55,167 bases of DNA from Candidatus Cloacimonetes bacterium HGW-Cloacimonetes-2 (GCA_002842035.1 PHBP01000013.1:1-55167), one strand, 5' to 3'. Positions 1 to 55,167 are shown, counted from the first letter of the stretch. The notes: generated by a model from the sequence alone, not told the origin. Translations and numbers: made by a program.

Positions 1-200
1 CGTCAGGATGACGCACCCACATTTATTGCTCGAAGTGATGGAGTGGGAGCGACATCTTGTCGCTCGGAAGGACTGTGCGTCAGGATGACGCACCCACATA
101 TTTATTGCTCGGAATGATGGAGTGGGAGCGACATCTTGTCGCTCGGAATAACTGTGCGTCAGGATGACGCACCCACATATTTATTGCTCGGAATGATGGA
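1..200 (-). repeat. Dual-hairpin tandem repeat (family 1), cut by the window edge
   Basis: Two full units of 77 and 79 bp (1-77, 78-156) and a third partial one (157-200). Each unit holds two perfect hairpins: GTGCGTCA-GGA-TGACGCAC (75-93, 154-172; the first copy is cut at base 1) and GAGCGACA-TCT-TGTCGCTC (47-65, 126-144), separated by a conserved spacer. The same unit occurs in reverse orientation at 12869-13000 and 13267-13313. Relative to the minus-strand gene ending at 438 it lies downstream, as the other array does relative to the gene ending at 12517. Short ORFs across it are translations of the repeat and are not called as genes. Confidence 0.9.
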
Positions 201-375
201 AAGGACGCTACTTGCAGTGATGGAATGGTGAAGTGATGGCAGCCACCACTCCACCACTCCACATATTCCTATCAATCCTCAAATCCTCGTTTCAAAAAAA
301 GCTCGCACTATCCTCAAATCCTCGTTTCAAAAAAAGCTCGCACTATCCTCAAATCCTCGACTCAACAAGTACAGA
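201..375 (-). repeat. Shared spacer plus 35-bp tandem repeats (family 1)
   Basis: Bases 218-277 match, in reverse complement, the segment at about 12766-12830 (GGAGTGGTGGCTGCCATCAC core). They are followed by 35-bp direct repeats starting at 278, 313 and 348, the last one partial, with core CTCAAATCCTCGTTTCAAA. The order hairpin units - spacer - 35-bp array is the mirror image of 12591-13000, so this is one composite element present twice in inverted orientation. No gene is visible here. Confidence 0.85.
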
Positions 376-407
376 CACAAAAAAAGCGGAGTCCCGAGGG
401 ACTCCGC
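376..407 (-). terminator. Rho-independent terminator of the frameshifted cargo gene
   Basis: A perfect 10-bp stem, GCGGAGTCCC (386-395) with GGGACTCCGC (398-407), is followed on the minus strand by a T-rich run (A run at 378-385 on the plus strand). It lies about 30 bp past the stop codon at 438. Confidence 0.9.
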
Positions 408-437
408 TCCGGTCTCATTTGCTTTAGCACGATAGAT

Positions 438-3274
438 TTATTTGGTAAGCACTGCCTGCTTTACGACCGTTTTGTAGCCGCTTTGGAAACGGATAAGGTA
501 AACGCCGGAGCTGACAGGCTGGTTGAGGGCATCAGTGCCATCCCAACGCAAGGTGTAGTTGCCGGTATCAAGACTTCCCAGATCCCAGGCGCGGACAAGC
601 TGACCGCGGGTATTGAAGATATCGAGCTTGACATTGGCACGTGAGGTGACGCCATACTCGATATTCAGGACGGGATTGAAGGGATTGGGATATAGCCTGG
701 AAATGCCCAGCACTGCAGGATTGGGGGTATTATTGTTGTTACCGCTGATATTGTAATCCAGCATCACGGGGCCATGATACTCCGTGGAGCCATCGAAATT
801 GAGATTAGCAAGCCAATAGTAATAGATACCATCGTTGAAAATCTCTTCATCCATAAAGACATAGCTCTGGGTCTGTGAGGTGTTTGTGCCGGGGATGAAG
901 ACGTTCAAACGCTCTGCAGCGCTGAGATCTGCGCTGGTGCCGCGGTATATATTGTAACCTGATAGATTGGTCTCCGAATGAGTGATCCACATCAGTTGCA
1001 CATAGTTATTGACCGTAAGCTGAGCTGTGAAAGAAGCCAGCTCGACCGGCAGGGTCTGATCGTCCTGGGCAAAAGTCCATTTGATGGGGCCTTGGCCTGG
1101 CTGCCGATGGTGGTAATATTGGGAATGGTCACATACATATAGCCGCCATTGGCAGTGGCTGTGAAGGTACCGGCTTTGGTCCAGATCCCGCTGTCGTCAC
1201 GATACCATCCACCGATGGTCGTGGCATTGGACTCTGTATCAGGATAGCGGAAGGTAATGGCAACGTTATTGGTAAAGCTGCCATAGGTGCTCCAGACGCG
1301 GTTGATGCTAAGCCCGGCAATCTGATCGTTGGTAAGAGTCACACTAAGCTGGGAGAAGACTGCATTGGGCGAGTAGAAAGAGATATCCTTGCCAGCAAGG
1401 TAAAGATTGTAGTTATTCAGCGCCAAAGTGCCGTTGTTGGCAAAGGCGAGATTGGTCACAGTGACGTCGTTTTGCATAGTCTTGGTAAAGCCGTTATCGA
1501 CATCCATATTGTAATACGTGGTGCCGGTAACGTTTTGGTCGCCGGCGTAGGAATAGCGTACAGTAGAGCCTGTAGCCAGGGTGCCAAGCGTAGGAAGAGT
1601 CACATTGTGAATATCGAGGGTGGCATTGGCGGCTACATTGACTGTACCGGCTAAAGTGTAAGCTGTAGGTACGGTGAGTGTCACAGCGTTTGTACCGTCA
1701 CCGACGGAAACCAAGCCGCCTGCTGTAGCATTGCCGGCCAGAGTCTTGTTGCCAGTGCCACGGATATTGAGATTGTGATAATTAGCGCCAACTACCGATT
1801 GATTAGCCAAGGCGGAGTAGATTACAGTGGAGCCGCTATTGAGTGTACCCAAAGTAGGGTTTACCAGATTCTGGATATTCAGAGTCCCGTTATTGAGGAC
1901 TGTGACAGTACCGGTCAACGGATAGGCCTGTGGAATGGTAAAAGTTACAGCATTGGTACCATCACCTACATCTACAAGGTTTGTAGCAAATGCCGCATTA
2001 TTAAGGGTCTTTTCCCCTGTTCCTCTAATACTCAGATTGTGGTAATTCAAGCCAAGTACGTTCTGAGCGCCTGAGCTGGAATATCGTACGGTCGATCCTG
2101 TGTTTAGCAATCCAATAGAAGGATACACAGTATTTTGCAGGTTGAGCGTACCATTATTGTTTACGTCAATTGGTCCTGTATATGTAAAACCCGAGGGTAC
2201 GGTAAAAGTGCAGGCATTTATTCCATCACCCAGCTCAACTCTGGCGGCGCTTCCGGAAACCGCCCAGTTCGCTGTGATGGTGGGAGTCGGATTGTTGCGG
2301 ATATAGTATCCGATTGAGGGAGAAGTAAAGTTTGTGGGAGATGTACCGCTTCCATCGGTATTCAGACCCCAAGTAGCCAAGGTATGCAGAGATCCGGTAG
2401 ATTTGGAGTAATAGATGGGGGCGTTGGTTACGTCGATAGCATTTGTATAAGATGAATCATCCAGGAAGAGATTACCAACGTTGCCCACACTGCTTTCAGC
2501 GTAATAAGCGAATGAATCCAGCCAGCTATTCTGCCCCAAACCGGCTGATAGAAGCCCGGGTATACGAGTACCATTGATCCAGATGTCGTAAGTGTAGATC
2601 GTGGCGATATACTCTGTTCCGTTGTAGGTATAAGTTTTGCCGGAGCCGGCATTTCCGGGACCCATATGCATTCGGTATTCAACGGTGTAGTTTACGCCTT
2701 GAGCAAAAGTATAGCCGGGAAGTGTTTGCCATGCCCCTGCATTCATATAGCTGGTTGTGATAGTTCCGTTTGCACCCAATACCCATCTGATCCCGACATT
2801 AGCTTCGGTATTCAGGATGGGATTGTCGCCCTCAAAAGAAGTGCCATCACCAAAGAAGAAATAGAAAGTACCGGAATCTGCAAATCCGCCTGTGCTATTG
2901 CCAAAACGCATGGTTGTGCGATAGTAGGCATTGCGTTGGCGAGTGTAGCCATAAACGGCAAACTTGTTGATCCCGCCTGTTCCGGAAGTGGTCGGTGCTT
3001 GAATACGGAGCTCAGTATCAGAACCCAAGCTGCTGATACCCGGATCATCGCGATAGAAGCCACCGCCACCGGATGTGCTGGTGCGCAACCGGTAAGTACC
3101 CCCGCCACTGGGTATGGCAGGATTGGTAAAAAATGTAGTGGTGTTTGAATTTGGGGTAACAAAACTGGTAGAACCTGTACCAAAATTATACCCCCAGATA
3201 TTCTGGGCAGCCAGGCCACCTATCCAGAAGATGAACAACGCCATAAAGGCGCAAAGAACTAATCTTTGTTTCAT
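438..3274 (-). CDS. Secreted T9SS cargo protein, interrupted by a frameshift
   Basis: Two overlapping frames read as one protein of about 950 residues. The first (start ATG at 3274 behind GGAG; signal peptide MKQRLVLCAFMALFIF...LAAQ) has an N-terminal beta-rich domain, then three repeats of about 75 residues around the motif GDGTNAVTFT...NLNIRGTG. Its last residues are out of frame: a GGGG run at 1086-1089 appears to lack one G, and restoring it joins the frame smoothly into KWTFAQDDQTLPVELASF and on through 1001-438. The C-terminal part carries an FN3-like segment (WITHSETNLSGYNIYRG) and a type A sorting domain with LYPNPFNP ending in AVLTK. It is presumably exported across the outer membrane by T9SS and anchored or released at the surface. 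The substrate is unknown. Whether the frameshift is biological or a sequencing error cannot be told here. Confidence 0.85.
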
Positions 3275-3582
3275 AATATACTCCATGCTAAATCAACTGA
3301 GACTTTAGGGTACGAACCAGTGAGGAAGCCAGAGATCACTATCTATCCAAGACACGGATAAACGTGATGTTATCTTCCTCAACTCACACTATCTTTCCTC
3401 AACAAAAGTAGCTTACCTACCCTTTATGAGGACGAAACTACACAGCCTTTGGCATTGTCAACTTGATTGCATTAGATATTATCATTATGGTGGCGGTAAG
3501 TGAAAAGATGATGGTGGCATATAAAAACCCTCAAGCTTATCCGGTTGGACTCACTTGAGGGCTAAGTAATTGTAATACTATA
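3275..3582. other. Intergenic region upstream of the frameshifted cargo gene
   Basis: This stretch of about 300 bp is gene-free. It holds a terminator at its left end (3523-3561) and, on the minus strand, a TTGACA hexamer at 3461-3456 facing the cargo gene. No clear -10 box follows at the usual distance. Nothing else is recognisable. Confidence 0.5.
3523..3561 (-). terminator. Terminator downstream of the Omp28-like T9SS gene
   Basis: CCCTCAAG (3528-3535) pairs with CTTGAGGG (3554-3561) around an 18-nt loop. On the minus strand the stem is followed by TTTTT. It lies about 20 bp past the stop at 3583. Confidence 0.75.
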
Positions 3583-4929
3583 CTATGGGATATATATAAG
3601 GCGTTTGGGTTTTTGCTCGGAGTTTCTGAGCCGATAGTAGTATATTCCCCTGGAAAGCTCGGGTTTGGGAGTCCATGAAATAGAGCTAAGCTCTTGATTG
3701 TTATTACGATAGAATATACTATCTACCCGCTGTCCGCGTAGGTTGTAGAAATCTATCCACATATCTTCAGATTTTTTTGTGTTTTGTATTTCTATCGTGG
3801 TCTGAGCTGTGAATGGATTTGGGTATGCCGAGCCCAAAACGGGGGCTAAGGGAGTCTGAATGGGATCATCGGCAGCAACATCGTTTGTCCTGAGCCGGAA
3901 GGGGACATCATAAGTCCCAAGATTGGGGGAGCTAATTCTAAAGCGGAAGTGAGCAGTTCCGCTGCTACCTACAAGGATGTTCAGATGATAACCCTTGTTT
4001 GTACCGGCAGCTAAACTGAGGGGCATAGGGACAGAGCCCGGCAGGCATAGACCTTCCTCGTCGCAGTAGTTAAAATACCAATCATCCGGAGCGCTATCCA
4101 CCACGATCTGCATCTGGTAGTCATCGCTAAGGCCGAGATTGTAAAACCACATCGCAGGGCCGGTATAAGGATTGTTTGGAGTAGTAACGAGATTGAACTG
4201 GTTCCAGTCCATCGCGACGCGGAAGTTGTAAGCCGGCAAGCTGAGAGATGAGGTGCTTTGCAGCACGACATTATTCGCTTGTTGGACAAATGCAACGACC
4301 CAGAGATTGGCGGGATTCCAGGCAGGATTGATCGTGAATGTATGCTGTTTGGTGACACTGGTGCCGGCTCCGCTGAGATCGAAAGCTCCGTAAGCAATGT
4401 CCCGCACCACTCGGGTAGCTTCCTCGGCTACGTCATTCTCTATTAAGAGGAAATAGACCTTCTCATCGCTAAGCTGCAATGTAGGCGAGACCATCTCGAT
4501 ATTTACGCTGGCTGCGCCGGTAGAGGCATTCCATGAGTTCATACTCATCTTGAGGGGTGAGGAAGCGTGGCGGAAGAGGCTGTAGGCATTGTGATAAGTG
4601 CTGCCGTTTACGACGTCCTCACCACCGCCTTCGATACGGATCTTGCCATTGAATATCACAGCCGGCACACCGAAGACCTGATAATGCTCAAATCTTTGCT
4701 CGATAACCGGACTGCTAAGATCTCCGGAAGTGGTGTAATAGCGCATATAGAGCAATTCGCCATTATGCGCAGTGGCGTCCAATATGTTCATCCCGGCATA
4801 GCTATCAGGGCAGTTTACACACCAGTTTGATGAAAAGCCTTCTACTATGCTGGTCATTGGGTAGTACTCGGGATTTGCCATCAGGGAGCTGGCAAGGAGT
4901 ACGATCAAGATACTGAGGTAGTATTTCAT
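3583..4929 (-). CDS. Omp28-like thioredoxin-fold protein with T9SS sorting domain
   Basis: This 448-residue protein has a signal peptide (MKYYLSILIVLLASSLMA). A thioredoxin-fold segment of the Omp28 type follows: VEGFSSNWCVNCPDSY gives a CxxC pair near residues 37-40, and GVPAVIFNG is the cis-proline loop. The middle is beta-rich. The C-terminus is a sorting domain with AYPNPFTAQTTIEI and ends in RLIYIP. It is probably a surface-exposed or secreted disulfide-active protein exported by T9SS. The gene is last in a run (10841 to 3583) with DsbD, which could reduce its CxxC through a periplasmic relay. The start is 9 bp after the upstream stop. The exact substrate is unknown. Confidence 0.85.
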   Translation of the reverse strand: MKYYLSILIVLLASSLMANPEYYPMTSIVEGFSSNWCVNCPDSYAGMNILDATAHNGELLYMRYYTTSGDLSSPVIEQRFEHYQVFGVPAVIFNGKIRIEGGGEDVVNGSTYHNAYSLFRHASSPLKMSMNSWNASTGAASVNIEMVSPTLQLSDEKVYFLLIENDVAEEATRVVRDIAYGAFDLSGAGTSVTKQHTFTINPAWNPANLWVVAFVQQANNVVLQSTSSLSLPAYNFRVAMDWNQFNLVTTPNNPYTGPAMWFYNLGLSDDYQMQIVVDSAPDDWYFNYCDEEGLCLPGSVPMPLSLAAGTNKGYHLNILVGSSGTAHFRFRISSPNLGTYDVPFRLRTNDVAADDPIQTPLAPVLGSAYPNPFTAQTTIEIQNTKKSEDMWIDFYNLRGQRVDSIFYRNNNQELSSISWTPKPELSRGIYYYRLRNSEQKPKRLIYIP

Positions 4930-4938
4930 AATATATCC

Positions 4939-6417
4939 TTAGAAACGGGTTGTAATCTCTAGTTTGAGCCCTTCGAAGGGAGCTACGTAGCGGCAAATGC
5001 CATTACGGCAGACCTTTCCGCCGGCTTCCTTACCCACAAAGAGGGTAAAATCAGTATGGCTGAAGGCAGCGTATTTGGCTTCCAGATTGGTCCAATAGCG
5101 GGAATTCATCAGCTCTCCCATCTCTGTCCAATGAGAAGAGGCGGAGGCGGATAGGGAAAGCTTGCCAAAGCTGATGTCAGCTTGGAGATGAGGCTCCCAG
5201 TGGCTGGTGTTTTGGGCTTGGTAGATGCCATCGCTGGTACCCATCTTCTGCTTTTCTATATACTTGTGTTCTGCTTTGAGGCTTAGGGTCCTGCCCCAGG
5301 CAGGGAATGAGGCATATACAGCAGGTGTGAGCTCTTTTTGCCAGGTGCTGTTATCATCATTACTCTTCTCGATATGTGAGTATTCAGCACCCAGGCTGAG
5401 ATTGTCACCGGAATAGTCCAGACTGCCGTGCAGGTCATTCATAAATATAGTCTGATCCAGGTTCCAAGCTTCTGCATAGTCCAGGCTCGTACTAAACTCG
5501 TCGTTGATAGTCCAGCTTGCCCAGCCCTGCAGACCGGCTTCACTGATGCCGGAATTAGTATCCTCAAGCGGCTCATTATGATAGTTTGCCAGGGGGAGAT
5601 CCTGCAGCCGGTAGCTGAAGTTCTCATAACGTTTACCCGCAAGTCCTACCTGAACAGGATAGAGATTTACAGAAACCGATGCAAAGAGACCGCTGCCATC
5701 GAGAGGATCAAGGAAGGCTTCTCTCTTGTAAAGCTCTGTGATTGCATATTCCGCGCTGGCATCGATCAGATCTGAGCCGTACTGCATTCTGGCACCAAAG
5801 ACATCCCTTTGGTCGTAAGCTCCATCCAGCCTTGCACTACGCAAAGCCAGAGCTGATGCTCCCAGATTGAGACCATTGAAGACAGGATACAGGAAATCAG
5901 CGCCATAAGCCAGATCCCAGGTATCGGCAAGGCTTTCACTCGGAACTGCTCCATAGAAAGCCTTGGCTTTGATCTTGCGGTCATAACCAATCATAAAGGC
6001 TTGCAGGCGGTTGTCTTCATCAAACTCAATATCTTCCCAGGCACGGAAGAGCATTCCGCTGCCAAAGGTCTCGCTCAGTGTTCCTGCCTGAAGTAACAAG
6101 TTGTCACGATTGTACCTCAGATAGAGCTCTTTCCAGCCCAATGAAAGCTGCGGTGCTGCCAGTTCATCGATCAGTTCGTCCTGATTGACGGAGTACTTTG
6201 GCAACTCGGCTATGAACTTCATTCCAAAGCTCAGATTGCGGTATCCCAGATTAAAGCCAAAGCTATCACGGAAATAGGCATTGAGCGAATCCGCTGCAGT
6301 GCGGTAGATAAATTCGGTCTCATTGAGTCCGCTTACGGTAAGCGTGTTCTGGGCTGAAAGACCTGCTGCAATCAGCAGTAATACCATTACAGACAGTAAC
6401 TTGACTGCTTGTTTCAT
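4939..6417 (-). CDS. Outer-membrane beta-barrel protein (DUF6029-like)
   Basis: This 492-residue protein has a signal peptide (MKQAVKLLSVMVLLLIAAGLSA) and alternating amphipathic beta strands along its length. It ends in LKLEITTRF; a terminal phenylalanine is typical of BAM-inserted outer-membrane barrels. The motif QAGTLSETFGSGMLFRAWED and the neighbouring Omp28 gene recall the DUF6029 barrel proteins of Bacteroidota, though that family assignment is from memory. It sits between a TlpA-like thioredoxin (2 bp upstream) and an Omp28-like T9SS protein (9 bp downstream), so it may dock or handle the redox proteins at the outer membrane. That role is inference. Confidence 0.75.
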   Translation of the reverse strand: MKQAVKLLSVMVLLLIAAGLSAQNTLTVSGLNETEFIYRTAADSLNAYFRDSFGFNLGYRNLSFGMKFIAELPKYSVNQDELIDELAAPQLSLGWKELYLRYNRDNLLLQAGTLSETFGSGMLFRAWEDIEFDEDNRLQAFMIGYDRKIKAKAFYGAVPSESLADTWDLAYGADFLYPVFNGLNLGASALALRSARLDGAYDQRDVFGARMQYGSDLIDASAEYAITELYKREAFLDPLDGSGLFASVSVNLYPVQVGLAGKRYENFSYRLQDLPLANYHNEPLEDTNSGISEAGLQGWASWTINDEFSTSLDYAEAWNLDQTIFMNDLHGSLDYSGDNLSLGAEYSHIEKSNDDNSTWQKELTPAVYASFPAWGRTLSLKAEHKYIEKQKMGTSDGIYQAQNTSHWEPHLQADISFGKLSLSASASSHWTEMGELMNSRYWTNLEAKYAAFSHTDFTLFVGKEAGGKVCRNGICRYVAPFEGLKLEITTRF

Positions 6418-6419
6418 AG

Positions 6420-6911
6420 CTATTCCGCGACCGCTGGCAGGCTCAGGAGTTCCCTGATCTTAGCAGCATATTCCAGCTCGTTACCCGGCTCAAATCCCGT
6501 ATGAGTATAGGCGATATTGCCTTCCTTATCGAGGATGAAGGTATGAGGCACTGTGGTTACATTGAGCTGCTGTGCCAGAGTCTTATTGGTATCAAAGAGA
6601 GCTACAAAGTTGTAGTCCTTGCCTCTCAGGAAGTTCTTGGCGCGGGTCAGATCCCGGGCAGAATCTATGGACACCACGACCACCGTCAGTGAGTCGTAAG
6701 TGCTCTTCAGATCATTCAGATAAGGCATAGCAGCCTTGCAGGGATTGCACCACTGAGCCCAAAAGTCCACAATAACGGGACCCTTGCCCAGCAGATCAGA
6801 CAGGCTGACATCCTGATTATTCATATTGGGAAGCCTGAATTCCGGCATTGTATCAGCCAAAAGCATAGTAAAAGCCAAGATGGCCAGAATCAAAAACAGC
6901 ATTTTCTTCAT
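6420..6911 (-). CDS. TlpA/ResA-like periplasmic thioredoxin
   Basis: The start ATG is at 6911, where GGGAGA lies 5 nt upstream; an in-frame codon seven residues earlier lacks such a site. The product is 163 residues. A signal peptide (MKKMLFLILAILAFTMLLA) is followed by an AhpC/TSA-thioredoxin fold with WAQWCNPCKAA (CxxC) and TTVPHTF (cis-Pro). The standard TlpA order is present: PEFRLPNMNNQDVSLSDL, then VIVDFWAQWC, then LFDTNKTLA. It likely passes electrons from DsbD to the Omp28-like proteins encoded beside it. One base separates it from the upstream lipoprotein gene. Confidence 0.9.
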   Translation of the reverse strand: MKKMLFLILAILAFTMLLADTMPEFRLPNMNNQDVSLSDLLGKGPVIVDFWAQWCNPCKAAMPYLNDLKSTYDSLTVVVVSIDSARDLTRAKNFLRGKDYNFVALFDTNKTLAQQLNVTTVPHTFILDKEGNIAYTHTGFEPGNELEYAAKIRELLSLPAVAE

Positions 6912-6912
6912 C

Positions 6913-8034
6913 TTATTCTCCCTTGAGTTCAATCGGAGCGAGTGAACGCTCCAAGCCGTTGTATATCATAGCATCATTATTAAAGACAGCGGGCATTCTT
7001 TGTGCATAGATCACGATTGCCGCATCGCTTGGGATAGTACCGGGAATGTTTACTTGGAAGTTCACTGAATGAGTCAGATCAGCAGTTGCCAGGTCAATGG
7101 TCGTAGAGCCCAATACCACGTTTGTGCAAGGAGCACCCACAGAATTGGTCGTCGCAGAGACTTTCTCGATAATGTGTACCCTGAGCTTGAGATCGGTCTG
7201 ATCGATCGTACCTGCCCCGGGTGCCAACCTTACGGAACCACTCACACTTTGGCTGTTTACTTCAAATTGCAGGTCTCTAAGGTGCAATTGAGGCTGGTTT
7301 TCCAGCATATTCCTCACAAAGCTCAGATAGGCTTGCAGAGTCTCCGGATTGGCACTTAAGCGCTTTTCCATCCCCTGAAACACGGTTGCCGGCATCGGGC
7401 TCACACCGTAATAGACGAAAGTGCCCATATTGGTAGGAGCTTGCAGGGGATCCCCAATGTGATACTCGACATAGCTGAATTGAGAGGGATATTGAGCAGC
7501 CAAGCTGTGCATCACCTCTTCCACTGCCGGGCAATTTGGACAAGTCGTATAAGTAAAGCTCTCAAAGATAATCCGTTGCTTATTGCCTTGCTCCAGGCTG
7601 GCTATCTGATTGCCATAGAATTTCCAGGCTCCATCGACCTTGACGATCTTCTCGTCTGTAAAGGGGAACGAAGCCAGCAAACTGCTTTCCAGACCATCTC
7701 TCCAAATCCTGAGTTCCCAATTGACGCTCTCGTTGCTCGCATTATAGGATTCAAAAACCGGGTCCAGCCGATAGTTACCGCCTTCCCCACCATAAAGCTG
7801 ATCCAAAGTATGATAAAACTGCTCTCTGGCAGCTTTATCGACCGCATTATGCATATAGCCATCCTGATAGAAAGCCATTAGCTGAGTCAGATCGTTATGA
7901 TTTGCCATAGCTGTCTGAAGTGGTTCAAAGAGCTCCTGAACAAAGTCTATCTTGCCAAAATCGTGATCAAAGCGATCGCAGGATGCCAGCCCAATTGCCA
8001 GCAGCAATACCACCGCAAGTTTTATGAATCTCAT
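6913..8034 (-). CDS. Omp28-like lipoprotein with thioredoxin CPNC motif
   Basis: This 373-residue protein starts with MRFIKLAVVLLLAIGLASC, a lipobox with cysteine at residue 19. Residues of about 30-140 look like an NTF2-type domain (AMANHNDLTQLMAFYQDGY ... WKFYGNQI). A thioredoxin-like domain follows with FESFTYTTCPNCPAVEEVM and SPMPATVFQG, and a beta-rich C-terminus closes the protein. It shares the Omp28 architecture with the T9SS protein at 3583-4929 but is lipid-anchored instead of T9SS-sorted. Its start overlaps the dsbD stop as ATGA, so the two are translationally coupled. It is a likely DsbD client in the periplasm. Confidence 0.85.
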   Translation of the reverse strand: MRFIKLAVVLLLAIGLASCDRFDHDFGKIDFVQELFEPLQTAMANHNDLTQLMAFYQDGYMHNAVDKAAREQFYHTLDQLYGGEGGNYRLDPVFESYNASNESVNWELRIWRDGLESSLLASFPFTDEKIVKVDGAWKFYGNQIASLEQGNKQRIIFESFTYTTCPNCPAVEEVMHSLAAQYPSQFSYVEYHIGDPLQAPTNMGTFVYYGVSPMPATVFQGMEKRLSANPETLQAYLSFVRNMLENQPQLHLRDLQFEVNSQSVSGSVRLAPGAGTIDQTDLKLRVHIIEKVSATTNSVGAPCTNVVLGSTTIDLATADLTHSVNFQVNIPGTIPSDAAIVIYAQRMPAVFNNDAMIYNGLERSLAPIELKGE

Positions 8035-9875
8035 TTACTTACCTCCGGCAAGTCCTTGAGCGCATCCAGGATCATCCCCTTGGATAACAGCTCGGAAAAG
8101 AGACGCGGTTCCGCTCCCTTTACATACAATACATTGAAAGGAACCCCGACCCTGCCATGTTTCTTCATAAATTCCAGCATATCGGGATTTTGCTTGGTAT
8201 AATCACCGTGGATCAGGATGACTCCCTTGGCTTTGAAGGCTGCCATAATGTCATCCGTAAAGAGCACATTTTTCTCGTTTGCCTGGCAGTTTTTACACCA
8301 GACAGCTCCGAAATCCACAAAGACCGGTGCATCTTCCGCCAGGAGCTTTTCCATCAGAGCCGGTGAAAAGTCATACCATCCCGCAGGAGTATCCTTGGCA
8401 GGACGCATCAGACCATCCCCGATACCCACCTCTTCCACCACCGCCGCTTCTTTGTAAGGCAGGTAGATAAGAGCAGCTCCTACGATGATGACCAGGGTCA
8501 AAAGCGTAAAAATCCACTGGGTTGCCTTGCTATGCTCCGGACGGACAAAACGTCCATACAGCCACGCTGCAAAGCCCAGGCTCAAAATAAACATTATCAC
8601 GTGGAGGAGATAGTCGCCATCGGTAAGCTTCAAGACGCTCTTGAGCATCGTATAGACGATCCAGAGCAATACAAAAGCCATCACTTCCTTGAAGATATTC
8701 ATCCATTCGCCCGGCTTGGGTATGATCTTGAGCGCTTTGGGGCTCAATCCGATCAGGATAAAAGGAAATGCCAGGCCTATACCCACCAGAGCAAAGAAGA
8801 TTAGCATCAGCCAGGCCGGCAAGCCAAAGGCAAAGCCCACCGCGGTTCCCAAAAGCGGAGCTGAACAGGGCGTTGCCAGCAGGAAAGCAAAGACTCCACC
8901 AAAGAATGAGCCGCTTACGCCCTTCTTGGCTGAGGCCTGAGTGGCAGCCGTCATTCCCGGAGGGGAGATGATAAAGACATCAAGCAGTGCCAATGCAAAG
9001 ACAAAGATGATCGAAGTAAGAGCTATCGTAAAGCTGACGCTCTGGAACTGGAAGCCCCAGCCGACCGATTCGCCGGCCAGCTTGAGAATGATAAAGACCA
9101 CAGCCAAAGCGATAAAGGAGACCAATACTCCCAGCGCATAGGCCATGGAATGCTTAAAAATCTTGCTCTTGTCTTCGGCCGCCTGATTGACGATACTCAT
9201 CGCCCGAATGGTCAAAACCGGCAATACGCAAGGTGTAAAGTTCATAATAACGCCGCCTACGAAAGCCAAAAGCAGATACCAGAGTATCTTGGAGACCGGA
9301 TTCTTGACCGGCTCCACCGGTGCTTCTGCCTGCTCCGCTACGCTATCGGTAATCGCTATTGCAGTAGTAACCGTCTCAGGTGCAACAGGTTCCTCGGTGA
9401 TATTGCTAACCGGTTGATCGGGATTTGCTGCAGCTACGACCAGCCTTACACTGCCTTCCGCCAATTCAGGAGGTTCGCATTGACCTGTATCAAAGCACAA
9501 GCCATAATCCATCGAGACATTAATAGTCTTGTTTCCGGGAGCCGCATTCGCCTTCACTGTAAAGGGCAGACTGAGCGTTACAGAGCCGTGATAATCCCAC
9601 TGCTCCGGAGATACGACCGTATGAGCCGCCGGATACTGGGTCTTGCCAAAGACCAGGTCAGGATGGCTGGCATTCAGCTTGAAATATTCATTATCCTGGG
9701 GATTGTGAGATTGGTGTTTGCCGGCGGGAATGCTCATCGTAACGCGAACAGTTCCCCGCTCTCCGGGCTTCAATTCACCTGGAGTTACCCTATAAGTAAA
9801 TGTCTGCGCTACAAGGATAAGCCCCGTAAGCATCAGCATTGCAATGAGGACAAGTTTCTTAGCGTCTGGACGCAT
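8031..9875 (-). CDS. dsbD: DsbD, thiol:disulfide interchange protein
   Basis: The start is ATG at 9875, behind GGAGG, preferred over an ORF start 22 codons earlier. The 614-residue product has the three DsbD domains. The N-terminal periplasmic alpha domain contains the cysteine pair in YGLCFDTGQCEPPE. The beta membrane domain, with about eight helices, has the paired cysteines NFTPCVLPVL and ATPCSAPLLG. The C-terminal thioredoxin domain contains AVWCKNCQANEKN. DsbD moves electrons from cytoplasmic thioredoxin across the inner membrane to periplasmic acceptors. Here it heads a run of thioredoxin-fold proteins that are its obvious candidate clients. Confidence 0.95.
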   Translation of the reverse strand: MRPDAKKLVLIAMLMLTGLILVAQTFTYRVTPGELKPGERGTVRVTMSIPAGKHQSHNPQDNEYFKLNASHPDLVFGKTQYPAAHTVVSPEQWDYHGSVTLSLPFTVKANAAPGNKTINVSMDYGLCFDTGQCEPPELAEGSVRLVVAAANPDQPVSNITEEPVAPETVTTAIAITDSVAEQAEAPVEPVKNPVSKILWYLLLAFVGGVIMNFTPCVLPVLTIRAMSIVNQAAEDKSKIFKHSMAYALGVLVSFIALAVVFIILKLAGESVGWGFQFQSVSFTIALTSIIFVFALALLDVFIISPPGMTAATQASAKKGVSGSFFGGVFAFLLATPCSAPLLGTAVGFAFGLPAWLMLIFFALVGIGLAFPFILIGLSPKALKIIPKPGEWMNIFKEVMAFVLLWIVYTMLKSVLKLTDGDYLLHVIMFILSLGFAAWLYGRFVRPEHSKATQWIFTLLTLVIIVGAALIYLPYKEAAVVEEVGIGDGLMRPAKDTPAGWYDFSPALMEKLLAEDAPVFVDFGAVWCKNCQANEKNVLFTDDIMAAFKAKGVILIHGDYTKQNPDMLEFMKKHGRVGVPFNVLYVKGAEPRLFSELLSKGMILDALKDLPEVSK

Positions 9876-9944
9876 AGAACCTCCACAAATTTTGTATTTC
9901 TTTATCAATAATATAATGCAGGAAACATTCCAACCAGGCAAGCA

Positions 9945-10841
9945 TTATGAGAAATTCCTCAGCTTCTTCAAATCCTGATACTGGGAAAGCAGCAGTCCGC
10001 CAATAGTTAGCGACAAGCCTGCCAGCACTCTCAACGTGATGCTCGTATCCAGGATAAAAAATGCCAGGATCGAGGTAAAGACCGGGATCAGATTGGTAAA
10101 GATATTACTCTTGATCACGCCCAAATCCCGGATCACACCGGTGTAGAGCATAAAGGCGCCGACGGATGCAAAAACAGACATCGCCGCGATCGTCAGCAGC
10201 CCCATCGCATCCTGCTGCATCGTAATGAAATGCCCCAGATCGTAATAGATCACCAAAGGCGTAAAGTAAAGCAGACCAAACAGACTCTGCATCGAGACGA
10301 TAGTCAGGGCGCTGTATTTGAGCGTGAGCCTGCGCACCGTAATCCCATAAAACATCCCGGCAAAGACCGCCAAAAGCAGGAAGAGTATGCCTTTGAGTGT
10401 GGCGTGCATATCGCTCTCTCCCAGGCTCATAAGAACTACACCCCCGGTCGAGACCACCAGCCCCAAAACGATCATCGGAGATGCCTTTTCACGCAGGAAA
10501 AACCAGGCTCCAATCGCTGTCACAATCGGTATCAACGATATAATCAGGGAGCCCAGAGTCGAGCTGACATACTGCATCCCGTTGGCTTCTCCCACAAAGT
10601 AGGCAAAAGGCTCGCAAAATGCCACCAGCATCACGTGCCAGATGTCCTTGCGCTCCATCTTCTGCTGTTTTTTTCCGATCAAGATAACGGCAAAGAGCAA
10701 AACAACCGCCAGCAACAACCTGAGAAAGGTTATCTCATAGGGTCTGTAATCTGCTGCCAGAGCTATCTTTATCCAGACAAAGGTGACTGCCCAGAAGAGC
10801 ATCGCCAGTGCCGCTTTACCATATACCATCAATCGGTTCAT
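9945..10841 (-). CDS. EamA/DMT-family membrane transporter
   Basis: This 298-residue protein has about ten hydrophobic helices in two repeated halves, the EamA arrangement. The first half includes LFWAVTFVWIKIAL and EITFLRLLLAVVLL; the second ends with NLIPVFTSILAFFIL and IGGLLLSQYQDL. The family exports metabolites such as amino acids; the substrate cannot be inferred here. It is 69 bp upstream of dsbD on the same strand, so co-transcription is possible but unproven. A TTGACA hexamer faces it on the minus strand at 10903-10898. Confidence 0.85.
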   Translation of the reverse strand: MNRLMVYGKAALAMLFWAVTFVWIKIALAADYRPYEITFLRLLLAVVLLFAVILIGKKQQKMERKDIWHVMLVAFCEPFAYFVGEANGMQYVSSTLGSLIISLIPIVTAIGAWFFLREKASPMIVLGLVVSTGGVVLMSLGESDMHATLKGILFLLLAVFAGMFYGITVRRLTLKYSALTIVSMQSLFGLLYFTPLVIYYDLGHFITMQQDAMGLLTIAAMSVFASVGAFMLYTGVIRDLGVIKSNIFTNLIPVFTSILAFFILDTSITLRVLAGLSLTIGGLLLSQYQDLKKLRNFS

Positions 10842-11176
10842 CTATCTTCCTCATCAAAAATAACATTAGCTAAAACTGAACAAAACAAGCCCTTATATGT
10901 CAAGTGAAATCTGCTTTGCCCTCTGCAACCGGATAACGAGCTATCAATAGGATATTTTTGTTGATTCTTCTCCACACCCGAGATATACCCTATCTCCTTA
11001 TCAATCAAGCTTCAACAGGCTACAGAAGGCATTAATCCGAAATTTCAATATATGATTTATTGGTGAAATTAACTTGACATAGCCAGAGGCGTGAGCAAAG
11101 TAGGATTGTATAGTTGTGAGCTTATACGTAATTTATATCCCGCAAGGGATTAGAATGTATTTTCTAGGAGGAAAAT
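10842..11176. other. Divergent intergenic region, no gene
   Basis: These 335 bp separate the minus-strand transporter from the plus-strand LamG cargo gene. They contain TTGACA hexamers facing each gene (10903-10898 minus; 11074-11079 plus) without a clear -10 box. A small hairpin ATCCC-GCAA-GGGAT at 11137-11150 sits in the likely leader of the cargo gene. A strong ribosome site (TAGGAGGAAA) precedes the ATG at 11177. No RNA gene is recognisable. Confidence 0.5.
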
Positions 11177-12517
11177 ATGAGACTCAAGAGCTTAATGTTC
11201 GTTTTTGTATTGGTCGGCATAGTAGGCTTTGCTTTCGCCAATAATGCGTTGTACTTTGACGGAGTGAACGACGTCGTAGAATACAGCAATCCCGGTGCCA
11301 CCAATATTGCCTCGTTTGAATGCTGGTTCAAGCTCAGTTCCTATGAAAACGGCGAGTTGGGTCAGACCATCCTTTCATCCAATCCCGCCACTAATAAATC
11401 CCTCTGGCTTACTGCCAAAGGCACCGAGCTCTATCTTTGGGCTTTTGGTAGCAGCAGCAACGGCTTGCGTTTCCAGACCAGCGGAGCCAATCTTGCCCTT
11501 GATACCTGGTATCACGTGGCAGTAACTGCTCAGCGTGGCGCTGCCAACCGCACCAAGCTATATCTGAATGGTGTGCTTTTAATTGATCAAGCCAGTATGG
11601 ATTTGTCCAATTTTGGCAACACCTTCTACCTGGGTAATTTGCGTAGCGGGGCAGCAGCTACTTATGCCTTGCACGGTTATATCGATGAAGTGCGTGTTTG
11701 GGATACCATCCGTACCCAAAGCGAAATCCAGCAATATATGAACAACATTATCAGCCCCTATCCCAGCAATCTGATCGCTTATTTCCCGCTGGATTCCTCC
11801 AATGGCGCCACCATCTATGATCTTACCACCCCGGCTACCAATGGCACAGCCCTCAATGGCACCACTCCCAATCCCAGCCCGGTTTTCGTCCCCAGCGACG
11901 TCACCCTGCCGGTTGAGCTGACTGCTTTTATGGCTACCGGTACTGCCGAAAACTTCGTGCGCCTCACCTGGATTACCCAATCCGAGACGGACGTGATGGG
12001 CTATTATGTCTATCGTAACAGCGAAAATAGCTTTGCCACAGCCACCCGGATCAGCTCTCTGATCGAAGCACAGAATCAGACCAATACCACGCATTATACT
12101 TTCGTGGACGATGAAGTCGAAAACGGTCTCTATTACTACTGGCTGCAAAACCTCGATTACAATGGCGGAGATGCCATTCACGGCCCCGTAAGCTACAACG
12201 TCCTGGTCCAGGATCCCGATCCGGAGACCCCGCCCGTGGTCGTTACCGGTTTCAATGCGGTTTATCCCAATCCGTTCAATCCCACAGCTTTCCTGAGCTA
12301 CACTCTAGCCGAGCCGGGTAATGTTGATGTGATGGTTCTCAATTCTCGTGGACAGATCGTCCGCACTCTCAATCAAGGATTCCAAACAGCCGGTCTTCAC
12401 GGCTTCCACTGGGATGGCAAGAATGCCCAAGGCATCGAATGCACCAGCGGAATCTACCTTTTCCGTCTAAAAGTAGGCGAAGCCAGCTATACACGCAAAG
12501 CTGTGCTCGTGAAATAA
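11177..12517 (+). CDS. LamG-domain T9SS cargo protein
   Basis: This 446-residue protein has a signal peptide (MRLKSLMFVFVLVGIVGFAFA). Residues of about 24-200 form a LamG/concanavalin-like jellyroll: ALYFDGVNDVVEYSNP, IASFECWFKL, DTWYHVAVTAQRG, KLYLNGVLL, GYIDEVRVWDTIRTQSEI. An LPVELTAFMA/FN3-like linker follows (LTWITQSETDVMGYYVYRN, like the 438-3274 protein), then a type A sorting domain with VYPNPFNPTAF ending in AVLVK. It probably binds glycans or other ligands at the surface. It is monocistronic, with its own terminator and a family 1 repeat directly behind it. Confidence 0.92.
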   Translation: MRLKSLMFVFVLVGIVGFAFANNALYFDGVNDVVEYSNPGATNIASFECWFKLSSYENGELGQTILSSNPATNKSLWLTAKGTELYLWAFGSSSNGLRFQTSGANLALDTWYHVAVTAQRGAANRTKLYLNGVLLIDQASMDLSNFGNTFYLGNLRSGAAATYALHGYIDEVRVWDTIRTQSEIQQYMNNIISPYPSNLIAYFPLDSSNGATIYDLTTPATNGTALNGTTPNPSPVFVPSDVTLPVELTAFMATGTAENFVRLTWITQSETDVMGYYVYRNSENSFATATRISSLIEAQNQTNTTHYTFVDDEVENGLYYYWLQNLDYNGGDAIHGPVSYNVLVQDPDPETPPVVVTGFNAVYPNPFNPTAFLSYTLAEPGNVDVMVLNSRGQIVRTLNQGFQTAGLHGFHWDGKNAQGIECTSGIYLFRLKVGEASYTRKAVLVK

Positions 12518-12548
12518 ATTCCCTTCCTACTCAAACTACAACAGCCGA

Positions 12549-12582
12549 GAACCCCGGAACTCACTACCGGGGTTCTTTTTTT
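12549..12582 (+). terminator. Terminator of the LamG cargo gene
   Basis: GAACCCCGG (12549-12557) pairs with CCGGGGTTC (12567-12575) and is followed by a run of eight T. It lies about 30 bp past the stop. Confidence 0.92.
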
Positions 12583-12590
12583 GGGTGAAT

Positions 12591-12765
12591 GCGCTTTCTT
12601 AGAAACTATGATTTGAGGATTTTGTGCGCTTTCTTAGAAACTATGATTTGAATATTTTGTGCGCTTTCTTAGAAACTATGATTTGAGGATTTTGTGCGCT
12701 TTCTTAGAAACTATGATTTGAGGATTTTGTGCGCATTCCCTGAAACGAGGATTGCAGGATTGGAG
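12591..12765 (+). repeat. 35-bp tandem repeat array (family 1)
   Basis: Four copies of a 35-bp unit start at 12591, 12626, 12661 and 12696 (core GCGCTTTCTTAGAAACTATG, then ATTTGAGGATTTTGT). A diverged fifth copy is at 12731. One base pair in the second copy differs (AATATT for GAGGATTT region). The unit is homologous to the 35-bp units at 278-375 read on the other strand. There are no unique spacers, so it is not a CRISPR array. Confidence 0.95.
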
Positions 12766-13034
12766 GGTTGATAGGAATATGTGGAGTAGTGGAGTGGTGG
12801 CTGCCATCACTTCACCACTCCACCATTGAGTGTAGCGCCCCTTCCATCATTCCGAGCAATAAATGTGGGTGCGTCATCCTGACGCACAGTCCTTCCGAGC
12901 GACAAGATGTCGCTCCCACTCCATCACTTCGAGCAATAAATGTGGGTGCGTCATCCTGACGTCCTGACGCACAGTTATTCCGAGCGACAAGATGTCGCTC
13001 CAACTCCATCACTTTCCCACTGCGCTTAGTGCTT
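12766..13034 (+). repeat. Family 1 spacer and two dual-hairpin units
   Basis: The spacer (12766-12840) is shared with the left window edge in reverse complement. Hairpins are GTGCGTCA/TGACGCAC at 12869-12887 and GAGCGACA/TGTCGCTC at 12897-12915, then a second pair at 12946-12972 and 12982-13000. The first hairpin of the second unit carries an 8-bp tandem duplication (TCCTGACG at 12954-12961 and 12962-12969). The trailing segment CCATCACTTTCCCACTGCGC (about 13010-13025) recurs after the third unit near 13320. Confidence 0.88.
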
Positions 13035-13069
13035 CTTGTCACTCGTCACTGCGTGAAGTGCTCCTCCTG

Positions 13070-13142
13070 TTTTGACTTAAACAAATGCCTCTGTGACTTC
13101 CATCTGAAAAACCAATCTAAACGGCATTTGTTTGAGTTAAAA
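13070..13142. repeat. Long inverted repeat, 20-nt arms
   Basis: TTTTGACTTAAACAAATGCC (13070-13089) faces GGCATTTGTTTGAGTTAAAA (13123-13142). Eighteen of 20 positions are complementary and the other two would be G-U pairs in RNA, so a plus-strand transcript could form a continuous 20-bp stem with a 33-nt loop. No gene or transposase is attached. It could be a MITE-like remnant or a structured RNA. Confidence 0.75.
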
Positions 13143-13464
13143 CGAAAGCTCGGCGTATATTCCCCGGCTATCACTGGCTGCATTATTTTAACTCATAATC
13201 CTGCCGAGGACGACCAGCTTGTCAATTCGAGACTATCAAGGCAGAATTATAAGTCAAAACTTGTGGGTGCGTCATCCTGACGCACAGTCCTTCCGAGCGA
13301 CAAGATGTCGCTCCCACTCCATCACTTTCCCACTGCGCGTAGCGCTTTGCGGAGTAACAATCTTTGAACAATGCGCAGCACTAACTTCTAACTGCCTAAA
13401 TCTAACTGCCAGGACGCAGTCCTGGCTCACCCTTTGAACCCCCCGGCAAATCACTCGCACTTTT
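13143..13464. other. Gene-free stretch with a third family 1 dual-hairpin unit
   Basis: A solitary family 1 unit lies at about 13257-13347, with hairpins at 13267-13285 and 13295-13313, in the same orientation as 12869-13000. The rest has no recognisable gene. Short ORFs across it are translations of repeat sequence. Confidence 0.7.
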
Positions 13465-13545
13465 CTGGTGATCCCCTAGTCGCCACTAGGGAATCACTAG
13501 GGGATCACCAGAGGATCTCCAGTGGATTCAAGCAGGGAGCCAAGT
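13465..13545 (+). repeat. CTAG-rich composite repeat (family 2, copy A)
   Basis: A perfect 16-bp inverted repeat, CTGGTGATCCCCTAGT (13465-13480) and ACTAGGGGATCACCAG (13496-13511), encloses an inner CTAGT/ACTAG hairpin. It is followed by the tail GGATTCAAGCAGG near 13523, the same order as copy C at 39390-39470. It lies just upstream of the lipoprotein gene starting at 13611. Confidence 0.85.
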
Positions 13546-13610
13546 CAGCACAAAAACCCTGGTCCACTTTTTTTATTGACAGCATCCATCGAAGATCAAA
13601 ATATGAGAAT

Positions 13611-14165
13611 ATGAGGAAATTGCTTTACTGCATACTACTGATCCTGCTGCTTGGCGGTTGCGAAATCTTTGATCTCAGAGATTCCGAATACCCCTCCGCG
13701 CCTCCAAACTGGAACAGCAGTACCGGGACTTTGCAGCAGCTCGAACAAAATCTGGGCTATTGCTATGCCGATTCCCGCAATGTGGTAAAGTATCTTGGCC
13801 TCTTTAGCAGCAGCTACAGCTTCCACTTTGCCCCGCAAGACGTTGTGGATTATGGCATTCCGGCGACCTGGACCCGTTCCGACGAACAGGATATGCTGAT
13901 CAATCTGCATAGTCAGGCCAGCCAGATCACTCTCTCGATTGAGCCCAGCGCGGTGAGTCCGGACGAGATCCTGGCAAACGAAGCCCGTCTCTTTCGCACA
14001 TATCAGATCACTGTCAAAAACGGTGGGAATCTGCATAACTACACCGGTTCCATGGAGTTGCAGGTCCGTCGCGAAAACGGATATTGGTATATCTACCGCT
14101 GGTACGACTATCGTATCGGCAACGAACCCGGCTGGGGAAAGCTCAAGTATGACTATTCGCAATAG
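13611..14165 (+). CDS. Small lipoprotein, NTF2-like, function unknown
   Basis: The start is ATG at 13611, which gives MRKLLYCILLILLLGGC, a clean lipobox with cysteine at residue 17; the frame extends 59 codons further upstream without a signal or ribosome site. The mature 168 residues (LEQNLGYCYADSRNVVKYLG ... YWYIYRWYDYR) look like an NTF2-type alpha+beta fold. It overlaps the next lipoprotein gene by 17 bp; that gene has the same general plan, suggesting an old duplication. I do not recognise a named family. Confidence 0.75.
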   Translation: MRKLLYCILLILLLGGCEIFDLRDSEYPSAPPNWNSSTGTLQQLEQNLGYCYADSRNVVKYLGLFSSSYSFHFAPQDVVDYGIPATWTRSDEQDMLINLHSQASQITLSIEPSAVSPDEILANEARLFRTYQITVKNGGNLHNYTGSMELQVRRENGYWYIYRWYDYRIGNEPGWGKLKYDYSQ

Positions 14166-14736
14166 GATAATCACACTCTTTGCCCTCTTGATCGCGCTCT
14201 TGGGCGCAAGCTGCCGCAATCCATTTCGCCCGGAACTGATCTATAATACGAACAACGATCTGCAAAATCGCGATCCCAAGCAGGTACTGCAAAGCCTTGA
14301 GCGTGCTTATCAGGACAAGAATATCGACCTTTACAAGAAATTGCTGGCACCGGACTTTCGCTTTGAGTTGCTCTCTTCTGAAGTCAATCAGATAGGGATA
14401 GACGTCAATGACGACGGCATCCGGGATAGTTGGTGGGGTTTTGAGCAGGAGATTCAGCTTACCGAAAACCTCTTTAAGTACGGTTCTTCCGATGGCAATT
14501 ACCCGCCACCTGATCAGATCGAACTACGGCTGCAAGTACCTCCGGAAAACCTCTGGGAACTCGATCCCGAGGTGGGTCACGAGGATTGGGTCATAGTGCC
14601 CTGCGTCTTTGATCTCTCACTTACATATCTTTCCAGCAACAGCAGTCTCAATGCCAGCGGAGTGGCTAGATTTTACCTCAAAGAGACCAATAAACGCTGG
14701 CATATCGTGATTTGGAGAGACGAATCGAACCTCTAA
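14149..14736 (+). CDS. Small lipoprotein, NTF2-like, function unknown
   Basis: The start is ATG at 14149, with GGGGAAAG upstream. The 195-residue product begins MTIRNRIITLFALLIALLGASC, a lipobox with cysteine at 22. LQSLERAYQDKNIDLYKKLL and a final RWHIVIWRDES are typical of NTF2/SnoaL-like folds, and the ending parallels YWYIYRWYDYR in the gene before it. It overlaps both neighbours by 17 and 25 bp, so the genes are translationally coupled. Function is unknown. Confidence 0.75.
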   Translation: MTIRNRIITLFALLIALLGASCRNPFRPELIYNTNNDLQNRDPKQVLQSLERAYQDKNIDLYKKLLAPDFRFELLSSEVNQIGIDVNDDGIRDSWWGFEQEIQLTENLFKYGSSDGNYPPPDQIELRLQVPPENLWELDPEVGHEDWVIVPCVFDLSLTYLSSNSSLNASGVARFYLKETNKRWHIVIWRDESNL

Positions 14737-15152
14737 AATCTGAAGGCAGAATTTTGGCGCTGGACTATGGAGAAAAGCGGATCGGGCTCGCACTAAGCGA
14801 TCCACTCAAGATCTTTGCCAAGCCTTACCGCGTGTTGGCAAATCTGGGCTTTGACTCACTTGTCGCAGAACTAAAGGATATCATTGCCCAGCAGAGGGTT
14901 GACTTGCTTCTGGTTGGTATCCCTTTTGCCATTGATGGTGGCAATACACCCAAAACTGATGAAACTCTGGCAATTTTTGAGCAGTTAAAGACAGCTCTCG
15001 ATGTAAAGATAATTGGATGGGACGAAAGATATAGCAGTGATGAAGCCCATAAGGAATTGAAAAAAATGGGATATAGCTGGCAGGAAGCACGCAACCTGGT
15101 GGATGCTATGGCAGCGGCAATGATCCTGAAAAGCTACCTGGAAACGATATGA
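14712..15152 (+). CDS. ruvX: RuvX/YqgF family putative Holliday junction resolvase or 16S rRNA maturation nuclease
   Basis: The 146-residue frame has the RNase H-like RuvX motifs: GRILALDYGEKRIGLALSDP (first catalytic Asp), VDLLLVGIPFAIDG, GWDERYSSDEAHKEL and the terminal LVDAMAAAMILKSYL (last Asp). The family processes the 16S rRNA 5' end and is also described as Holliday-junction resolvase-like. The start is uncertain: TTG at 14712 gives a 14-residue lead, while TTG at 14754 (after GAAGG) would give MALDYGEKRIG, closer to the usual family start. The gene is coupled to mltG by an ATGA overlap. Confidence 0.9.
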   Translation: MERRIEPLKSEGRILALDYGEKRIGLALSDPLKIFAKPYRVLANLGFDSLVAELKDIIAQQRVDLLLVGIPFAIDGGNTPKTDETLAIFEQLKTALDVKIIGWDERYSSDEAHKELKKMGYSWQEARNLVDAMAAAMILKSYLETI

Positions 15153-16162
15153 TGAAACTGAAGATAAAGCACTACATTCTTATCGGTGCGCTGGCCTTGA
15201 TCCTTGCGCTGGGAGGCTGGCTGATGGCGACTGTATTTGTAAAGCATCAAAGCGATGAGATGCTCTTGGAAATACGTCCCGGAGACAGTGCAGCCACGAT
15301 CGGAGCAAAACTCCAGGCTGCAGGCGTCATCCCAAATGGCAGATACTTTGCCCTATTGGCAAGGATTACCGGTGACGACCGCGATCTCAAGACAGGAGCT
15401 TACAAGTTTGGCGGCAAGGTAAACCTTCTCGAAACAGTGCATATGCTGCGAGCCGGCAATAGCGAGGCTATCAGCATCACTTTCCCGGAAGGCTGGTCGA
15501 TGTATCGCACTCTCAAGCGTATCGACCGTAGCGGCTTGGTCAGCTTTGACAGTCTGATGGCAGTTGCTACTGATCCTGTTGTCGTAAAAACACTTACCGG
15601 GCTGGATCTGCCGAGTTTGGAAGGCTTTCTCTATCCTGAGACCTACCGTTTTGAGCTGGGGATGAGTCCCTATCAGATCCTGGAAATACAGACCAAAGAG
15701 TTTTTTACCCGGCTCGCCAAAGCAGGTATCGATGCCAAGGCAGACTCCAGTTTTTACGACAAAGTCAAGCTCGCCTCAATCGTGGAATCCGAATCTATGT
15801 ATGAGGATGAAAGAGCCACTGTGGCAGGTGTTTATATGAACCGCTTGGCAAAGGGAATGAAGCTCGAAGCCTGCCCTACAGTGGATTACTTTTTGGAGAA
15901 ACAAGGCATCAAGCGCGAGGTGCTGCTGATCTCTGATGTCAATACACCCAATCCCTACAACACCTATCTTAATCTTGGTCTTCCGCCCACCCCGATCTGC
16001 AATCCCTCGATCAGCTCTATAGTGGCGGTCTATAATCCTGAACGTCATAACTATCTCTTCTTCCAGGCAGACCGTCAGGGAAGAAACGTGTTTTCTGTTA
16101 CTTACCGCGAGCACCTGCGCAAGATGAAGAATCTGCCCAGCAGAGTGCAGCGCGAGGAATAA
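15149..16162 (+). CDS. mltG: Endolytic murein transglycosylase MltG
   Basis: This 337-residue protein has one N-terminal membrane helix (YILIGALALILALGGWLMA), then a LysM-like segment (LEIRPGDSAATIGAKLQAAG) and the YceG domain. Signature pieces are ITFPEGWSMYRTLKRI, LEGFLYPETYRF, ASIVESESMYEDE (catalytic Glu region), VAGVYMNRL and NTPNPYNTYLNLGLPPTPIC. MltG cuts nascent glycan strands at the inner membrane and helps set their length. The ruvX-mltG pairing is common in bacteria. The start overlaps ruvX by ATGA. Confidence 0.95.
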   Translation: MMKLKIKHYILIGALALILALGGWLMATVFVKHQSDEMLLEIRPGDSAATIGAKLQAAGVIPNGRYFALLARITGDDRDLKTGAYKFGGKVNLLETVHMLRAGNSEAISITFPEGWSMYRTLKRIDRSGLVSFDSLMAVATDPVVVKTLTGLDLPSLEGFLYPETYRFELGMSPYQILEIQTKEFFTRLAKAGIDAKADSSFYDKVKLASIVESESMYEDERATVAGVYMNRLAKGMKLEACPTVDYFLEKQGIKREVLLISDVNTPNPYNTYLNLGLPPTPICNPSISSIVAVYNPERHNYLFFQADRQGRNVFSVTYREHLRKMKNLPSRVQREE

Positions 16163-16262
16163 CAAGTAAATCCCAATGAATGATTTTCATATTGACAAAA
16201 AGCCCCAAACAAAAAAAGCTATTAACAAGAATCCGATTGCTTTATACCACAATGGAGGAATA

Positions 16263-16820
16263 ATGAAAGCACTAAAAGTCCTTGTACCTGTACTCATCGC
16301 AGCCCTTCTGCTGATATCTTTTGGTTGTGGACGCAACCGCACCACAGTCAAGCCCTCCGGCGAACCTGTCTATTATCCCACCTGGTGGAACACTCAAGGG
16401 GATGAAGAAAATGTCTGCACTTATGGCAGCGCAACCCGTATGAGTGAAACTCTGGCGATGGAAACAGCGAAGAATCAAGCACTTGCCACAGCCGCTCAGT
16501 ATGTGGAAGTGGAAGTCCAGGCTATGATGAAAGTCTATGAAGAGGAAGCCGGCGTAATCGATCCTCAGCTCTTGCAGCTTTCACAAAACGTGATCCGTTC
16601 GGTCACTCAGGCCAGATTCTCCGGTATTGTATATGGACGCAGCGAAGTACGCGTTGTACAGGAAAATGGCAGCAACCGTTACAAAGCCTGGGTCCAAGCC
16701 AAGATTCCCAAGACCGAGATTGCTCGCAATACCGCCCGTATGATCCGCAATGAGGAAGCTCTTTACAACCAATTCCGTGCTTCTCAAGCCTTTATGGAGC
16801 TGGACGAGTTGCTGGAATAG
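16263..16820 (+). CDS. LPP20-like lipoprotein
   Basis: The start is ATG at 16263, right after GGAGGAATA; the frame runs 29 codons further upstream but lacks a signal. The 185-residue product begins MKALKVLVPVLIAALLLISFGC, a lipobox with cysteine at 22. PTWWNTQGDEENVCTYGSAT, AMETAKNQALATAAQYVEV and a final helix match the LPP20 pattern, in which a mixed alpha/beta domain carries a processed flagellar/OM-associated lipoprotein; function in most species is unknown. A terminator follows. Confidence 0.78.
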   Translation: MKALKVLVPVLIAALLLISFGCGRNRTTVKPSGEPVYYPTWWNTQGDEENVCTYGSATRMSETLAMETAKNQALATAAQYVEVEVQAMMKVYEEEAGVIDPQLLQLSQNVIRSVTQARFSGIVYGRSEVRVVQENGSNRYKAWVQAKIPKTEIARNTARMIRNEEALYNQFRASQAFMELDELLE

Positions 16821-16843
16821 CACTTGTTTACATCAATTGCAAC

Positions 16844-16874
16844 AAAAGCCGGCCTCAATGAGACCGGCTTTTTT
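16844..16874. terminator. Bidirectional terminator between convergent genes
   Basis: AAAAGCCGG (16844-16852) pairs with CCGGCTTTT (16864-16872), flanked by A and T runs, so it can act on both the LPP20-like gene (stop 16820) and the alcohol dehydrogenase gene (stop 16892). Confidence 0.9.
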
Positions 16875-16891
16875 ATTGTGCTAATCTGATC

Positions 16892-18034
16892 TTATAGAGC
16901 CAGCATCAGTAGTGCCTCAACGTCCGAAGCCGAAAACCTGCTGATCCCGCCTATACGATCTGAAATCATCGAAAGTTCCACCAGGGTCGGCAGATCGCTC
17001 TCTTTAATGCCTAATTCCCTTAGGCTTACAGCAGAGCCCCAGCTCTTGATCTTGTCACGAAAGAGCTTCACGGCTTCTGAGATGCTTTCCACGCCCCAGA
17101 CGTTCTTTGCCCAGCGGTTAAAGCGCTTGGGATCACGCTCTGCCATATATTCGATCCAGGCAGGGAAGATCACGCCGAGCCCCGCACCGTGTGCAATCTC
17201 CGGCTTGAGAGCCGAGAAGGAGTGCTCGATCTGGTGGCAAGCCCAGTCACCGCCTTTAAGCCCGACTCCGGAGAGTCCATTCAGTGCCAAAGTCGCTGTC
17301 CAGGCGAAACTTGCACGTGCCATATAGTCAGCCGGATCCTGCAGAATCCGATCTGTCATCTCGATCATCGTACATTGCAGGCTGTCATTTATCCCCAGGG
17401 TCGTAAACGCCTCAACACTCACAAAATAGTACTCCAGAATATGCGCAATCGTGTCCAGAGCTCCATTCACGACCTGCTTGGGGGGCAGGCTAAACTGATA
17501 TCCCGGATCGATCACGGTGACCCGGGGATACATATGAATACTCCCGGTGCCCCACTTTTGCCTCGTTTCGGTATTTGTGAGCACCGCATTGCCATTCATC
17601 TCTGAGCCGGTTGCCGAAAGTGTAAGCACTGTATAGAGAGGCAATGCTTTCTTCACCATAGCTTTACGGCTATAGATATCCCAGACGTCATCCAGATAAA
17701 AACCTGCCGCGACACTCTTGGCGGTGTCGATAACGCTTCCTCCACCGATCGCGATAATTGCCTGAATCTCGTGTTCGCGCGCCAGTTTCACCAGTTCCCT
17801 GGCTTTCTCCAGGGTCGGATTTGCTCTCACGCCCCAGCCTTCTATAAAATCTATGCCATTGTCCTGCAAGACCTTTACCAGGTCGTCATAAGCACCGCTA
17901 ACGCGGATTGATCCGCCTCCGGCTATCATCAGGATCTTGGAAATACCGTCTTTCTTGAGTTCCGTTCCCAGCATAGAAATCATTCCCTTGCCAAAATGCA
18001 CTTTGGTCGGGTTGTAAAAGGTAAATGATTCCAT
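16892..18034 (-). CDS. Iron-containing alcohol dehydrogenase (butanol-dehydrogenase-like)
   Basis: The start is ATG at 18034 behind AGGAGA. The 380-residue product has the family's FYNPTKVHFGKG opening, the nucleotide-binding AIIAIGGGSVIDTAKSVAAG, and the metal ligands in NGALDTIAHILEY, WACHQIEHSFSAL and EIAHGAGLGVIFPAW. These enzymes interconvert aldehydes or ketones and alcohols with NAD(P)H. The closest pattern is the YqhD/BdhA group. It is a single gene that could dispose of reducing equivalents in fermentation; the substrate is not predictable. Confidence 0.92.
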   Translation of the reverse strand: MESFTFYNPTKVHFGKGMISMLGTELKKDGISKILMIAGGGSIRVSGAYDDLVKVLQDNGIDFIEGWGVRANPTLEKARELVKLAREHEIQAIIAIGGGSVIDTAKSVAAGFYLDDVWDIYSRKAMVKKALPLYTVLTLSATGSEMNGNAVLTNTETRQKWGTGSIHMYPRVTVIDPGYQFSLPPKQVVNGALDTIAHILEYYFVSVEAFTTLGINDSLQCTMIEMTDRILQDPADYMARASFAWTATLALNGLSGVGLKGGDWACHQIEHSFSALKPEIAHGAGLGVIFPAWIEYMAERDPKRFNRWAKNVWGVESISEAVKLFRDKIKSWGSAVSLRELGIKESDLPTLVELSMISDRIGGISRFSASDVEALLMLAL

Positions 18035-18175
18035 TTTCGTTCTCCTGAATTGTTTTTCTATAAGTAAAATAAGCGAATTGAAGGCTTTGACAAGCAAAGC
18101 ATTGCCGGATTGTGCTTTCACAGGGCGCAAAAGGATTTGATTGACAGAAAGCCCCGAGCGCAGGATGAGTTAATT

Positions 18176-19495
18176 ATGACAAAGCATATTACTATCATTG
18201 GTGCCGGTTTAGCTGGCGCGGAAGCTGCTCTCTGCCTGGCTGCAAGAGGCTGGCATATCAATCTTTACGAGATGCGTCCCAATCGGATGACACCTGCTCA
18301 CACGACGGATCAGCCGGCTGAGCTGGTCTGCAGCAACTCATTGAAATCCTTGCGTTTGGACACTGCTGCCGGACTGCTCAAAGCAGAGCTGGAGCGTCTG
18401 GGCTCCGTGCTGCTACCCCTCGCTCATCAGGCTGCCGTGCCTGCAGGACAAGCTCTGGCTGTCGATCGGGACAAGTTTTCTGCCCTGGTGGCGCAAGCTA
18501 TTGCAAATGAGCCAAGTATCGAGCTGATCCGCTCCGAGATCACAGAGATTCCCGATGAACTCTGTATCCTTGCAACCGGCCCTTTGAGTTCCGATGCCAT
18601 AATGCACTCGCTTAGCAGTATCATCGGAGCCTCACACCTATACTTCTTTGATGCCATCGCCCCCATCGTGGATGCCGCAAGTCTCAATTATGAAAAGATT
18701 TACAGCAAAGACCGTTATGACAAGGGCGAGCCGGATTACCTCAATTGTCCCTTTGAAAAAGATGAATACACCCGTTTTGTCGAGGCTCTGATCGAGGGCG
18801 AAAAGCACCAGGCACACGAATTTGAAAATGAGTTTTTCAGCGGGCTAAAGTTCTCATTTTATGAGAATTGCATCCCAATCGAGGAGCTTGCCAGGCGTGG
18901 TTTTGACACTCTTCGCCACGGCGTGATGAAGCCTATGGGGCTGGAAGATCCCAAGACCGGACGCAAGCCCTACGCTGTGCTTCAGCTACGTGCTGAAAAC
19001 CTCTCGCGCAGTTCTTACAACCTTGTAGGCTGCCAGACTATGCTCAAGTACCCCGAGCAAAAACGTATCTTCCGCTTGATTCCCGGCCTGGAAGATGCGG
19101 TTTTTCACCGCTTTGGATCCATTCACCGCAACGCTTACCTCAATGCACCACAATTGCTTAACAACGATCTATCACTCAAGGATGCCCCCAATGTCTATGT
19201 CGCAGGACAGCTCAGCGGAGTGGAAGGCTACGTAGAATCCATCGGCACCGGGACTCTATTGGCAAGAATCCTGGATGAGGGATTGGAAAGCCTTCCGTCC
19301 CATACGATTATCGGTCAATTGTGGCGTCATCTGATCACTCCCGGTGAGGGCAAGTTCCAGCCGATGAATGCCAATTTCGGCATCCTCCCGGAGCTTGACC
19401 AACCGATCCGCGATCGCAAGCTTAAGAAAGAGAGCCTCTCCAAAAGAAGCCTGGAAGCTATAGATAATCAACTGTTTATACATAATATAGAATAA
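18176..19495 (+). CDS. trmFO: TrmFO, folate/FAD-dependent tRNA (m5U54) methyltransferase
   Basis: The start is ATG at 18176, giving 439 residues. TrmFO signatures are clear: ITIIGAGLAGAEAALCLAARG (FAD Rossmann), LYEMRPNRMTPAHTTD, AELVCSNSLKS, GVMKPMGLEDPKTG, YAVLQLRAEN, NLVGCQTMLKYPEQKRIFR, GQLSGVEGYVESIGTG and MNANFGILPEL. It makes 5-methyluridine at position 54 of tRNA using methylenetetrahydrofolate. The gene is monocistronic. No terminator is seen, but the family 2 repeat right behind it contains a CCCTAGT/ACTAGGG hairpin. Confidence 0.97.
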   Translation: MTKHITIIGAGLAGAEAALCLAARGWHINLYEMRPNRMTPAHTTDQPAELVCSNSLKSLRLDTAAGLLKAELERLGSVLLPLAHQAAVPAGQALAVDRDKFSALVAQAIANEPSIELIRSEITEIPDELCILATGPLSSDAIMHSLSSIIGASHLYFFDAIAPIVDAASLNYEKIYSKDRYDKGEPDYLNCPFEKDEYTRFVEALIEGEKHQAHEFENEFFSGLKFSFYENCIPIEELARRGFDTLRHGVMKPMGLEDPKTGRKPYAVLQLRAENLSRSSYNLVGCQTMLKYPEQKRIFRLIPGLEDAVFHRFGSIHRNAYLNAPQLLNNDLSLKDAPNVYVAGQLSGVEGYVESIGTGTLLARILDEGLESLPSHTIIGQLWRHLITPGEGKFQPMNANFGILPELDQPIRDRKLKKESLSKRSLEAIDNQLFIHNIE

Positions 19496-19499
19496 TTCC

Positions 19500-19585
19500 C
19501 TCTGCTTGCTTGCTGCTTGGATGCTCTGGAGATCCCCTAGTGACCCCCTAGTGATCCCCTAGTGGCGACTAGGGAATCTCAAGAC
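19500..19585 (-). repeat. CTAG-rich composite repeat (family 2, copy B)
   Basis: Three 11-bp tandem units GATCCCCTAGT, GACCCCCTAGT and GATCCCCTAGT occupy 19531-19563, followed by the hairpin CCCTAGT-GGCG-ACTAGGG (19557-19574). The leading GCTTGCTTGCTGCTTGGAT is the reverse complement of the tail of copy C. Copy B is therefore the same element as A and C in the opposite orientation. Confidence 0.85.
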
Positions 19586-19670
19586 GAGTACCTGCCTATC
19601 ACCAGAGATTTCAAAGAGCAAGCAAAGTGGTGTTTGTGATCAATTATTAATTGCCTACTAAGGAGTTACA

Positions 19671-20006
19671 ATGGAAATACTGATCGGTTCCTGTGGATTA
19701 AACTGCCTCGTCTGTGAGGCTTATCAAGCTACAAAGGATAACGACGATACCCGTCGCGCTGAGATCGCTATCGAGTGGAGCAAGCGTTACGAAGCACAAT
19801 TAACTGCCGCTGATATCAACTGCGAAGGCTGCACCGGAGGTGGAGCTAAGTTCTCCTGGTGCGGCAAGTGCCCCATCCGCGCCTGCGCTACCGGCAAAGG
19901 CTATCAGACCTGCGCACAGTGTGAGCAATTACCTTGTAAGACAGTCGCTTGGCTCCTGGAAGCTGTTCCAGAAGCCAAGGCGAATCTCGAAGCTATTAGA
20001 AACTAG
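19671..20006 (+). CDS. DUF3795 cysteine-rich protein
   Basis: This 111-residue protein starts behind AAGGAG. Twelve cysteines are arranged as in DUF3795: GSCGLNCLVCEAYQAT, INCEGCTGGG, WCGKCPIRACA and YQTCAQCEQLPC. The spacing suggests metal or Fe-S binding. The function of the family is not known. The stop is followed by a terminator hairpin shared with the end of the convergent nuoG-like gene. Confidence 0.88.
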   Translation: MEILIGSCGLNCLVCEAYQATKDNDDTRRAEIAIEWSKRYEAQLTAADINCEGCTGGGAKFSWCGKCPIRACATGKGYQTCAQCEQLPCKTVAWLLEAVPEAKANLEAIRN

Positions 20007-20028
20007 TAGATAGCATAAGTTATTGATT

Positions 20029-20058
20029 GGAGGCTTCTTAGAAGCCTCTTTTCTCTTT
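20029..20058 (+). terminator. Terminator after the DUF3795 gene
   Basis: GAGGCTTC (20030-20037) pairs with GAAGCCTC (20041-20048), followed by TTTTCTCTTT. The stop codon of the convergent minus-strand gene (20038-20040) lies in the loop. Confidence 0.85.
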
Positions 20059-23000
20059 GCGCGTCTCGTAAAGGGCATTGATCCTGCGGATGAGCGGATA
20101 GATGGGCATCGTGGGCTCAGTCCTAAGAGTCTCGGGATCGATTGCATTCAGGTCTATTATACCAGTGGGATTGACGAGGCTCGCCATAAGCTCTATCGCC
20201 ATTTGATTCCAATAGTTTATCTCCGCTGTAGAAGCAGGTATCCAGCCGAGTTCATAGAATACTCGCATCAACTGGTTGATCAGCATCGAACGGGCAGGAT
20301 TACGCCAAACTCCTGGTAATGCCATATTTCCCAGTATATTAGCATCGAGCTCCAGATAAGAGGGAGCGGGAAGCTGCAGATCAAGCTCCTGATCATCTGT
20401 CTTGAATTGGCAGACAGATACTTTGAATGCAGCCTCAACCATCGGCATTGCGCCCCAAGCTACTGCAATATCTGTCTTTGCGGGAAGATTGAAGCTGGGC
20501 TCCAGTGCCAATAATCCCCAATAATTGGGATACTCAGTGCTGCTGAAGAGATTCTTGCCGCTCGGATCAACCGAAAGAGCTTTGCTAAATAGCTTGTACT
20601 GCACTTTCTGGCATAGTTCGTTAACGCTGTAAATGAATAACTGACCGTTCTTTGGCTCGAGACGATCCAGGCTTGGGACGATCTCATCGGCAAAGCGATT
20701 AAAGCCGGATTCAGGCGGTTTGACCAGGATCAATCGCTTGCCATCCCGCTGTTTAAGCCGCAGAATAGTCCTGAGGGAGTGGTTGATCTTGCCCACGACC
20801 ACCATCTCAGAGCAGTCGTCCAGGCGTTTGTAAGCAGTGGGATCAGCCTGCATTGGCAGGATTTGAGGTAGCAGCGGTTGCAGATTGTAATCAGCGTAAA
20901 GTTTGCTATGGCTGTTAGTTGCGGCAGTCCTCATTATCAGCATTTCTTCCAATGAGATGGTGGGTGCAATCTCAAAGCTCTTGGTTTCAGCCGCGGATGC
21001 TTTGCTCTTTAGAATCGAGAGAGCTTCTTCCCAACTGATCTCGCGCCAGATTCCATCTTCTTTTACCCGTGGCTGTTCCAGACGTTCAGGGCTAAAGAGT
21101 TCCTGCCAGCCGAATCTGCCTTTGAAGCAGAGATTGCGTCCGTTGAAAGCTCTATCTTCTTCCTTGAAAGGAGTTTGGATCAAGGCTACCTGGTCGGATT
21201 GACTCTGCGTTTCGATCACGCAACCGGTGCCGCAGATACCGCAGCTTTGGATCGTGTGTTCCCTGGGTAGAGGATTGAGTTTGTACTGCTGATTGCGCTC
21301 GATCAGGGCACCCACGGGGCAGACGGCAATGCACTTGCCACAGCTTTCGCAGGCTGTCCCGGTAAGCGATTCACCAAATTCAGGAGCTACCACACTGGAG
21401 AAACCGCGATAGATAAAGCCAAGTACGGCAGCACCTTGGATCTCTGAACAGGTACGGATGCAGCGTCCGCAATTGATGCATTTATTGGCATCGCGGATGA
21501 TGAAAGGATGGCTGTAGTCGATGGGATGCTTGTTGATACTGCCGAGGAAGCGTTTGGCATCCACGCCGTAATCAGTGCAATACTCTCTCAGGAAACAGGT
21601 TTCGTTGACCTGACAGCCGCATTCCAGGCACCTCTCCGCCTCCATTCTGGCGGAATCCTCGGGGAAGCCGGTCTCAACCTCCGCGAAGCTGCTTCTTGCC
21701 TCTTCCAGAGGGATTTCCGGCATTTCACGACGCTCTTTCTTTGGGAAGATGGTGTATTCATCAGGAGAGATGTCTTTGACCGAATCTCCCCTGTGCGCAT
21801 CGAAGCGGAAGCTGGTCTTTTCGATCTCCTCGCCATTAAGATAGCGAGTTATCGCCTCGGAGGCAAGCCTCCCATCGGCAATGGCTTCAATCGCTGTGGC
21901 GGCACCTCTGCGGAAATCGCCACCGGCAAAGACATTGGCTGTTCCGCAGTACATACTGGCTTCGCTCACGATAGCGGTTGACCATCTGGAGAGCGGTAAC
22001 TGAGCCTCGCCCAGATAGTTGTCTTGCTCAGCAAAGATATCTATATCAGGCACTTGCGAGATAGCAGCAATGATCGTATCAAAGTCTTGCTCAAAGTAGT
22101 CACCGGTGGGTTCAGGGCGTCTGCGCCCACTCTTGTCCGGCTCGCCGAGCTGCATCTTCTCTATTTTGACTGTCTTGAGCTTACCGTTCTCGCCTAGATA
22201 CTCGACCGGATTGGCAAGGTAGTGGAATTCCACTCCCTCGTGCTCTGCAGCATCGATCTCAAAGGGCTCGGCAGGCATTTCTTCCTTGGTGCGGCGATAG
22301 ATCAGGCTTACTCGGGCACCCAGTCTGATCGCCGTACGTGCGCAATCTATGGCAGTGTTTCCACCACCCACGATTGCTACTCGCTTGCCCAAGGGAGGGG
22401 TATTGCCAAGCGCGTGAGCCTTGAGGAAATCCACACCCAGATAGCAGCCATCCAGATCACTGCCTTTGACCGGCATCGGAACAGCCTTTTGGGCTCCCAA
22501 AGCAAGATAGACAGCATCGTAATCTGCAGATAACTGCTTTAGTGTAAAGTCTTTACCGAGAGCTTTGTTGTAGTGAATCCTCATCCCATTGGCGCAGAGC
22601 AGATCGATCTCTTTATCCAGGATCTCTTTGGGCAGTCGGTACTCCGGGATGCCATAGCGCAGCCATCCACCCGCAGCAGGATTTGCCTCGAAGATATCTA
22701 CTTCATATCCCTGATTCGAGAGGTAATATCCACAGGTAAGTCCTGATGGACCTGCCCCGACGATTGCAATGCGCTTGCCTTTATCCTCTTCTTTGGCTGG
22801 AATATAGCTCCAATAGTCGTTCAAGTCTTCATCCGCCGCATAGCGTTTTAGCTGCCGGATGGCTATGGGATCCTCAACAATCTGCCGACGGCATTCTTTC
22901 TCACAAAAGGCAGGACAGACACGCCCGATCGAGAGCGGTAGCGGCAGGGTTTCTTTGATAACCTTCACTGCCTCATGGTATTGTCCATTGGCTATCAGTG

Positions 23001-23349
23001 AGACATAGCTCTGTATATCGACGTGATCCGGGCAGGCAATTTTGCAGGGAGCTTCGCAATCTGCATAGTGATTGGAGATTAGCAGTTCCAGTGCCATCTT
23101 GCGAGCTGAAGCGATATCATCACTCTCGGTCACTATCTCCATCCCAGGACTAACTACTGTGCCGCATGACGTTACAAAGCCTCTGCGCCCTTTTACTTCA
23201 ACCGCGCAAACCCAGCAAGAGCCATAGGGATTGAGCTCTTCATCGTGGCAGAGTGTAGGAATATGGAGTCCATTACGTTTTGCCAGTTCCAGGATAGTGA
23301 TTCCGGCTTCACAAGTGACTGTCTTTCCATTCAGTATAAGTTCTATCAT
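20038..23349 (-). CDS. NuoG/GltD-like iron-sulfur flavoprotein, large subunit of an Stn/Hyd-type oxidoreductase
   Basis: This 1103-residue protein has five recognisable parts in order. A [2Fe-2S] ferredoxin domain has Cys34, 45, 48 and 62. A GltD-type Fe-S segment has cysteines at 98/102/106 and 145/149/153. A GltD/NfnB-like flavoprotein has an FAD loop IAIVGAGPSG (about 194-203) and an NAD(P) loop VAIVGGGNTAID (about 324-335). Two [4Fe-4S] ferredoxin motifs lie at 624-634 and 667-677. A mopterin-oxidoreductase Fe4S4 domain has CGICGTGC (703-710). The remaining 390 residues are a shortened NuoG/Fdh-type domain. No [FeFe]-hydrogenase H-cluster motif is present. With the NuoF and NuoE subunits just upstream, this resembles Stn-type electron-bifurcating transhydrogenases. 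NADPH/ferredoxin/NADH coupling is inference. Confidence 0.85.
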   Translation of the reverse strand: MIELILNGKTVTCEAGITILELAKRNGLHIPTLCHDEELNPYGSCWVCAVEVKGRRGFVTSCGTVVSPGMEIVTESDDIASARKMALELLISNHYADCEAPCKIACPDHVDIQSYVSLIANGQYHEAVKVIKETLPLPLSIGRVCPAFCEKECRRQIVEDPIAIRQLKRYAADEDLNDYWSYIPAKEEDKGKRIAIVGAGPSGLTCGYYLSNQGYEVDIFEANPAAGGWLRYGIPEYRLPKEILDKEIDLLCANGMRIHYNKALGKDFTLKQLSADYDAVYLALGAQKAVPMPVKGSDLDGCYLGVDFLKAHALGNTPPLGKRVAIVGGGNTAIDCARTAIRLGARVSLIYRRTKEEMPAEPFEIDAAEHEGVEFHYLANPVEYLGENGKLKTVKIEKMQLGEPDKSGRRRPEPTGDYFEQDFDTIIAAISQVPDIDIFAEQDNYLGEAQLPLSRWSTAIVSEASMYCGTANVFAGGDFRRGAATAIEAIADGRLASEAITRYLNGEEIEKTSFRFDAHRGDSVKDISPDEYTIFPKKERREMPEIPLEEARSSFAEVETGFPEDSARMEAERCLECGCQVNETCFLREYCTDYGVDAKRFLGSINKHPIDYSHPFIIRDANKCINCGRCIRTCSEIQGAAVLGFIYRGFSSVVAPEFGESLTGTACESCGKCIAVCPVGALIERNQQYKLNPLPREHTIQSCGICGTGCVIETQSQSDQVALIQTPFKEEDRAFNGRNLCFKGRFGWQELFSPERLEQPRVKEDGIWREISWEEALSILKSKASAAETKSFEIAPTISLEEMLIMRTAATNSHSKLYADYNLQPLLPQILPMQADPTAYKRLDDCSEMVVVGKINHSLRTILRLKQRDGKRLILVKPPESGFNRFADEIVPSLDRLEPKNGQLFIYSVNELCQKVQYKLFSKALSVDPSGKNLFSSTEYPNYWGLLALEPSFNLPAKTDIAVAWGAMPMVEAAFKVSVCQFKTDDQELDLQLPAPSYLELDANILGNMALPGVWRNPARSMLINQLMRVFYELGWIPASTAEINYWNQMAIELMASLVNPTGIIDLNAIDPETLRTEPTMPIYPLIRRINALYETRKEKRGF

Positions 23350-23358
23350 CTGGCTCTC

Positions 23359-25128
23359 CTAACTCTTTGTGATGGCGTTGAATTTGCAAGCCTGATAGCA
23401 GGCTCCGCACTTGATACAGCGTTCCTGATCTATCAGATGCGGCTGTTTGACGCTTCCTGAAATGCAATTTACCGGGCATTTGCGGGCACAAGCCGTGCAG
23501 CCGATACATTTCTCTGGGATTATCTCATAGCGCAGCAAGTCGTTACAAACGCCTGCCGGGCATTTCTTGTCCACAATATGAGCAATATACTCATCCTTGA
23601 AATAGCGCAAGGTCGTGAGCACCGGATTGGGCGCAGTTTGTCCCAGTCCGCAGAGCGAGCCCTTGATGATATTGGTAGCCAGATCTTGCAGCTTATCAAT
23701 ATCTTCCGGCTCTCCTTTGCCCTGAGTAATCCTGGTCAAAATCTCCAGCATCCGCCTCGTTCCGATCCGGCAAAAAGTGCACTTTCCACAGGATTCATTC
23801 TGGGTAAAATTGAGAAAGAACCTCGCCACATCGACCATACAATTGCTCTCGTCCATCACCACCATACCGCCGGATCCCATTATGGCACCGGTCTTGGTGA
23901 TAGAATCGTAATCTACTATTGTATCAAGCAGATCCGCAGGTATGCACCCTCCTGATGGACCTCCCAATTGCACAGCTTTGAAGGCCTTTTCGGTTTTCAT
24001 ACCACCGCCCACTTTGTAGATCACATCTCTCACGGAGATACCCATCGGCACCTCAATCAGACCACCGCCCTTGATCTTGCCAGCCAGGGCAAAGACCTTG
24101 GTACCGGGAGATTTCTCTGTGCCGTATTTGCGAAATTCCGAGGCTCCATTGGTGATGATCCAGGTGATATTTGCCCAGGTTTCAACGTTGTTGATATTCG
24201 TAGGCTTGCCCCAAAGCCCTGATTCAGCCGGGAATGGCGGACGTATCGTAGGCATCCCGCGCTTGCCCTCAATTGATTGCATCAGAGCGGTTTCCTCACC
24301 GCAGACAAAGGCTCCGGCACCCTCTTTGATATGCAGTTCAAAGCTATATTCTGTGCCCAAAATGTTCTTTCCAAGCAGGTGTGCCGCTTCGGCATCGGCG
24401 ATTGCTTTTTGCAGGTGCTTGATCGCAAGGGGATACTCAGCACGGCAGTAGATATATCCCTCGTCCGCACCCATCGCAAAGGCACCGATGATCATTCCTT
24501 CGATCACAGTATGCGGATCGCCTTCCAGCACGCTGCGGTCCATAAAAGCACCCGGATCGCCCTCGTCGGCATTGCAGACCACATACTTCTTTGGCCCCGG
24601 GGCTTTTTGGGCAAAGCTCCACTTTAGCCCGGTCGAAAAACCTGCTCCTCCGCGACCGCGCAGCCCGGACTCTTTGATCGTCTCGACAATCGCTTCCGGC
24701 TGCATCGTAAGTGCTTTCTTGAGCGCTTCATAACCGCCTGTCGCGATATATTCATCCAAGGACTCGGGATCGATCTTGCCGCAATTGCGCAAAACAATGC
24801 GCACCTGATTGGCTATCAGATTGTTATGTATGGCGTCACTATTTTCCGCCAGGACTATTCTCTCGCTTAAAGCACTTCCTTCGATATAGGCTTCGAGCGC
24901 ATCGCAGATGGTCTCTGCCTTGGCTGCTCCGATCGTGAGAGAACCGTTTTGTCCCCCCGAAAACTCCACCAGGGGCTCTTCAAAACACATCCCGATGCAA
25001 GCCGTCTTTTGCAGCTTTACGGGCAGCGGATTAGCCGCCAGATACTCGCTCAATTTCCGATAAACGTCACCGGCTCCGGCTGCCATTCCGCAGGAAGCCA
25101 TACCTACTTTGACAATCACTTCACTCAT
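23359..25128 (-). CDS. NuoF/HydB-like NADH-binding subunit
   Basis: This 589-residue protein has an N-terminal thioredoxin-like [2Fe-2S] domain (MASCGMAAG ... TACIGMCFEEP). The NuoF core follows: GLRGRGGAGFSTGLKW (FMN/NADH site), VVCNADEGDPGAFMDR, EGAGAFVCGEETALM. The [4Fe-4S] motif is NESCGKCTFCRIGTRRM with SLCGLGQ downstream. The C-terminus has two ferredoxin motifs, CIGCTACARKCPVNC and CIKCGACYQACK. This is the HydB rather than complex I plan. It binds FMN and takes up or delivers NADH electrons. It lies 9 bp from the subunits on either side. Confidence 0.95.
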   Translation of the reverse strand: MSEVIVKVGMASCGMAAGAGDVYRKLSEYLAANPLPVKLQKTACIGMCFEEPLVEFSGGQNGSLTIGAAKAETICDALEAYIEGSALSERIVLAENSDAIHNNLIANQVRIVLRNCGKIDPESLDEYIATGGYEALKKALTMQPEAIVETIKESGLRGRGGAGFSTGLKWSFAQKAPGPKKYVVCNADEGDPGAFMDRSVLEGDPHTVIEGMIIGAFAMGADEGYIYCRAEYPLAIKHLQKAIADAEAAHLLGKNILGTEYSFELHIKEGAGAFVCGEETALMQSIEGKRGMPTIRPPFPAESGLWGKPTNINNVETWANITWIITNGASEFRKYGTEKSPGTKVFALAGKIKGGGLIEVPMGISVRDVIYKVGGGMKTEKAFKAVQLGGPSGGCIPADLLDTIVDYDSITKTGAIMGSGGMVVMDESNCMVDVARFFLNFTQNESCGKCTFCRIGTRRMLEILTRITQGKGEPEDIDKLQDLATNIIKGSLCGLGQTAPNPVLTTLRYFKDEYIAHIVDKKCPAGVCNDLLRYEIIPEKCIGCTACARKCPVNCISGSVKQPHLIDQERCIKCGACYQACKFNAITKS

Positions 25129-25137
25129 TCTAACTCC

Positions 25138-25602
25138 CTAAAATTCAAAACGTTCGAGTATCCCGGGGATAGCCTCGGGAGCCAGCTTACCAAAGGTCTG
25201 ATCGTCGATCATAATTACCGGAGCAAGGCTGCAACAGCCCAAACACGCCACTTCCATCATAGTAAAACGCATATCGGTGGTGGTTTCCTCTCCGGGAGCC
25301 AGCTTCAAAGCGTCACGCACCGCACTTGCTATGGCATTTGCGCCAGAAACGTGGCAGGCAGTGCCTTTGCAGACCCGGATGATGTGTTTGCCCTGAGGCA
25401 CCAGCTTGAACATTGAGTAGAAAGTTGCGACTCCAAAGATCTCAGCGGCAGGGATGCCAATCTGCTCTGCGACATAGCGCATCGTGTCTTTGGAGAGAAA
25501 GCCTTCGAGGGCTTGAACTTGTTGCAACAGAGGAATCAAGACGCCTTTCTTACCCCGATAGGCCGCGATCAGCTTATCGAGTTGAGCGATGTTTTCGGAC
25601 AT
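25138..25602 (-). CDS. NuoE/HydC-like [2Fe-2S] subunit
   Basis: This 154-residue protein has the NuoE helical bundle (GVLIPLLQQVQALEGFLSK, EIFGVATFYSMF) and a thioredoxin-like [2Fe-2S] site with RVCKGTACHVSG and EVACLGCCSLAP providing four cysteines. It is the first gene of the three-subunit operon (nuoE-nuoF-nuoG/gltD order). The ribosome site is AAGGAGCC before ATG. A candidate promoter and a hairpin with a T run lie in its leader. Confidence 0.95.
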   Translation of the reverse strand: MSENIAQLDKLIAAYRGKKGVLIPLLQQVQALEGFLSKDTMRYVAEQIGIPAAEIFGVATFYSMFKLVPQGKHIIRVCKGTACHVSGANAIASAVRDALKLAPGEETTTDMRFTMMEVACLGCCSLAPVIMIDDQTFGKLAPEAIPGILERFEF

Positions 25603-25644
25603 ACAGGCTCCTTATGGAATATATTTAGTAGTCTTCACACACAC

Positions 25645-25666
25645 AAAAAGAGCCTGAATCGGCTCT
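25645..25666 (-). terminator. Hairpin with T run in the nuoE leader
   Basis: On the minus strand AGAGCC-GATTCA-GGCTCT is followed by TTTTT. It is either the terminator of the unknown seven-gene cluster, whose last stop is at 25856, or an attenuator/5' stabiliser in the leader of the nuoE operon. Confidence 0.65.
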
Positions 25667-25673
25667 GTCTGCA

Positions 25674-25701
25674 CTTTTACGGAGGCATAGCTAAATGTCA
25701 A
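25674..25701 (-). promoter_or_regulatory. Candidate promoter of the nuoE operon
   Basis: On the minus strand TTGACA (25701-25696), a 16-bp spacer and TAAAAG (25679-25674). The -35 box is perfect; the -10 box is weak. A start near 25667 would place the hairpin at the very 5' end of the mRNA. Confidence 0.35.
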
Positions 25702-25729
25702 TCAAAAAAAGCCATTGATTCCAGCCTTT

Positions 25730-25850
25730 CCCGCCCTCTTTCAATGAAACAATGCTAAGACCTTGCAAGACAGCTATATCATACTTGCTCATGCAGGATT
25801 CAAGCAGGATAGAAGCAGGGTAGAAGCAGGAAGCCAAGCAGCAAGAATGG
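25730..25850 (+). repeat. 99-bp direct repeat, left copy, with family 2 tail
   Basis: 25730-25828 is identical to 34295-34393 except for one base (C at 25790, T at 34355). The two copies are direct and bracket the seven-gene unknown cluster, 8466 bp apart. The end contains GGATTCAAGCAGG, the tail shared with family 2 copies A and C, followed by near-repeats of TAGAAGCAGG. Confidence 0.95.
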
Positions 25851-25855
25851 ACAAC

Positions 25856-26716
25856 CTAAAGACCATATGACAAAGTGAAGATCATCCAGACAACGACTAA
25901 GCCAAAGCCAATCAAAGCCCGAATACCTGCTCCATTTGCCATCTTGGGGCGAGAATCACGCCAGGCTATATAGAGGACCAGTCCGATAAGCGGAACAAAG
26001 AAGCATATCACTCCCAGAAAACAACCCATGCTTTCTTCAGATGAATTGGGCTGGTCTGTCCGGGGATTATGGTGTTGATTAAAGGAAGCTGGAGCGGGAG
26101 GAATCCTATCGTACTGATTGGGTTGCAACACCTTGGGACTAGCTGCGCCAGCCCGCAGCATCAGCTTGATCTCCGGGAATTCCACATAGTCTTCCGCAAT
26201 CTTGCCCTCATTGTCCCGGATATTGGGGTCTGCCCCCATATCGGTGAGCTTTTTGATGCGGTTGATTGCCAATGCACCATTTTCGGGATAGTTGTCCACC
26301 CACTTTGCCAATGCCATCAGGATAGTAAAGCCCAGATCGCCGAACTTGGTGTTGAAGTTATTGATTCTGGCCAGCAAGTTATAGAAGATATGATCGCTCT
26401 TGCCCAGGAGCACGAACGTGTTCGCGATAGATTCCTCGTCTGCACCCAGGCTCAGAAAGTAGTCCACGACTTCCTTGTTGTCCAAGTGCACTGCCAATTC
26501 GAAAGGCGACCAGTCGTCTTCGTTCCCGTCTAAAACGTAAGCACCGTTTTCGACCAATAAGCGTATAACCGAGACGTTTCCCGCTTCGACTGCCTTGAGC
26601 AGCAGCTCTGTGCCCAGGTCTCCATCCAGTGCTATTTGATTGTTCTTTAGTATCTTAAAGACCAGTGACGAGTTCTGCTCTTCAATCGCAGCCAGTAATT
26701 GCTCTTCCGGATTCAT
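25856..26716 (-). CDS. Ankyrin-repeat membrane protein, last gene of the SPFH cluster
   Basis: This 286-residue protein has degenerate ankyrin repeats over residues of about 1-190 (GTELLLKAVEAGNVSVIRLL, SPFELAVHLDNKEVVDYFLS, IKKLTDMGADPNIRDNEGK), then a Pro/Asn/Gln-rich linker. The C-terminal tail has two membrane helices (MGCFLGVICFFVPLIGLVLYI and IGFGLVVVWMIFTLSYGL) around a short loop. Ankyrin repeats mediate protein contacts; facing the cytoplasm they could tether partners to the membrane. It is the last gene of a seven-gene minus-strand cluster. Function unknown. Confidence 0.75.
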   Translation of the reverse strand: MNPEEQLLAAIEEQNSSLVFKILKNNQIALDGDLGTELLLKAVEAGNVSVIRLLVENGAYVLDGNEDDWSPFELAVHLDNKEVVDYFLSLGADEESIANTFVLLGKSDHIFYNLLARINNFNTKFGDLGFTILMALAKWVDNYPENGALAINRIKKLTDMGADPNIRDNEGKIAEDYVEFPEIKLMLRAGAASPKVLQPNQYDRIPPAPASFNQHHNPRTDQPNSSEESMGCFLGVICFFVPLIGLVLYIAWRDSRPKMANGAGIRALIGFGLVVVWMIFTLSYGL

Positions 26717-26760
26717 AATTTCTCCTCAATGTGGGTTTTCTACGGTATTATGCCCATTGC

Positions 26761-26789
26761 GGGACCGGGGCTATAGCCGGGCCGGTCCC
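26761..26789 (-). other. GC-rich nested hairpin inside the SPFH cluster
   Basis: GGGACCGG (26761-26768) pairs with CCGGTCCC (26782-26789), and the loop contains the palindrome GGCTATAGCC. It lies in the 102-bp gap between the bactofilin-like and ankyrin genes, the only sizeable gap in the cluster. No T run follows on either strand, so it is more likely an RNA processing or expression-step element than a terminator. Confidence 0.6.
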
Positions 26790-26818
26790 GGCAAAAGGTT
26801 TACATTACAATGCTTTGC

Positions 26819-27787
26819 TTATTGAAAACTGCCTTTGATCTCCTCTAGGCTGAAGCTACCGCTCATAGTGGTGATCTGGATTCTGCCATCCAGGATATCA
26901 AAGAAGAACTCATAGAGGTTTTCCGGCTTGAGGGCTGCATTACCGCCTGAACCTAGCTCGTAGGTCTTGAGAAGCTGTCCGCCCAGACTTGCCGCATTGA
27001 GCAGGAAGTGGTTTTCCAGTTTGTCCAGATCGACCAAATCCGCTGCCAGGATCTTTCCGGCTACCGAGAAGCTATTGACCAAATGAGTATTCATATTGTC
27101 GTCCACCAAGACGGTTCTCTGACCTTCGTTTGCCACATCCAGCTTTATTTTACCGGTGTTTTCCTTTTCGGGATTCTTCTTGTAAAGCGAGCCCAAATCT
27201 GCCAAGGACAGGTTATAAAACTCCGTCCCGGGGATCAATGAGGGTGGCTCCACCGAGAAAGCGGATGGGTATAGCAGATAGTTCACGTGCCCGGCATTGA
27301 TCACAGGGCTGTTGAAGGTTCCCGCGATACATCCTGTAAGATTGAGCGACTTGGAAGCAAAAACACCCCCGATTACCACACAATGCTCGAGCTGTATCTC
27401 CTCTGCAAAGATACTTCCTGCTACATAGGCATTTCTCAATTTTACGGTTTTGGCGTTGATGTCTGCGCCAAAAATCAGCTTGACTCCGGGAGCGAGGCAT
27501 ATGATGGATTGTGCGCAACCGACAGCTTTGTAGAATTTTATCGTAGCTTTGGCATCGCTCAAAAGGTGTAAATCCTGATGAGCATAGACCGCTCCGTGAA
27601 ACTCTGCCGGTCCACTCTTGATCTCCAGTTTATTGGCAAAGACTGCGCCTTCAATGACGACATTCTCCTGGATCGAGATGTTTCTGCTAAGCTCCTTGGT
27701 GACTTGGGGAAGGATGCTGGATTTGACCAGATTGTCTTGCAGATTTAAGCTGTCTGTACCTATTCTGATTTCTTTTAGTTCTTTCAT
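26819..27787 (-). CDS. Bactofilin-like polymer-forming beta-helix protein
   Basis: This 322-residue protein, behind TAGGAGGATCAA, has repeated short turns with the spacing of a right-handed beta-helix: NVVIEGAVFANKLEIKSG, EFHGAVYAHQDLHL, VKLIFGADINAKTVKL, AYVAGSIFAEEIQLEHC, VIGGVFASKSLNL. The VIEGxVxA pattern and the layered order are like bactofilins, which polymerise into cytoskeletal sheets, though the protein is longer than classical bactofilins. A C-terminal globular part of about 110 residues follows. It could build a scaffold for the cluster's assembly. The bactofilin link is by pattern only. Confidence 0.65.
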   Translation of the reverse strand: MKELKEIRIGTDSLNLQDNLVKSSILPQVTKELSRNISIQENVVIEGAVFANKLEIKSGPAEFHGAVYAHQDLHLLSDAKATIKFYKAVGCAQSIICLAPGVKLIFGADINAKTVKLRNAYVAGSIFAEEIQLEHCVVIGGVFASKSLNLTGCIAGTFNSPVINAGHVNYLLYPSAFSVEPPSLIPGTEFYNLSLADLGSLYKKNPEKENTGKIKLDVANEGQRTVLVDDNMNTHLVNSFSVAGKILAADLVDLDKLENHFLLNAASLGGQLLKTYELGSGGNAALKPENLYEFFFDILDGRIQITTMSGSFSLEEIKGSFQ

Positions 27788-27799
27788 TTGATCCTCCTA

Positions 27800-28855
27800 T
27801 TAGTTCGATATGGGTACTGCTGCCGGTGATGCTTGCCATAGTGAGAACATCATATTCTTGATTCGGTTGATGTCCTCTCCGGTTCTACTGCTATAAGTAT
27901 CATTGACGAGCTTGAGATACTCCTGCTCGATCAGCTTGTGATCTGGTCCTTTGTTCTGCCCCCATTTCATAGATTTGGTCTTGTCCACAATTGCCTTGTG
28001 CACGCGCTCCTTTAGCTTCGGAGCAGCGTCGTCTGGGGTCAGGTATTCGGTTTCAGCAGTAGTACTTTGTAGCTGGTCTTTCTCTACAATTATCACCGGA
28101 AGATAAAGGTCTGTCTGTTCAGACAGCTTCTGGTTTTCCAGCACGTCCACGAGTTTTTGGCTTAGCTTTCTGTCTTCCATTATATGGGAATGAGCAGCAC
28201 CGAGCAGGGTGCCGACCTTGTTTCGTATCACAGATGATGCGATCATCATCTGTGTGTTGCCGATCTCACCTGCCTCAATCGCATAGGTAGTCGCTTGAGA
28301 GAGACTGCTTTGAAAGAGCAGCTTGTGCATAATCTCTCCTGAGAGATTGAAGCTGTTGCTATCCAAAGCCTGGATACGGCGTTGCAGTTCTTCATCGAGA
28401 TTGCGAAACAAGTCCCTGTAGTGGCCTGCCAGCCGGGAATAGTCGCGCTCCATTACCTGCAGGATGTTTTCTGCGGCTTTCTTTTGCTCGATCATCAGGG
28501 CAAATTTTGAATTTACCTGATTGAGCAAGTCCGCAATCTGCTGGGTAATTTCAGAGCTTACAAGGCTGAAAAAGCCATCAGTGACGTGTTTTCCGACCTC
28601 GTGGGAGGAATCCTTAATGGATTGCACCTGTGCGGCTTTCATAGCTATCACGGCACCTTTGAGCATACCTATCTGCTCGTCGCAAGCACCAACGCTGTGG
28701 TCAAAGGGATTGGTATCGACCAGCACATCAACATCAATGGGCTCCGTGTGGGTGTAAGAAATCGTATGAGAGCCACCGTTTTGAGATGCGGGATAGCTCG
28801 CATTGACAGAGCCCCGGATAGTCAGAGTGAAGTGGTAATTCTGACGGTAACTCAT
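27800..28855 (-). CDS. Helical protein of unknown function, paralogue of the next upstream gene
   Basis: This 351-residue protein has a beta-rich N-terminal 60 residues (NYHFTLTIRGSVNASYPASQ) and a long helical body. A core segment, MERDYSRLAGHYRDLFRNLD with LQRRIQALD after it, matches MERDYHMICGRYKKLFRSLD with LQQRVFELD in the protein encoded at 28852-29784. The two are paralogues placed in tandem with an ATGA overlap. No enzyme motif, signal peptide or membrane helix is visible. I do not recognise the family. Confidence 0.7.
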   Translation of the reverse strand: MSYRQNYHFTLTIRGSVNASYPASQNGGSHTISYTHTEPIDVDVLVDTNPFDHSVGACDEQIGMLKGAVIAMKAAQVQSIKDSSHEVGKHVTDGFFSLVSSEITQQIADLLNQVNSKFALMIEQKKAAENILQVMERDYSRLAGHYRDLFRNLDEELQRRIQALDSNSFNLSGEIMHKLLFQSSLSQATTYAIEAGEIGNTQMMIASSVIRNKVGTLLGAAHSHIMEDRKLSQKLVDVLENQKLSEQTDLYLPVIIVEKDQLQSTTAETEYLTPDDAAPKLKERVHKAIVDKTKSMKWGQNKGPDHKLIEQEYLKLVNDTYSSRTGEDINRIKNMMFSLWQASPAAVPISN

Positions 28856-29784
28856 ATATCTTTCCTAACCGGACTGTGCCAGTTGTTTGAGTTTGCCAGC
28901 TTCATCATCTCGGCTTGGATTCTGGGTGCCAGATTGTTTTGGAATCCCATAGCCTCCAGCTCTCTGAGGATCTTGGCTTTCTCATCGTGAGTGATGTTTT
29001 GCCATTTCCAGGTATCGACCAGCCCCGTAACAGCCTGTTGTATTTTACTTGCCGCCGAGGAGAGATTGCCGCTAAAGTGAGGAGTGTTTACCTCAGTATA
29101 GCTGCCAAAGCCGCTCACAGCCTCAAGCTCTGAGTAAAGCACGGGGATCGATACACATTGGGTATCCCGGATACTCTCTTTATTCAAGCAGTAATTCAGC
29201 TTGGTGTTGATATTGGCTTGCTCTCGGAGATTAGCACTGATCGAGCCGATTAAGGTATCCGTGTTGGTGCGAACTTTTGCAGTAAGGGCAAACTGGCCCA
29301 GAGGAACAATCTCGCCTTGGTTCATTATAAAGCCGGAACCGCTGTTACGAAGCCTCCCAATCAGATTTGGGTAGTGCTTGGTTGCTAGGTCAGAAGGCAT
29401 CTTGTCCAGCTCAAAGACTCTCTGTTGCAGAGATTTATCCAGCGATCTAAAGAGCTTTTTGTACCTACCGCAGATCATATGATAATCACGCTCCATCTGC
29501 CGTTTGATCGCATCCAGAGCTATCGCCAGCTGCCTCAGAGTCATCAGCTTGGCTGTTGCGGCACTCTGTAGATGAGCAGCTTTTTGGCTGATCTGCGAGC
29601 GTATCAGCAGGAAGAAGCCGTTATCAAGCTTGTTGCAGACCTGCCTGGCAGCTTCCTCTTCCGCCGCTACAACAGCAGTCTCCATTGCCACAACTGCTTT
29701 TGATACACCGTTTACTCCGTTTGACACAACCGTGAGGCTCTGTGCCATTGGGTGAGTATCGACTGTAAAGCTGTAGTTAGCCAC
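28852..29784 (-). CDS. Helical protein of unknown function, paralogue of the following gene
   Basis: This 310-residue protein starts with GTG at 29784 behind AAGGAGG; the G is shared with the TAG stop of the upstream gene. It has a short beta-like N-terminus (NYSFTVDTHPMAQSLTVV), then mostly amphipathic helices, with the core MERDYHMICGRYKKLFRSLD shared with the downstream paralogue. It contains no recognised catalytic motif. Tight coupling on both sides (1 bp and ATGA) implies a fixed stoichiometry with its neighbours. Confidence 0.7.
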   Translation of the reverse strand: MANYSFTVDTHPMAQSLTVVSNGVNGVSKAVVAMETAVVAAEEEAARQVCNKLDNGFFLLIRSQISQKAAHLQSAATAKLMTLRQLAIALDAIKRQMERDYHMICGRYKKLFRSLDKSLQQRVFELDKMPSDLATKHYPNLIGRLRNSGSGFIMNQGEIVPLGQFALTAKVRTNTDTLIGSISANLREQANINTKLNYCLNKESIRDTQCVSIPVLYSELEAVSGFGSYTEVNTPHFSGNLSSAASKIQQAVTGLVDTWKWQNITHDEKAKILRELEAMGFQNNLAPRIQAEMMKLANSNNWHSPVRKDI

Positions 29785-32108
29785 TAATCCTCCTTCGCAA
29801 TCTCTGCAACAACTCCAGCCTTCTCAAGCTCGTTGAAGAGCTCGATAGCATCTTCCAAAGACCATCCAAAGACCAGGTTTACAGGGGTTGTGGAGCATAG
29901 CTCACGTGCTTCATCCACAGATATCTCGAGTAGCTCGCTGATTGTGAAGAGAGCAGTCTCGGCTTTATCTCCCAGATTGTTAAGTACTACCGCGTAAGAA
30001 GCTTGTCCAGCAGGGAGTGGCTTAGCGGGAGGAGCAGCTTTCTGAGGAGAAGTCTGAGGAGCTGGAGCAGGTCCAGGGGAGCTTGGCTCGCTGTCAGGAG
30101 GAGCAGGAGGCTCGGGTGTCTGTACCACGTCAGGACTCTCAATAGCTTGAGGTGGGATGGTAAGATCCCCTGAAGGTTTCGCCACCTCTTCCTCTACTAT
30201 GTCATCATTATCCAAGCTCTTCAGTGCTTCATCCGCCATCTGGATGAGGTTCATAGTAAAGTCTTCATAGGCCTTGGGCTCGATCTTGGGCTCCGGAGGA
30301 ATATCAGAAAGAGTAGCAAAGTGAGCACCTGCTCCGATCAAGCCCTTACGTCTGGGCTCAATATCCTGGAGATTGTCACTGGCAAGTGCCATTTGATGCA
30401 CTTCTTTATCTCTCAGAGAGGCTTCAAAGTACTCAATAAAGCCAAACTTCTCTGCTTGTGCATCGATATCTTCCTTGAGCCTATCCATATAATCCATAAA
30501 GTCCTCTTGTTGCTGCATAAACTGATTACCCTGCAGCTCAAAAGTAGCCAGAGTTTCTGCCTGATTACTCTTTGCCTGGACCTTGGAAGAATCCAGCTTG
30601 CCGGATTCACCCATCTGCTTTTCTGTTTCTTGCAAAGCTTTCAGAGTATTGAGCGATGAAGAATACTCCGCGAAAGTCTCTCTCATTCTATTGATCAGGT
30701 CGTTGCTCTCGGCCCGGTTTCGCCCATAAAAGTCTTCAGTATCCCGATGCCATTGATTCAGATAATCCAGCTTTTGATCTTTGATATGGTTATAGATCTT
30801 AAGCCGCTCTATTCGAGTCTCTTCCATCAGGTTTGAGATCACCGGCATCAGCACTTCTTCGTGAATCTGATGCACACCAAAGGGGAAAGAAGAACGTGAG
30901 TTATCATCAGCTACCCAGTTCTGAGAGAACAGGTCATAGCGCATCCGCGAGCTGGGATTCATCACAAAAGGCGTGTAATCGCCCACTGAATCCTGAAAGT
31001 TAAAATCTGTAGTCCTGATCCGCTCGATCTCGTCAGCTTCCAAAAGCGGTGAATAGTGATTGAAAGACGTTCTAAGCGTATTCATAAAGATTGCGTTGGA
31101 GTACTGCAAGACCTTGTTTGAACAGCTTACTTTCATCTGCGTTAGGATCTGTGCTGATTCAGCCAGTTGCGCCATCAGACCTTTAAAGAACTCGATGAAT
31201 TCCCCGGAGCTATCGTCCAGCCCTTTCTTCATATCGTTCAGCTTTTCAAAAGCCTCGATATTACTGTTATGTGCCTGCAGGTCAAAGATCTGGCAGACTG
31301 GAGCATTACCTGTATCGGTAGTGCCGTGCTTCTTGAGAAAAGCCATCTCTGGGCTCTCCGGCGTGATGATCGGCAGGCTCACGGAGACCCGATTAACATC
31401 TCTAAGCATAAAGCCCAGATTCCGCATATGCCTGTCAATTGCCCCCATAAAGTCATAAAGCGGAGCTTCCTGCATCGAGGTGGAGTATTCAGAAGTATCT
31501 ACCATCTCCACATCCTCGGATGATTCCACCAAAGGCACATTCTCGATCAAGCTCTTGAGCTCGACAACGTTTTCCTTGATAGATTCCGGCTGTTTCAGCG
31601 AGGATAGCGTAAAGCCCAGATCAGGCACCGACCCCGTAAAATCCAGCACAAAGTTCTTATCTTCAAACGGAATATGAGATGCCACAGGGACATAAACCAC
31701 TCCCAGCTTGTTGACCTTGTAATCTCTGCGGATATTGGAGTGTGATCTCTTCAGCTCGTTGATCTGCTGTTTCTTCTGGTTTGTCGCGTTGTTTGCCTCG
31801 TCTATGAAACGTGCCAATTGTGGCTTTAGCGAGTTACTCACCCAGATCAGGATACCAATCCCGACCAGCACAATACAGGTCAGATAGCCGATCAGAGTCA
31901 TCGTCTTGATCTTTTGTTCCTGCCGGGCAATCTCAGCCGGATAATCAGTCTCCATCGATCTCAGCTCATTCTCTGCCTTTTGGATCAGACTTTCCAGTTC
32001 CATTTCCTCGTGAACGATCTTCTCCGCAGCTTGTTTGTAATAGTTAAATAAGACTTTAGCTTGGTCTTGATACAGGTTCTTTGAATCCCTAAAGATTAAT
32101 CCACTCAT
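29784..32108 (-). CDS. Coiled-coil membrane protein with L7/L12-like C-terminal domain
   Basis: This 774-residue protein has an N-terminal coiled coil (about 20-70), one membrane helix (TLIGYLTCIVLVGIGILIWV, about 73-93), then long coiled-coil and mixed regions. A Pro/Ala-rich linker (about 660-700) leads to a C-terminal domain of about 70 residues: YAVVLNNLGDKAETALFTIS and ISVDEARELCSTTPVNLVFG. The alternation VVL..AG.., LGL.EAK.LV...P, LE.AG....V is that of the ribosomal L7/L12 C-terminal fold, which in ribosomes binds GTPases. Here it might bind a GTPase or another partner at the membrane. Four bases separate it from the upstream gene. Function unknown. Confidence 0.72.
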   Translation of the reverse strand: MSGLIFRDSKNLYQDQAKVLFNYYKQAAEKIVHEEMELESLIQKAENELRSMETDYPAEIARQEQKIKTMTLIGYLTCIVLVGIGILIWVSNSLKPQLARFIDEANNATNQKKQQINELKRSHSNIRRDYKVNKLGVVYVPVASHIPFEDKNFVLDFTGSVPDLGFTLSSLKQPESIKENVVELKSLIENVPLVESSEDVEMVDTSEYSTSMQEAPLYDFMGAIDRHMRNLGFMLRDVNRVSVSLPIITPESPEMAFLKKHGTTDTGNAPVCQIFDLQAHNSNIEAFEKLNDMKKGLDDSSGEFIEFFKGLMAQLAESAQILTQMKVSCSNKVLQYSNAIFMNTLRTSFNHYSPLLEADEIERIRTTDFNFQDSVGDYTPFVMNPSSRMRYDLFSQNWVADDNSRSSFPFGVHQIHEEVLMPVISNLMEETRIERLKIYNHIKDQKLDYLNQWHRDTEDFYGRNRAESNDLINRMRETFAEYSSSLNTLKALQETEKQMGESGKLDSSKVQAKSNQAETLATFELQGNQFMQQQEDFMDYMDRLKEDIDAQAEKFGFIEYFEASLRDKEVHQMALASDNLQDIEPRRKGLIGAGAHFATLSDIPPEPKIEPKAYEDFTMNLIQMADEALKSLDNDDIVEEEVAKPSGDLTIPPQAIESPDVVQTPEPPAPPDSEPSSPGPAPAPQTSPQKAAPPAKPLPAGQASYAVVLNNLGDKAETALFTISELLEISVDEARELCSTTPVNLVFGWSLEDAIELFNELEKAGVVAEIAKED

Positions 32109-32112
32109 TTCA

Positions 32113-32850
32113 TTACTCCATTCCGTTACTTGCGCGATACAGCTTTCTCTGTGTGATCAGCAGACTCAGACCTTCCACGATCCCGCGGACAGTCTCATCA
32201 TTTGACCTACCACCCATACTAATTGCCGGAGAGATCAAGCTTCCGATCAGCCTGATTTGATCCAGTATCTTCTTTTCCAGTTCCTGTGCCTGAGGATCTG
32301 CACACGGGCTGATGAATCTCAGCTCCTCGGCAAGTGACTTTATCTTTTCCATAATAGCTTCTCTTAGAGGATCATCAGCGGGTATAGTCGCCAAGAGCTT
32401 GATTTCACTGCGAGCAGCCACCAGAAATAGCTCCTGATTACGCTCCGCCTCCTCGATTGTTCCCACGTGCACCGAACTCTTTGCTGCCAAGGTAAAGCCG
32501 ATCAGAGAGGCAAAACCAATCACAACGTGCCCCAGCAATTGCACCTTCATCGAGAGATGCCAGCGGTATCCCAGGAACATCCAAACGATAAAAATGATGC
32601 TTGCACCTGTGCAGACCACCATCCTGATCCCAATCGCCGGGATTCTCTGGTTAAACCCGTCAGGAGGAGGAAAGAGCAGATCTGTACTAAAGAAATTCAG
32701 GCCAAAGACAAAGGAGATCACCGCCCAATTCATCCAGGCAATACTGCTCCGATCCGATGGCGTCAGCACCAGGAATCCCGCCAGTATGATGATCTCTCCC
32801 AAGATTCCCAAGCCCAGATAGAGCGTGGAGATTTCTCTGTTTTTATCCAT
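32113..32850 (-). CDS. Four-TM membrane protein of unknown function
   Basis: The start is ATG at 32850, one base after the stop of the SPFH gene; a longer frame to 32946 overlaps that gene's zinc-ribbon coding and is not preferred. The 245-residue product has four membrane helices: TLYLGLGILGEIIILAGFLV, IAWMNWAVISFVFGLNFF, MVVCTGASIIFIVWMFLGY and GHVVIGFASLIGFTLAA. A cytoplasmic helical tail of about 110 residues ends in RSNDETVRGIVEGLSLLI. Its place directly behind the SPFH gene is reminiscent of the membrane partners YdjG/YdjH of the B. subtilis SPFH protein YdjI, though no sequence similarity can be shown here. Confidence 0.7.
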   Translation of the reverse strand: MDKNREISTLYLGLGILGEIIILAGFLVLTPSDRSSIAWMNWAVISFVFGLNFFSTDLLFPPPDGFNQRIPAIGIRMVVCTGASIIFIVWMFLGYRWHLSMKVQLLGHVVIGFASLIGFTLAAKSSVHVGTIEEAERNQELFLVAARSEIKLLATIPADDPLREAIMEKIKSLAEELRFISPCADPQAQELEKKILDQIRLIGSLISPAISMGGRSNDETVRGIVEGLSLLITQRKLYRASNGME

Positions 32851-32851
32851 A

Positions 32852-34024
32852 CTACACCAGCTTTTTCCCGCAGGAACTACAGAATTTAGACTTCCCGTCC
32901 CAAGCCGCACCGCAATTGCTGCAGGCATTACCTGCAGATTCTGCATTCTCGGTCATAAGCGGAGTGCCGCAGGCCACGCAACGCTTTGCATTCTCAGCAT
33001 TATCTGCTCCGCATTTGGGACACGCCAGATAAGGATCGCCGCAGAAAGGGCAGAATCTGGAAGTCACAGGGATTTTCTTGGAGCAATTGGAACAGAATAC
33101 TTCTTTGCGCTGGTGGCTCGGAGCAGCAACAGGAGCTGCCGGAGCAGCGGGTTGAGCACCCTGCCCATTGGGAGTCATCATCATTTCTCCCATCTTCCCG
33201 CCTCCGCTCAATCCGCCGGTCATCAACACCGCGCCCAGCAAACCAACATCCCCGCCTTTGGACAGGGCCTCTTTGGCTACATTGAACGACTGATCCTGCT
33301 GCCAGGTATATCCGGCAATATTCTGAGCGCTCTTTTGGCTCATTGCTTTGAGGATTTGCTGCCCATCAACTGTGCTTTGATCCAGATCGATCGACGTAAT
33401 GTAAAATCCGGTCAGCTTCATCCCAAACTGCTCCCAAAACTCCTCCATACTTACTCTCAGGAAGTTCGAAAGCTGGTCCAGATGAGCGCTTACAGTCTTG
33501 ATCCCAATGCCGTTGTTTTGGATATAAGAAAGGATCAGGCTCTTGGTCTTGGATTCCATCGCTCCCTGAAACTGATTGGTAAGCTGCCTGGAATCAAATT
33601 CCTGGATAGTGCCCACCAGTTTGACCAGAAACATCTCCGCGTTATCAACTCTCAAGCCATATCGGCCTTGTGAGAAAAGCGGCACCATAGCCTGATAATC
33701 AGGATCGTGATACCTAAAGGTGGAAGTCTGCCAATCGATATTCAGAGGCATTACCTTATTCACAAACCAGACCTCGGCAAAGAAGGGATTCTTACCACCA
33801 AACGGAATGCCGAAAAAATCTCTCAGAATAGGGAGATTCTCCGTGTTCAGGGTGTATTTTCCCGGTCCAAACTTGCCAATAATCCTGCCTTTGGAAAACA
33901 GGATGGCTTCTTGGGATTCGTAAACGATGAGTTGGGTGAACGTGCTTAGGTTTTGATGCGGAAATCTCCATGCAAAGACATTATTAGTCCCTGGAGCCCA
34001 AGAGACTACATCAATCAACGCCAT
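32852..34024 (-). CDS. SPFH-domain protein with three C-terminal zinc ribbons (YdjI-like)
   Basis: This 390-residue protein starts behind GGAGG and heads the cluster. It has no membrane helix. Residues of about 1-270 are an SPFH/band-7-type domain of the subgroup annotated as virion core protein-like or YdjI (LIVYESQEAILFSKGRIIG, FGPGKYTLNTENLPIL). A glycine-rich stretch and an Ala/Pro linker follow. Three zinc ribbons end the protein: CSNCSKKIPVTSRFCPFCG, CPKCGADNAENAKRCVACG and CSNCGAAWDGKSKFCSSCG. YdjI of B. subtilis is reported to work with membrane proteins and PspA in envelope stress. No PspA gene is in this cluster. Confidence 0.88.
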   Translation of the reverse strand: MALIDVVSWAPGTNNVFAWRFPHQNLSTFTQLIVYESQEAILFSKGRIIGKFGPGKYTLNTENLPILRDFFGIPFGGKNPFFAEVWFVNKVMPLNIDWQTSTFRYHDPDYQAMVPLFSQGRYGLRVDNAEMFLVKLVGTIQEFDSRQLTNQFQGAMESKTKSLILSYIQNNGIGIKTVSAHLDQLSNFLRVSMEEFWEQFGMKLTGFYITSIDLDQSTVDGQQILKAMSQKSAQNIAGYTWQQDQSFNVAKEALSKGGDVGLLGAVLMTGGLSGGGKMGEMMMTPNGQGAQPAAPAAPVAAPSHQRKEVFCSNCSKKIPVTSRFCPFCGDPYLACPKCGADNAENAKRCVACGTPLMTENAESAGNACSNCGAAWDGKSKFCSSCGKKLV

Positions 34025-34294
34025 AAAGCACCTCCTTTATATATTTTTACTATGTCAGCGCTATTCGGCTTTTGTTTTTGTAGTACACTCTCTGAATCTA
34101 TGCGCTCAGAAAGCACTGCCTGAATTTATCTTTGGCTGCTAGTATAGCCTACTACCAGTCTGTATATCTAATCTACTATCAATGCGTTGTGATTCATTCT
34201 TGGGATATCTTTGAACCAGAAAGCAGTTTCGTGACTTTATTCAAAACTGTCAATAAGAAATATAAAACGAATTTTTTCGCTTGGATCCCTGCCT
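34025..34294. other. Upstream region of the SPFH cluster, no gene
   Basis: This A+T-rich stretch of about 270 bp holds a minus-strand TTGACA at 34253-34248 facing the cluster, 224 bp from its first ATG. No clear -10 box or RNA gene is seen. Confidence 0.45.
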
Positions 34295-34393
34295 CCCGCC
34301 CTCTTTCAATGAAACAATGCTAAGACCTTGCAAGACAGCTATATCATACTTGCTTATGCAGGATTCAAGCAGGATAGAAGCAGGGTAGAAGCA
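34295..34393 (+). repeat. 99-bp direct repeat, right copy
   Basis: 98 of 99 positions equal 25730-25828 in the same orientation. It contains CCCGCCCTCTTTCAATGAAA and ends in GGATTCAAGCAGGATAGAAG-type near-repeats. It lies upstream of the SPFH cluster, while the left copy is downstream of it. Confidence 0.95.
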
Positions 34394-34585
34394 TCCTATC
34401 AAGGAGAAAGCAAGCTGGCAATGAATCAACAATCTGCAGCGGGAGCTGTGCTGATAATGCCTATGAACTGGCGCTGCGTATTCGATGGAAAATTATCCGC
34501 GACAAAAAGTACTTAGACTGATGGTATATACTTGACTAATTTAACAAAAACAGACAGAGAGGGTACTGAGATGCCTGTAGTGAAT

Positions 34586-34644
34586 CCGGGCAGAGGGTGC
34601 ATCCTTACACCCGGCGCAAAATGGGCTCCCAAAAGGAGTTTACG
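34586..34644 (+). promoter_or_regulatory. Structured leader of the beta-helix gene
   Basis: GGGTG (34595-34599) pairs with CACCC (34608-34612), and CTCC (34626-34629) can pair with the ribosome-site GGAG (34635-34638) over a CAAAA loop, hiding it. The GGCGCAAA between them faintly recalls c-di-GMP (GEMM) aptamers, but the full core is not present. Weak evidence for translational control. Confidence 0.25.
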
Positions 34645-36399
34645 ATGAAGATACGTTTGTTCTTGTTGGTTTGTCTGTTTGCTCTGACAAGCATTTATGC
34701 TTGGGGCTTGGCAGGAGTCTATACCATCAATCCAATGTTGCCGCCAACGGCGAGTAATTTCCAAAGTTTCACTGCCGCGATCAATGCTCTGAACTCAAGC
34801 TATCCTACTGCTCCGGTTACCTTTAACGTCAAGGCTGGCGCATACTTTTATGAGGCCTGCCCAACTATTTATGCTGCCTCATTTCCTCCGCTGGCGGTGG
34901 TCTTTCAGAAAGATGATCCTAACATGCAAAATGCCGGGTTGATTTCACTTTCCACTGCGGCAGGATTTAAGCTGGTCGGCGGCGACTATTTCACCTTTGA
35001 CGGGATAGACGTGTTGGCTACGACCAGTAACTGTCCGTATGGCTTTTTTCTGGATGGAACCGGTGGAAACGGAGCGCATCACAACACTATCAAAAACTGT
35101 AGGATAGTGATGAATCAGTCATTTGATAACACGATCGGAATCTATCAGCTCTGCGTTTCTGCTGGCTATATGGAGGCTTCAAACTCGAATAATACCTATG
35201 AGAATGTCTCGATTGAGAATAGCTTTAGCGGTATCGTTCTGGATCATCAGAATGCCAGTTCCGGTTTCTACGATCAGAACTGCGTAATCAAAAACTGCAC
35301 AATTGGAGCTCCTTCGATGGTTCTGATGACAGGAGCAAGCACCCGTTATGGTATCTATACCCGGGGGCAAAACTCCTTGATCATCGAAAACAACGAAATC
35401 AGAAACATTGTCTCTCAGAATGCGGAAAGCTATGGTATACATCTATATACAACCAGAGGTGAAAGCCATATCAGGGGCAACAAGATCCACGGGATTCACA
35501 GCGCCAACGCTACCAGCTTGAAAGCTCAGTACGGGATCAAAGCTGATCTGGCCGTCGAGTCAAACGTCCAGAAGTCAGTAAAAATCTACAATAATATGAT
35601 CTGGGACATCTATAATCCCTTTGGCAGCAGTAGCAGCCTGGGAGTATGCGGGATCTACCTGCAAGGGGTGTATAATCTAAACAAGTACTATGTGGATTTC
35701 AATACCATCTGCCTGCAGACTGCTCCGGCCAGCGTAACTCACGGGCTCTTCTTTTATAATGCCGGCGGACAGCACTTTGTAAGAAACAACATCATCCAGG
35801 TGATGAGCCCCGGAGCGACCAGAGCTCACGTATGTATCCGCTATTACGACAACCCGATGGGAGCCGCGGGGTCTGTTGCAGACTACAATGTGCTCTATTC
35901 GGGCGGACTCAATAATTGCAATGCCGTTCACGTCAATATGGGAAATGACTTTTATGCAGATGTTACAAGCTGGTATGCAGCCAGTGGATTGGATCAACAC
36001 AGCTATTCGAGCGATCCCCTGCTGATCTCCGTCAGTGATCCTCATCTGCAGAGCGGAACAAGCTCTGATGCTCTGGATGGTGGAAGCTACTTTGCAGGAG
36101 CCTTGAACTGGGTAAGCACGGACATCGATGGCAATAACAGAAATGCTACTAACCCCGATATTGGTGCGGATGAGCTGTATGTGGCAACCCCTCCGGAAGT
36201 TCCTACGGCTCAGATCAGCCAGGCTGACGGCTCAGTCTTTATTAGCTGGGATGCCGTCCAGGGAGCCACATCTTACCGGATAGAAGCATCTGACGAGCCC
36301 GCTGCGGGCTTCTCCCTACTGGGGACGAGCACCACTACAAACTATACGGATACAATAACTACAAAGAAGTTCTACCGGGTGATAGCTGTAGCCGAATAG
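34645..36399 (+). CDS. Secreted parallel beta-helix protein
   Basis: The start is ATG at 34645 behind GGAG; the 584-residue product has a signal peptide (MKIRLFLLVCLFALTSIYA). Residues of about 30-480 hold pectate-lyase-type beta-helix turns (HHNTIKNCRIVMNQS, NCVIKNCTIG, NSLIIENNEIRNI, SHIRGNKIHGI, VKIYNNMIWDIYNP, YVDFNTICLQT, FVRNNIIQV). The typical closing pattern is PDIGADEL. A C-terminal FN3-like domain ends the protein without a sorting domain, so the export route beyond the periplasm is unclear. Such proteins often act on or bind polysaccharide. Its stop is 2 bp from the convergent GGDEF gene. Confidence 0.8.
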   Translation: MKIRLFLLVCLFALTSIYAWGLAGVYTINPMLPPTASNFQSFTAAINALNSSYPTAPVTFNVKAGAYFYEACPTIYAASFPPLAVVFQKDDPNMQNAGLISLSTAAGFKLVGGDYFTFDGIDVLATTSNCPYGFFLDGTGGNGAHHNTIKNCRIVMNQSFDNTIGIYQLCVSAGYMEASNSNNTYENVSIENSFSGIVLDHQNASSGFYDQNCVIKNCTIGAPSMVLMTGASTRYGIYTRGQNSLIIENNEIRNIVSQNAESYGIHLYTTRGESHIRGNKIHGIHSANATSLKAQYGIKADLAVESNVQKSVKIYNNMIWDIYNPFGSSSSLGVCGIYLQGVYNLNKYYVDFNTICLQTAPASVTHGLFFYNAGGQHFVRNNIIQVMSPGATRAHVCIRYYDNPMGAAGSVADYNVLYSGGLNNCNAVHVNMGNDFYADVTSWYAASGLDQHSYSSDPLLISVSDPHLQSGTSSDALDGGSYFAGALNWVSTDIDGNNRNATNPDIGADELYVATPPEVPTAQISQADGSVFISWDAVQGATSYRIEASDEPAAGFSLLGTSTTTNYTDTITTKKFYRVIAVAE

Positions 36400-36401
36400 C
36401 C

Positions 36402-37436
36402 TTAGAGCGCTTCTTTTTCGTCCTCAGGGCCACTGGTGCAGACATCTTGGAAGCACACGACTTGGTTCTTGCCGTTGTGCTTGCCCTTGTATAGAGCCTG
36501 ATCAGCCTCGAGAATCATCTTTTCCAGCGAGAGATCAGTATCTCTGTGGCTAAATCCTATGGTGATACCAAGGTGCAATACTTGATCGTTATAGGTGAGA
36601 GGAGTGTTTTTAACTGTATCTTTTACCCTCTCCAGCACGATCAGAGCACCCTCGCAGGAGGTTTCCGGGAAGACAAAGAGGAATTCCTCACCGCCCCATC
36701 TGCCCACCGTATCTGTCTGGCGTATCTGATCCAGAAAGATCTGTGAGACCAGCTTCAGGACCTCATCCCCGCAGTCGTGACCATAGGTGTCATTGACGTG
36801 CTTGAAGTTATCAATATCAGCAATAGCCAGAGCAAAGCCCCGTCTGGTACGGGTGGAACGCAGGATTTCAGTCTCGATAATCTCTTCCAGCGACCTTCTG
36901 TTGTAGAGTCCGGTGAGGCTGTCGTGCCTTGCCAGTCGCTCCAGATTCTCATAAGCAGACTGCAGCTCCTGATTCTTCTTTTGCATAGCAGAATGAGCAT
37001 TCTCCAGATCCTCGGTGAGTTTCTCCAGATAGCCGGTTAGCTCGTTCTGACTTTGCTGCGCTCTGATCTCGTTATCTATATTGGTAAAGATGCCCAGGAT
37101 GCCGTTTATACCACCATCCTTTCCCTGTATAGGCGAGACGTAGAGTTCTGCCCAAAAGAGACTGCCATCCTTGCGTTTGTATCTCCTGCGACGCTTCAAA
37201 CTGGGAAGCTCCCCACGCATCAGCATTCTGAAGTGCTCGTCATTCTGATCCCTGTCTTCGTCCGGGGTCAGATCTCGTACTTTGAGCTTGATTGCCTCTT
37301 CCTCTGTGTAGCCGGTAAAATCGCACCACGCCTTGTTAACGAGGCTGTAATTGCCCTCTTTGTCGGTTATCCCGATAGCCACAATGGCATTGTCAAAGAT
37401 TACATGATACAAATCTTCGGAATGCACACGATCCAT
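36402..37436 (-). CDS. PAS-GGDEF diguanylate cyclase
   Basis: This 344-residue protein has a PAS domain (about 5-125; NAIVAIGITDKEGNYSLVNK, WCDFTGYTEEEA, YKRKDGSLFWAELYVSPI), a coiled-coil linker and a GGDEF domain (about 170-335). The active site is GRWGGEEFLF. RQTD lies five residues before GGEEF, the product-inhibition I-site. The protein should therefore make cyclic di-GMP in response to a PAS-sensed signal, from the cytoplasm (no membrane helix). It is downstream of the ferritin gene but separated by a terminator. Confidence 0.94.
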   Translation of the reverse strand: MDRVHSEDLYHVIFDNAIVAIGITDKEGNYSLVNKAWCDFTGYTEEEAIKLKVRDLTPDEDRDQNDEHFRMLMRGELPSLKRRRRYKRKDGSLFWAELYVSPIQGKDGGINGILGIFTNIDNEIRAQQSQNELTGYLEKLTEDLENAHSAMQKKNQELQSAYENLERLARHDSLTGLYNRRSLEEIIETEILRSTRTRRGFALAIADIDNFKHVNDTYGHDCGDEVLKLVSQIFLDQIRQTDTVGRWGGEEFLFVFPETSCEGALIVLERVKDTVKNTPLTYNDQVLHLGITIGFSHRDTDLSLEKMILEADQALYKGKHNGKNQVVCFQDVCTSGPEDEKEAL

Positions 37437-37449
37437 ACTAACTCCCTTA

Positions 37450-37479
37450 AAGAAAAGAGGCAGGGCTTTATGCCCCGCC
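37450..37479 (-). terminator. Terminator after the ferritin gene
   Basis: On the minus strand GGCGGGGC-ATAAA-GCCCTGCC, an 8-bp stem with one A-C mismatch, is followed by TCTTTTCTTT. It ends the flavodiiron-ferritin pair before the cyclase gene. Confidence 0.6.
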
Positions 37480-37493
37480 CCTAAGCGATTGTA

Positions 37494-38006
37494 TTATTCT
37501 GCTGTGGTGGGAGGAGTATAAGTCCTCTGTCCCAGCTCACGATCCAGCATAAAGATGGCATGCATATTGTCCCCTATCATCTTAAGCTGGCTTACAATCT
37601 TATCGGCAGTGGCTTCCTCTTCGACTTGTTCGTCGATATACCACTGCAAGAAGCTCTTGGCTGCATAGTCTTTTTCTTTGGTGGCAAGATCCATCAAGCC
37701 GTTGATGCTCTTGGTGATGAATTGCTCGTGTTCATAAGCCATCTTGAAGGCATTGAGCGGAGCCTTGAAGCTCTTATCCGGCTTGGCGATAGCGGCAAGC
37801 TCGACTTCACCTCCGCGCTCCAGCACATAGTTAAAGAACTTCATCGCATGGAAGCGTTCTTCCTGGGCTTGCACCAGCATCCAATTGGCAAAGCCATCCA
37901 GATTTTCTTTGGCAAACCAAGCACTCATCGCCAGATAGAGATACTCGGAGAATAATTCCTTGTTGATTTGTTCGTTGATTGCTTTATTGAGTGATTTGCT
38001 GATCAT
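37494..38006 (-). CDS. ftnA: Bacterial non-heme ferritin
   Basis: This 170-residue four-helix bundle has the ferritin ferroxidase ligands in EQINKELFSEYLYLAMSAWF, AQEERFHAMKFFNYV and QWYIDEQVEEEATADKIV. The length and motifs are those of FtnA; no heme-ligand methionine is evident. It stores iron and limits Fenton chemistry. Its ATG overlaps the flavodiiron gene's TGA (ATGA), so the two are coupled. Confidence 0.95.
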   Translation of the reverse strand: MISKSLNKAINEQINKELFSEYLYLAMSAWFAKENLDGFANWMLVQAQEERFHAMKFFNYVLERGGEVELAAIAKPDKSFKAPLNAFKMAYEHEQFITKSINGLMDLATKEKDYAAKSFLQWYIDEQVEEEATADKIVSQLKMIGDNMHAIFMLDRELGQRTYTPPTTAE

Positions 38007-39199
38007 TTGGTTTCCTCCATTTTGTCTTTTATGTTTTGTTCAAGTTTGATGCGCATCTGCTGTAGATCCTCTTTGCCGGGAATGTACTGCTGTTTGATCG
38101 GCTCCAGCATATCAAAGCCGCATTCCTTGGGATCACCCAGGAGCTGATGCAAGATAGGGATGCTCTGTCCGCCCCAGCCATAAGAGCCAAAAGCCAGGCC
38201 CACTCTCTCTTTGGGCGAAAGCCCCTTGAGATAATACATAAAGGCGGCAACGGTCGGCAGGATAGAGCTGTTCAAAGTGGGTGAACCGACGCAGATCCAG
38301 TGCGCATCGATCACATCTGTCATAATATCAGAGATATGCGTAAGCTGCAGGTTGTATAGCTTGGTCTTGATGCCGAGATTCTCAAAGGCTTCCAGAATCG
38401 TCATCGCCATCTGCTCGGTCGATTTCCACATACTGTCATAGATTACCAAAGCGTTATCCATCTTGGAGATGCTATAAGCCCAATCCTTGTAAGCCTGCAC
38501 GATCTGTGGAATATGCTCTGTCCAGATGATTCCGTGGGAAGGACAGATCATCTCGATATCCAGCCCGGACGCCTGATCCAGCACCTTCTGAACCTGCTTG
38601 GAATAGGGCAATACGATATTGGCATAATACTTCTTTGCCTCTTCCATAATGATGGTGAGCGGATACTCCGTATCGAGGCGTTCTGAAGAGGATATATGCT
38701 GCCCGAAAGCGTCGTTTGAAAATAGAATCTTCTCCTCAGGGCAATAAGAGACCATATTATCCGGCCAATGTACCATCGGAGTCGTCACAAAATGCAAGCT
38801 GCGTTTACCGAGCGAAATACTATCGCCGGTCTTGACTTCTTGAAATTTCCAATCCTTCTTGTAATGAGCCTTGAGCCCCTTGATACCATTGGCATTGGTG
38901 TAAATAGTAGCATTGGGAAGCAGCTCCATCAGTCTCGGCATCCCGCCGGAGTGATCCATCTCGACGTGATTCTGTACCAATATGTCGATTTTGGATGGAT
39001 CGATGATCTCGCTGATCCGCGATATCATCTCGTCGTATAGATAATATTTGACGTTGTCGATCAAAGTGATCTTCTCATCGATGATCAAATATGCATTGTA
39101 AGTGGAACCACGCTGCGTCATATATCCGTGAAAGTTACGCAGGTTCCAGTCGATTCCACCGACCCAATAGATGCCTTCTCTTAATTTCCTAGCTTTCAT
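38003..39199 (-). CDS. Flavodiiron protein (FprA-type O2/NO reductase)
   Basis: This 398-residue protein has a beta-lactamase-like domain with diiron ligands His78, Glu80, Asp82, His83 (NHVEMDHSGG), His144 (PMVHWPDN), Asp163 (SNDAFGQH) and His222 (CPSHGIIW). A flavodoxin domain from about residue 250 has the FMN loops YDSMWKSTEQM and GSYGWGGQ. It reduces O2 to water or NO to N2O. It is coupled to ferritin and transcribed from a recognisable promoter, a coherent O2/iron defence pair in an anaerobe. Confidence 0.95.
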   Translation of the reverse strand: MKARKLREGIYWVGGIDWNLRNFHGYMTQRGSTYNAYLIIDEKITLIDNVKYYLYDEMISRISEIIDPSKIDILVQNHVEMDHSGGMPRLMELLPNATIYTNANGIKGLKAHYKKDWKFQEVKTGDSISLGKRSLHFVTTPMVHWPDNMVSYCPEEKILFSNDAFGQHISSSERLDTEYPLTIIMEEAKKYYANIVLPYSKQVQKVLDQASGLDIEMICPSHGIIWTEHIPQIVQAYKDWAYSISKMDNALVIYDSMWKSTEQMAMTILEAFENLGIKTKLYNLQLTHISDIMTDVIDAHWICVGSPTLNSSILPTVAAFMYYLKGLSPKERVGLAFGSYGWGGQSIPILHQLLGDPKECGFDMLEPIKQQYIPGKEDLQQMRIKLEQNIKDKMEETK

Positions 39200-39254
39200 T
39201 CGTATCGCTCCATAAATGTATAATTCCCGGGGATTCCTCGGAATGCCTATCTAC

Positions 39255-39282
39255 ATTATAGGTAAAAGTAAAGCCAAGTCAA
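39255..39282 (-). promoter_or_regulatory. Sigma-70-type promoter of the flavodiiron-ferritin operon
   Basis: On the minus strand TTGACT (39282-39277), a 16-bp spacer and TATAAT (39260-39255). This is the best -35/-10 pair in the window, about 50 nt before the start codon. Confidence 0.65.
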
Positions 39283-39389
39283 GGATAATTTAGCCCAAAT
39301 ATGCTGAATCTCCCCCCTTTCTGTACCAATTTCTCCGCATTTCCCACACTGCCTGGCTTTGAATCCAGAGGTCAATAACTGGCACTCAT

Positions 39390-39470
39390 CTGGAGATCCC
39401 CTTGTCGTCACTAGGGGATCACTAGGGGATCACCAGGGGATCACATAAGGATTCAAGCAGCAAGCAAGGA
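39390..39470 (+). repeat. CTAG-rich composite repeat (family 2, copy C)
   Basis: Three 11-bp units ACTAGGGGATC (39410-39420), ACTAGGGGATC (39421-39431) and ACCAGGGGATC (39432-39442) are preceded by CTGGAGATCCCCTTGT and followed by GGATTCAAGCAG and CAAGCAAGG. The order and orientation are those of copy A. Confidence 0.85.
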
Positions 39471-39493
39471 AAAACAATAAGTCTCTTGAACAC

Positions 39494-39529
39494 AAAAAAA
39501 GAGGCGTCTTCCCGCGGAAAGACAGCCTC
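39494..39529 (-). terminator. Terminator of the rpmE-to-DPD-like gene run
   Basis: On the minus strand GAGGCTGTCTT pairs with AAGACGCCTC (one mismatch) around TCCGCGGG and is followed by seven T. It lies 25 bp past the stop at 39554. Confidence 0.85.
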
Positions 39530-39553
39530 AATATGACATTATTTTATTATTGA

Positions 39554-41992
39554 TCAGTCAGTTATATCGTCATCACGCATATAGAGCGCTCCGGCGTAAC
39601 ACTTTTGCACGCAGAGCGAACAGCCGACGCAGAGATCCTTGTCGATTAACGGATATTTCTCGTCATCCAGACGAATGGCAAGGTAGGGACAGCGGGTGCA
39701 ATTGCCGCAATGCACACAAAGCTCGCGTATCAGAGCGGAGTGTTTGCTCTTGGGCGGCAGATCCATAAAGTCTATAATGGGATCAGGTTGCGCTATTCCG
39801 ACCAGTTGCTGGATACTTGGGACGCCTTTGAATTCGAGATAGTGGCTGAGTCCCTGTTTGAGGTCGCGGATAATGCCGAGACCATACTTTTCGGCTACGG
39901 TGCAGCATTGCACGGTGGAGCAACCCAGAGCCAGCATATTAGCCGCGTCATAATAATTCATCACACCGCCGTTTCCTAAGATTGTGACGCCCATTTTGCC
40001 CGCTCTGGCGAGATTCAGATAGCTGATCGGGAGCACTCCGGCACCGCTCAAACCGATGACCGTGCCTTTGTCCCAGGAGCCTTCAGTATCCCTGAAAGCC
40101 AGCGCCGGGAAGGTATTGGCAAGCGTGATGCCGGCTTTTTTACCGGGGTATTTGGCAAAGACCTTGCGGATCGCCTCGACAATCGGATAGATCGCTGTGA
40201 CAGCACCGGTTAGCTTGAAAAGTTTAGGAATTTCAGGATCGCTGATCTGCATCACCCAATCCACGATTTTGGCGCTGAGAGTGGCATCCTGAGCTACGAT
40301 ATCGCCGTGGGTACCATCACCGCCCTGAGGGCAGGAGAGGCTGTATTCGATGCCCATCGCACCGGCAGTTTCCAGCTTTTTGGTATTGGATTGCCAGACG
40401 AGCATATCCTCGGCGTCATTTCCCGTCACAGGGCCGCCGGTGGATGCCATAGTGAGCTTTTCCGGAAACTCCTTGATCAGTCTGCCAAGTTCTTCGCAAA
40501 CGCGATCCAGAGGATGCTCGGATACATTGTCGCAATTGCCGTAGGTATCGGGATTTACGACGTACATATACTCGCCGGGGATGTGGATATCGAGGCCATC
40601 GAAAGCGGTCTTCATAATACCGCCGCTCCAGCCTGCCTGATAAGCGAGCTTCATCTGCTCGTAACCATCGGTGGGAGGCGCGGCAGAGAGCAGGAAGGGG
40701 CTCTCGATCTTGCGTCCAAAGAATTCACAAGCCAGATCGACCGGGAATTCGTTCCAGCCGGAGACCGGAACACAGCTCTTGGTGGGCTTGGGAATCTCCG
40801 GGCTATCCAGGTTTTGCAGCCTGGCATCAACTGTGAGAGCAGCATTCTTTCCGGCAGCAACAGCTTCCACGACCGTGCTGGGGCCATTGGAGATATCGCC
40901 GCAGTAATAGATATTGTCACCTTTCTCGGTGAATCCGGGGCGGTTTCCAATTGCTACGATGAGAGCGTCAAACGGCCTGAAGACCGGCTCTGCGCCTACT
41001 TCATCGCGGATTTTGGAAGGATGGAAGCTTTCGCCCGAGGGCAGACTCACCGGGAGGGTGCGGATACCTTTGACGATGCCTTGTTCGTGCACCAGTTCGG
41101 TCACTCTCTGGCGGGTGCTGATCTGCACTCCTGCCTTGAAGAGGCCTTGCTTTTCGGCATCAGTGATCGGCATTTCGGGGTAAGATTCGAGGCAGATCAG
41201 TTCCACGTGGGCTGCGCCTTTGAGGGCAATAGTGAGGGCTTGGTCGGCAGCAATCGCACCGCCCACGAGAGCGACTCTCTTGCCCGTAAAATCGTAGTTA
41301 TCGGGATTGCGCAGGAGGTCCATACCGTATTGAATATGCTCGTCACCGGGGATATTCAGATGGATGGGATTGTCCAATCCGGTGGCAACAATCACGGCTT
41401 CAAAACCTTTGGCAAGCAGCTCGGCAGCCCTGGGTGCGCCCGATTGAGGAATCAGCTTAAATGCTTCTGCCACAAATGCCAGGTCGCTATCCATCACACC
41501 CGGTTCGAGACGTTCCGCCGGGATCAGACGAGCCTGTCCGCCGGCTGTATCGTTATCATAGACAGCCACTTCGTAGCCCAGTTGGATTAGAGTCACGGCT
41601 GCGCCAATTCCGGCAGGACCGGCACCCAATACGGCAATCTTCTTGCCCAAAGGACGGGTCTGGAAGAACTGGGGAACTTGCCCTAATTCCTTGGCTTTCT
41701 TGATGATAGTGGCCTGGATGGCAGGGATATTAACGGGTGTATCAAAGTCTTCGCGGGTGCAAGCGGCACGGCAGTGGTAATCCGGGCAGACGGAGCCGCA
41801 TACTCCTCCCAAAGGATTGCTGGAGAGGATGATGCCTGCGGCGCGTTTGAAATCGGAGGGACGGAATCCGCTGGCAGCTCGGATGAAATCTGCGGGCGAA
41901 CAATCGCAGGGACAAGCAGTCTTGCAGGGTTTTTCCTCGCAAAACTCGCAACGGGCCATCTCGGCCTTTAATTGGGCGTCAGTGTAAAACAT
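39554..41992 (-). CDS. Dihydropyrimidine-dehydrogenase-like fusion (PreT-PreA plan)
   Basis: This 812-residue protein has the layout of dihydropyrimidine dehydrogenase in one chain. An N-terminal Fe-S domain contains CEFCEEKPCKTACPCDC. An FAD loop is IAVLGAGPAGIGAA (about 119-132) and an NAD(P) loop is VALVGGAIAAD. An FMN TIM barrel (about 415-750) contains SLSCPQGG, KLTGAVT and LGNGGV. Two [4Fe-4S] motifs, CVHCGNCTRCP and CVGCSLCVQKC, close the protein. In mammalian DPD the catalytic acid is Cys671 in GLACGQD; here the aligned stretch is GDIVAQD, with Val566 at that place. The substrate may therefore not be a pyrimidine. The gene is 41 bp behind FTCD. Confidence 0.85.
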   Translation of the reverse strand: MFYTDAQLKAEMARCEFCEEKPCKTACPCDCSPADFIRAASGFRPSDFKRAAGIILSSNPLGGVCGSVCPDYHCRAACTREDFDTPVNIPAIQATIIKKAKELGQVPQFFQTRPLGKKIAVLGAGPAGIGAAVTLIQLGYEVAVYDNDTAGGQARLIPAERLEPGVMDSDLAFVAEAFKLIPQSGAPRAAELLAKGFEAVIVATGLDNPIHLNIPGDEHIQYGMDLLRNPDNYDFTGKRVALVGGAIAADQALTIALKGAAHVELICLESYPEMPITDAEKQGLFKAGVQISTRQRVTELVHEQGIVKGIRTLPVSLPSGESFHPSKIRDEVGAEPVFRPFDALIVAIGNRPGFTEKGDNIYYCGDISNGPSTVVEAVAAGKNAALTVDARLQNLDSPEIPKPTKSCVPVSGWNEFPVDLACEFFGRKIESPFLLSAAPPTDGYEQMKLAYQAGWSGGIMKTAFDGLDIHIPGEYMYVVNPDTYGNCDNVSEHPLDRVCEELGRLIKEFPEKLTMASTGGPVTGNDAEDMLVWQSNTKKLETAGAMGIEYSLSCPQGGDGTHGDIVAQDATLSAKIVDWVMQISDPEIPKLFKLTGAVTAIYPIVEAIRKVFAKYPGKKAGITLANTFPALAFRDTEGSWDKGTVIGLSGAGVLPISYLNLARAGKMGVTILGNGGVMNYYDAANMLALGCSTVQCCTVAEKYGLGIIRDLKQGLSHYLEFKGVPSIQQLVGIAQPDPIIDFMDLPPKSKHSALIRELCVHCGNCTRCPYLAIRLDDEKYPLIDKDLCVGCSLCVQKCYAGALYMRDDDITD

Positions 41993-42033
41993 TGGGCCTC
42001 CAGGGCTGGATCAGTAAGTGTGCTTTTGGCAGT

Positions 42034-43701
42034 TTAGCTCAATCTGCCAAAGATGTCCTGTTCAATGGCTTTAGCCAGGCTTTCGCATTCAGCGATCAGG
42101 CTGGCGGCTTTGCTGGTGATCTCTGTTTTAAAAGCAGGATCGTTTGAGCCGGACATATTGATCAGGATGTTGTAATAAGCTGCCTTGGCAGCGGCAAGAG
42201 CTGTAAGCCCCGCTACGCCTGCATCGGATATGGCATTGGTATTGCCAATGACGGCAACCTGAGTGGCAAGCTTGAGAGCTTCGAGCGAGAGTTCCAAAGT
42301 CTCCAGCGGGATCAGAATGGCTTTCTGAGTGGTCTTTTCCAGCATTGCATCACGCAGGGCGATCTCCTCATCGGTCTTCTTGGGCAGACGCATAGCGTCC
42401 ATCATCTCGTAGAAAGCATCAGTGTCTTTGTCTATGCACTGGATGGCTTTGAGCTTGATATCTTGCCCCAGGGGAGCGAGCCTGACGGCATCCTCACGTA
42501 CCTTTTCATAACCTTTTTTGTCTATGGTGAGATTTGAAACCATAGCGGAAAGAGCACCGGACATAGCGGCACAGAGAGCAGCGACACTGCCTCCGCCGGG
42601 AGCAGGTGCATCGGTCGAAAGCAGATCACAAAAACCAGTAACTGTAAGCGCAGCAAGGCTGTCCTGCTTTGCTATGGAGTATTCAATCACTTTCTTATCG
42701 AGCTCAAAGGGTCCCAGCTCCGCCAAGCCCATAGACTGCACGGCTGTCTCCATAATCATCCTTTCGGGGATGCCGGTGGATTCGTTCATCTTGTTCAGAT
42801 AGTGAATGCCGGATTCCAGCAGCGCAGCTTTGGGGATGAGGCCTACCAATTCGGAACCAGTCACTTGGATACCCATCTCGGCAGCGAGTTCACGAACCTT
42901 ATCCAGTACCTTATGAGCTGGTGTAACCTTGTAATTGGTGAGGTTTATGCTGATTTGAGCACGGTTGTAAGCATCGATATACCAGCCCACTGCCTTGCAA
43001 TTTTGAAAGAGTCCGGGGATGGTGACTTTGTTGCCTTTATCGTCTTTGAGCAGCTTTCCTGCGGCATCACGGGCAGGCTTGCCGCTTTCACGGATGGTAA
43101 GGGCAAGCTCGTGGGCTTTCTTTTTATCGCGGGTATTGAGGTTGATATTGTAGGCAATGAGGAATTCACGTGCACCGATGGCTGTAGCTCCGCTGCGGGC
43201 ATTAAAGGTATGCGGACCAAAGTCCGGCTTCCAGGCAGGATCCTGCGCCTTGGCAGGAAGCGCTTCATATTCGCCCGAGCGCACTGTGGCGAGGTTTTGC
43301 CACTCCGGTTTGGAGGCTGCTTGCTCGTAAAGATAGACCGGGATACCAAGCTCTTCGCCCACTCTTTTACCAAGGATTCTGGCATACTGGGCACACTCTT
43401 CCATCGTCATCTCACTGATTGGGATGAAGGGGCAAACGTCCGTGGCACCCATACGGGGGTGCTCACCGTGGTGCTTGGACATATCAATCAGTTCTGCAGC
43501 TTTCTTGATAGCCTGAAAGGCGGCTTCTACGACAGATTCCGGCTCTCCTGCCATAGTGAAGACGGTGCGGTTTGTATCCGCTCCCGGATCGACATCGAGC
43601 AGCGTAACGTTCTTTACAGTGCGTATTGCGGCCGCGATAGCATCGAGCACAGCTTTGTCTCTGCCTTCGCTAAAATTTGGTACACATTCCATCAGTTTCA
43701 T
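42034..43701 (-). CDS. ftcD: Glutamate formimidoyltransferase / formimidoyl-THF cyclodeaminase fusion (FTCD)
   Basis: This 555-residue protein is both enzymes in one chain. The N-terminal formiminotransferase has MECVPNFSEGRD, the active His in SKHHGEHPRMGATDVCPF (His81), and FNARSGATAIGAREFL. The C-terminal cyclodeaminase (about 345-555) has DAPAPGGGSVAALCAAMSGA and GNTNAISDAGVAG. It moves the formimino group from formiminoglutamate to tetrahydrofolate and releases ammonia to give 5,10-methenyl-THF, as in histidine or purine breakdown. It lies 3 bp behind the CNNM gene and upstream of the DPD-like gene, hinting at nitrogen heterocycle catabolism. Confidence 0.95.
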   Translation of the reverse strand: MKLMECVPNFSEGRDKAVLDAIAAAIRTVKNVTLLDVDPGADTNRTVFTMAGEPESVVEAAFQAIKKAAELIDMSKHHGEHPRMGATDVCPFIPISEMTMEECAQYARILGKRVGEELGIPVYLYEQAASKPEWQNLATVRSGEYEALPAKAQDPAWKPDFGPHTFNARSGATAIGAREFLIAYNINLNTRDKKKAHELALTIRESGKPARDAAGKLLKDDKGNKVTIPGLFQNCKAVGWYIDAYNRAQISINLTNYKVTPAHKVLDKVRELAAEMGIQVTGSELVGLIPKAALLESGIHYLNKMNESTGIPERMIMETAVQSMGLAELGPFELDKKVIEYSIAKQDSLAALTVTGFCDLLSTDAPAPGGGSVAALCAAMSGALSAMVSNLTIDKKGYEKVREDAVRLAPLGQDIKLKAIQCIDKDTDAFYEMMDAMRLPKKTDEEIALRDAMLEKTTQKAILIPLETLELSLEALKLATQVAVIGNTNAISDAGVAGLTALAAAKAAYYNILINMSGSNDPAFKTEITSKAASLIAECESLAKAIEQDIFGRLS

Positions 43702-43704
43702 TGC

Positions 43705-44955
43705 TTAGACCTCTTTCTTTCTGTGTATTTTTACTTTAATAATCTTCTTATCGGTGGCTTGCAAAACCTGCAGACGGTAATCTTCGCAGTCTATGATCTG
43801 TCCTTGATGCGGGATTTGTTCCAGCCTGTCCAGTATCAGCCCTGCAATCGTTTCGTAATCCCCTTCGGGCAATTCAATGCCATAGTCGTCTGCCAGGACG
43901 TCTATTTCCAGATCAGCTTCTGCCAGCCAGGTATTGGGGGAGATCTGGATCAGCTCTTCGCTGGGTTCTTCGACGTCGTATTCATCCTCGATCTCGCCCA
44001 CGATCTCTTCCAGAATGTCCTCAATAGTGACCAATCCAGCCGTTCCGCCATAGGAATCCACGATGATAGCCATACTCTTGCGGAGGCGTTGCATCTCCCT
44101 CAGGAGCACGTCCAGATCAGTATTCTCCGGGGCAAAATAGGGCTCGTGAACCAGATCGCCTGCTGTAGTATTGCTGGTAGTTTCACGCTTCAGGATATCA
44201 TAGATGATCAAGATACCGATTACATTGTCTATGCTCTCGTGATAGACAGGATAACGTGTAAAGCCTTCTTCCCGGGCAACTTCCAGAGCTTCCTCGATTG
44301 TTGCCGTATCCGGGATGGCGATAATATCCGTACGGGGCACCATCACGTTCTTGGCATCGAGCTCATTAAAATCCAGCGCATCTTCGATCATCTCCATCTG
44401 AGGCTCGCTAATACCGCTGTCATTCGCTTCTGACAGCAGCAAGCTCAAATCATCCTTGGTAAGATAATTGAAGTTATCCTCATCCTCTATCCCCAGCATC
44501 TTGCGCAGGGATCTGTTGAGCCAGCTCACCACTGCCACAAAGGGTCTCAGAATAAAGTAAAAGAAGCGGATGATGGGGAATACTGAGGGTACAAATGTCT
44601 CCGAATGATCGCGGAAAAGAGCTTTTGGCACAATCTCACCGAAGATCAGCACAATCGTGCCCATAATCAAAGCTGTCCACCGGGGATCAAAGAGACTACC
44701 GCTAAATCTATGCACCAGATAGGTCGATATCGTCGATAAGAGCACGTTTACGATGTTGTTTCCGATCAGAGTCGTCCCCAAAAACTTATCCGGCTGACGC
44801 ACAAAGCTCAAGAGCTGAGCGCGTGATTTGTTCTTCCTCGCTTCCAACTCCAGATTGATCTGATTGATCGAGATTATCCCGGTCTCAAAACCGGAAAACA
44901 GAAATGACAAAGACAGAAAGAACAGCAGTATCAGTAGTGTGAGCAAGAGCTCCAT
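43705..44955 (-). CDS. CNNM/CorC (HlyC) family membrane protein with CBS pair
   Basis: This 416-residue protein has a DUF21/CNNM membrane domain (about 1-150; LFSGFETGIISINQINLELE, NNIVNVLLSTISTYL, IFGEIVPKALFRDHSE), a CBS pair (about 195-320; VMVPRTDIIAIPDTATIEEA, FTRYPVYHESIDNVIGIL, GGTAGLVTIEDILEEIVGEI) and a CorC C-terminal domain. Family members transport or control Mg2+ and Co2+, with ATP or Mg binding at the CBS domains. Its start directly follows the prfA stop. Confidence 0.92.
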   Translation of the reverse strand: MELLLTLLILLFFLSLSFLFSGFETGIISINQINLELEARKNKSRAQLLSFVRQPDKFLGTTLIGNNIVNVLLSTISTYLVHRFSGSLFDPRWTALIMGTIVLIFGEIVPKALFRDHSETFVPSVFPIIRFFYFILRPFVAVVSWLNRSLRKMLGIEDEDNFNYLTKDDLSLLLSEANDSGISEPQMEMIEDALDFNELDAKNVMVPRTDIIAIPDTATIEEALEVAREEGFTRYPVYHESIDNVIGILIIYDILKRETTSNTTAGDLVHEPYFAPENTDLDVLLREMQRLRKSMAIIVDSYGGTAGLVTIEDILEEIVGEIEDEYDVEEPSEELIQISPNTWLAEADLEIDVLADDYGIELPEGDYETIAGLILDRLEQIPHQGQIIDCEDYRLQVLQATDKKIIKVKIHRKKEV

Positions 44956-46023
44956 TTATTCGTTCACCTTCTCGTTTCTCCAGGCAATTCTCAGAGATTC
45001 GATAAACTCGTTGATCTCTCCCGCCAGAAATCCGTCCAGGTTGTAGCTTGTCAAGTTAATTCTATGGTCGGTAACCCTCGACTGCGGAAAGTTATAAGTT
45101 CGTATCTTGGCACTCCGGTCGCCGGTGGAGACCTGAGCTTTGCGTTGCCGCGCGATTTCGGCTTCCTGCTTGCTGATTTCGAGATCAAGCAGCCGCGAAC
45201 GCAAAACCTTCAAAGCCTTTGCCTTGTTCTTGATCTGGGATTTTTCATCCTGGCAGGTCACTACGATCCCGCTCGGCACGTGAGTGATCCGCACCGCGGA
45301 ATCGGTCGTATTGACGCTCTGTCCGCCGTGACCGCTGCTGCGGTAAACATCGATTCTGAGATCAGCTTCATTGATTTCCAGATCGATATCTTCGGCTTCT
45401 GGAAGCACCGCCACGCTCACTGCTGAGGTATGGATTCTTCCTCCGGATTCGGTCACCGGGATCCGCTGGACCCTGTGTACCCCGCTCTCAAAGCGCATCA
45501 AGCCATAGACGCCTTCTCCGGAAAGCTGGAAGATGACTTCCTTGTATCCGCCCAAACCCGTTTCATTGGTATCGATTAACTGGTGTTTCCAGCCCTTTTT
45601 CTCCGCGTAATAGCTGTACATCCGGTAAAGATCCGCCACAAAGAGCGCAGCTTCCTCGCCGCCTGTGCCTGCTCTGATCTCGACGATCGCATTTTTGGAG
45701 TCATTGGGATCGCTGGGAATCAAGAGATCGCGCAGCTTCAATTCGCTCGTTGCAAACTTCTCTTCCAGATGACCCAGCTCATCGCGTGCCATCTCGATCA
45801 TATCGCTATCGCTTTCCTGATCGATCATTTCCTTGGTCTCGGCAATCTGCTGTTCCAATTTTTGATAATATGACCAAGCTTCCTGAATCTCGCCAAGCTC
45901 GCGGAATCTCCGCATCAGATCGCGGTATCTGCGGGCATCGCTCATCACGGAAGTATCGGATATGGTATGCTTTAGCTCTTCGAGCTCTTCGCCCAGGGCT
46001 ATCAGTTTATCACGCGGGATCAT
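44956..46023 (-). CDS. prfA: Peptide chain release factor 1
   Basis: This 355-residue protein has the catalytic GGQ in [19 protein letters not shown] and the RF1 stop-codon motif PVT ([18 protein letters not shown]), which reads UAA and UAG; RF2 would carry SPF. Its start overlaps the DUF1385 gene by 14 bp. It belongs to the common rpmE-DUF1385-prfA arrangement. Confidence 0.97.
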
Positions 46024-46999
46024 TGGGGCTCTCGAGCACTCGTACCTTGTGCATTGAATAATCCATATCCAGCGCGGCTTTCATCGCCACCAAAGCCACT
46101 TCGATCATCTCGTCATCGGGGGGCTGAGTGGTTATGCGTTGCAGCGCCATACCGGGAGCGGTAAAGATCTTGACGATTGGATGGCTGATATTGCGGCCTG
46201 AAAACTTCAAAAACTCATAGCTGATCCCCGAAACCAGCGGGATCAGGAGGAAGTGATAACCCAGCCGCAAGAGAGTCGGCACCGGTTTGTGCAGGATAAA
46301 AGCTGCCACCAGCGTATCGGTGATCGAAAAGACCAGGATAGCAATCAGCAAGACAAAAAACATAAAGCTGGTGCCGCAACGGGGGTGAATCGTGGTCCAC
46401 TTTTGGATTTCTGCAATCTCCAGAGGCGTCTCATGCTCGAAGGCATTGACGTTTTTATGCTCAGCTCCGTGATAACGGAAGAGACGCTTGATGTCCTTCA
46501 TCAGGCTGATCAGCCAGACATAGAGCACGAAAAAGACTATGCGGATGGAGCCTGCGAAGAGATTGAAATAAAAGTTCTGTTTGCTGAGCCCGATCCAATC
46601 CCCCAGCTTGTAGGGAAGCAGTCCAAAGAGCAGAAAAGCCAGTCCAAAGGCAAAGACATAGCTAAATAGCTCCTCTGTCTTTTGCGCAGCCTTAGTCTTT
46701 TCCTTGGTCTCCTTGCCCTTTTGCCGCTCTTCTTCGAGCAGGTCGTGTTCAAAGCGATTGGCACTGAAGGTAAGGGTCTTAAAACCGATCAACATCATCT
46801 CTATCAGAGAGATAAAACCACGCACAAGAGGCAGCCCGAGCAGCTTTTTGCGGCTGGTGATGCTGGTAAAGGGCTGTTTATACAGCTCAATAGTGCCGTC
46901 TTTGCGCCTGATCGCAGTGGCAAGATTATCCGCCCCGCGCATCATCACGCCTTCGATGACGGCCTGACCGCCAACGTTAATGACCTTTTTTTCTGCCAT
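46010..46999 (-). CDS. DUF1385 (YqhQ-like) membrane protein
   Basis: This 329-residue protein shows the DUF1385 signatures: [19 protein letters not shown] at the start, [19 protein letters not shown], the [16 protein letters not shown] motif, and [14 protein letters not shown]. There are four to five membrane helices. Function is unknown; the gene is conserved between rpmE and prfA in many phyla. Confidence 0.93.
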
Positions 47000-47012
47000 T
47001 ATTCCTCACAAA

Positions 47013-47053
47013 TAAAAAACGCCACGACTCCAGACGATGGATTGATGGCGTTT
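47013..47053 (-). terminator. Terminator-type hairpin after rpmE
   Basis: AAACGCCA (47017-47024) pairs with TGGCGTTT (47046-47053); on the minus strand a T run follows. It lies between rpmE and the DUF1385 gene, so part of rpmE transcription may stop here and raise the ribosomal protein output. Confidence 0.8.
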
Positions 47054-47067
47054 ATAGAAAAGGCTGT

Positions 47068-47274
47068 CTATTTGTCTTCGATCTTGTATTTCTTGTTGAA
47101 TTTCTCAACGCGTCCGGCTGTATCGATGATCTTCTGCTTGCCGGTGTAGAAAGGATGGCAGACGTTGCAGATATCGACCTGCATATTGCCTTTGGTGGAA
47201 CGGGTCTCAAAGGTGTTCCCGCAAGCGCAGCGAACGGTGACCAGTTCGTACTTAGGATGGATTCCCTGTTTCAT
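47068..47274 (-). CDS. rpmE: Ribosomal protein bL31, zinc-binding form
   Basis: This 68-residue protein matches bL31: [60 protein letters not shown]. The cysteines in CACG and CNVC mark the C+ (zinc-binding) type. Confidence 0.97.
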
Positions 47275-47379
47275 TTATCATTGCTCCTGTATAGATTTAC
47301 AATTATTTGCGTCAGTTTTTCTGATCGCCCTATGATGTCAATACTTTTTTCGGTCTCCATTGGTCTATCCACTTATCCG

Positions 47380-47401
47380 AGAGCTGGCAAGCTCTTTTTT
47401 T
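47380..47401 (+). terminator. Orphan plus-strand terminator upstream of rpmE
   Basis: AGAGCT-GGCA-AGCTCT (47380-47395) is followed by seven T on the plus strand. No plus-strand gene precedes it, as rpmE is on the minus strand. On the minus strand there is no T run. It may end an undetected short plus-strand RNA, or be chance. Confidence 0.5.
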
Positions 47402-47532
47402 GCCACATAAGCCATCATAAAACGGGGCATTCAATGGGGGACTTAAGGGTGATGGACAAGATGGACATAATGGACAAGCAGCTCAACCTGATAACGCTTC
47501 TGTTCACTGATTTCTGCGCCATACGCTCTGCC

Positions 47533-49260
47533 CTACGCCTCCTGCCGGAGCTGGCAGGTCTCGCTCTCGTCCAGGCAATCTGAAACGAGGCGATAGATCT
47601 GTTCCGGTTCCTCGCTGTAATGCAGCTTCGGGATCAGATCGGGCTTGTGCAGAGAACTTGCAAGGCATTGCATAATATTGAGTTGTGCTTTGGGATCAGA
47701 GACCGGAGTAAGTAAGAGGAAGACCGTATGAACCGGCTCACCATCCGGGCTGTCCCATTCCAGAGCCTGCGCAGGTTTGCCTACAAAAAGCAGGGATTGC
47801 TTGATGCCGGCAAGGCGTGCATGAGGTGCTGCGATACCCTTGCCCAAGGCAGTGGTGATCTGTTCCTCGCGATGCTGAATCTCCTGAAAGACATAATCTT
47901 CGGTGAGCTTGGTCTGTTCACCCACCACGTGACTCAAGAGCTTCAAAAAGCCGGTCTTGTCGCAGCTCGGGCAGCCAATAATCACTGCATCAGGATTAAA
48001 GCCGATCAGAGTCCGCTTCAGATTGATCCTTCTCAGGGCAATGGCAAGCCAGGGACCAAAGATGATAGTCGTAATTATGGCAGCAGTAACGATACTGACA
48101 AAGACTCGCTCTGAAATCACACCCAAAGATAAGCCCAGCATAGAGATAACGATGTGCATCTCTCCCCCGGGAGCATGGCAGATGGCAATCGTATGGCGAT
48201 TTAACCTATCCTGCCCGGACCAGGCAGCTCCCAGATACGCTGCGAGATAACGGGACGCAAGCCCAATCACCAGCATCACGCCTACCAGAAACCAATCAAG
48301 ATTGGCAAGGATATCGATGGTAAGCCCTATCTTGGCAAAGAAGATCGGCACAAAGATGGAATGCACCATCCTATTGAGCACATAGCGGTCTTTCTCGGTA
48401 ACAAAGCGTGATTCGCCCACAACGATACCGGCAATGAAAAAGCCAAACAGCGAGTGAATCCCGATCCTGAGCGTGAGAGCACCCATCAGCATACCGAGGA
48501 TCACGACAAAAGTGGTCTTGTAGCCTGTTTCTTTGCCCACCTTATTATGAATCAGCCCGATAGACCGATCCACCAGGCGACGCAGGATAGTCAGACTCAG
48601 CACAGTAAAGAGCAATGTGCCCCCCACCAGACTGCCCAGATAACCCAGCTCCACCGAGCCATGCGCAAAGAGTCCCAGAATGATCGTAAATACCACCCAA
48701 CCAACCAGATCGTTCATCGTGAGTGCTGATACCGTCAGGAAGCCCACATCCGTCTTCAGGATATTCATCTCACGCATCCCGCGGATCGCCACCGGCAAGG
48801 CACTGATCGTCATAATGGCAGCTATAAAGAGCGCAAAGAGAAATCTTTGGGAGGGATCGACCATATAGCGAGCAGGCAGGAAATACATCGGAACAAAGGA
48901 GATAGCTATCGGGATGAGCAGATCGGAGGCAGAGAGCTTGATAGCGTTGGAGCGCTGTTTCCAGACCTTGGTAAAATTGATCTCGAGTCCGGTCTCCATC
49001 AAAAGAAAGAGATTGCCAAACCACGCAATGGTCCCCAGCATTGCCCATTGCACCGGATCATCCGGGAAGATGCTGCCCTGCAGCGCCGGCATATACTTGC
49101 CAAAGATCGAAGGACCCAGGATCAGTCCTACCAGAACATCTCCGGTAATCGTAGGCTGCTTGATCTTTTCCAGGAAATAGCCTACTACTTTGCAGGCTCC
49201 CAAAAGCAGGGCAAATTGAGCGAGGAAGATGAGCAGATGATGTTCTGTAATCGGGCCCAT
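47533..49260 (-). CDS. CPA2-type Na+/H+ antiporter fused to PTS EIIA-like domain
   Basis: This 575-residue protein has an N-terminal cation/proton antiporter of about 12 helices (residues of about 1-410; QPTITGDVLVGLILGPSIFG, GNLFLLMETGLEINFTKVW, ALTMNDLVGWVVFTIILG, FGFFIAGIVVGESRF). The C-terminal 150 residues are a PTS EIIA domain of the fructose/mannitol type, with the phosphorylatable His in GIAAPHARLAGI. The fusion suggests ion transport tuned by phosphorylation state. No other PTS gene is in the window. It is 9 bp behind the nucleoside phosphorylase gene. Confidence 0.88.
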   Translation of the reverse strand: MGPITEHHLLIFLAQFALLLGACKVVGYFLEKIKQPTITGDVLVGLILGPSIFGKYMPALQGSIFPDDPVQWAMLGTIAWFGNLFLLMETGLEINFTKVWKQRSNAIKLSASDLLIPIAISFVPMYFLPARYMVDPSQRFLFALFIAAIMTISALPVAIRGMREMNILKTDVGFLTVSALTMNDLVGWVVFTIILGLFAHGSVELGYLGSLVGGTLLFTVLSLTILRRLVDRSIGLIHNKVGKETGYKTTFVVILGMLMGALTLRIGIHSLFGFFIAGIVVGESRFVTEKDRYVLNRMVHSIFVPIFFAKIGLTIDILANLDWFLVGVMLVIGLASRYLAAYLGAAWSGQDRLNRHTIAICHAPGGEMHIVISMLGLSLGVISERVFVSIVTAAIITTIIFGPWLAIALRRINLKRTLIGFNPDAVIIGCPSCDKTGFLKLLSHVVGEQTKLTEDYVFQEIQHREEQITTALGKGIAAPHARLAGIKQSLLFVGKPAQALEWDSPDGEPVHTVFLLLTPVSDPKAQLNIMQCLASSLHKPDLIPKLHYSEEPEQIYRLVSDCLDESETCQLRQEA

Positions 49261-49269
49261 AGAACTCCT

Positions 49270-50583
49270 TTAGCCGGAGTAGATCTCGAAGATCAACGGC
49301 TCTGATTCTTTGGGGATGGGGCTGATGGAATAGGCTCCCTGAATGAGGGAAGCGACTTCTTTGCCGAGGGATAAGTCATTGCAGTGGACTTCCCCGATCG
49401 TGTCGCCACGCTTGATCTGATCGCCAATCTTGGGATACAATAGAGCTCCGGCGGAGTAATCGAGGCTATCAGTGGTCTTCATCCTGCCGGCTTTGATCCT
49501 CACCAGTGCATAGCCGATGGCGCGGCTGTCGATCAGGTGGATATAGCCTTCCTCGAAAGCGATGATGGGAATGGTGTATCCGGCAGTGCCCATCAGGGTA
49601 TAATCGTCGATCACGCGGGCATCTCCGCCCTGCACTGCGATCATCTTGCGGAAGATATCAAGAGCTTTGCCGGAGGTGATGGCTTCGTCTATCATAGCCT
49701 GTGCCTGTGCCTCGTCCCTTGCCAGCCCGGCAGAGATCAACACTCGTGTCACCAGAGCATCGGTGAGCTCTTTGGTATCGGGGAGAGTCCTGCCTTTGAG
49801 ATACTCGATGGCTTCGATCATCTCGAGCGCGTTTCCGACTGCGTGTCCCAAGGGTGAATTCATATTGGAAAAGACTACCGAGACCTTCTGCCCAAAGCTC
49901 TCTCCCGTGCTTACCAGCAATTCCGCCAGCTCTTTGGCACGCCTGAGATTGGGCATAAAGGCACCGCTGCCGACCTTCAGATCGATCACCAGGTGACGCG
50001 CCCCTTCGGCAATCTTCTTGCTCATAATGGAGGCAGTGATCAGCCCGGGGCTTTCGACCGTCGCGGTAACGTCCCGTAGCGCATAAATCTGTTTATCGGC
50101 AGGCACCAGCTCCGCGGATTGACCCACCATTGCGATGCCATACTGCTCTACCAGAGCCTGAAAATCTTCCAGCGAATACTGCACGCGAAAACCGGGAATA
50201 GCCTCTAGTTTGTCCAGAGTGCCGCCTGTATGCCCCAAGCCTCTGCCGGAGATCATCGGGATATAGAGCCCGCAGGCTGCCGCGATCGGAGCCAGCATCA
50301 GGCTGATCTTATCGCCCACACCTCCCGTGGAATGCTTGTCCGCTACAGGCAGTGCCGGATCAAAGGAGAGAGTGCTGCCGGACTCGATATATGTCCTGGT
50401 AAGGGCTGCAATCTCCGTAGCTGCAGTGCCCTGAAAGTATATTGCCATCAAGAGTGCAGACATCTGATACTCGGCAATGGAGCCATCCAGATAGCCGGTA
50501 ATAAAGAAGCTGATTTCCTCCGGACTCAGTTCGTGCCCGTTGCGCTTCTTGAGTATGATCTCGACAGGGTTGTATTGTGCCAT
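49270..50583 (-). CDS. Pyrimidine nucleoside / thymidine phosphorylase
   Basis: This 437-residue protein has the family signature KHSTGGVGDKISLMLAP, ISGRGLGHTGGTLDKLEAIP, YALRDVTATVESPGL and SVVFSNMNSPLGHAVGNALE. It splits thymidine or uridine with phosphate into base and (deoxy)ribose-1-phosphate. The length and the R-x3-S-x2-K-like pattern fit either DeoA or Pdp; I leave the symbol open. It is the start of a short run with the antiporter gene. Confidence 0.93.
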   Translation of the reverse strand: MAQYNPVEIILKKRNGHELSPEEISFFITGYLDGSIAEYQMSALLMAIYFQGTAATEIAALTRTYIESGSTLSFDPALPVADKHSTGGVGDKISLMLAPIAAACGLYIPMISGRGLGHTGGTLDKLEAIPGFRVQYSLEDFQALVEQYGIAMVGQSAELVPADKQIYALRDVTATVESPGLITASIMSKKIAEGARHLVIDLKVGSGAFMPNLRRAKELAELLVSTGESFGQKVSVVFSNMNSPLGHAVGNALEMIEAIEYLKGRTLPDTKELTDALVTRVLISAGLARDEAQAQAMIDEAITSGKALDIFRKMIAVQGGDARVIDDYTLMGTAGYTIPIIAFEEGYIHLIDSRAIGYALVRIKAGRMKTTDSLDYSAGALLYPKIGDQIKRGDTIGEVHCNDLSLGKEVASLIQGAYSISPIPKESEPLIFEIYSG

Positions 50584-50665
50584 TAAATCCTCTTAAAATA
50601 TGTGGTTACAGCCCATCCACCCCCTCGTGCGGGAAAGGCTCTATGATAATCTAAAGCGATTTGCC

Positions 50666-51643
50666 CTATCCTACAAGTTTTTCTCTGATAAAAGCCGAGA
50701 ATATATCCATCACCCAGACTATCAGTGCAATCAGCCACATAATCAGCCCCACATTGCGCCAAGCCAGCATCTGCTGCTGCTGATACAATGCCAGGCCAAT
50801 ACCTCCACCACCCACGAAGCCCACGATAGTCGCCATCCGGACATTGATATCCCAGCGGTAAATAGTAAAAGCCAGATAAGGAGCAAGTATCTGCGGTGTA
50901 ACGGCATAGCGCCAGATCTGCAGAGTTGAAGCACCAGTCGCTTTGATTGCTTCCACCGGCCCGCCATCGATATTCTCGATCTGCTCGCTATAGAGCTTGA
51001 TCAAGGAAGCAATCGAGTGTATCCACAGCGCCAGCATCCCCGCAAATGGCCCTATCCCCACCCACACGCAAAAGATGATCGCCCATACGATTGCCTCGAT
51101 AGAGCGGAAGATCGTGGAGATTGTCCTGATAAAGAAATAGACGCTCTTGCCCCAGACGGAGCCAAACATCAGGTTCTTTGCCGCAAAGAAGCTTAGGAAA
51201 AAGGCAAATGGTATCGCCAGAACTGTTGCCAAAAGCGCCAGATAGATCGTCTCGATCAGCGCTTGCAGCATCGGCACCAGTTGATCCGGATTGGGATTGA
51301 AGATGCCTTGCAGGATGGAGCCTGTATTGACTGCTCCCGTAAAGAATGCCACCGGCTTCACTTCCACGATCACCCACGCCATCACGAGGCTGAGTGCTAC
51401 CCCGATGCCTATCTGATACTTCCAAAAACTGCCGCTCTTGCTTGTCCCCAACACCTTGCAGCCCACACAGTTCAAAAAAAGACCGCTGCTTATTGCCAGC
51501 AGCAGTGGCAGCCCCAAAAAGACCGGAACCAGTGAGAACCCGGGCTGCGCAAAGGCAGCCAGGCGCAAAATCAGCCAGCCAAAGCAGGCTACTATATAGA
51601 GCCAATACAGGTATTCGACCGCGAAAGATTTTATCTTATTCAT
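50666..51643 (-). CDS. PhnE-type ABC transporter permease, no partners in the window
   Basis: The start is ATG at 51643; a TTG three codons earlier lacks a ribosome site. The 325-residue product has about eight helices and the permease loop EAIKATGASTLQIWRYAVTP, as in PhnE phosphonate/phosphite permeases, with IYRWDINVRMATIVGFVGGG and the family's FAFFLSFFAAKNLMFG. An ATPase (PhnC) and a binding protein (PhnD) normally accompany it; none is in this window on either side. Confidence 0.85.
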   Translation of the reverse strand: MNKIKSFAVEYLYWLYIVACFGWLILRLAAFAQPGFSLVPVFLGLPLLLAISSGLFLNCVGCKVLGTSKSGSFWKYQIGIGVALSLVMAWVIVEVKPVAFFTGAVNTGSILQGIFNPNPDQLVPMLQALIETIYLALLATVLAIPFAFFLSFFAAKNLMFGSVWGKSVYFFIRTISTIFRSIEAIVWAIIFCVWVGIGPFAGMLALWIHSIASLIKLYSEQIENIDGGPVEAIKATGASTLQIWRYAVTPQILAPYLAFTIYRWDINVRMATIVGFVGGGGIGLALYQQQQMLAWRNVGLIMWLIALIVWVMDIFSAFIREKLVG

Positions 51644-51689
51644 CGTGCGCAAAGCTCTGAACCACAGCTTCCTTAGTCAAGCAGATTCT

Positions 51690-54602
51690 TTACTTGATCA
51701 GGCTGATCCTATGCACCAGGATACCGCCCTGCCAGTTTATCCTGATCGTATAGATCCCGCTGGGCAGGCTTTTCCCGCCTTGATCCAGCCCGTCAAAACT
51801 CTTTTCCAATCTCCCCATCACCGGGGCATTATCCCTGAATCTACGCACCAATTGTCCCCGGATATTATAGATGGACATACTGTAATCTCCCGCTTTGGGG
51901 AGCACGTATTCGAGCGTGGTGACGCTCCTGAAAGGATTGGGATATGCCCTGATATGCGGCATCAAAGGCATCGTAACATCATTATCATCATCCACCGGAG
52001 CCAATAGTTCATCCACCAGGCCCGGCAATAGCGGATTCACTCCGGCTGCCTGCATAAAGTAAAGCGGAGCCCCAAAGATCACGAGATTGCCCGCCTTGAT
52101 CGCCAGCGGATTACCCGCGCCACTACTGGTCGCACTCATCTGCGCCGTATAAAGCACATCCGTAGCCCCGCCAAAGGTATAGATCATCGGCAGCATCCCG
52201 TTCCAGGTAGGGCTCAGCTTCGCCGGATCCACATTCAAAACCGGATATTCTGTCGATTGCGCGCTGATCAAGCCCGCCGCATTATCATAGACCAGGCTGA
52301 TTCCCGGCAAAAAGCTCTCAAGAAAGCCCGGCGTAAAGGCAGAAGGTGTCTTCCAGCCGGAGATCACCAGCTTCCCGCCTCCCAGGAGGTAACCGCCCAG
52401 AGTATCGAGCGCATCAACGATCTGGATCTGGTTAAAATCGTCCGAATGCCACAGCACCACCTTGAAATCCCCCAAGGTATCCAGCCCCGGCATCCCCTGA
52501 GTATCCACATCCCAATGCACATAGTTATATGTCCCGAGCGCATCCTCGTAAAAATCATCCACCATCACGTCCGTGGGATTGATATTGGTGCCGGTGCCAT
52601 TGCGCGTCTCATCCACGACCAATAGATCCTGGGCAAAGCTAAAGCCCTGCGGTATCGCCTCTGCCTGATCCGAATCAAAACTTTGATATCCCTCCGCATC
52701 CACAGCCCTTACCACATAGCGGTAATGTACGCCATTCTGCAAGCCCTGATCGGTATAATTCAAGCCCGTAATCAATGCCTGATTTACCCTTTGCCAAGTC
52801 TCATCCTGAGGACTCTTGCGATAGAGATTATAGCCCGCCACGCCGGGAACCGTGAAGGCATCCCAGCTCAGCATCACGATCGCATTGGAGGCAAGGCACT
52901 GGTTGATATGCGGACGGCTGTAGTTATTGCCCCTCAGCAGAGTCCAATGGTTGAAATTGCTCTGGATAGTCGCTCCGCAGGGATCGTCACCCTCTATAAA
53001 TCCAACGTCATAGTAATTTGCCTGCCCGGCAGGACTTGCCATTACGAGGAGCGAATCCGCCGTCGAGCCCGGCATCCTCATCGGCACATCGATCCAAAAT
53101 TGAGTCGCGGTCGGACTGGTCGTCTTTGCCAAAATCTTGATATTGCCGCGCGGATCGGTGGGATGGTGCCAGGCGCTGTATTCGAGGGAGGGGATTCCCC
53201 TGCCAAAGATCCACTGGTCAAAGAATTGCTGCAGGCTCTGCCCGCTGATATTCTCCGCCATTGCCCGGAATTCCGCCGTGATTACATTGCCATCCCGATA
53301 GGTCGTAAACCACTCTTGCAAAAGCTGAAAGAACTGCGCATCGCCCAGCTTGAGCCTCAGCATATGCAGCACGGATGCCGCTTTTTCATAGGAGGGGGGT
53401 GTAAAATAGTTATTGAATGCCGGATCATAGATCGCCGGAGTCTGCCCGTAGCTATTTTCCCAGTTCTTGTAATACTCGTGAAAACTGCTGCGCACATACT
53501 CCACCGCGGAAGCCCAGCCCAGGCGTTTATCCGTCCAAATCTGCTCCGAATAGGTGGCAAAACCTTCCGAAAGCCAGACGTCCTTAAAGGTCAAAAAGCT
53601 TACCGCGTTGCCATACCACTGATGCGCAAGCTCGTGCGCCACTACGATCTCATAAGTCCCTTGCCCATTGATGATATAATTTCCCAGGGTCGTCATCGTC
53701 TGGTGTTCCATTGCCCCGTAGGTGCTCATTGAAACCACCGCATTGCCATATTTCTCAAAGGGATAGCTACCAAAGACCTGAGAGAAGTAATCTATCATCG
53801 CCGCCATCTGCGCCAGATCGTTCAAGGCGTTATTATATTGGCTCTGCAAGACGAAGTTTTTGATCGGGAGCGTTCCGTTCATCGCCGTCTGATCGATCTC
53901 CACATAGGGTCCGGCAGTGATGCAGACCAGGTAGGTCGTCATCGGGTGTTGCCCCAGCCAATGAGTTGTGCTGGTGCCATTTCCATTATTTACGATGCTC
54001 TCGCGCAGCCCGTTTGCCGCCACCTTCCAATCCGAGCGCATGGTCACGTGCAAATCCACGATCGCCTTGTCCCAGGGATGGTCGTAGCAGGGCCACCAAT
54101 AGCGAGCCGCATCCGGATCCGATATCGTGAAGATGGAATTTGCCGAAAAGATCATTCCGATATGATAGACATTGGGGGTGAGGACGGGATTCCCGGAGTA
54201 ATTGACGGTCGTGGTAAAGCTCTGTCCCGCAGCGATATTGAGATTGATATTGATCATCCCGCCGCTGTGGGTAAAGCTGGCAGGTGCATCATTTACGAGC
54301 ACGGAGCTTACACTGAGGCCTACCAGCTCATAGCTGATGCTGCTGAGGGCTTCCTCTGCCAATACGGTTGCTCTTACCGAACCGTTAATATAATTGGGAT
54401 TCTGGGTGATAGCAATGGTCAGCTCGTACTTTTGCACGTCAAAACCAGTCGCGGAATCCGCCCGGACGGCTTCGTATTCCCGGGGCATATACTGCAATTG
54501 CTGCAGCTCAGGCGGGACCAATCTCGGGCTGGGGATGGCATACAGCGCCAAAGCCAGCATTCCCAGTAAAAAAGATAGCGTTATAAATCTCATTTTCGGC
54601 AT
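51690..54602 (-). CDS. M1-family metallopeptidase with T9SS sorting domain
   Basis: The start ATG is 54602, 10 nt behind GGAG; a longer frame of 45 codons has no ribosome site. The 970-residue product has a signal peptide, the M1 beta-saddle domain, the exopeptidase loop YGAMEHQTM and the zinc site VVAHELAHQWYG with WLSEGFATY, giving His, His and Glu ligands. A DPARYWWPCYDHPWDK-like segment is typical of the family. An FN3-like domain (GVAGYNLYRKSPQDE) and a further beta domain follow, then a type A sorting domain with AYPNPFRSVTTLEY ending in RISLIK. It is a surface or secreted aminopeptidase for protein use. Confidence 0.95.
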   Translation of the reverse strand: MPKMRFITLSFLLGMLALALYAIPSPRLVPPELQQLQYMPREYEAVRADSATGFDVQKYELTIAITQNPNYINGSVRATVLAEEALSSISYELVGLSVSSVLVNDAPASFTHSGGMININLNIAAGQSFTTTVNYSGNPVLTPNVYHIGMIFSANSIFTISDPDAARYWWPCYDHPWDKAIVDLHVTMRSDWKVAANGLRESIVNNGNGTSTTHWLGQHPMTTYLVCITAGPYVEIDQTAMNGTLPIKNFVLQSQYNNALNDLAQMAAMIDYFSQVFGSYPFEKYGNAVVSMSTYGAMEHQTMTTLGNYIINGQGTYEIVVAHELAHQWYGNAVSFLTFKDVWLSEGFATYSEQIWTDKRLGWASAVEYVRSSFHEYYKNWENSYGQTPAIYDPAFNNYFTPPSYEKAASVLHMLRLKLGDAQFFQLLQEWFTTYRDGNVITAEFRAMAENISGQSLQQFFDQWIFGRGIPSLEYSAWHHPTDPRGNIKILAKTTSPTATQFWIDVPMRMPGSTADSLLVMASPAGQANYYDVGFIEGDDPCGATIQSNFNHWTLLRGNNYSRPHINQCLASNAIVMLSWDAFTVPGVAGYNLYRKSPQDETWQRVNQALITGLNYTDQGLQNGVHYRYVVRAVDAEGYQSFDSDQAEAIPQGFSFAQDLLVVDETRNGTGTNINPTDVMVDDFYEDALGTYNYVHWDVDTQGMPGLDTLGDFKVVLWHSDDFNQIQIVDALDTLGGYLLGGGKLVISGWKTPSAFTPGFLESFLPGISLVYDNAAGLISAQSTEYPVLNVDPAKLSPTWNGMLPMIYTFGGATDVLYTAQMSATSSGAGNPLAIKAGNLVIFGAPLYFMQAAGVNPLLPGLVDELLAPVDDDNDVTMPLMPHIRAYPNPFRSVTTLEYVLPKAGDYSMSIYNIRGQLVRRFRDNAPVMGRLEKSFDGLDQGGKSLPSGIYTIRINWQGGILVHRISLIK

Positions 54603-55063
54603 AATGGATATACTCCTGTAAAATCCTCTGGCATTATCAGATGCAAATCCTTTTCCACAATGCGGATTAGTTTGGGCTAACAAGGAGTAAAGGAGTAAGG
54701 AGGGGTTTTTTACCACAGAGAAAGCAGAGAAAAGCAAAGAACAGCAGAGGGGGGAGTGGGGACGTGGGGACGTGGTGGCGGGGGGACGTGGTGGCGTAGG
54801 GCGCAGTTAGGGGCGCATCGCGCCAAGTGCTGCGCAAAACGTAAAGGAGGTTTCCGAACCTCCTAATCCATAGAGAAAAAAATGAGATCTTCACCACAGA
54901 GAAGCAGAGAAAAGCAAAGAACAGCAGAGACTTTATCCAAAAAAGGGGAAAGAAGGAAATGAGGATGCCTGCATTTGGTAGTGCATTTACCCCATAGGTC
55001 ACCAATCTAATACCTAAGCGCAGCAAATCACTCATTAACTCATTAACTGATTAACTATTAACA
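54603..55063. other. Intergenic region with direct repeats and G-rich tract
   Basis: These 460 bp upstream of the M1 peptidase gene hold no gene. A 38-bp direct repeat (ACCACAGAGAAAGCAGAGAA start) occurs at 54712-54750 and 54893-54930, with one base inserted in the first. Between them is a G-rich tract (54749-54785) and an 8-bp stem AGGAGGTT-TCCG-AACCTCCT (54845-54864). Several ATTAACT-type 8-bp near-repeats lie at 55034-55061. Confidence 0.75.
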
Positions 55064-55140
55064 GCGCAAAGCGCCTTGCGCCCAAGTCCCGGAGGGACGA
55101 CATCCGATAGCGAGGGTGTGGAGCGAAGCGGAACCCCTCG
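55064..55140. repeat. Cluster of three hairpins at the window's right end
   Basis: GCGCAA/TTGCGC (55064-55081), GTCCC-GGA-GGGAC (55086-55098) and CGAGGG/CCCTCG (55111-55140) follow each other within 77 bp. No gene covers them. This could be the edge of a repeat element that continues past the window. Confidence 0.55.
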
Positions 55141-55167
55141 TAAGGATCAAACGCGAAAATCAATCAT

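Follow-up and report, generated by a model that had tools for sequence, protein, structure and literature searches.

In Bacillus subtilis, the SPFH protein YdjI needs YdjG and YdjH for its placement at the membrane and recruits PspA, and loss of YdjG/H mislocalises peptidoglycan synthesis (PMC8581546). PspA is repeatedly accompanied by band-7 proteins, zinc ribbons and chaperone-like partners, and in a survey of such PSP partners the band-7/zinc-ribbon proteins are described as factors that act in assembly at the membrane in the manner of chaperones (PMC11237479). In the open-licence literature on YdjI and SPFH proteins we found nothing beyond the YdjI paper (PMC8581546) and an ESCRT survey, and in the same literature bactofilin and SPFH were never found mentioned together. 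We analysed a 55,167-nucleotide stretch from Candidatus Cloacimonetes bacterium HGW-Cloacimonetes-2 (PHBP01000013.1:1-55167; hereafter the window), in which a gene for a YdjI-type SPFH protein stands at the head of a packed cluster. Our tentative reading, to which we give slightly less than an even chance, is that six of these genes form a horizontally spread module whose products would assemble on the cytoplasmic side of the inner membrane by the mechanism set out below.

Seven ORFs, all on the minus strand like every feature described here, occupy positions 25856-34024 of the window, as an earlier preliminary description of this DNA had indicated. From the SPFH gene to the ankyrin gene the intergenic gaps are 1, 4, -1, -4, 12 and 102 bp, taking ATG 32850 as the start of the 4TM gene and not an ATG further upstream, which would overlap the SPFH gene. 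A strong Shine-Dalgarno sequence, AAAGGAGGTG, precedes the SPFH gene. The 102-nt spacer before the ankyrin gene (26717..26818) contains a G+C-rich hairpin with a folding energy of -30.1 kcal/mol (z -1.4), no stronger than that of shuffled sequences. An Rfam search of 25000-35500 gave no match, promoter-like consensus matches in the window were weak and not above the count in shuffles, and neither a regulator nor a stress promoter was found for the module. The last ORF (25856..26716) encodes an ankyrin-repeat protein (Pfam ankyrin match 1.2e-9) with two C-terminal TM helices, as first described; it matches PADLOC PDC-M72A over residues 7-95, which are its ankyrin repeats. The earlier view that the cluster has no visible enzyme domain also holds, as far as Pfam, NCBIfam, PADLOC and PHROGs can detect one.

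The SPFH protein (32852..34024; 390 aa, no TM) has its SPFH domain at about 33374-33970 and, as had been claimed, three C-terminal zinc ribbons (about 32861-33097) formed by six CxxC motifs. In Pfam it matches Band_7_1 at 5.7e-33 (114.8 bits against a cut-off of 24) and DZR at 2.2e-16. The adjoining gene (32113..32850) encodes a 245-aa protein, 4TM, in which hydropathy revealed the four hydrophobic segments expected from the preliminary description, followed by a predicted cytoplasmic helical tail. The 4TM family matched no Pfam family above noise, and no partner of the YdjH (TPM) or YdjG (zinc-ribbon) type was found.

Compared with pspA-ydjGHI of B. subtilis (PMC8581546), the module has an SPFH protein of the YdjI type (Band_7_1), TM-less, with a low-complexity stretch and C-terminal zinc ribbons; its gene adjoins that of an integral membrane protein, and there are helical protein partners. 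The two differ in that a single 4TM replaces YdjG (zinc ribbon plus TM) and YdjH (TPM domain), and in that the module adds four invariant genes, P774, P310, P351 and BACT. The module also has no PspA: PF04012 (PspA/IM30) matched none of its proteins and was found in 0/10 genomes (the window's own, seven carriers and two with SPFH only), in a search that was positive in 9 of 14 controls. Since the SPFH protein is shared but PspA was undetectable in these ten genomes, the gene content argues that the module shares one part with the YdjI system, yet is not that system. The cluster had been called undescribed, and within the open-licence literature this stands for a PspA-free set with four genes of unnamed families; it does not stand for an SPFH/zinc-ribbon protein beside membrane partners, which is known from YdjI, YdjG/H and PspA.

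A second likeness is to the Band-7/PspA-partner operons (PMC11237479: CesT/Tir-PspA, DUF4178, DUF350, polyamine genes, SHOCT), which likewise have an SPFH protein bearing swappable C-terminal domains within a sub-membrane assembly operon. However, the other module genes are absent from those operons, and the module has no PspA, CesT/Tir, AAA+ or polyamine enzymes. In a Novosphingobium plasmid record (L059), a related SPFH gene lies beside DUF4178, DUF350 and polyamine genes. The SPFH-4TM pair itself also occurs outside the module, in Bacteroidota and Bacillota. 4TM follows SPFH with equal architecture in all six-gene loci and in two module-free loci, a Bacteroides record (L055) and a genome of the same order (L066); the pair carried by a Butyrivibrio plasmid (L054) has its 4TM gene split into two ORFs. 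The SPFH tails in module-free pairs are GYF_2-like, SHOCT-like or a zinc ribbon, the first two labels being read from the sequence and not from a library match, and the small C-terminal domains of these SPFH proteins are exchangeable.

Recurrence of the genes was examined mainly through P774. Its body was found in 1/125 genomes of the window's phylum, that of the window itself; absence from the other 124 ruled out a module native to this phylum. The window's SPFH protein likewise had one distant relative only (28% identity) among 60 close relatives of the window genome. In Bacteroidales, full-length P774 relatives (42-46% identity) were present in 7/393 genomes, and all seven of these loci, found by P774 alone, have the same arrangement on a single strand: SPFH, 4TM, P774, P310, P351, BACT. 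A search of one family around one carrier was positive in 17/300 genomes, 16 of them new. P774-P310-P351-BACT (the tetrad) was intact in 14 of the new loci, the other two being cut by contig ends, and SPFH-4TM was also present in seven of the 14. With the window included, the tetrad is found in 22/22 uncut loci and the six-gene form in 15/22. A Bacteroidota-wide module was ruled out, as broad samples of 395 genomes returned only the centre genome; one of the two broad searches ran with a two-row profile and would mislead if taken alone. Roughly two dozen of the genomes sampled so far, belonging to two phyla, carry the module, with constant gene order.

The preliminary description had treated all seven genes as one unit and had asked whether they ever co-occur elsewhere. 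The neighbourhood search strongly favoured a cluster, far beyond chance because six of the seven recur together in the same order and on the same strand. The ankyrin gene never does. Because none of the 23 related loci contains a relative of it, a single seven-gene unit was rejected, and the ankyrin gene is best regarded as a neighbour outside the module. The unit is well supported as the six genes SPFH/zinc-ribbon, 4TM, P774, P310, P351 and BACT (26819-34024). Identity between the window and the Bacteroidales copies is 53-56% for SPFH (six full-length copies; 39% to a fragment in L081), 47-54% for BACT, 38-41% for P774, 28-36% for P310, 24-29% for P351 and 20-27% for 4TM, so that BACT is the best conserved module gene after SPFH. 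When pairwise identities are compared between the six genes, their matrices correlate at 0.76-0.99, which is what joint inheritance and transfer of the genes would produce.

Except for a few transporter matches of low identity, the genes that flank the first seven loci and the window are unrelated to one another. We infer that the module has probably spread horizontally, because its distribution is patchy, its flanks are unrelated and it occurs once in the window's phylum. Patchiness and horizontal spread would also suit a conflict or defence island, or a toxin-antitoxin-like one, that answers phage or plasmids through membrane effects, and other SPFH genes of this family do lie near an integrase (L003) or a TIR-domain gene (L056). 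But the six proteins gave no PADLOC match and, in PHROGs, only their zinc ribbons matched; they have no enzyme or toxin domain, and the module flanks share no defence genes. Nor was the module found in the mobile elements searched: P774, P351 and BACT had no match in plasmids or viral contigs, and P774 and BACT had none in phages, for which reason phage or plasmid cargo was also discarded. A defence role is improbable, and of the three rival readings, the others being a hidden ESCRT-III system and a morphogenesis module, it is the one most disfavoured by the data.

P774 (29784..32108) consists of an N-terminal coiled coil, a single TM near residues 72-90 (about 31830-31898), a long helical body with no relative in Pfam or the PDB, and a variable C-terminal tail. 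In the window this tail (residues 704-770; 29799..29999) resembles the C-terminal domain of ribosomal L7/L12. Residues about 690-770 match rplL genes across the window's phylum (best 2.9e-6) and a solved bL12 in the PDB at 1.6e-4 (phmmer), with a sub-threshold match to Pfam L7/L12 (PF00542) at 0.017. In the single-sequence AlphaFold2 model the tail is strand-helix-helix-strand-helix with pLDDT 60-70. PPR matches of the tail were disregarded, their targets being designed helical repeats. The coiled-coil TM protein with an L7/L12-like tail of the preliminary description was thus recovered, and by these alignments the likeness is real. The tail is not a recently copied rplL of the same organism, identity to that gene being 28%. 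The last about 70 residues align with PF00542, but this copy is fused to a membrane coiled-coil protein and is not ribosomal, and other P774s bear different tails at that place. The L7/L12 tail was rejected as a family trait, being present only in the window's P774; elsewhere the tail is formed by zinc ribbons (L079), LEM/HeH-like helical segments (L077, L078, L080, L114, L115) or an acidic stretch. The tail appears to serve as an exchangeable adaptor.

The state of the tail was compared with the presence of SPFH-4TM. In the P774 tree all tetrad-only loci except L127 form one clade (support 1.0) nested among six-gene loci; L127, whose P774 is N-terminally truncated, lies outside it. The six-gene form looks ancestral, because the deepest branches, the window and L126, both have six genes, and the nested clade seems to have lost SPFH-4TM. 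In this clade P774 ends 0-4 residues past the conserved core; in 14/15 six-gene loci it extends 36-162 residues past it. The exception, L120, has kept SPFH-4TM with a tailless P774 and has an in-frame stop at that point, and L127 has kept the tail without SPFH-4TM, its P774 having lost the N-terminus. This pattern hints at a docking site for SPFH-4TM in the tail but does not prove it, because the joint loss is essentially one evolutionary event. It also bears on the earlier view of a cluster built around the SPFH protein. A conserved, membrane-linked set that includes SPFH does exist, but its core is the tetrad; SPFH as the module centre was ruled out by the clade that keeps the other four genes without SPFH-4TM.

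The two genes that follow P774 encode P310 (28852..29784), an all-helical soluble protein that recurs in every locus, and P351 (27800..28855), which has an extra N-terminal beta segment of about 45 aa and is present in all loci that are not truncated by a contig end. They align at 28% identity over 268 aa (3e-26) and are paralogues, as the preliminary description had recognised. P310s and P351s fall into two groups in the tree, with all P351s, including that of the window, together (support 0.966); therefore the duplication is older than the spread of the module. Of the profile and structure searches proposed earlier, Pfam placed the SPFH and ankyrin proteins, whereas P774, P310/P351 and 4TM match no curated family and Foldseek on predicted models gave no match with E < 0.3. 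AlphaFold2 reached pLDDT 44 for P351 (two-row alignment) and 40 for P774 (single sequence). Our statements on oligomers and contacts are therefore conjectural, and from these low-confidence models, whose secondary structure is indicative only, we used only that of the L7/L12 tail.

These proteins raise the question of a divergent PSP-type system, in which P774 or P310/P351 would be unrecognised ESCRT-III/PspA relatives that remodel the membrane and are recruited by SPFH-4TM. The partner logic is that of ydjFGHI, the helical proteins are long and of suitable size, and PspA/CHMP rods are among the insignificant Foldseek matches of the P774 model (Foldseek probability 0.5-0.6). However, E-values of 1.7 on a model with pLDDT 40 are meaningless. 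PF04012 matched 0/16 P351/P310 members and 0/8 P774 members even at E 0.05, and 34-sequence profiles found no PDB relative. We consider this explanation unlikely. The best reading is instead that the module is a PspA-independent, membrane-anchored scaffold on which the SPFH platform would be an optional upper layer.

BACT (26819..27787; 322 aa), the last module gene, had been called a bactofilin-like beta-helix. A weak match to Pfam Bactofilin (PF04519), a family of polymer-forming cytoskeletal proteins, was obtained at 0.0023, but at 18.6 bits it lies under the curated cut-off of 27.9. Across the family, 16/20 BACT members give this match, all sub-threshold (best 1.1e-4). Comparison of the BACT profile with four bactofilins of the same order by hhalign gave E 0.058 over 27 columns with a probability of 0.9%, within the range of shuffled controls. 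BACT shares with bactofilins a repeated short-strand pattern but is more than twice as long as those of the same order (120-145 aa). Most bactofilins have roles in morphogenesis, and they bind to the membrane (PMC12448750, PMC10945521); together with the effect of YdjG/H loss cited above this would fit a module for cell shape or envelope morphogenesis, not a stress system, that is based on a bactofilin filament and recruits cell-wall enzymes through SPFH-4TM. Against it, no peptidase or penicillin-binding-protein gene lies in or consistently near the module, the bactofilin identity of BACT is sub-threshold, and shape determinants rarely show a patchy, accessory distribution. Such a role is unlikely.

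For the PspA-independent scaffold, the TM content (one in P774, four in 4TM, none in SPFH, P310, P351 or BACT) is compatible with a membrane-linked assembly, and because zinc ribbons are typical of cytoplasmic proteins a location on the cytoplasmic side is suggested. P774 would anchor the assembly through its single TM and present its long coiled-coil body, on which P310 and P351 would form an obligate helical pair. BACT may polymerise, or cap, as a scaffold at the inner membrane face. The SPFH protein would form an oligomeric platform held at the membrane by 4TM, much as YdjI is by YdjG/H, and might dock on P774 via the variable tail. The whole could organise or protect a membrane patch under envelope stress, with the P774/P310/P351/BACT core taking the place that PspA, with its ESCRT-III fold, has in the Bacillus system. 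The scaffold and stress roles are both proposals, the stress role being drawn solely from likeness to YdjI.

No curated name exists for the families of 4TM, P774 and P310/P351, which make up four of the six genes, yet gene order is kept across two phyla, which argues for a real machine that has been overlooked. It is possible, though doubtful, that P774, the P310/P351 pair and an elongated bactofilin-like polymer represent an undescribed class of membrane-associated cytoskeletal machine, PspA-free and pluggable into SPFH-4TM via an exchangeable adaptor tail. The module indicates that SPFH/zinc-ribbon platforms of the YdjI type can serve a partner other than PspA, which raises the question of whether SPFH platforms are general docking hubs or recruit only an ESCRT-III-like remodeller. 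On P774, the exchange of the C-terminal domain, and its loss with SPFH-4TM in one clade, point to where docking might occur.

The seven genes are flanked by two copies of a dispersed intergenic repeat, upstream at 34294..34410 and downstream at 25729..25845. The search for a clean, unoccupied insertion site was negative, gene content upstream of the NuoE gene being different in every relative examined. The two flanking copies are 99% identical to each other over 100 bp, whereas none of the other copies in the genome, at least 38 in number, exceeds 93% identity; because of this difference, the repeats suggest that the seven-gene block, including the ankyrin gene, was recently inserted or duplicated at such a repeat.

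The block, which comprises the six-gene module and the neighbouring ankyrin gene, is flanked by two copies of a dispersed repeat, at 25729-25845 and 34294-34410 of the window. The repeat is about 117 bp long and mostly intergenic, and the 2.5-Mb genome contains no fewer than 40 copies of it, among them those catalogued as L004-L023. The block-flanking pair shares 99% identity over 100 bp; every other copy reaches at most 93%. No Rfam entry matched the repeat and no stable fold was found for it. It is possibly a non-autonomous mobile repeat. Downstream of the block, a NuoE/F-type gene pair (20038-25602) is kept across the family, as judged by comparison with the NuoE-region relatives L095-L100. 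Directly past NuoE, the gene content is different in each relative, as if the region just beyond this gene were a variable site.

Related SPFH genes were also found elsewhere. The closest SPFH in our genome scan (38%) is encoded in Parabacteroides PM6-13 (L003, 9764-14142), where it and a TM/zinc gene adjoin a tyrosine integrase and a transposase. This SPFH branch therefore probably belongs to a mobile element. Parabacteroides PM6-13 also holds a second SPFH gene at L065. On the 20-kb Butyrivibrio fibrisolvens plasmid pNP21 (L054, 6658-8649), an SPFH/zinc-ribbon gene is followed by a split 4TM gene. One ORF of the latter, at 7883-8212, lacks an annotation, and the other, at 8212-8649, has one; the split is likely due to a frameshift or sequencing error. 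In a Vibrio coralliilyticus plasmid (L056, 2688-10124), another relative, an SPFH gene whose product ends in a GYF_2-like tail, lies opposite TIR-domain, TRAFs-binding-domain and WD-repeat/TM genes. This setting is a possible conflict-related context for this SPFH family.

LEM-like domains on bacterial membrane proteins are unusual. The C-terminus of P774, the single-TM coiled-coil protein of the module, carries a LEM/HeH-like motif, YTEEEL..DDESLQQILDELGLEYDADEFDREQAIDDIL, in five module carriers, twice in the L077 tail and once in L078, L080, L114 and L115. In several carriers (L079, L081 and L126), the module directly adjoins genes for zinc-ribbon proteins that combine one TM with an SH3-like, MORN or other C-terminal domain. 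These proteins may be accessory partners of the module.
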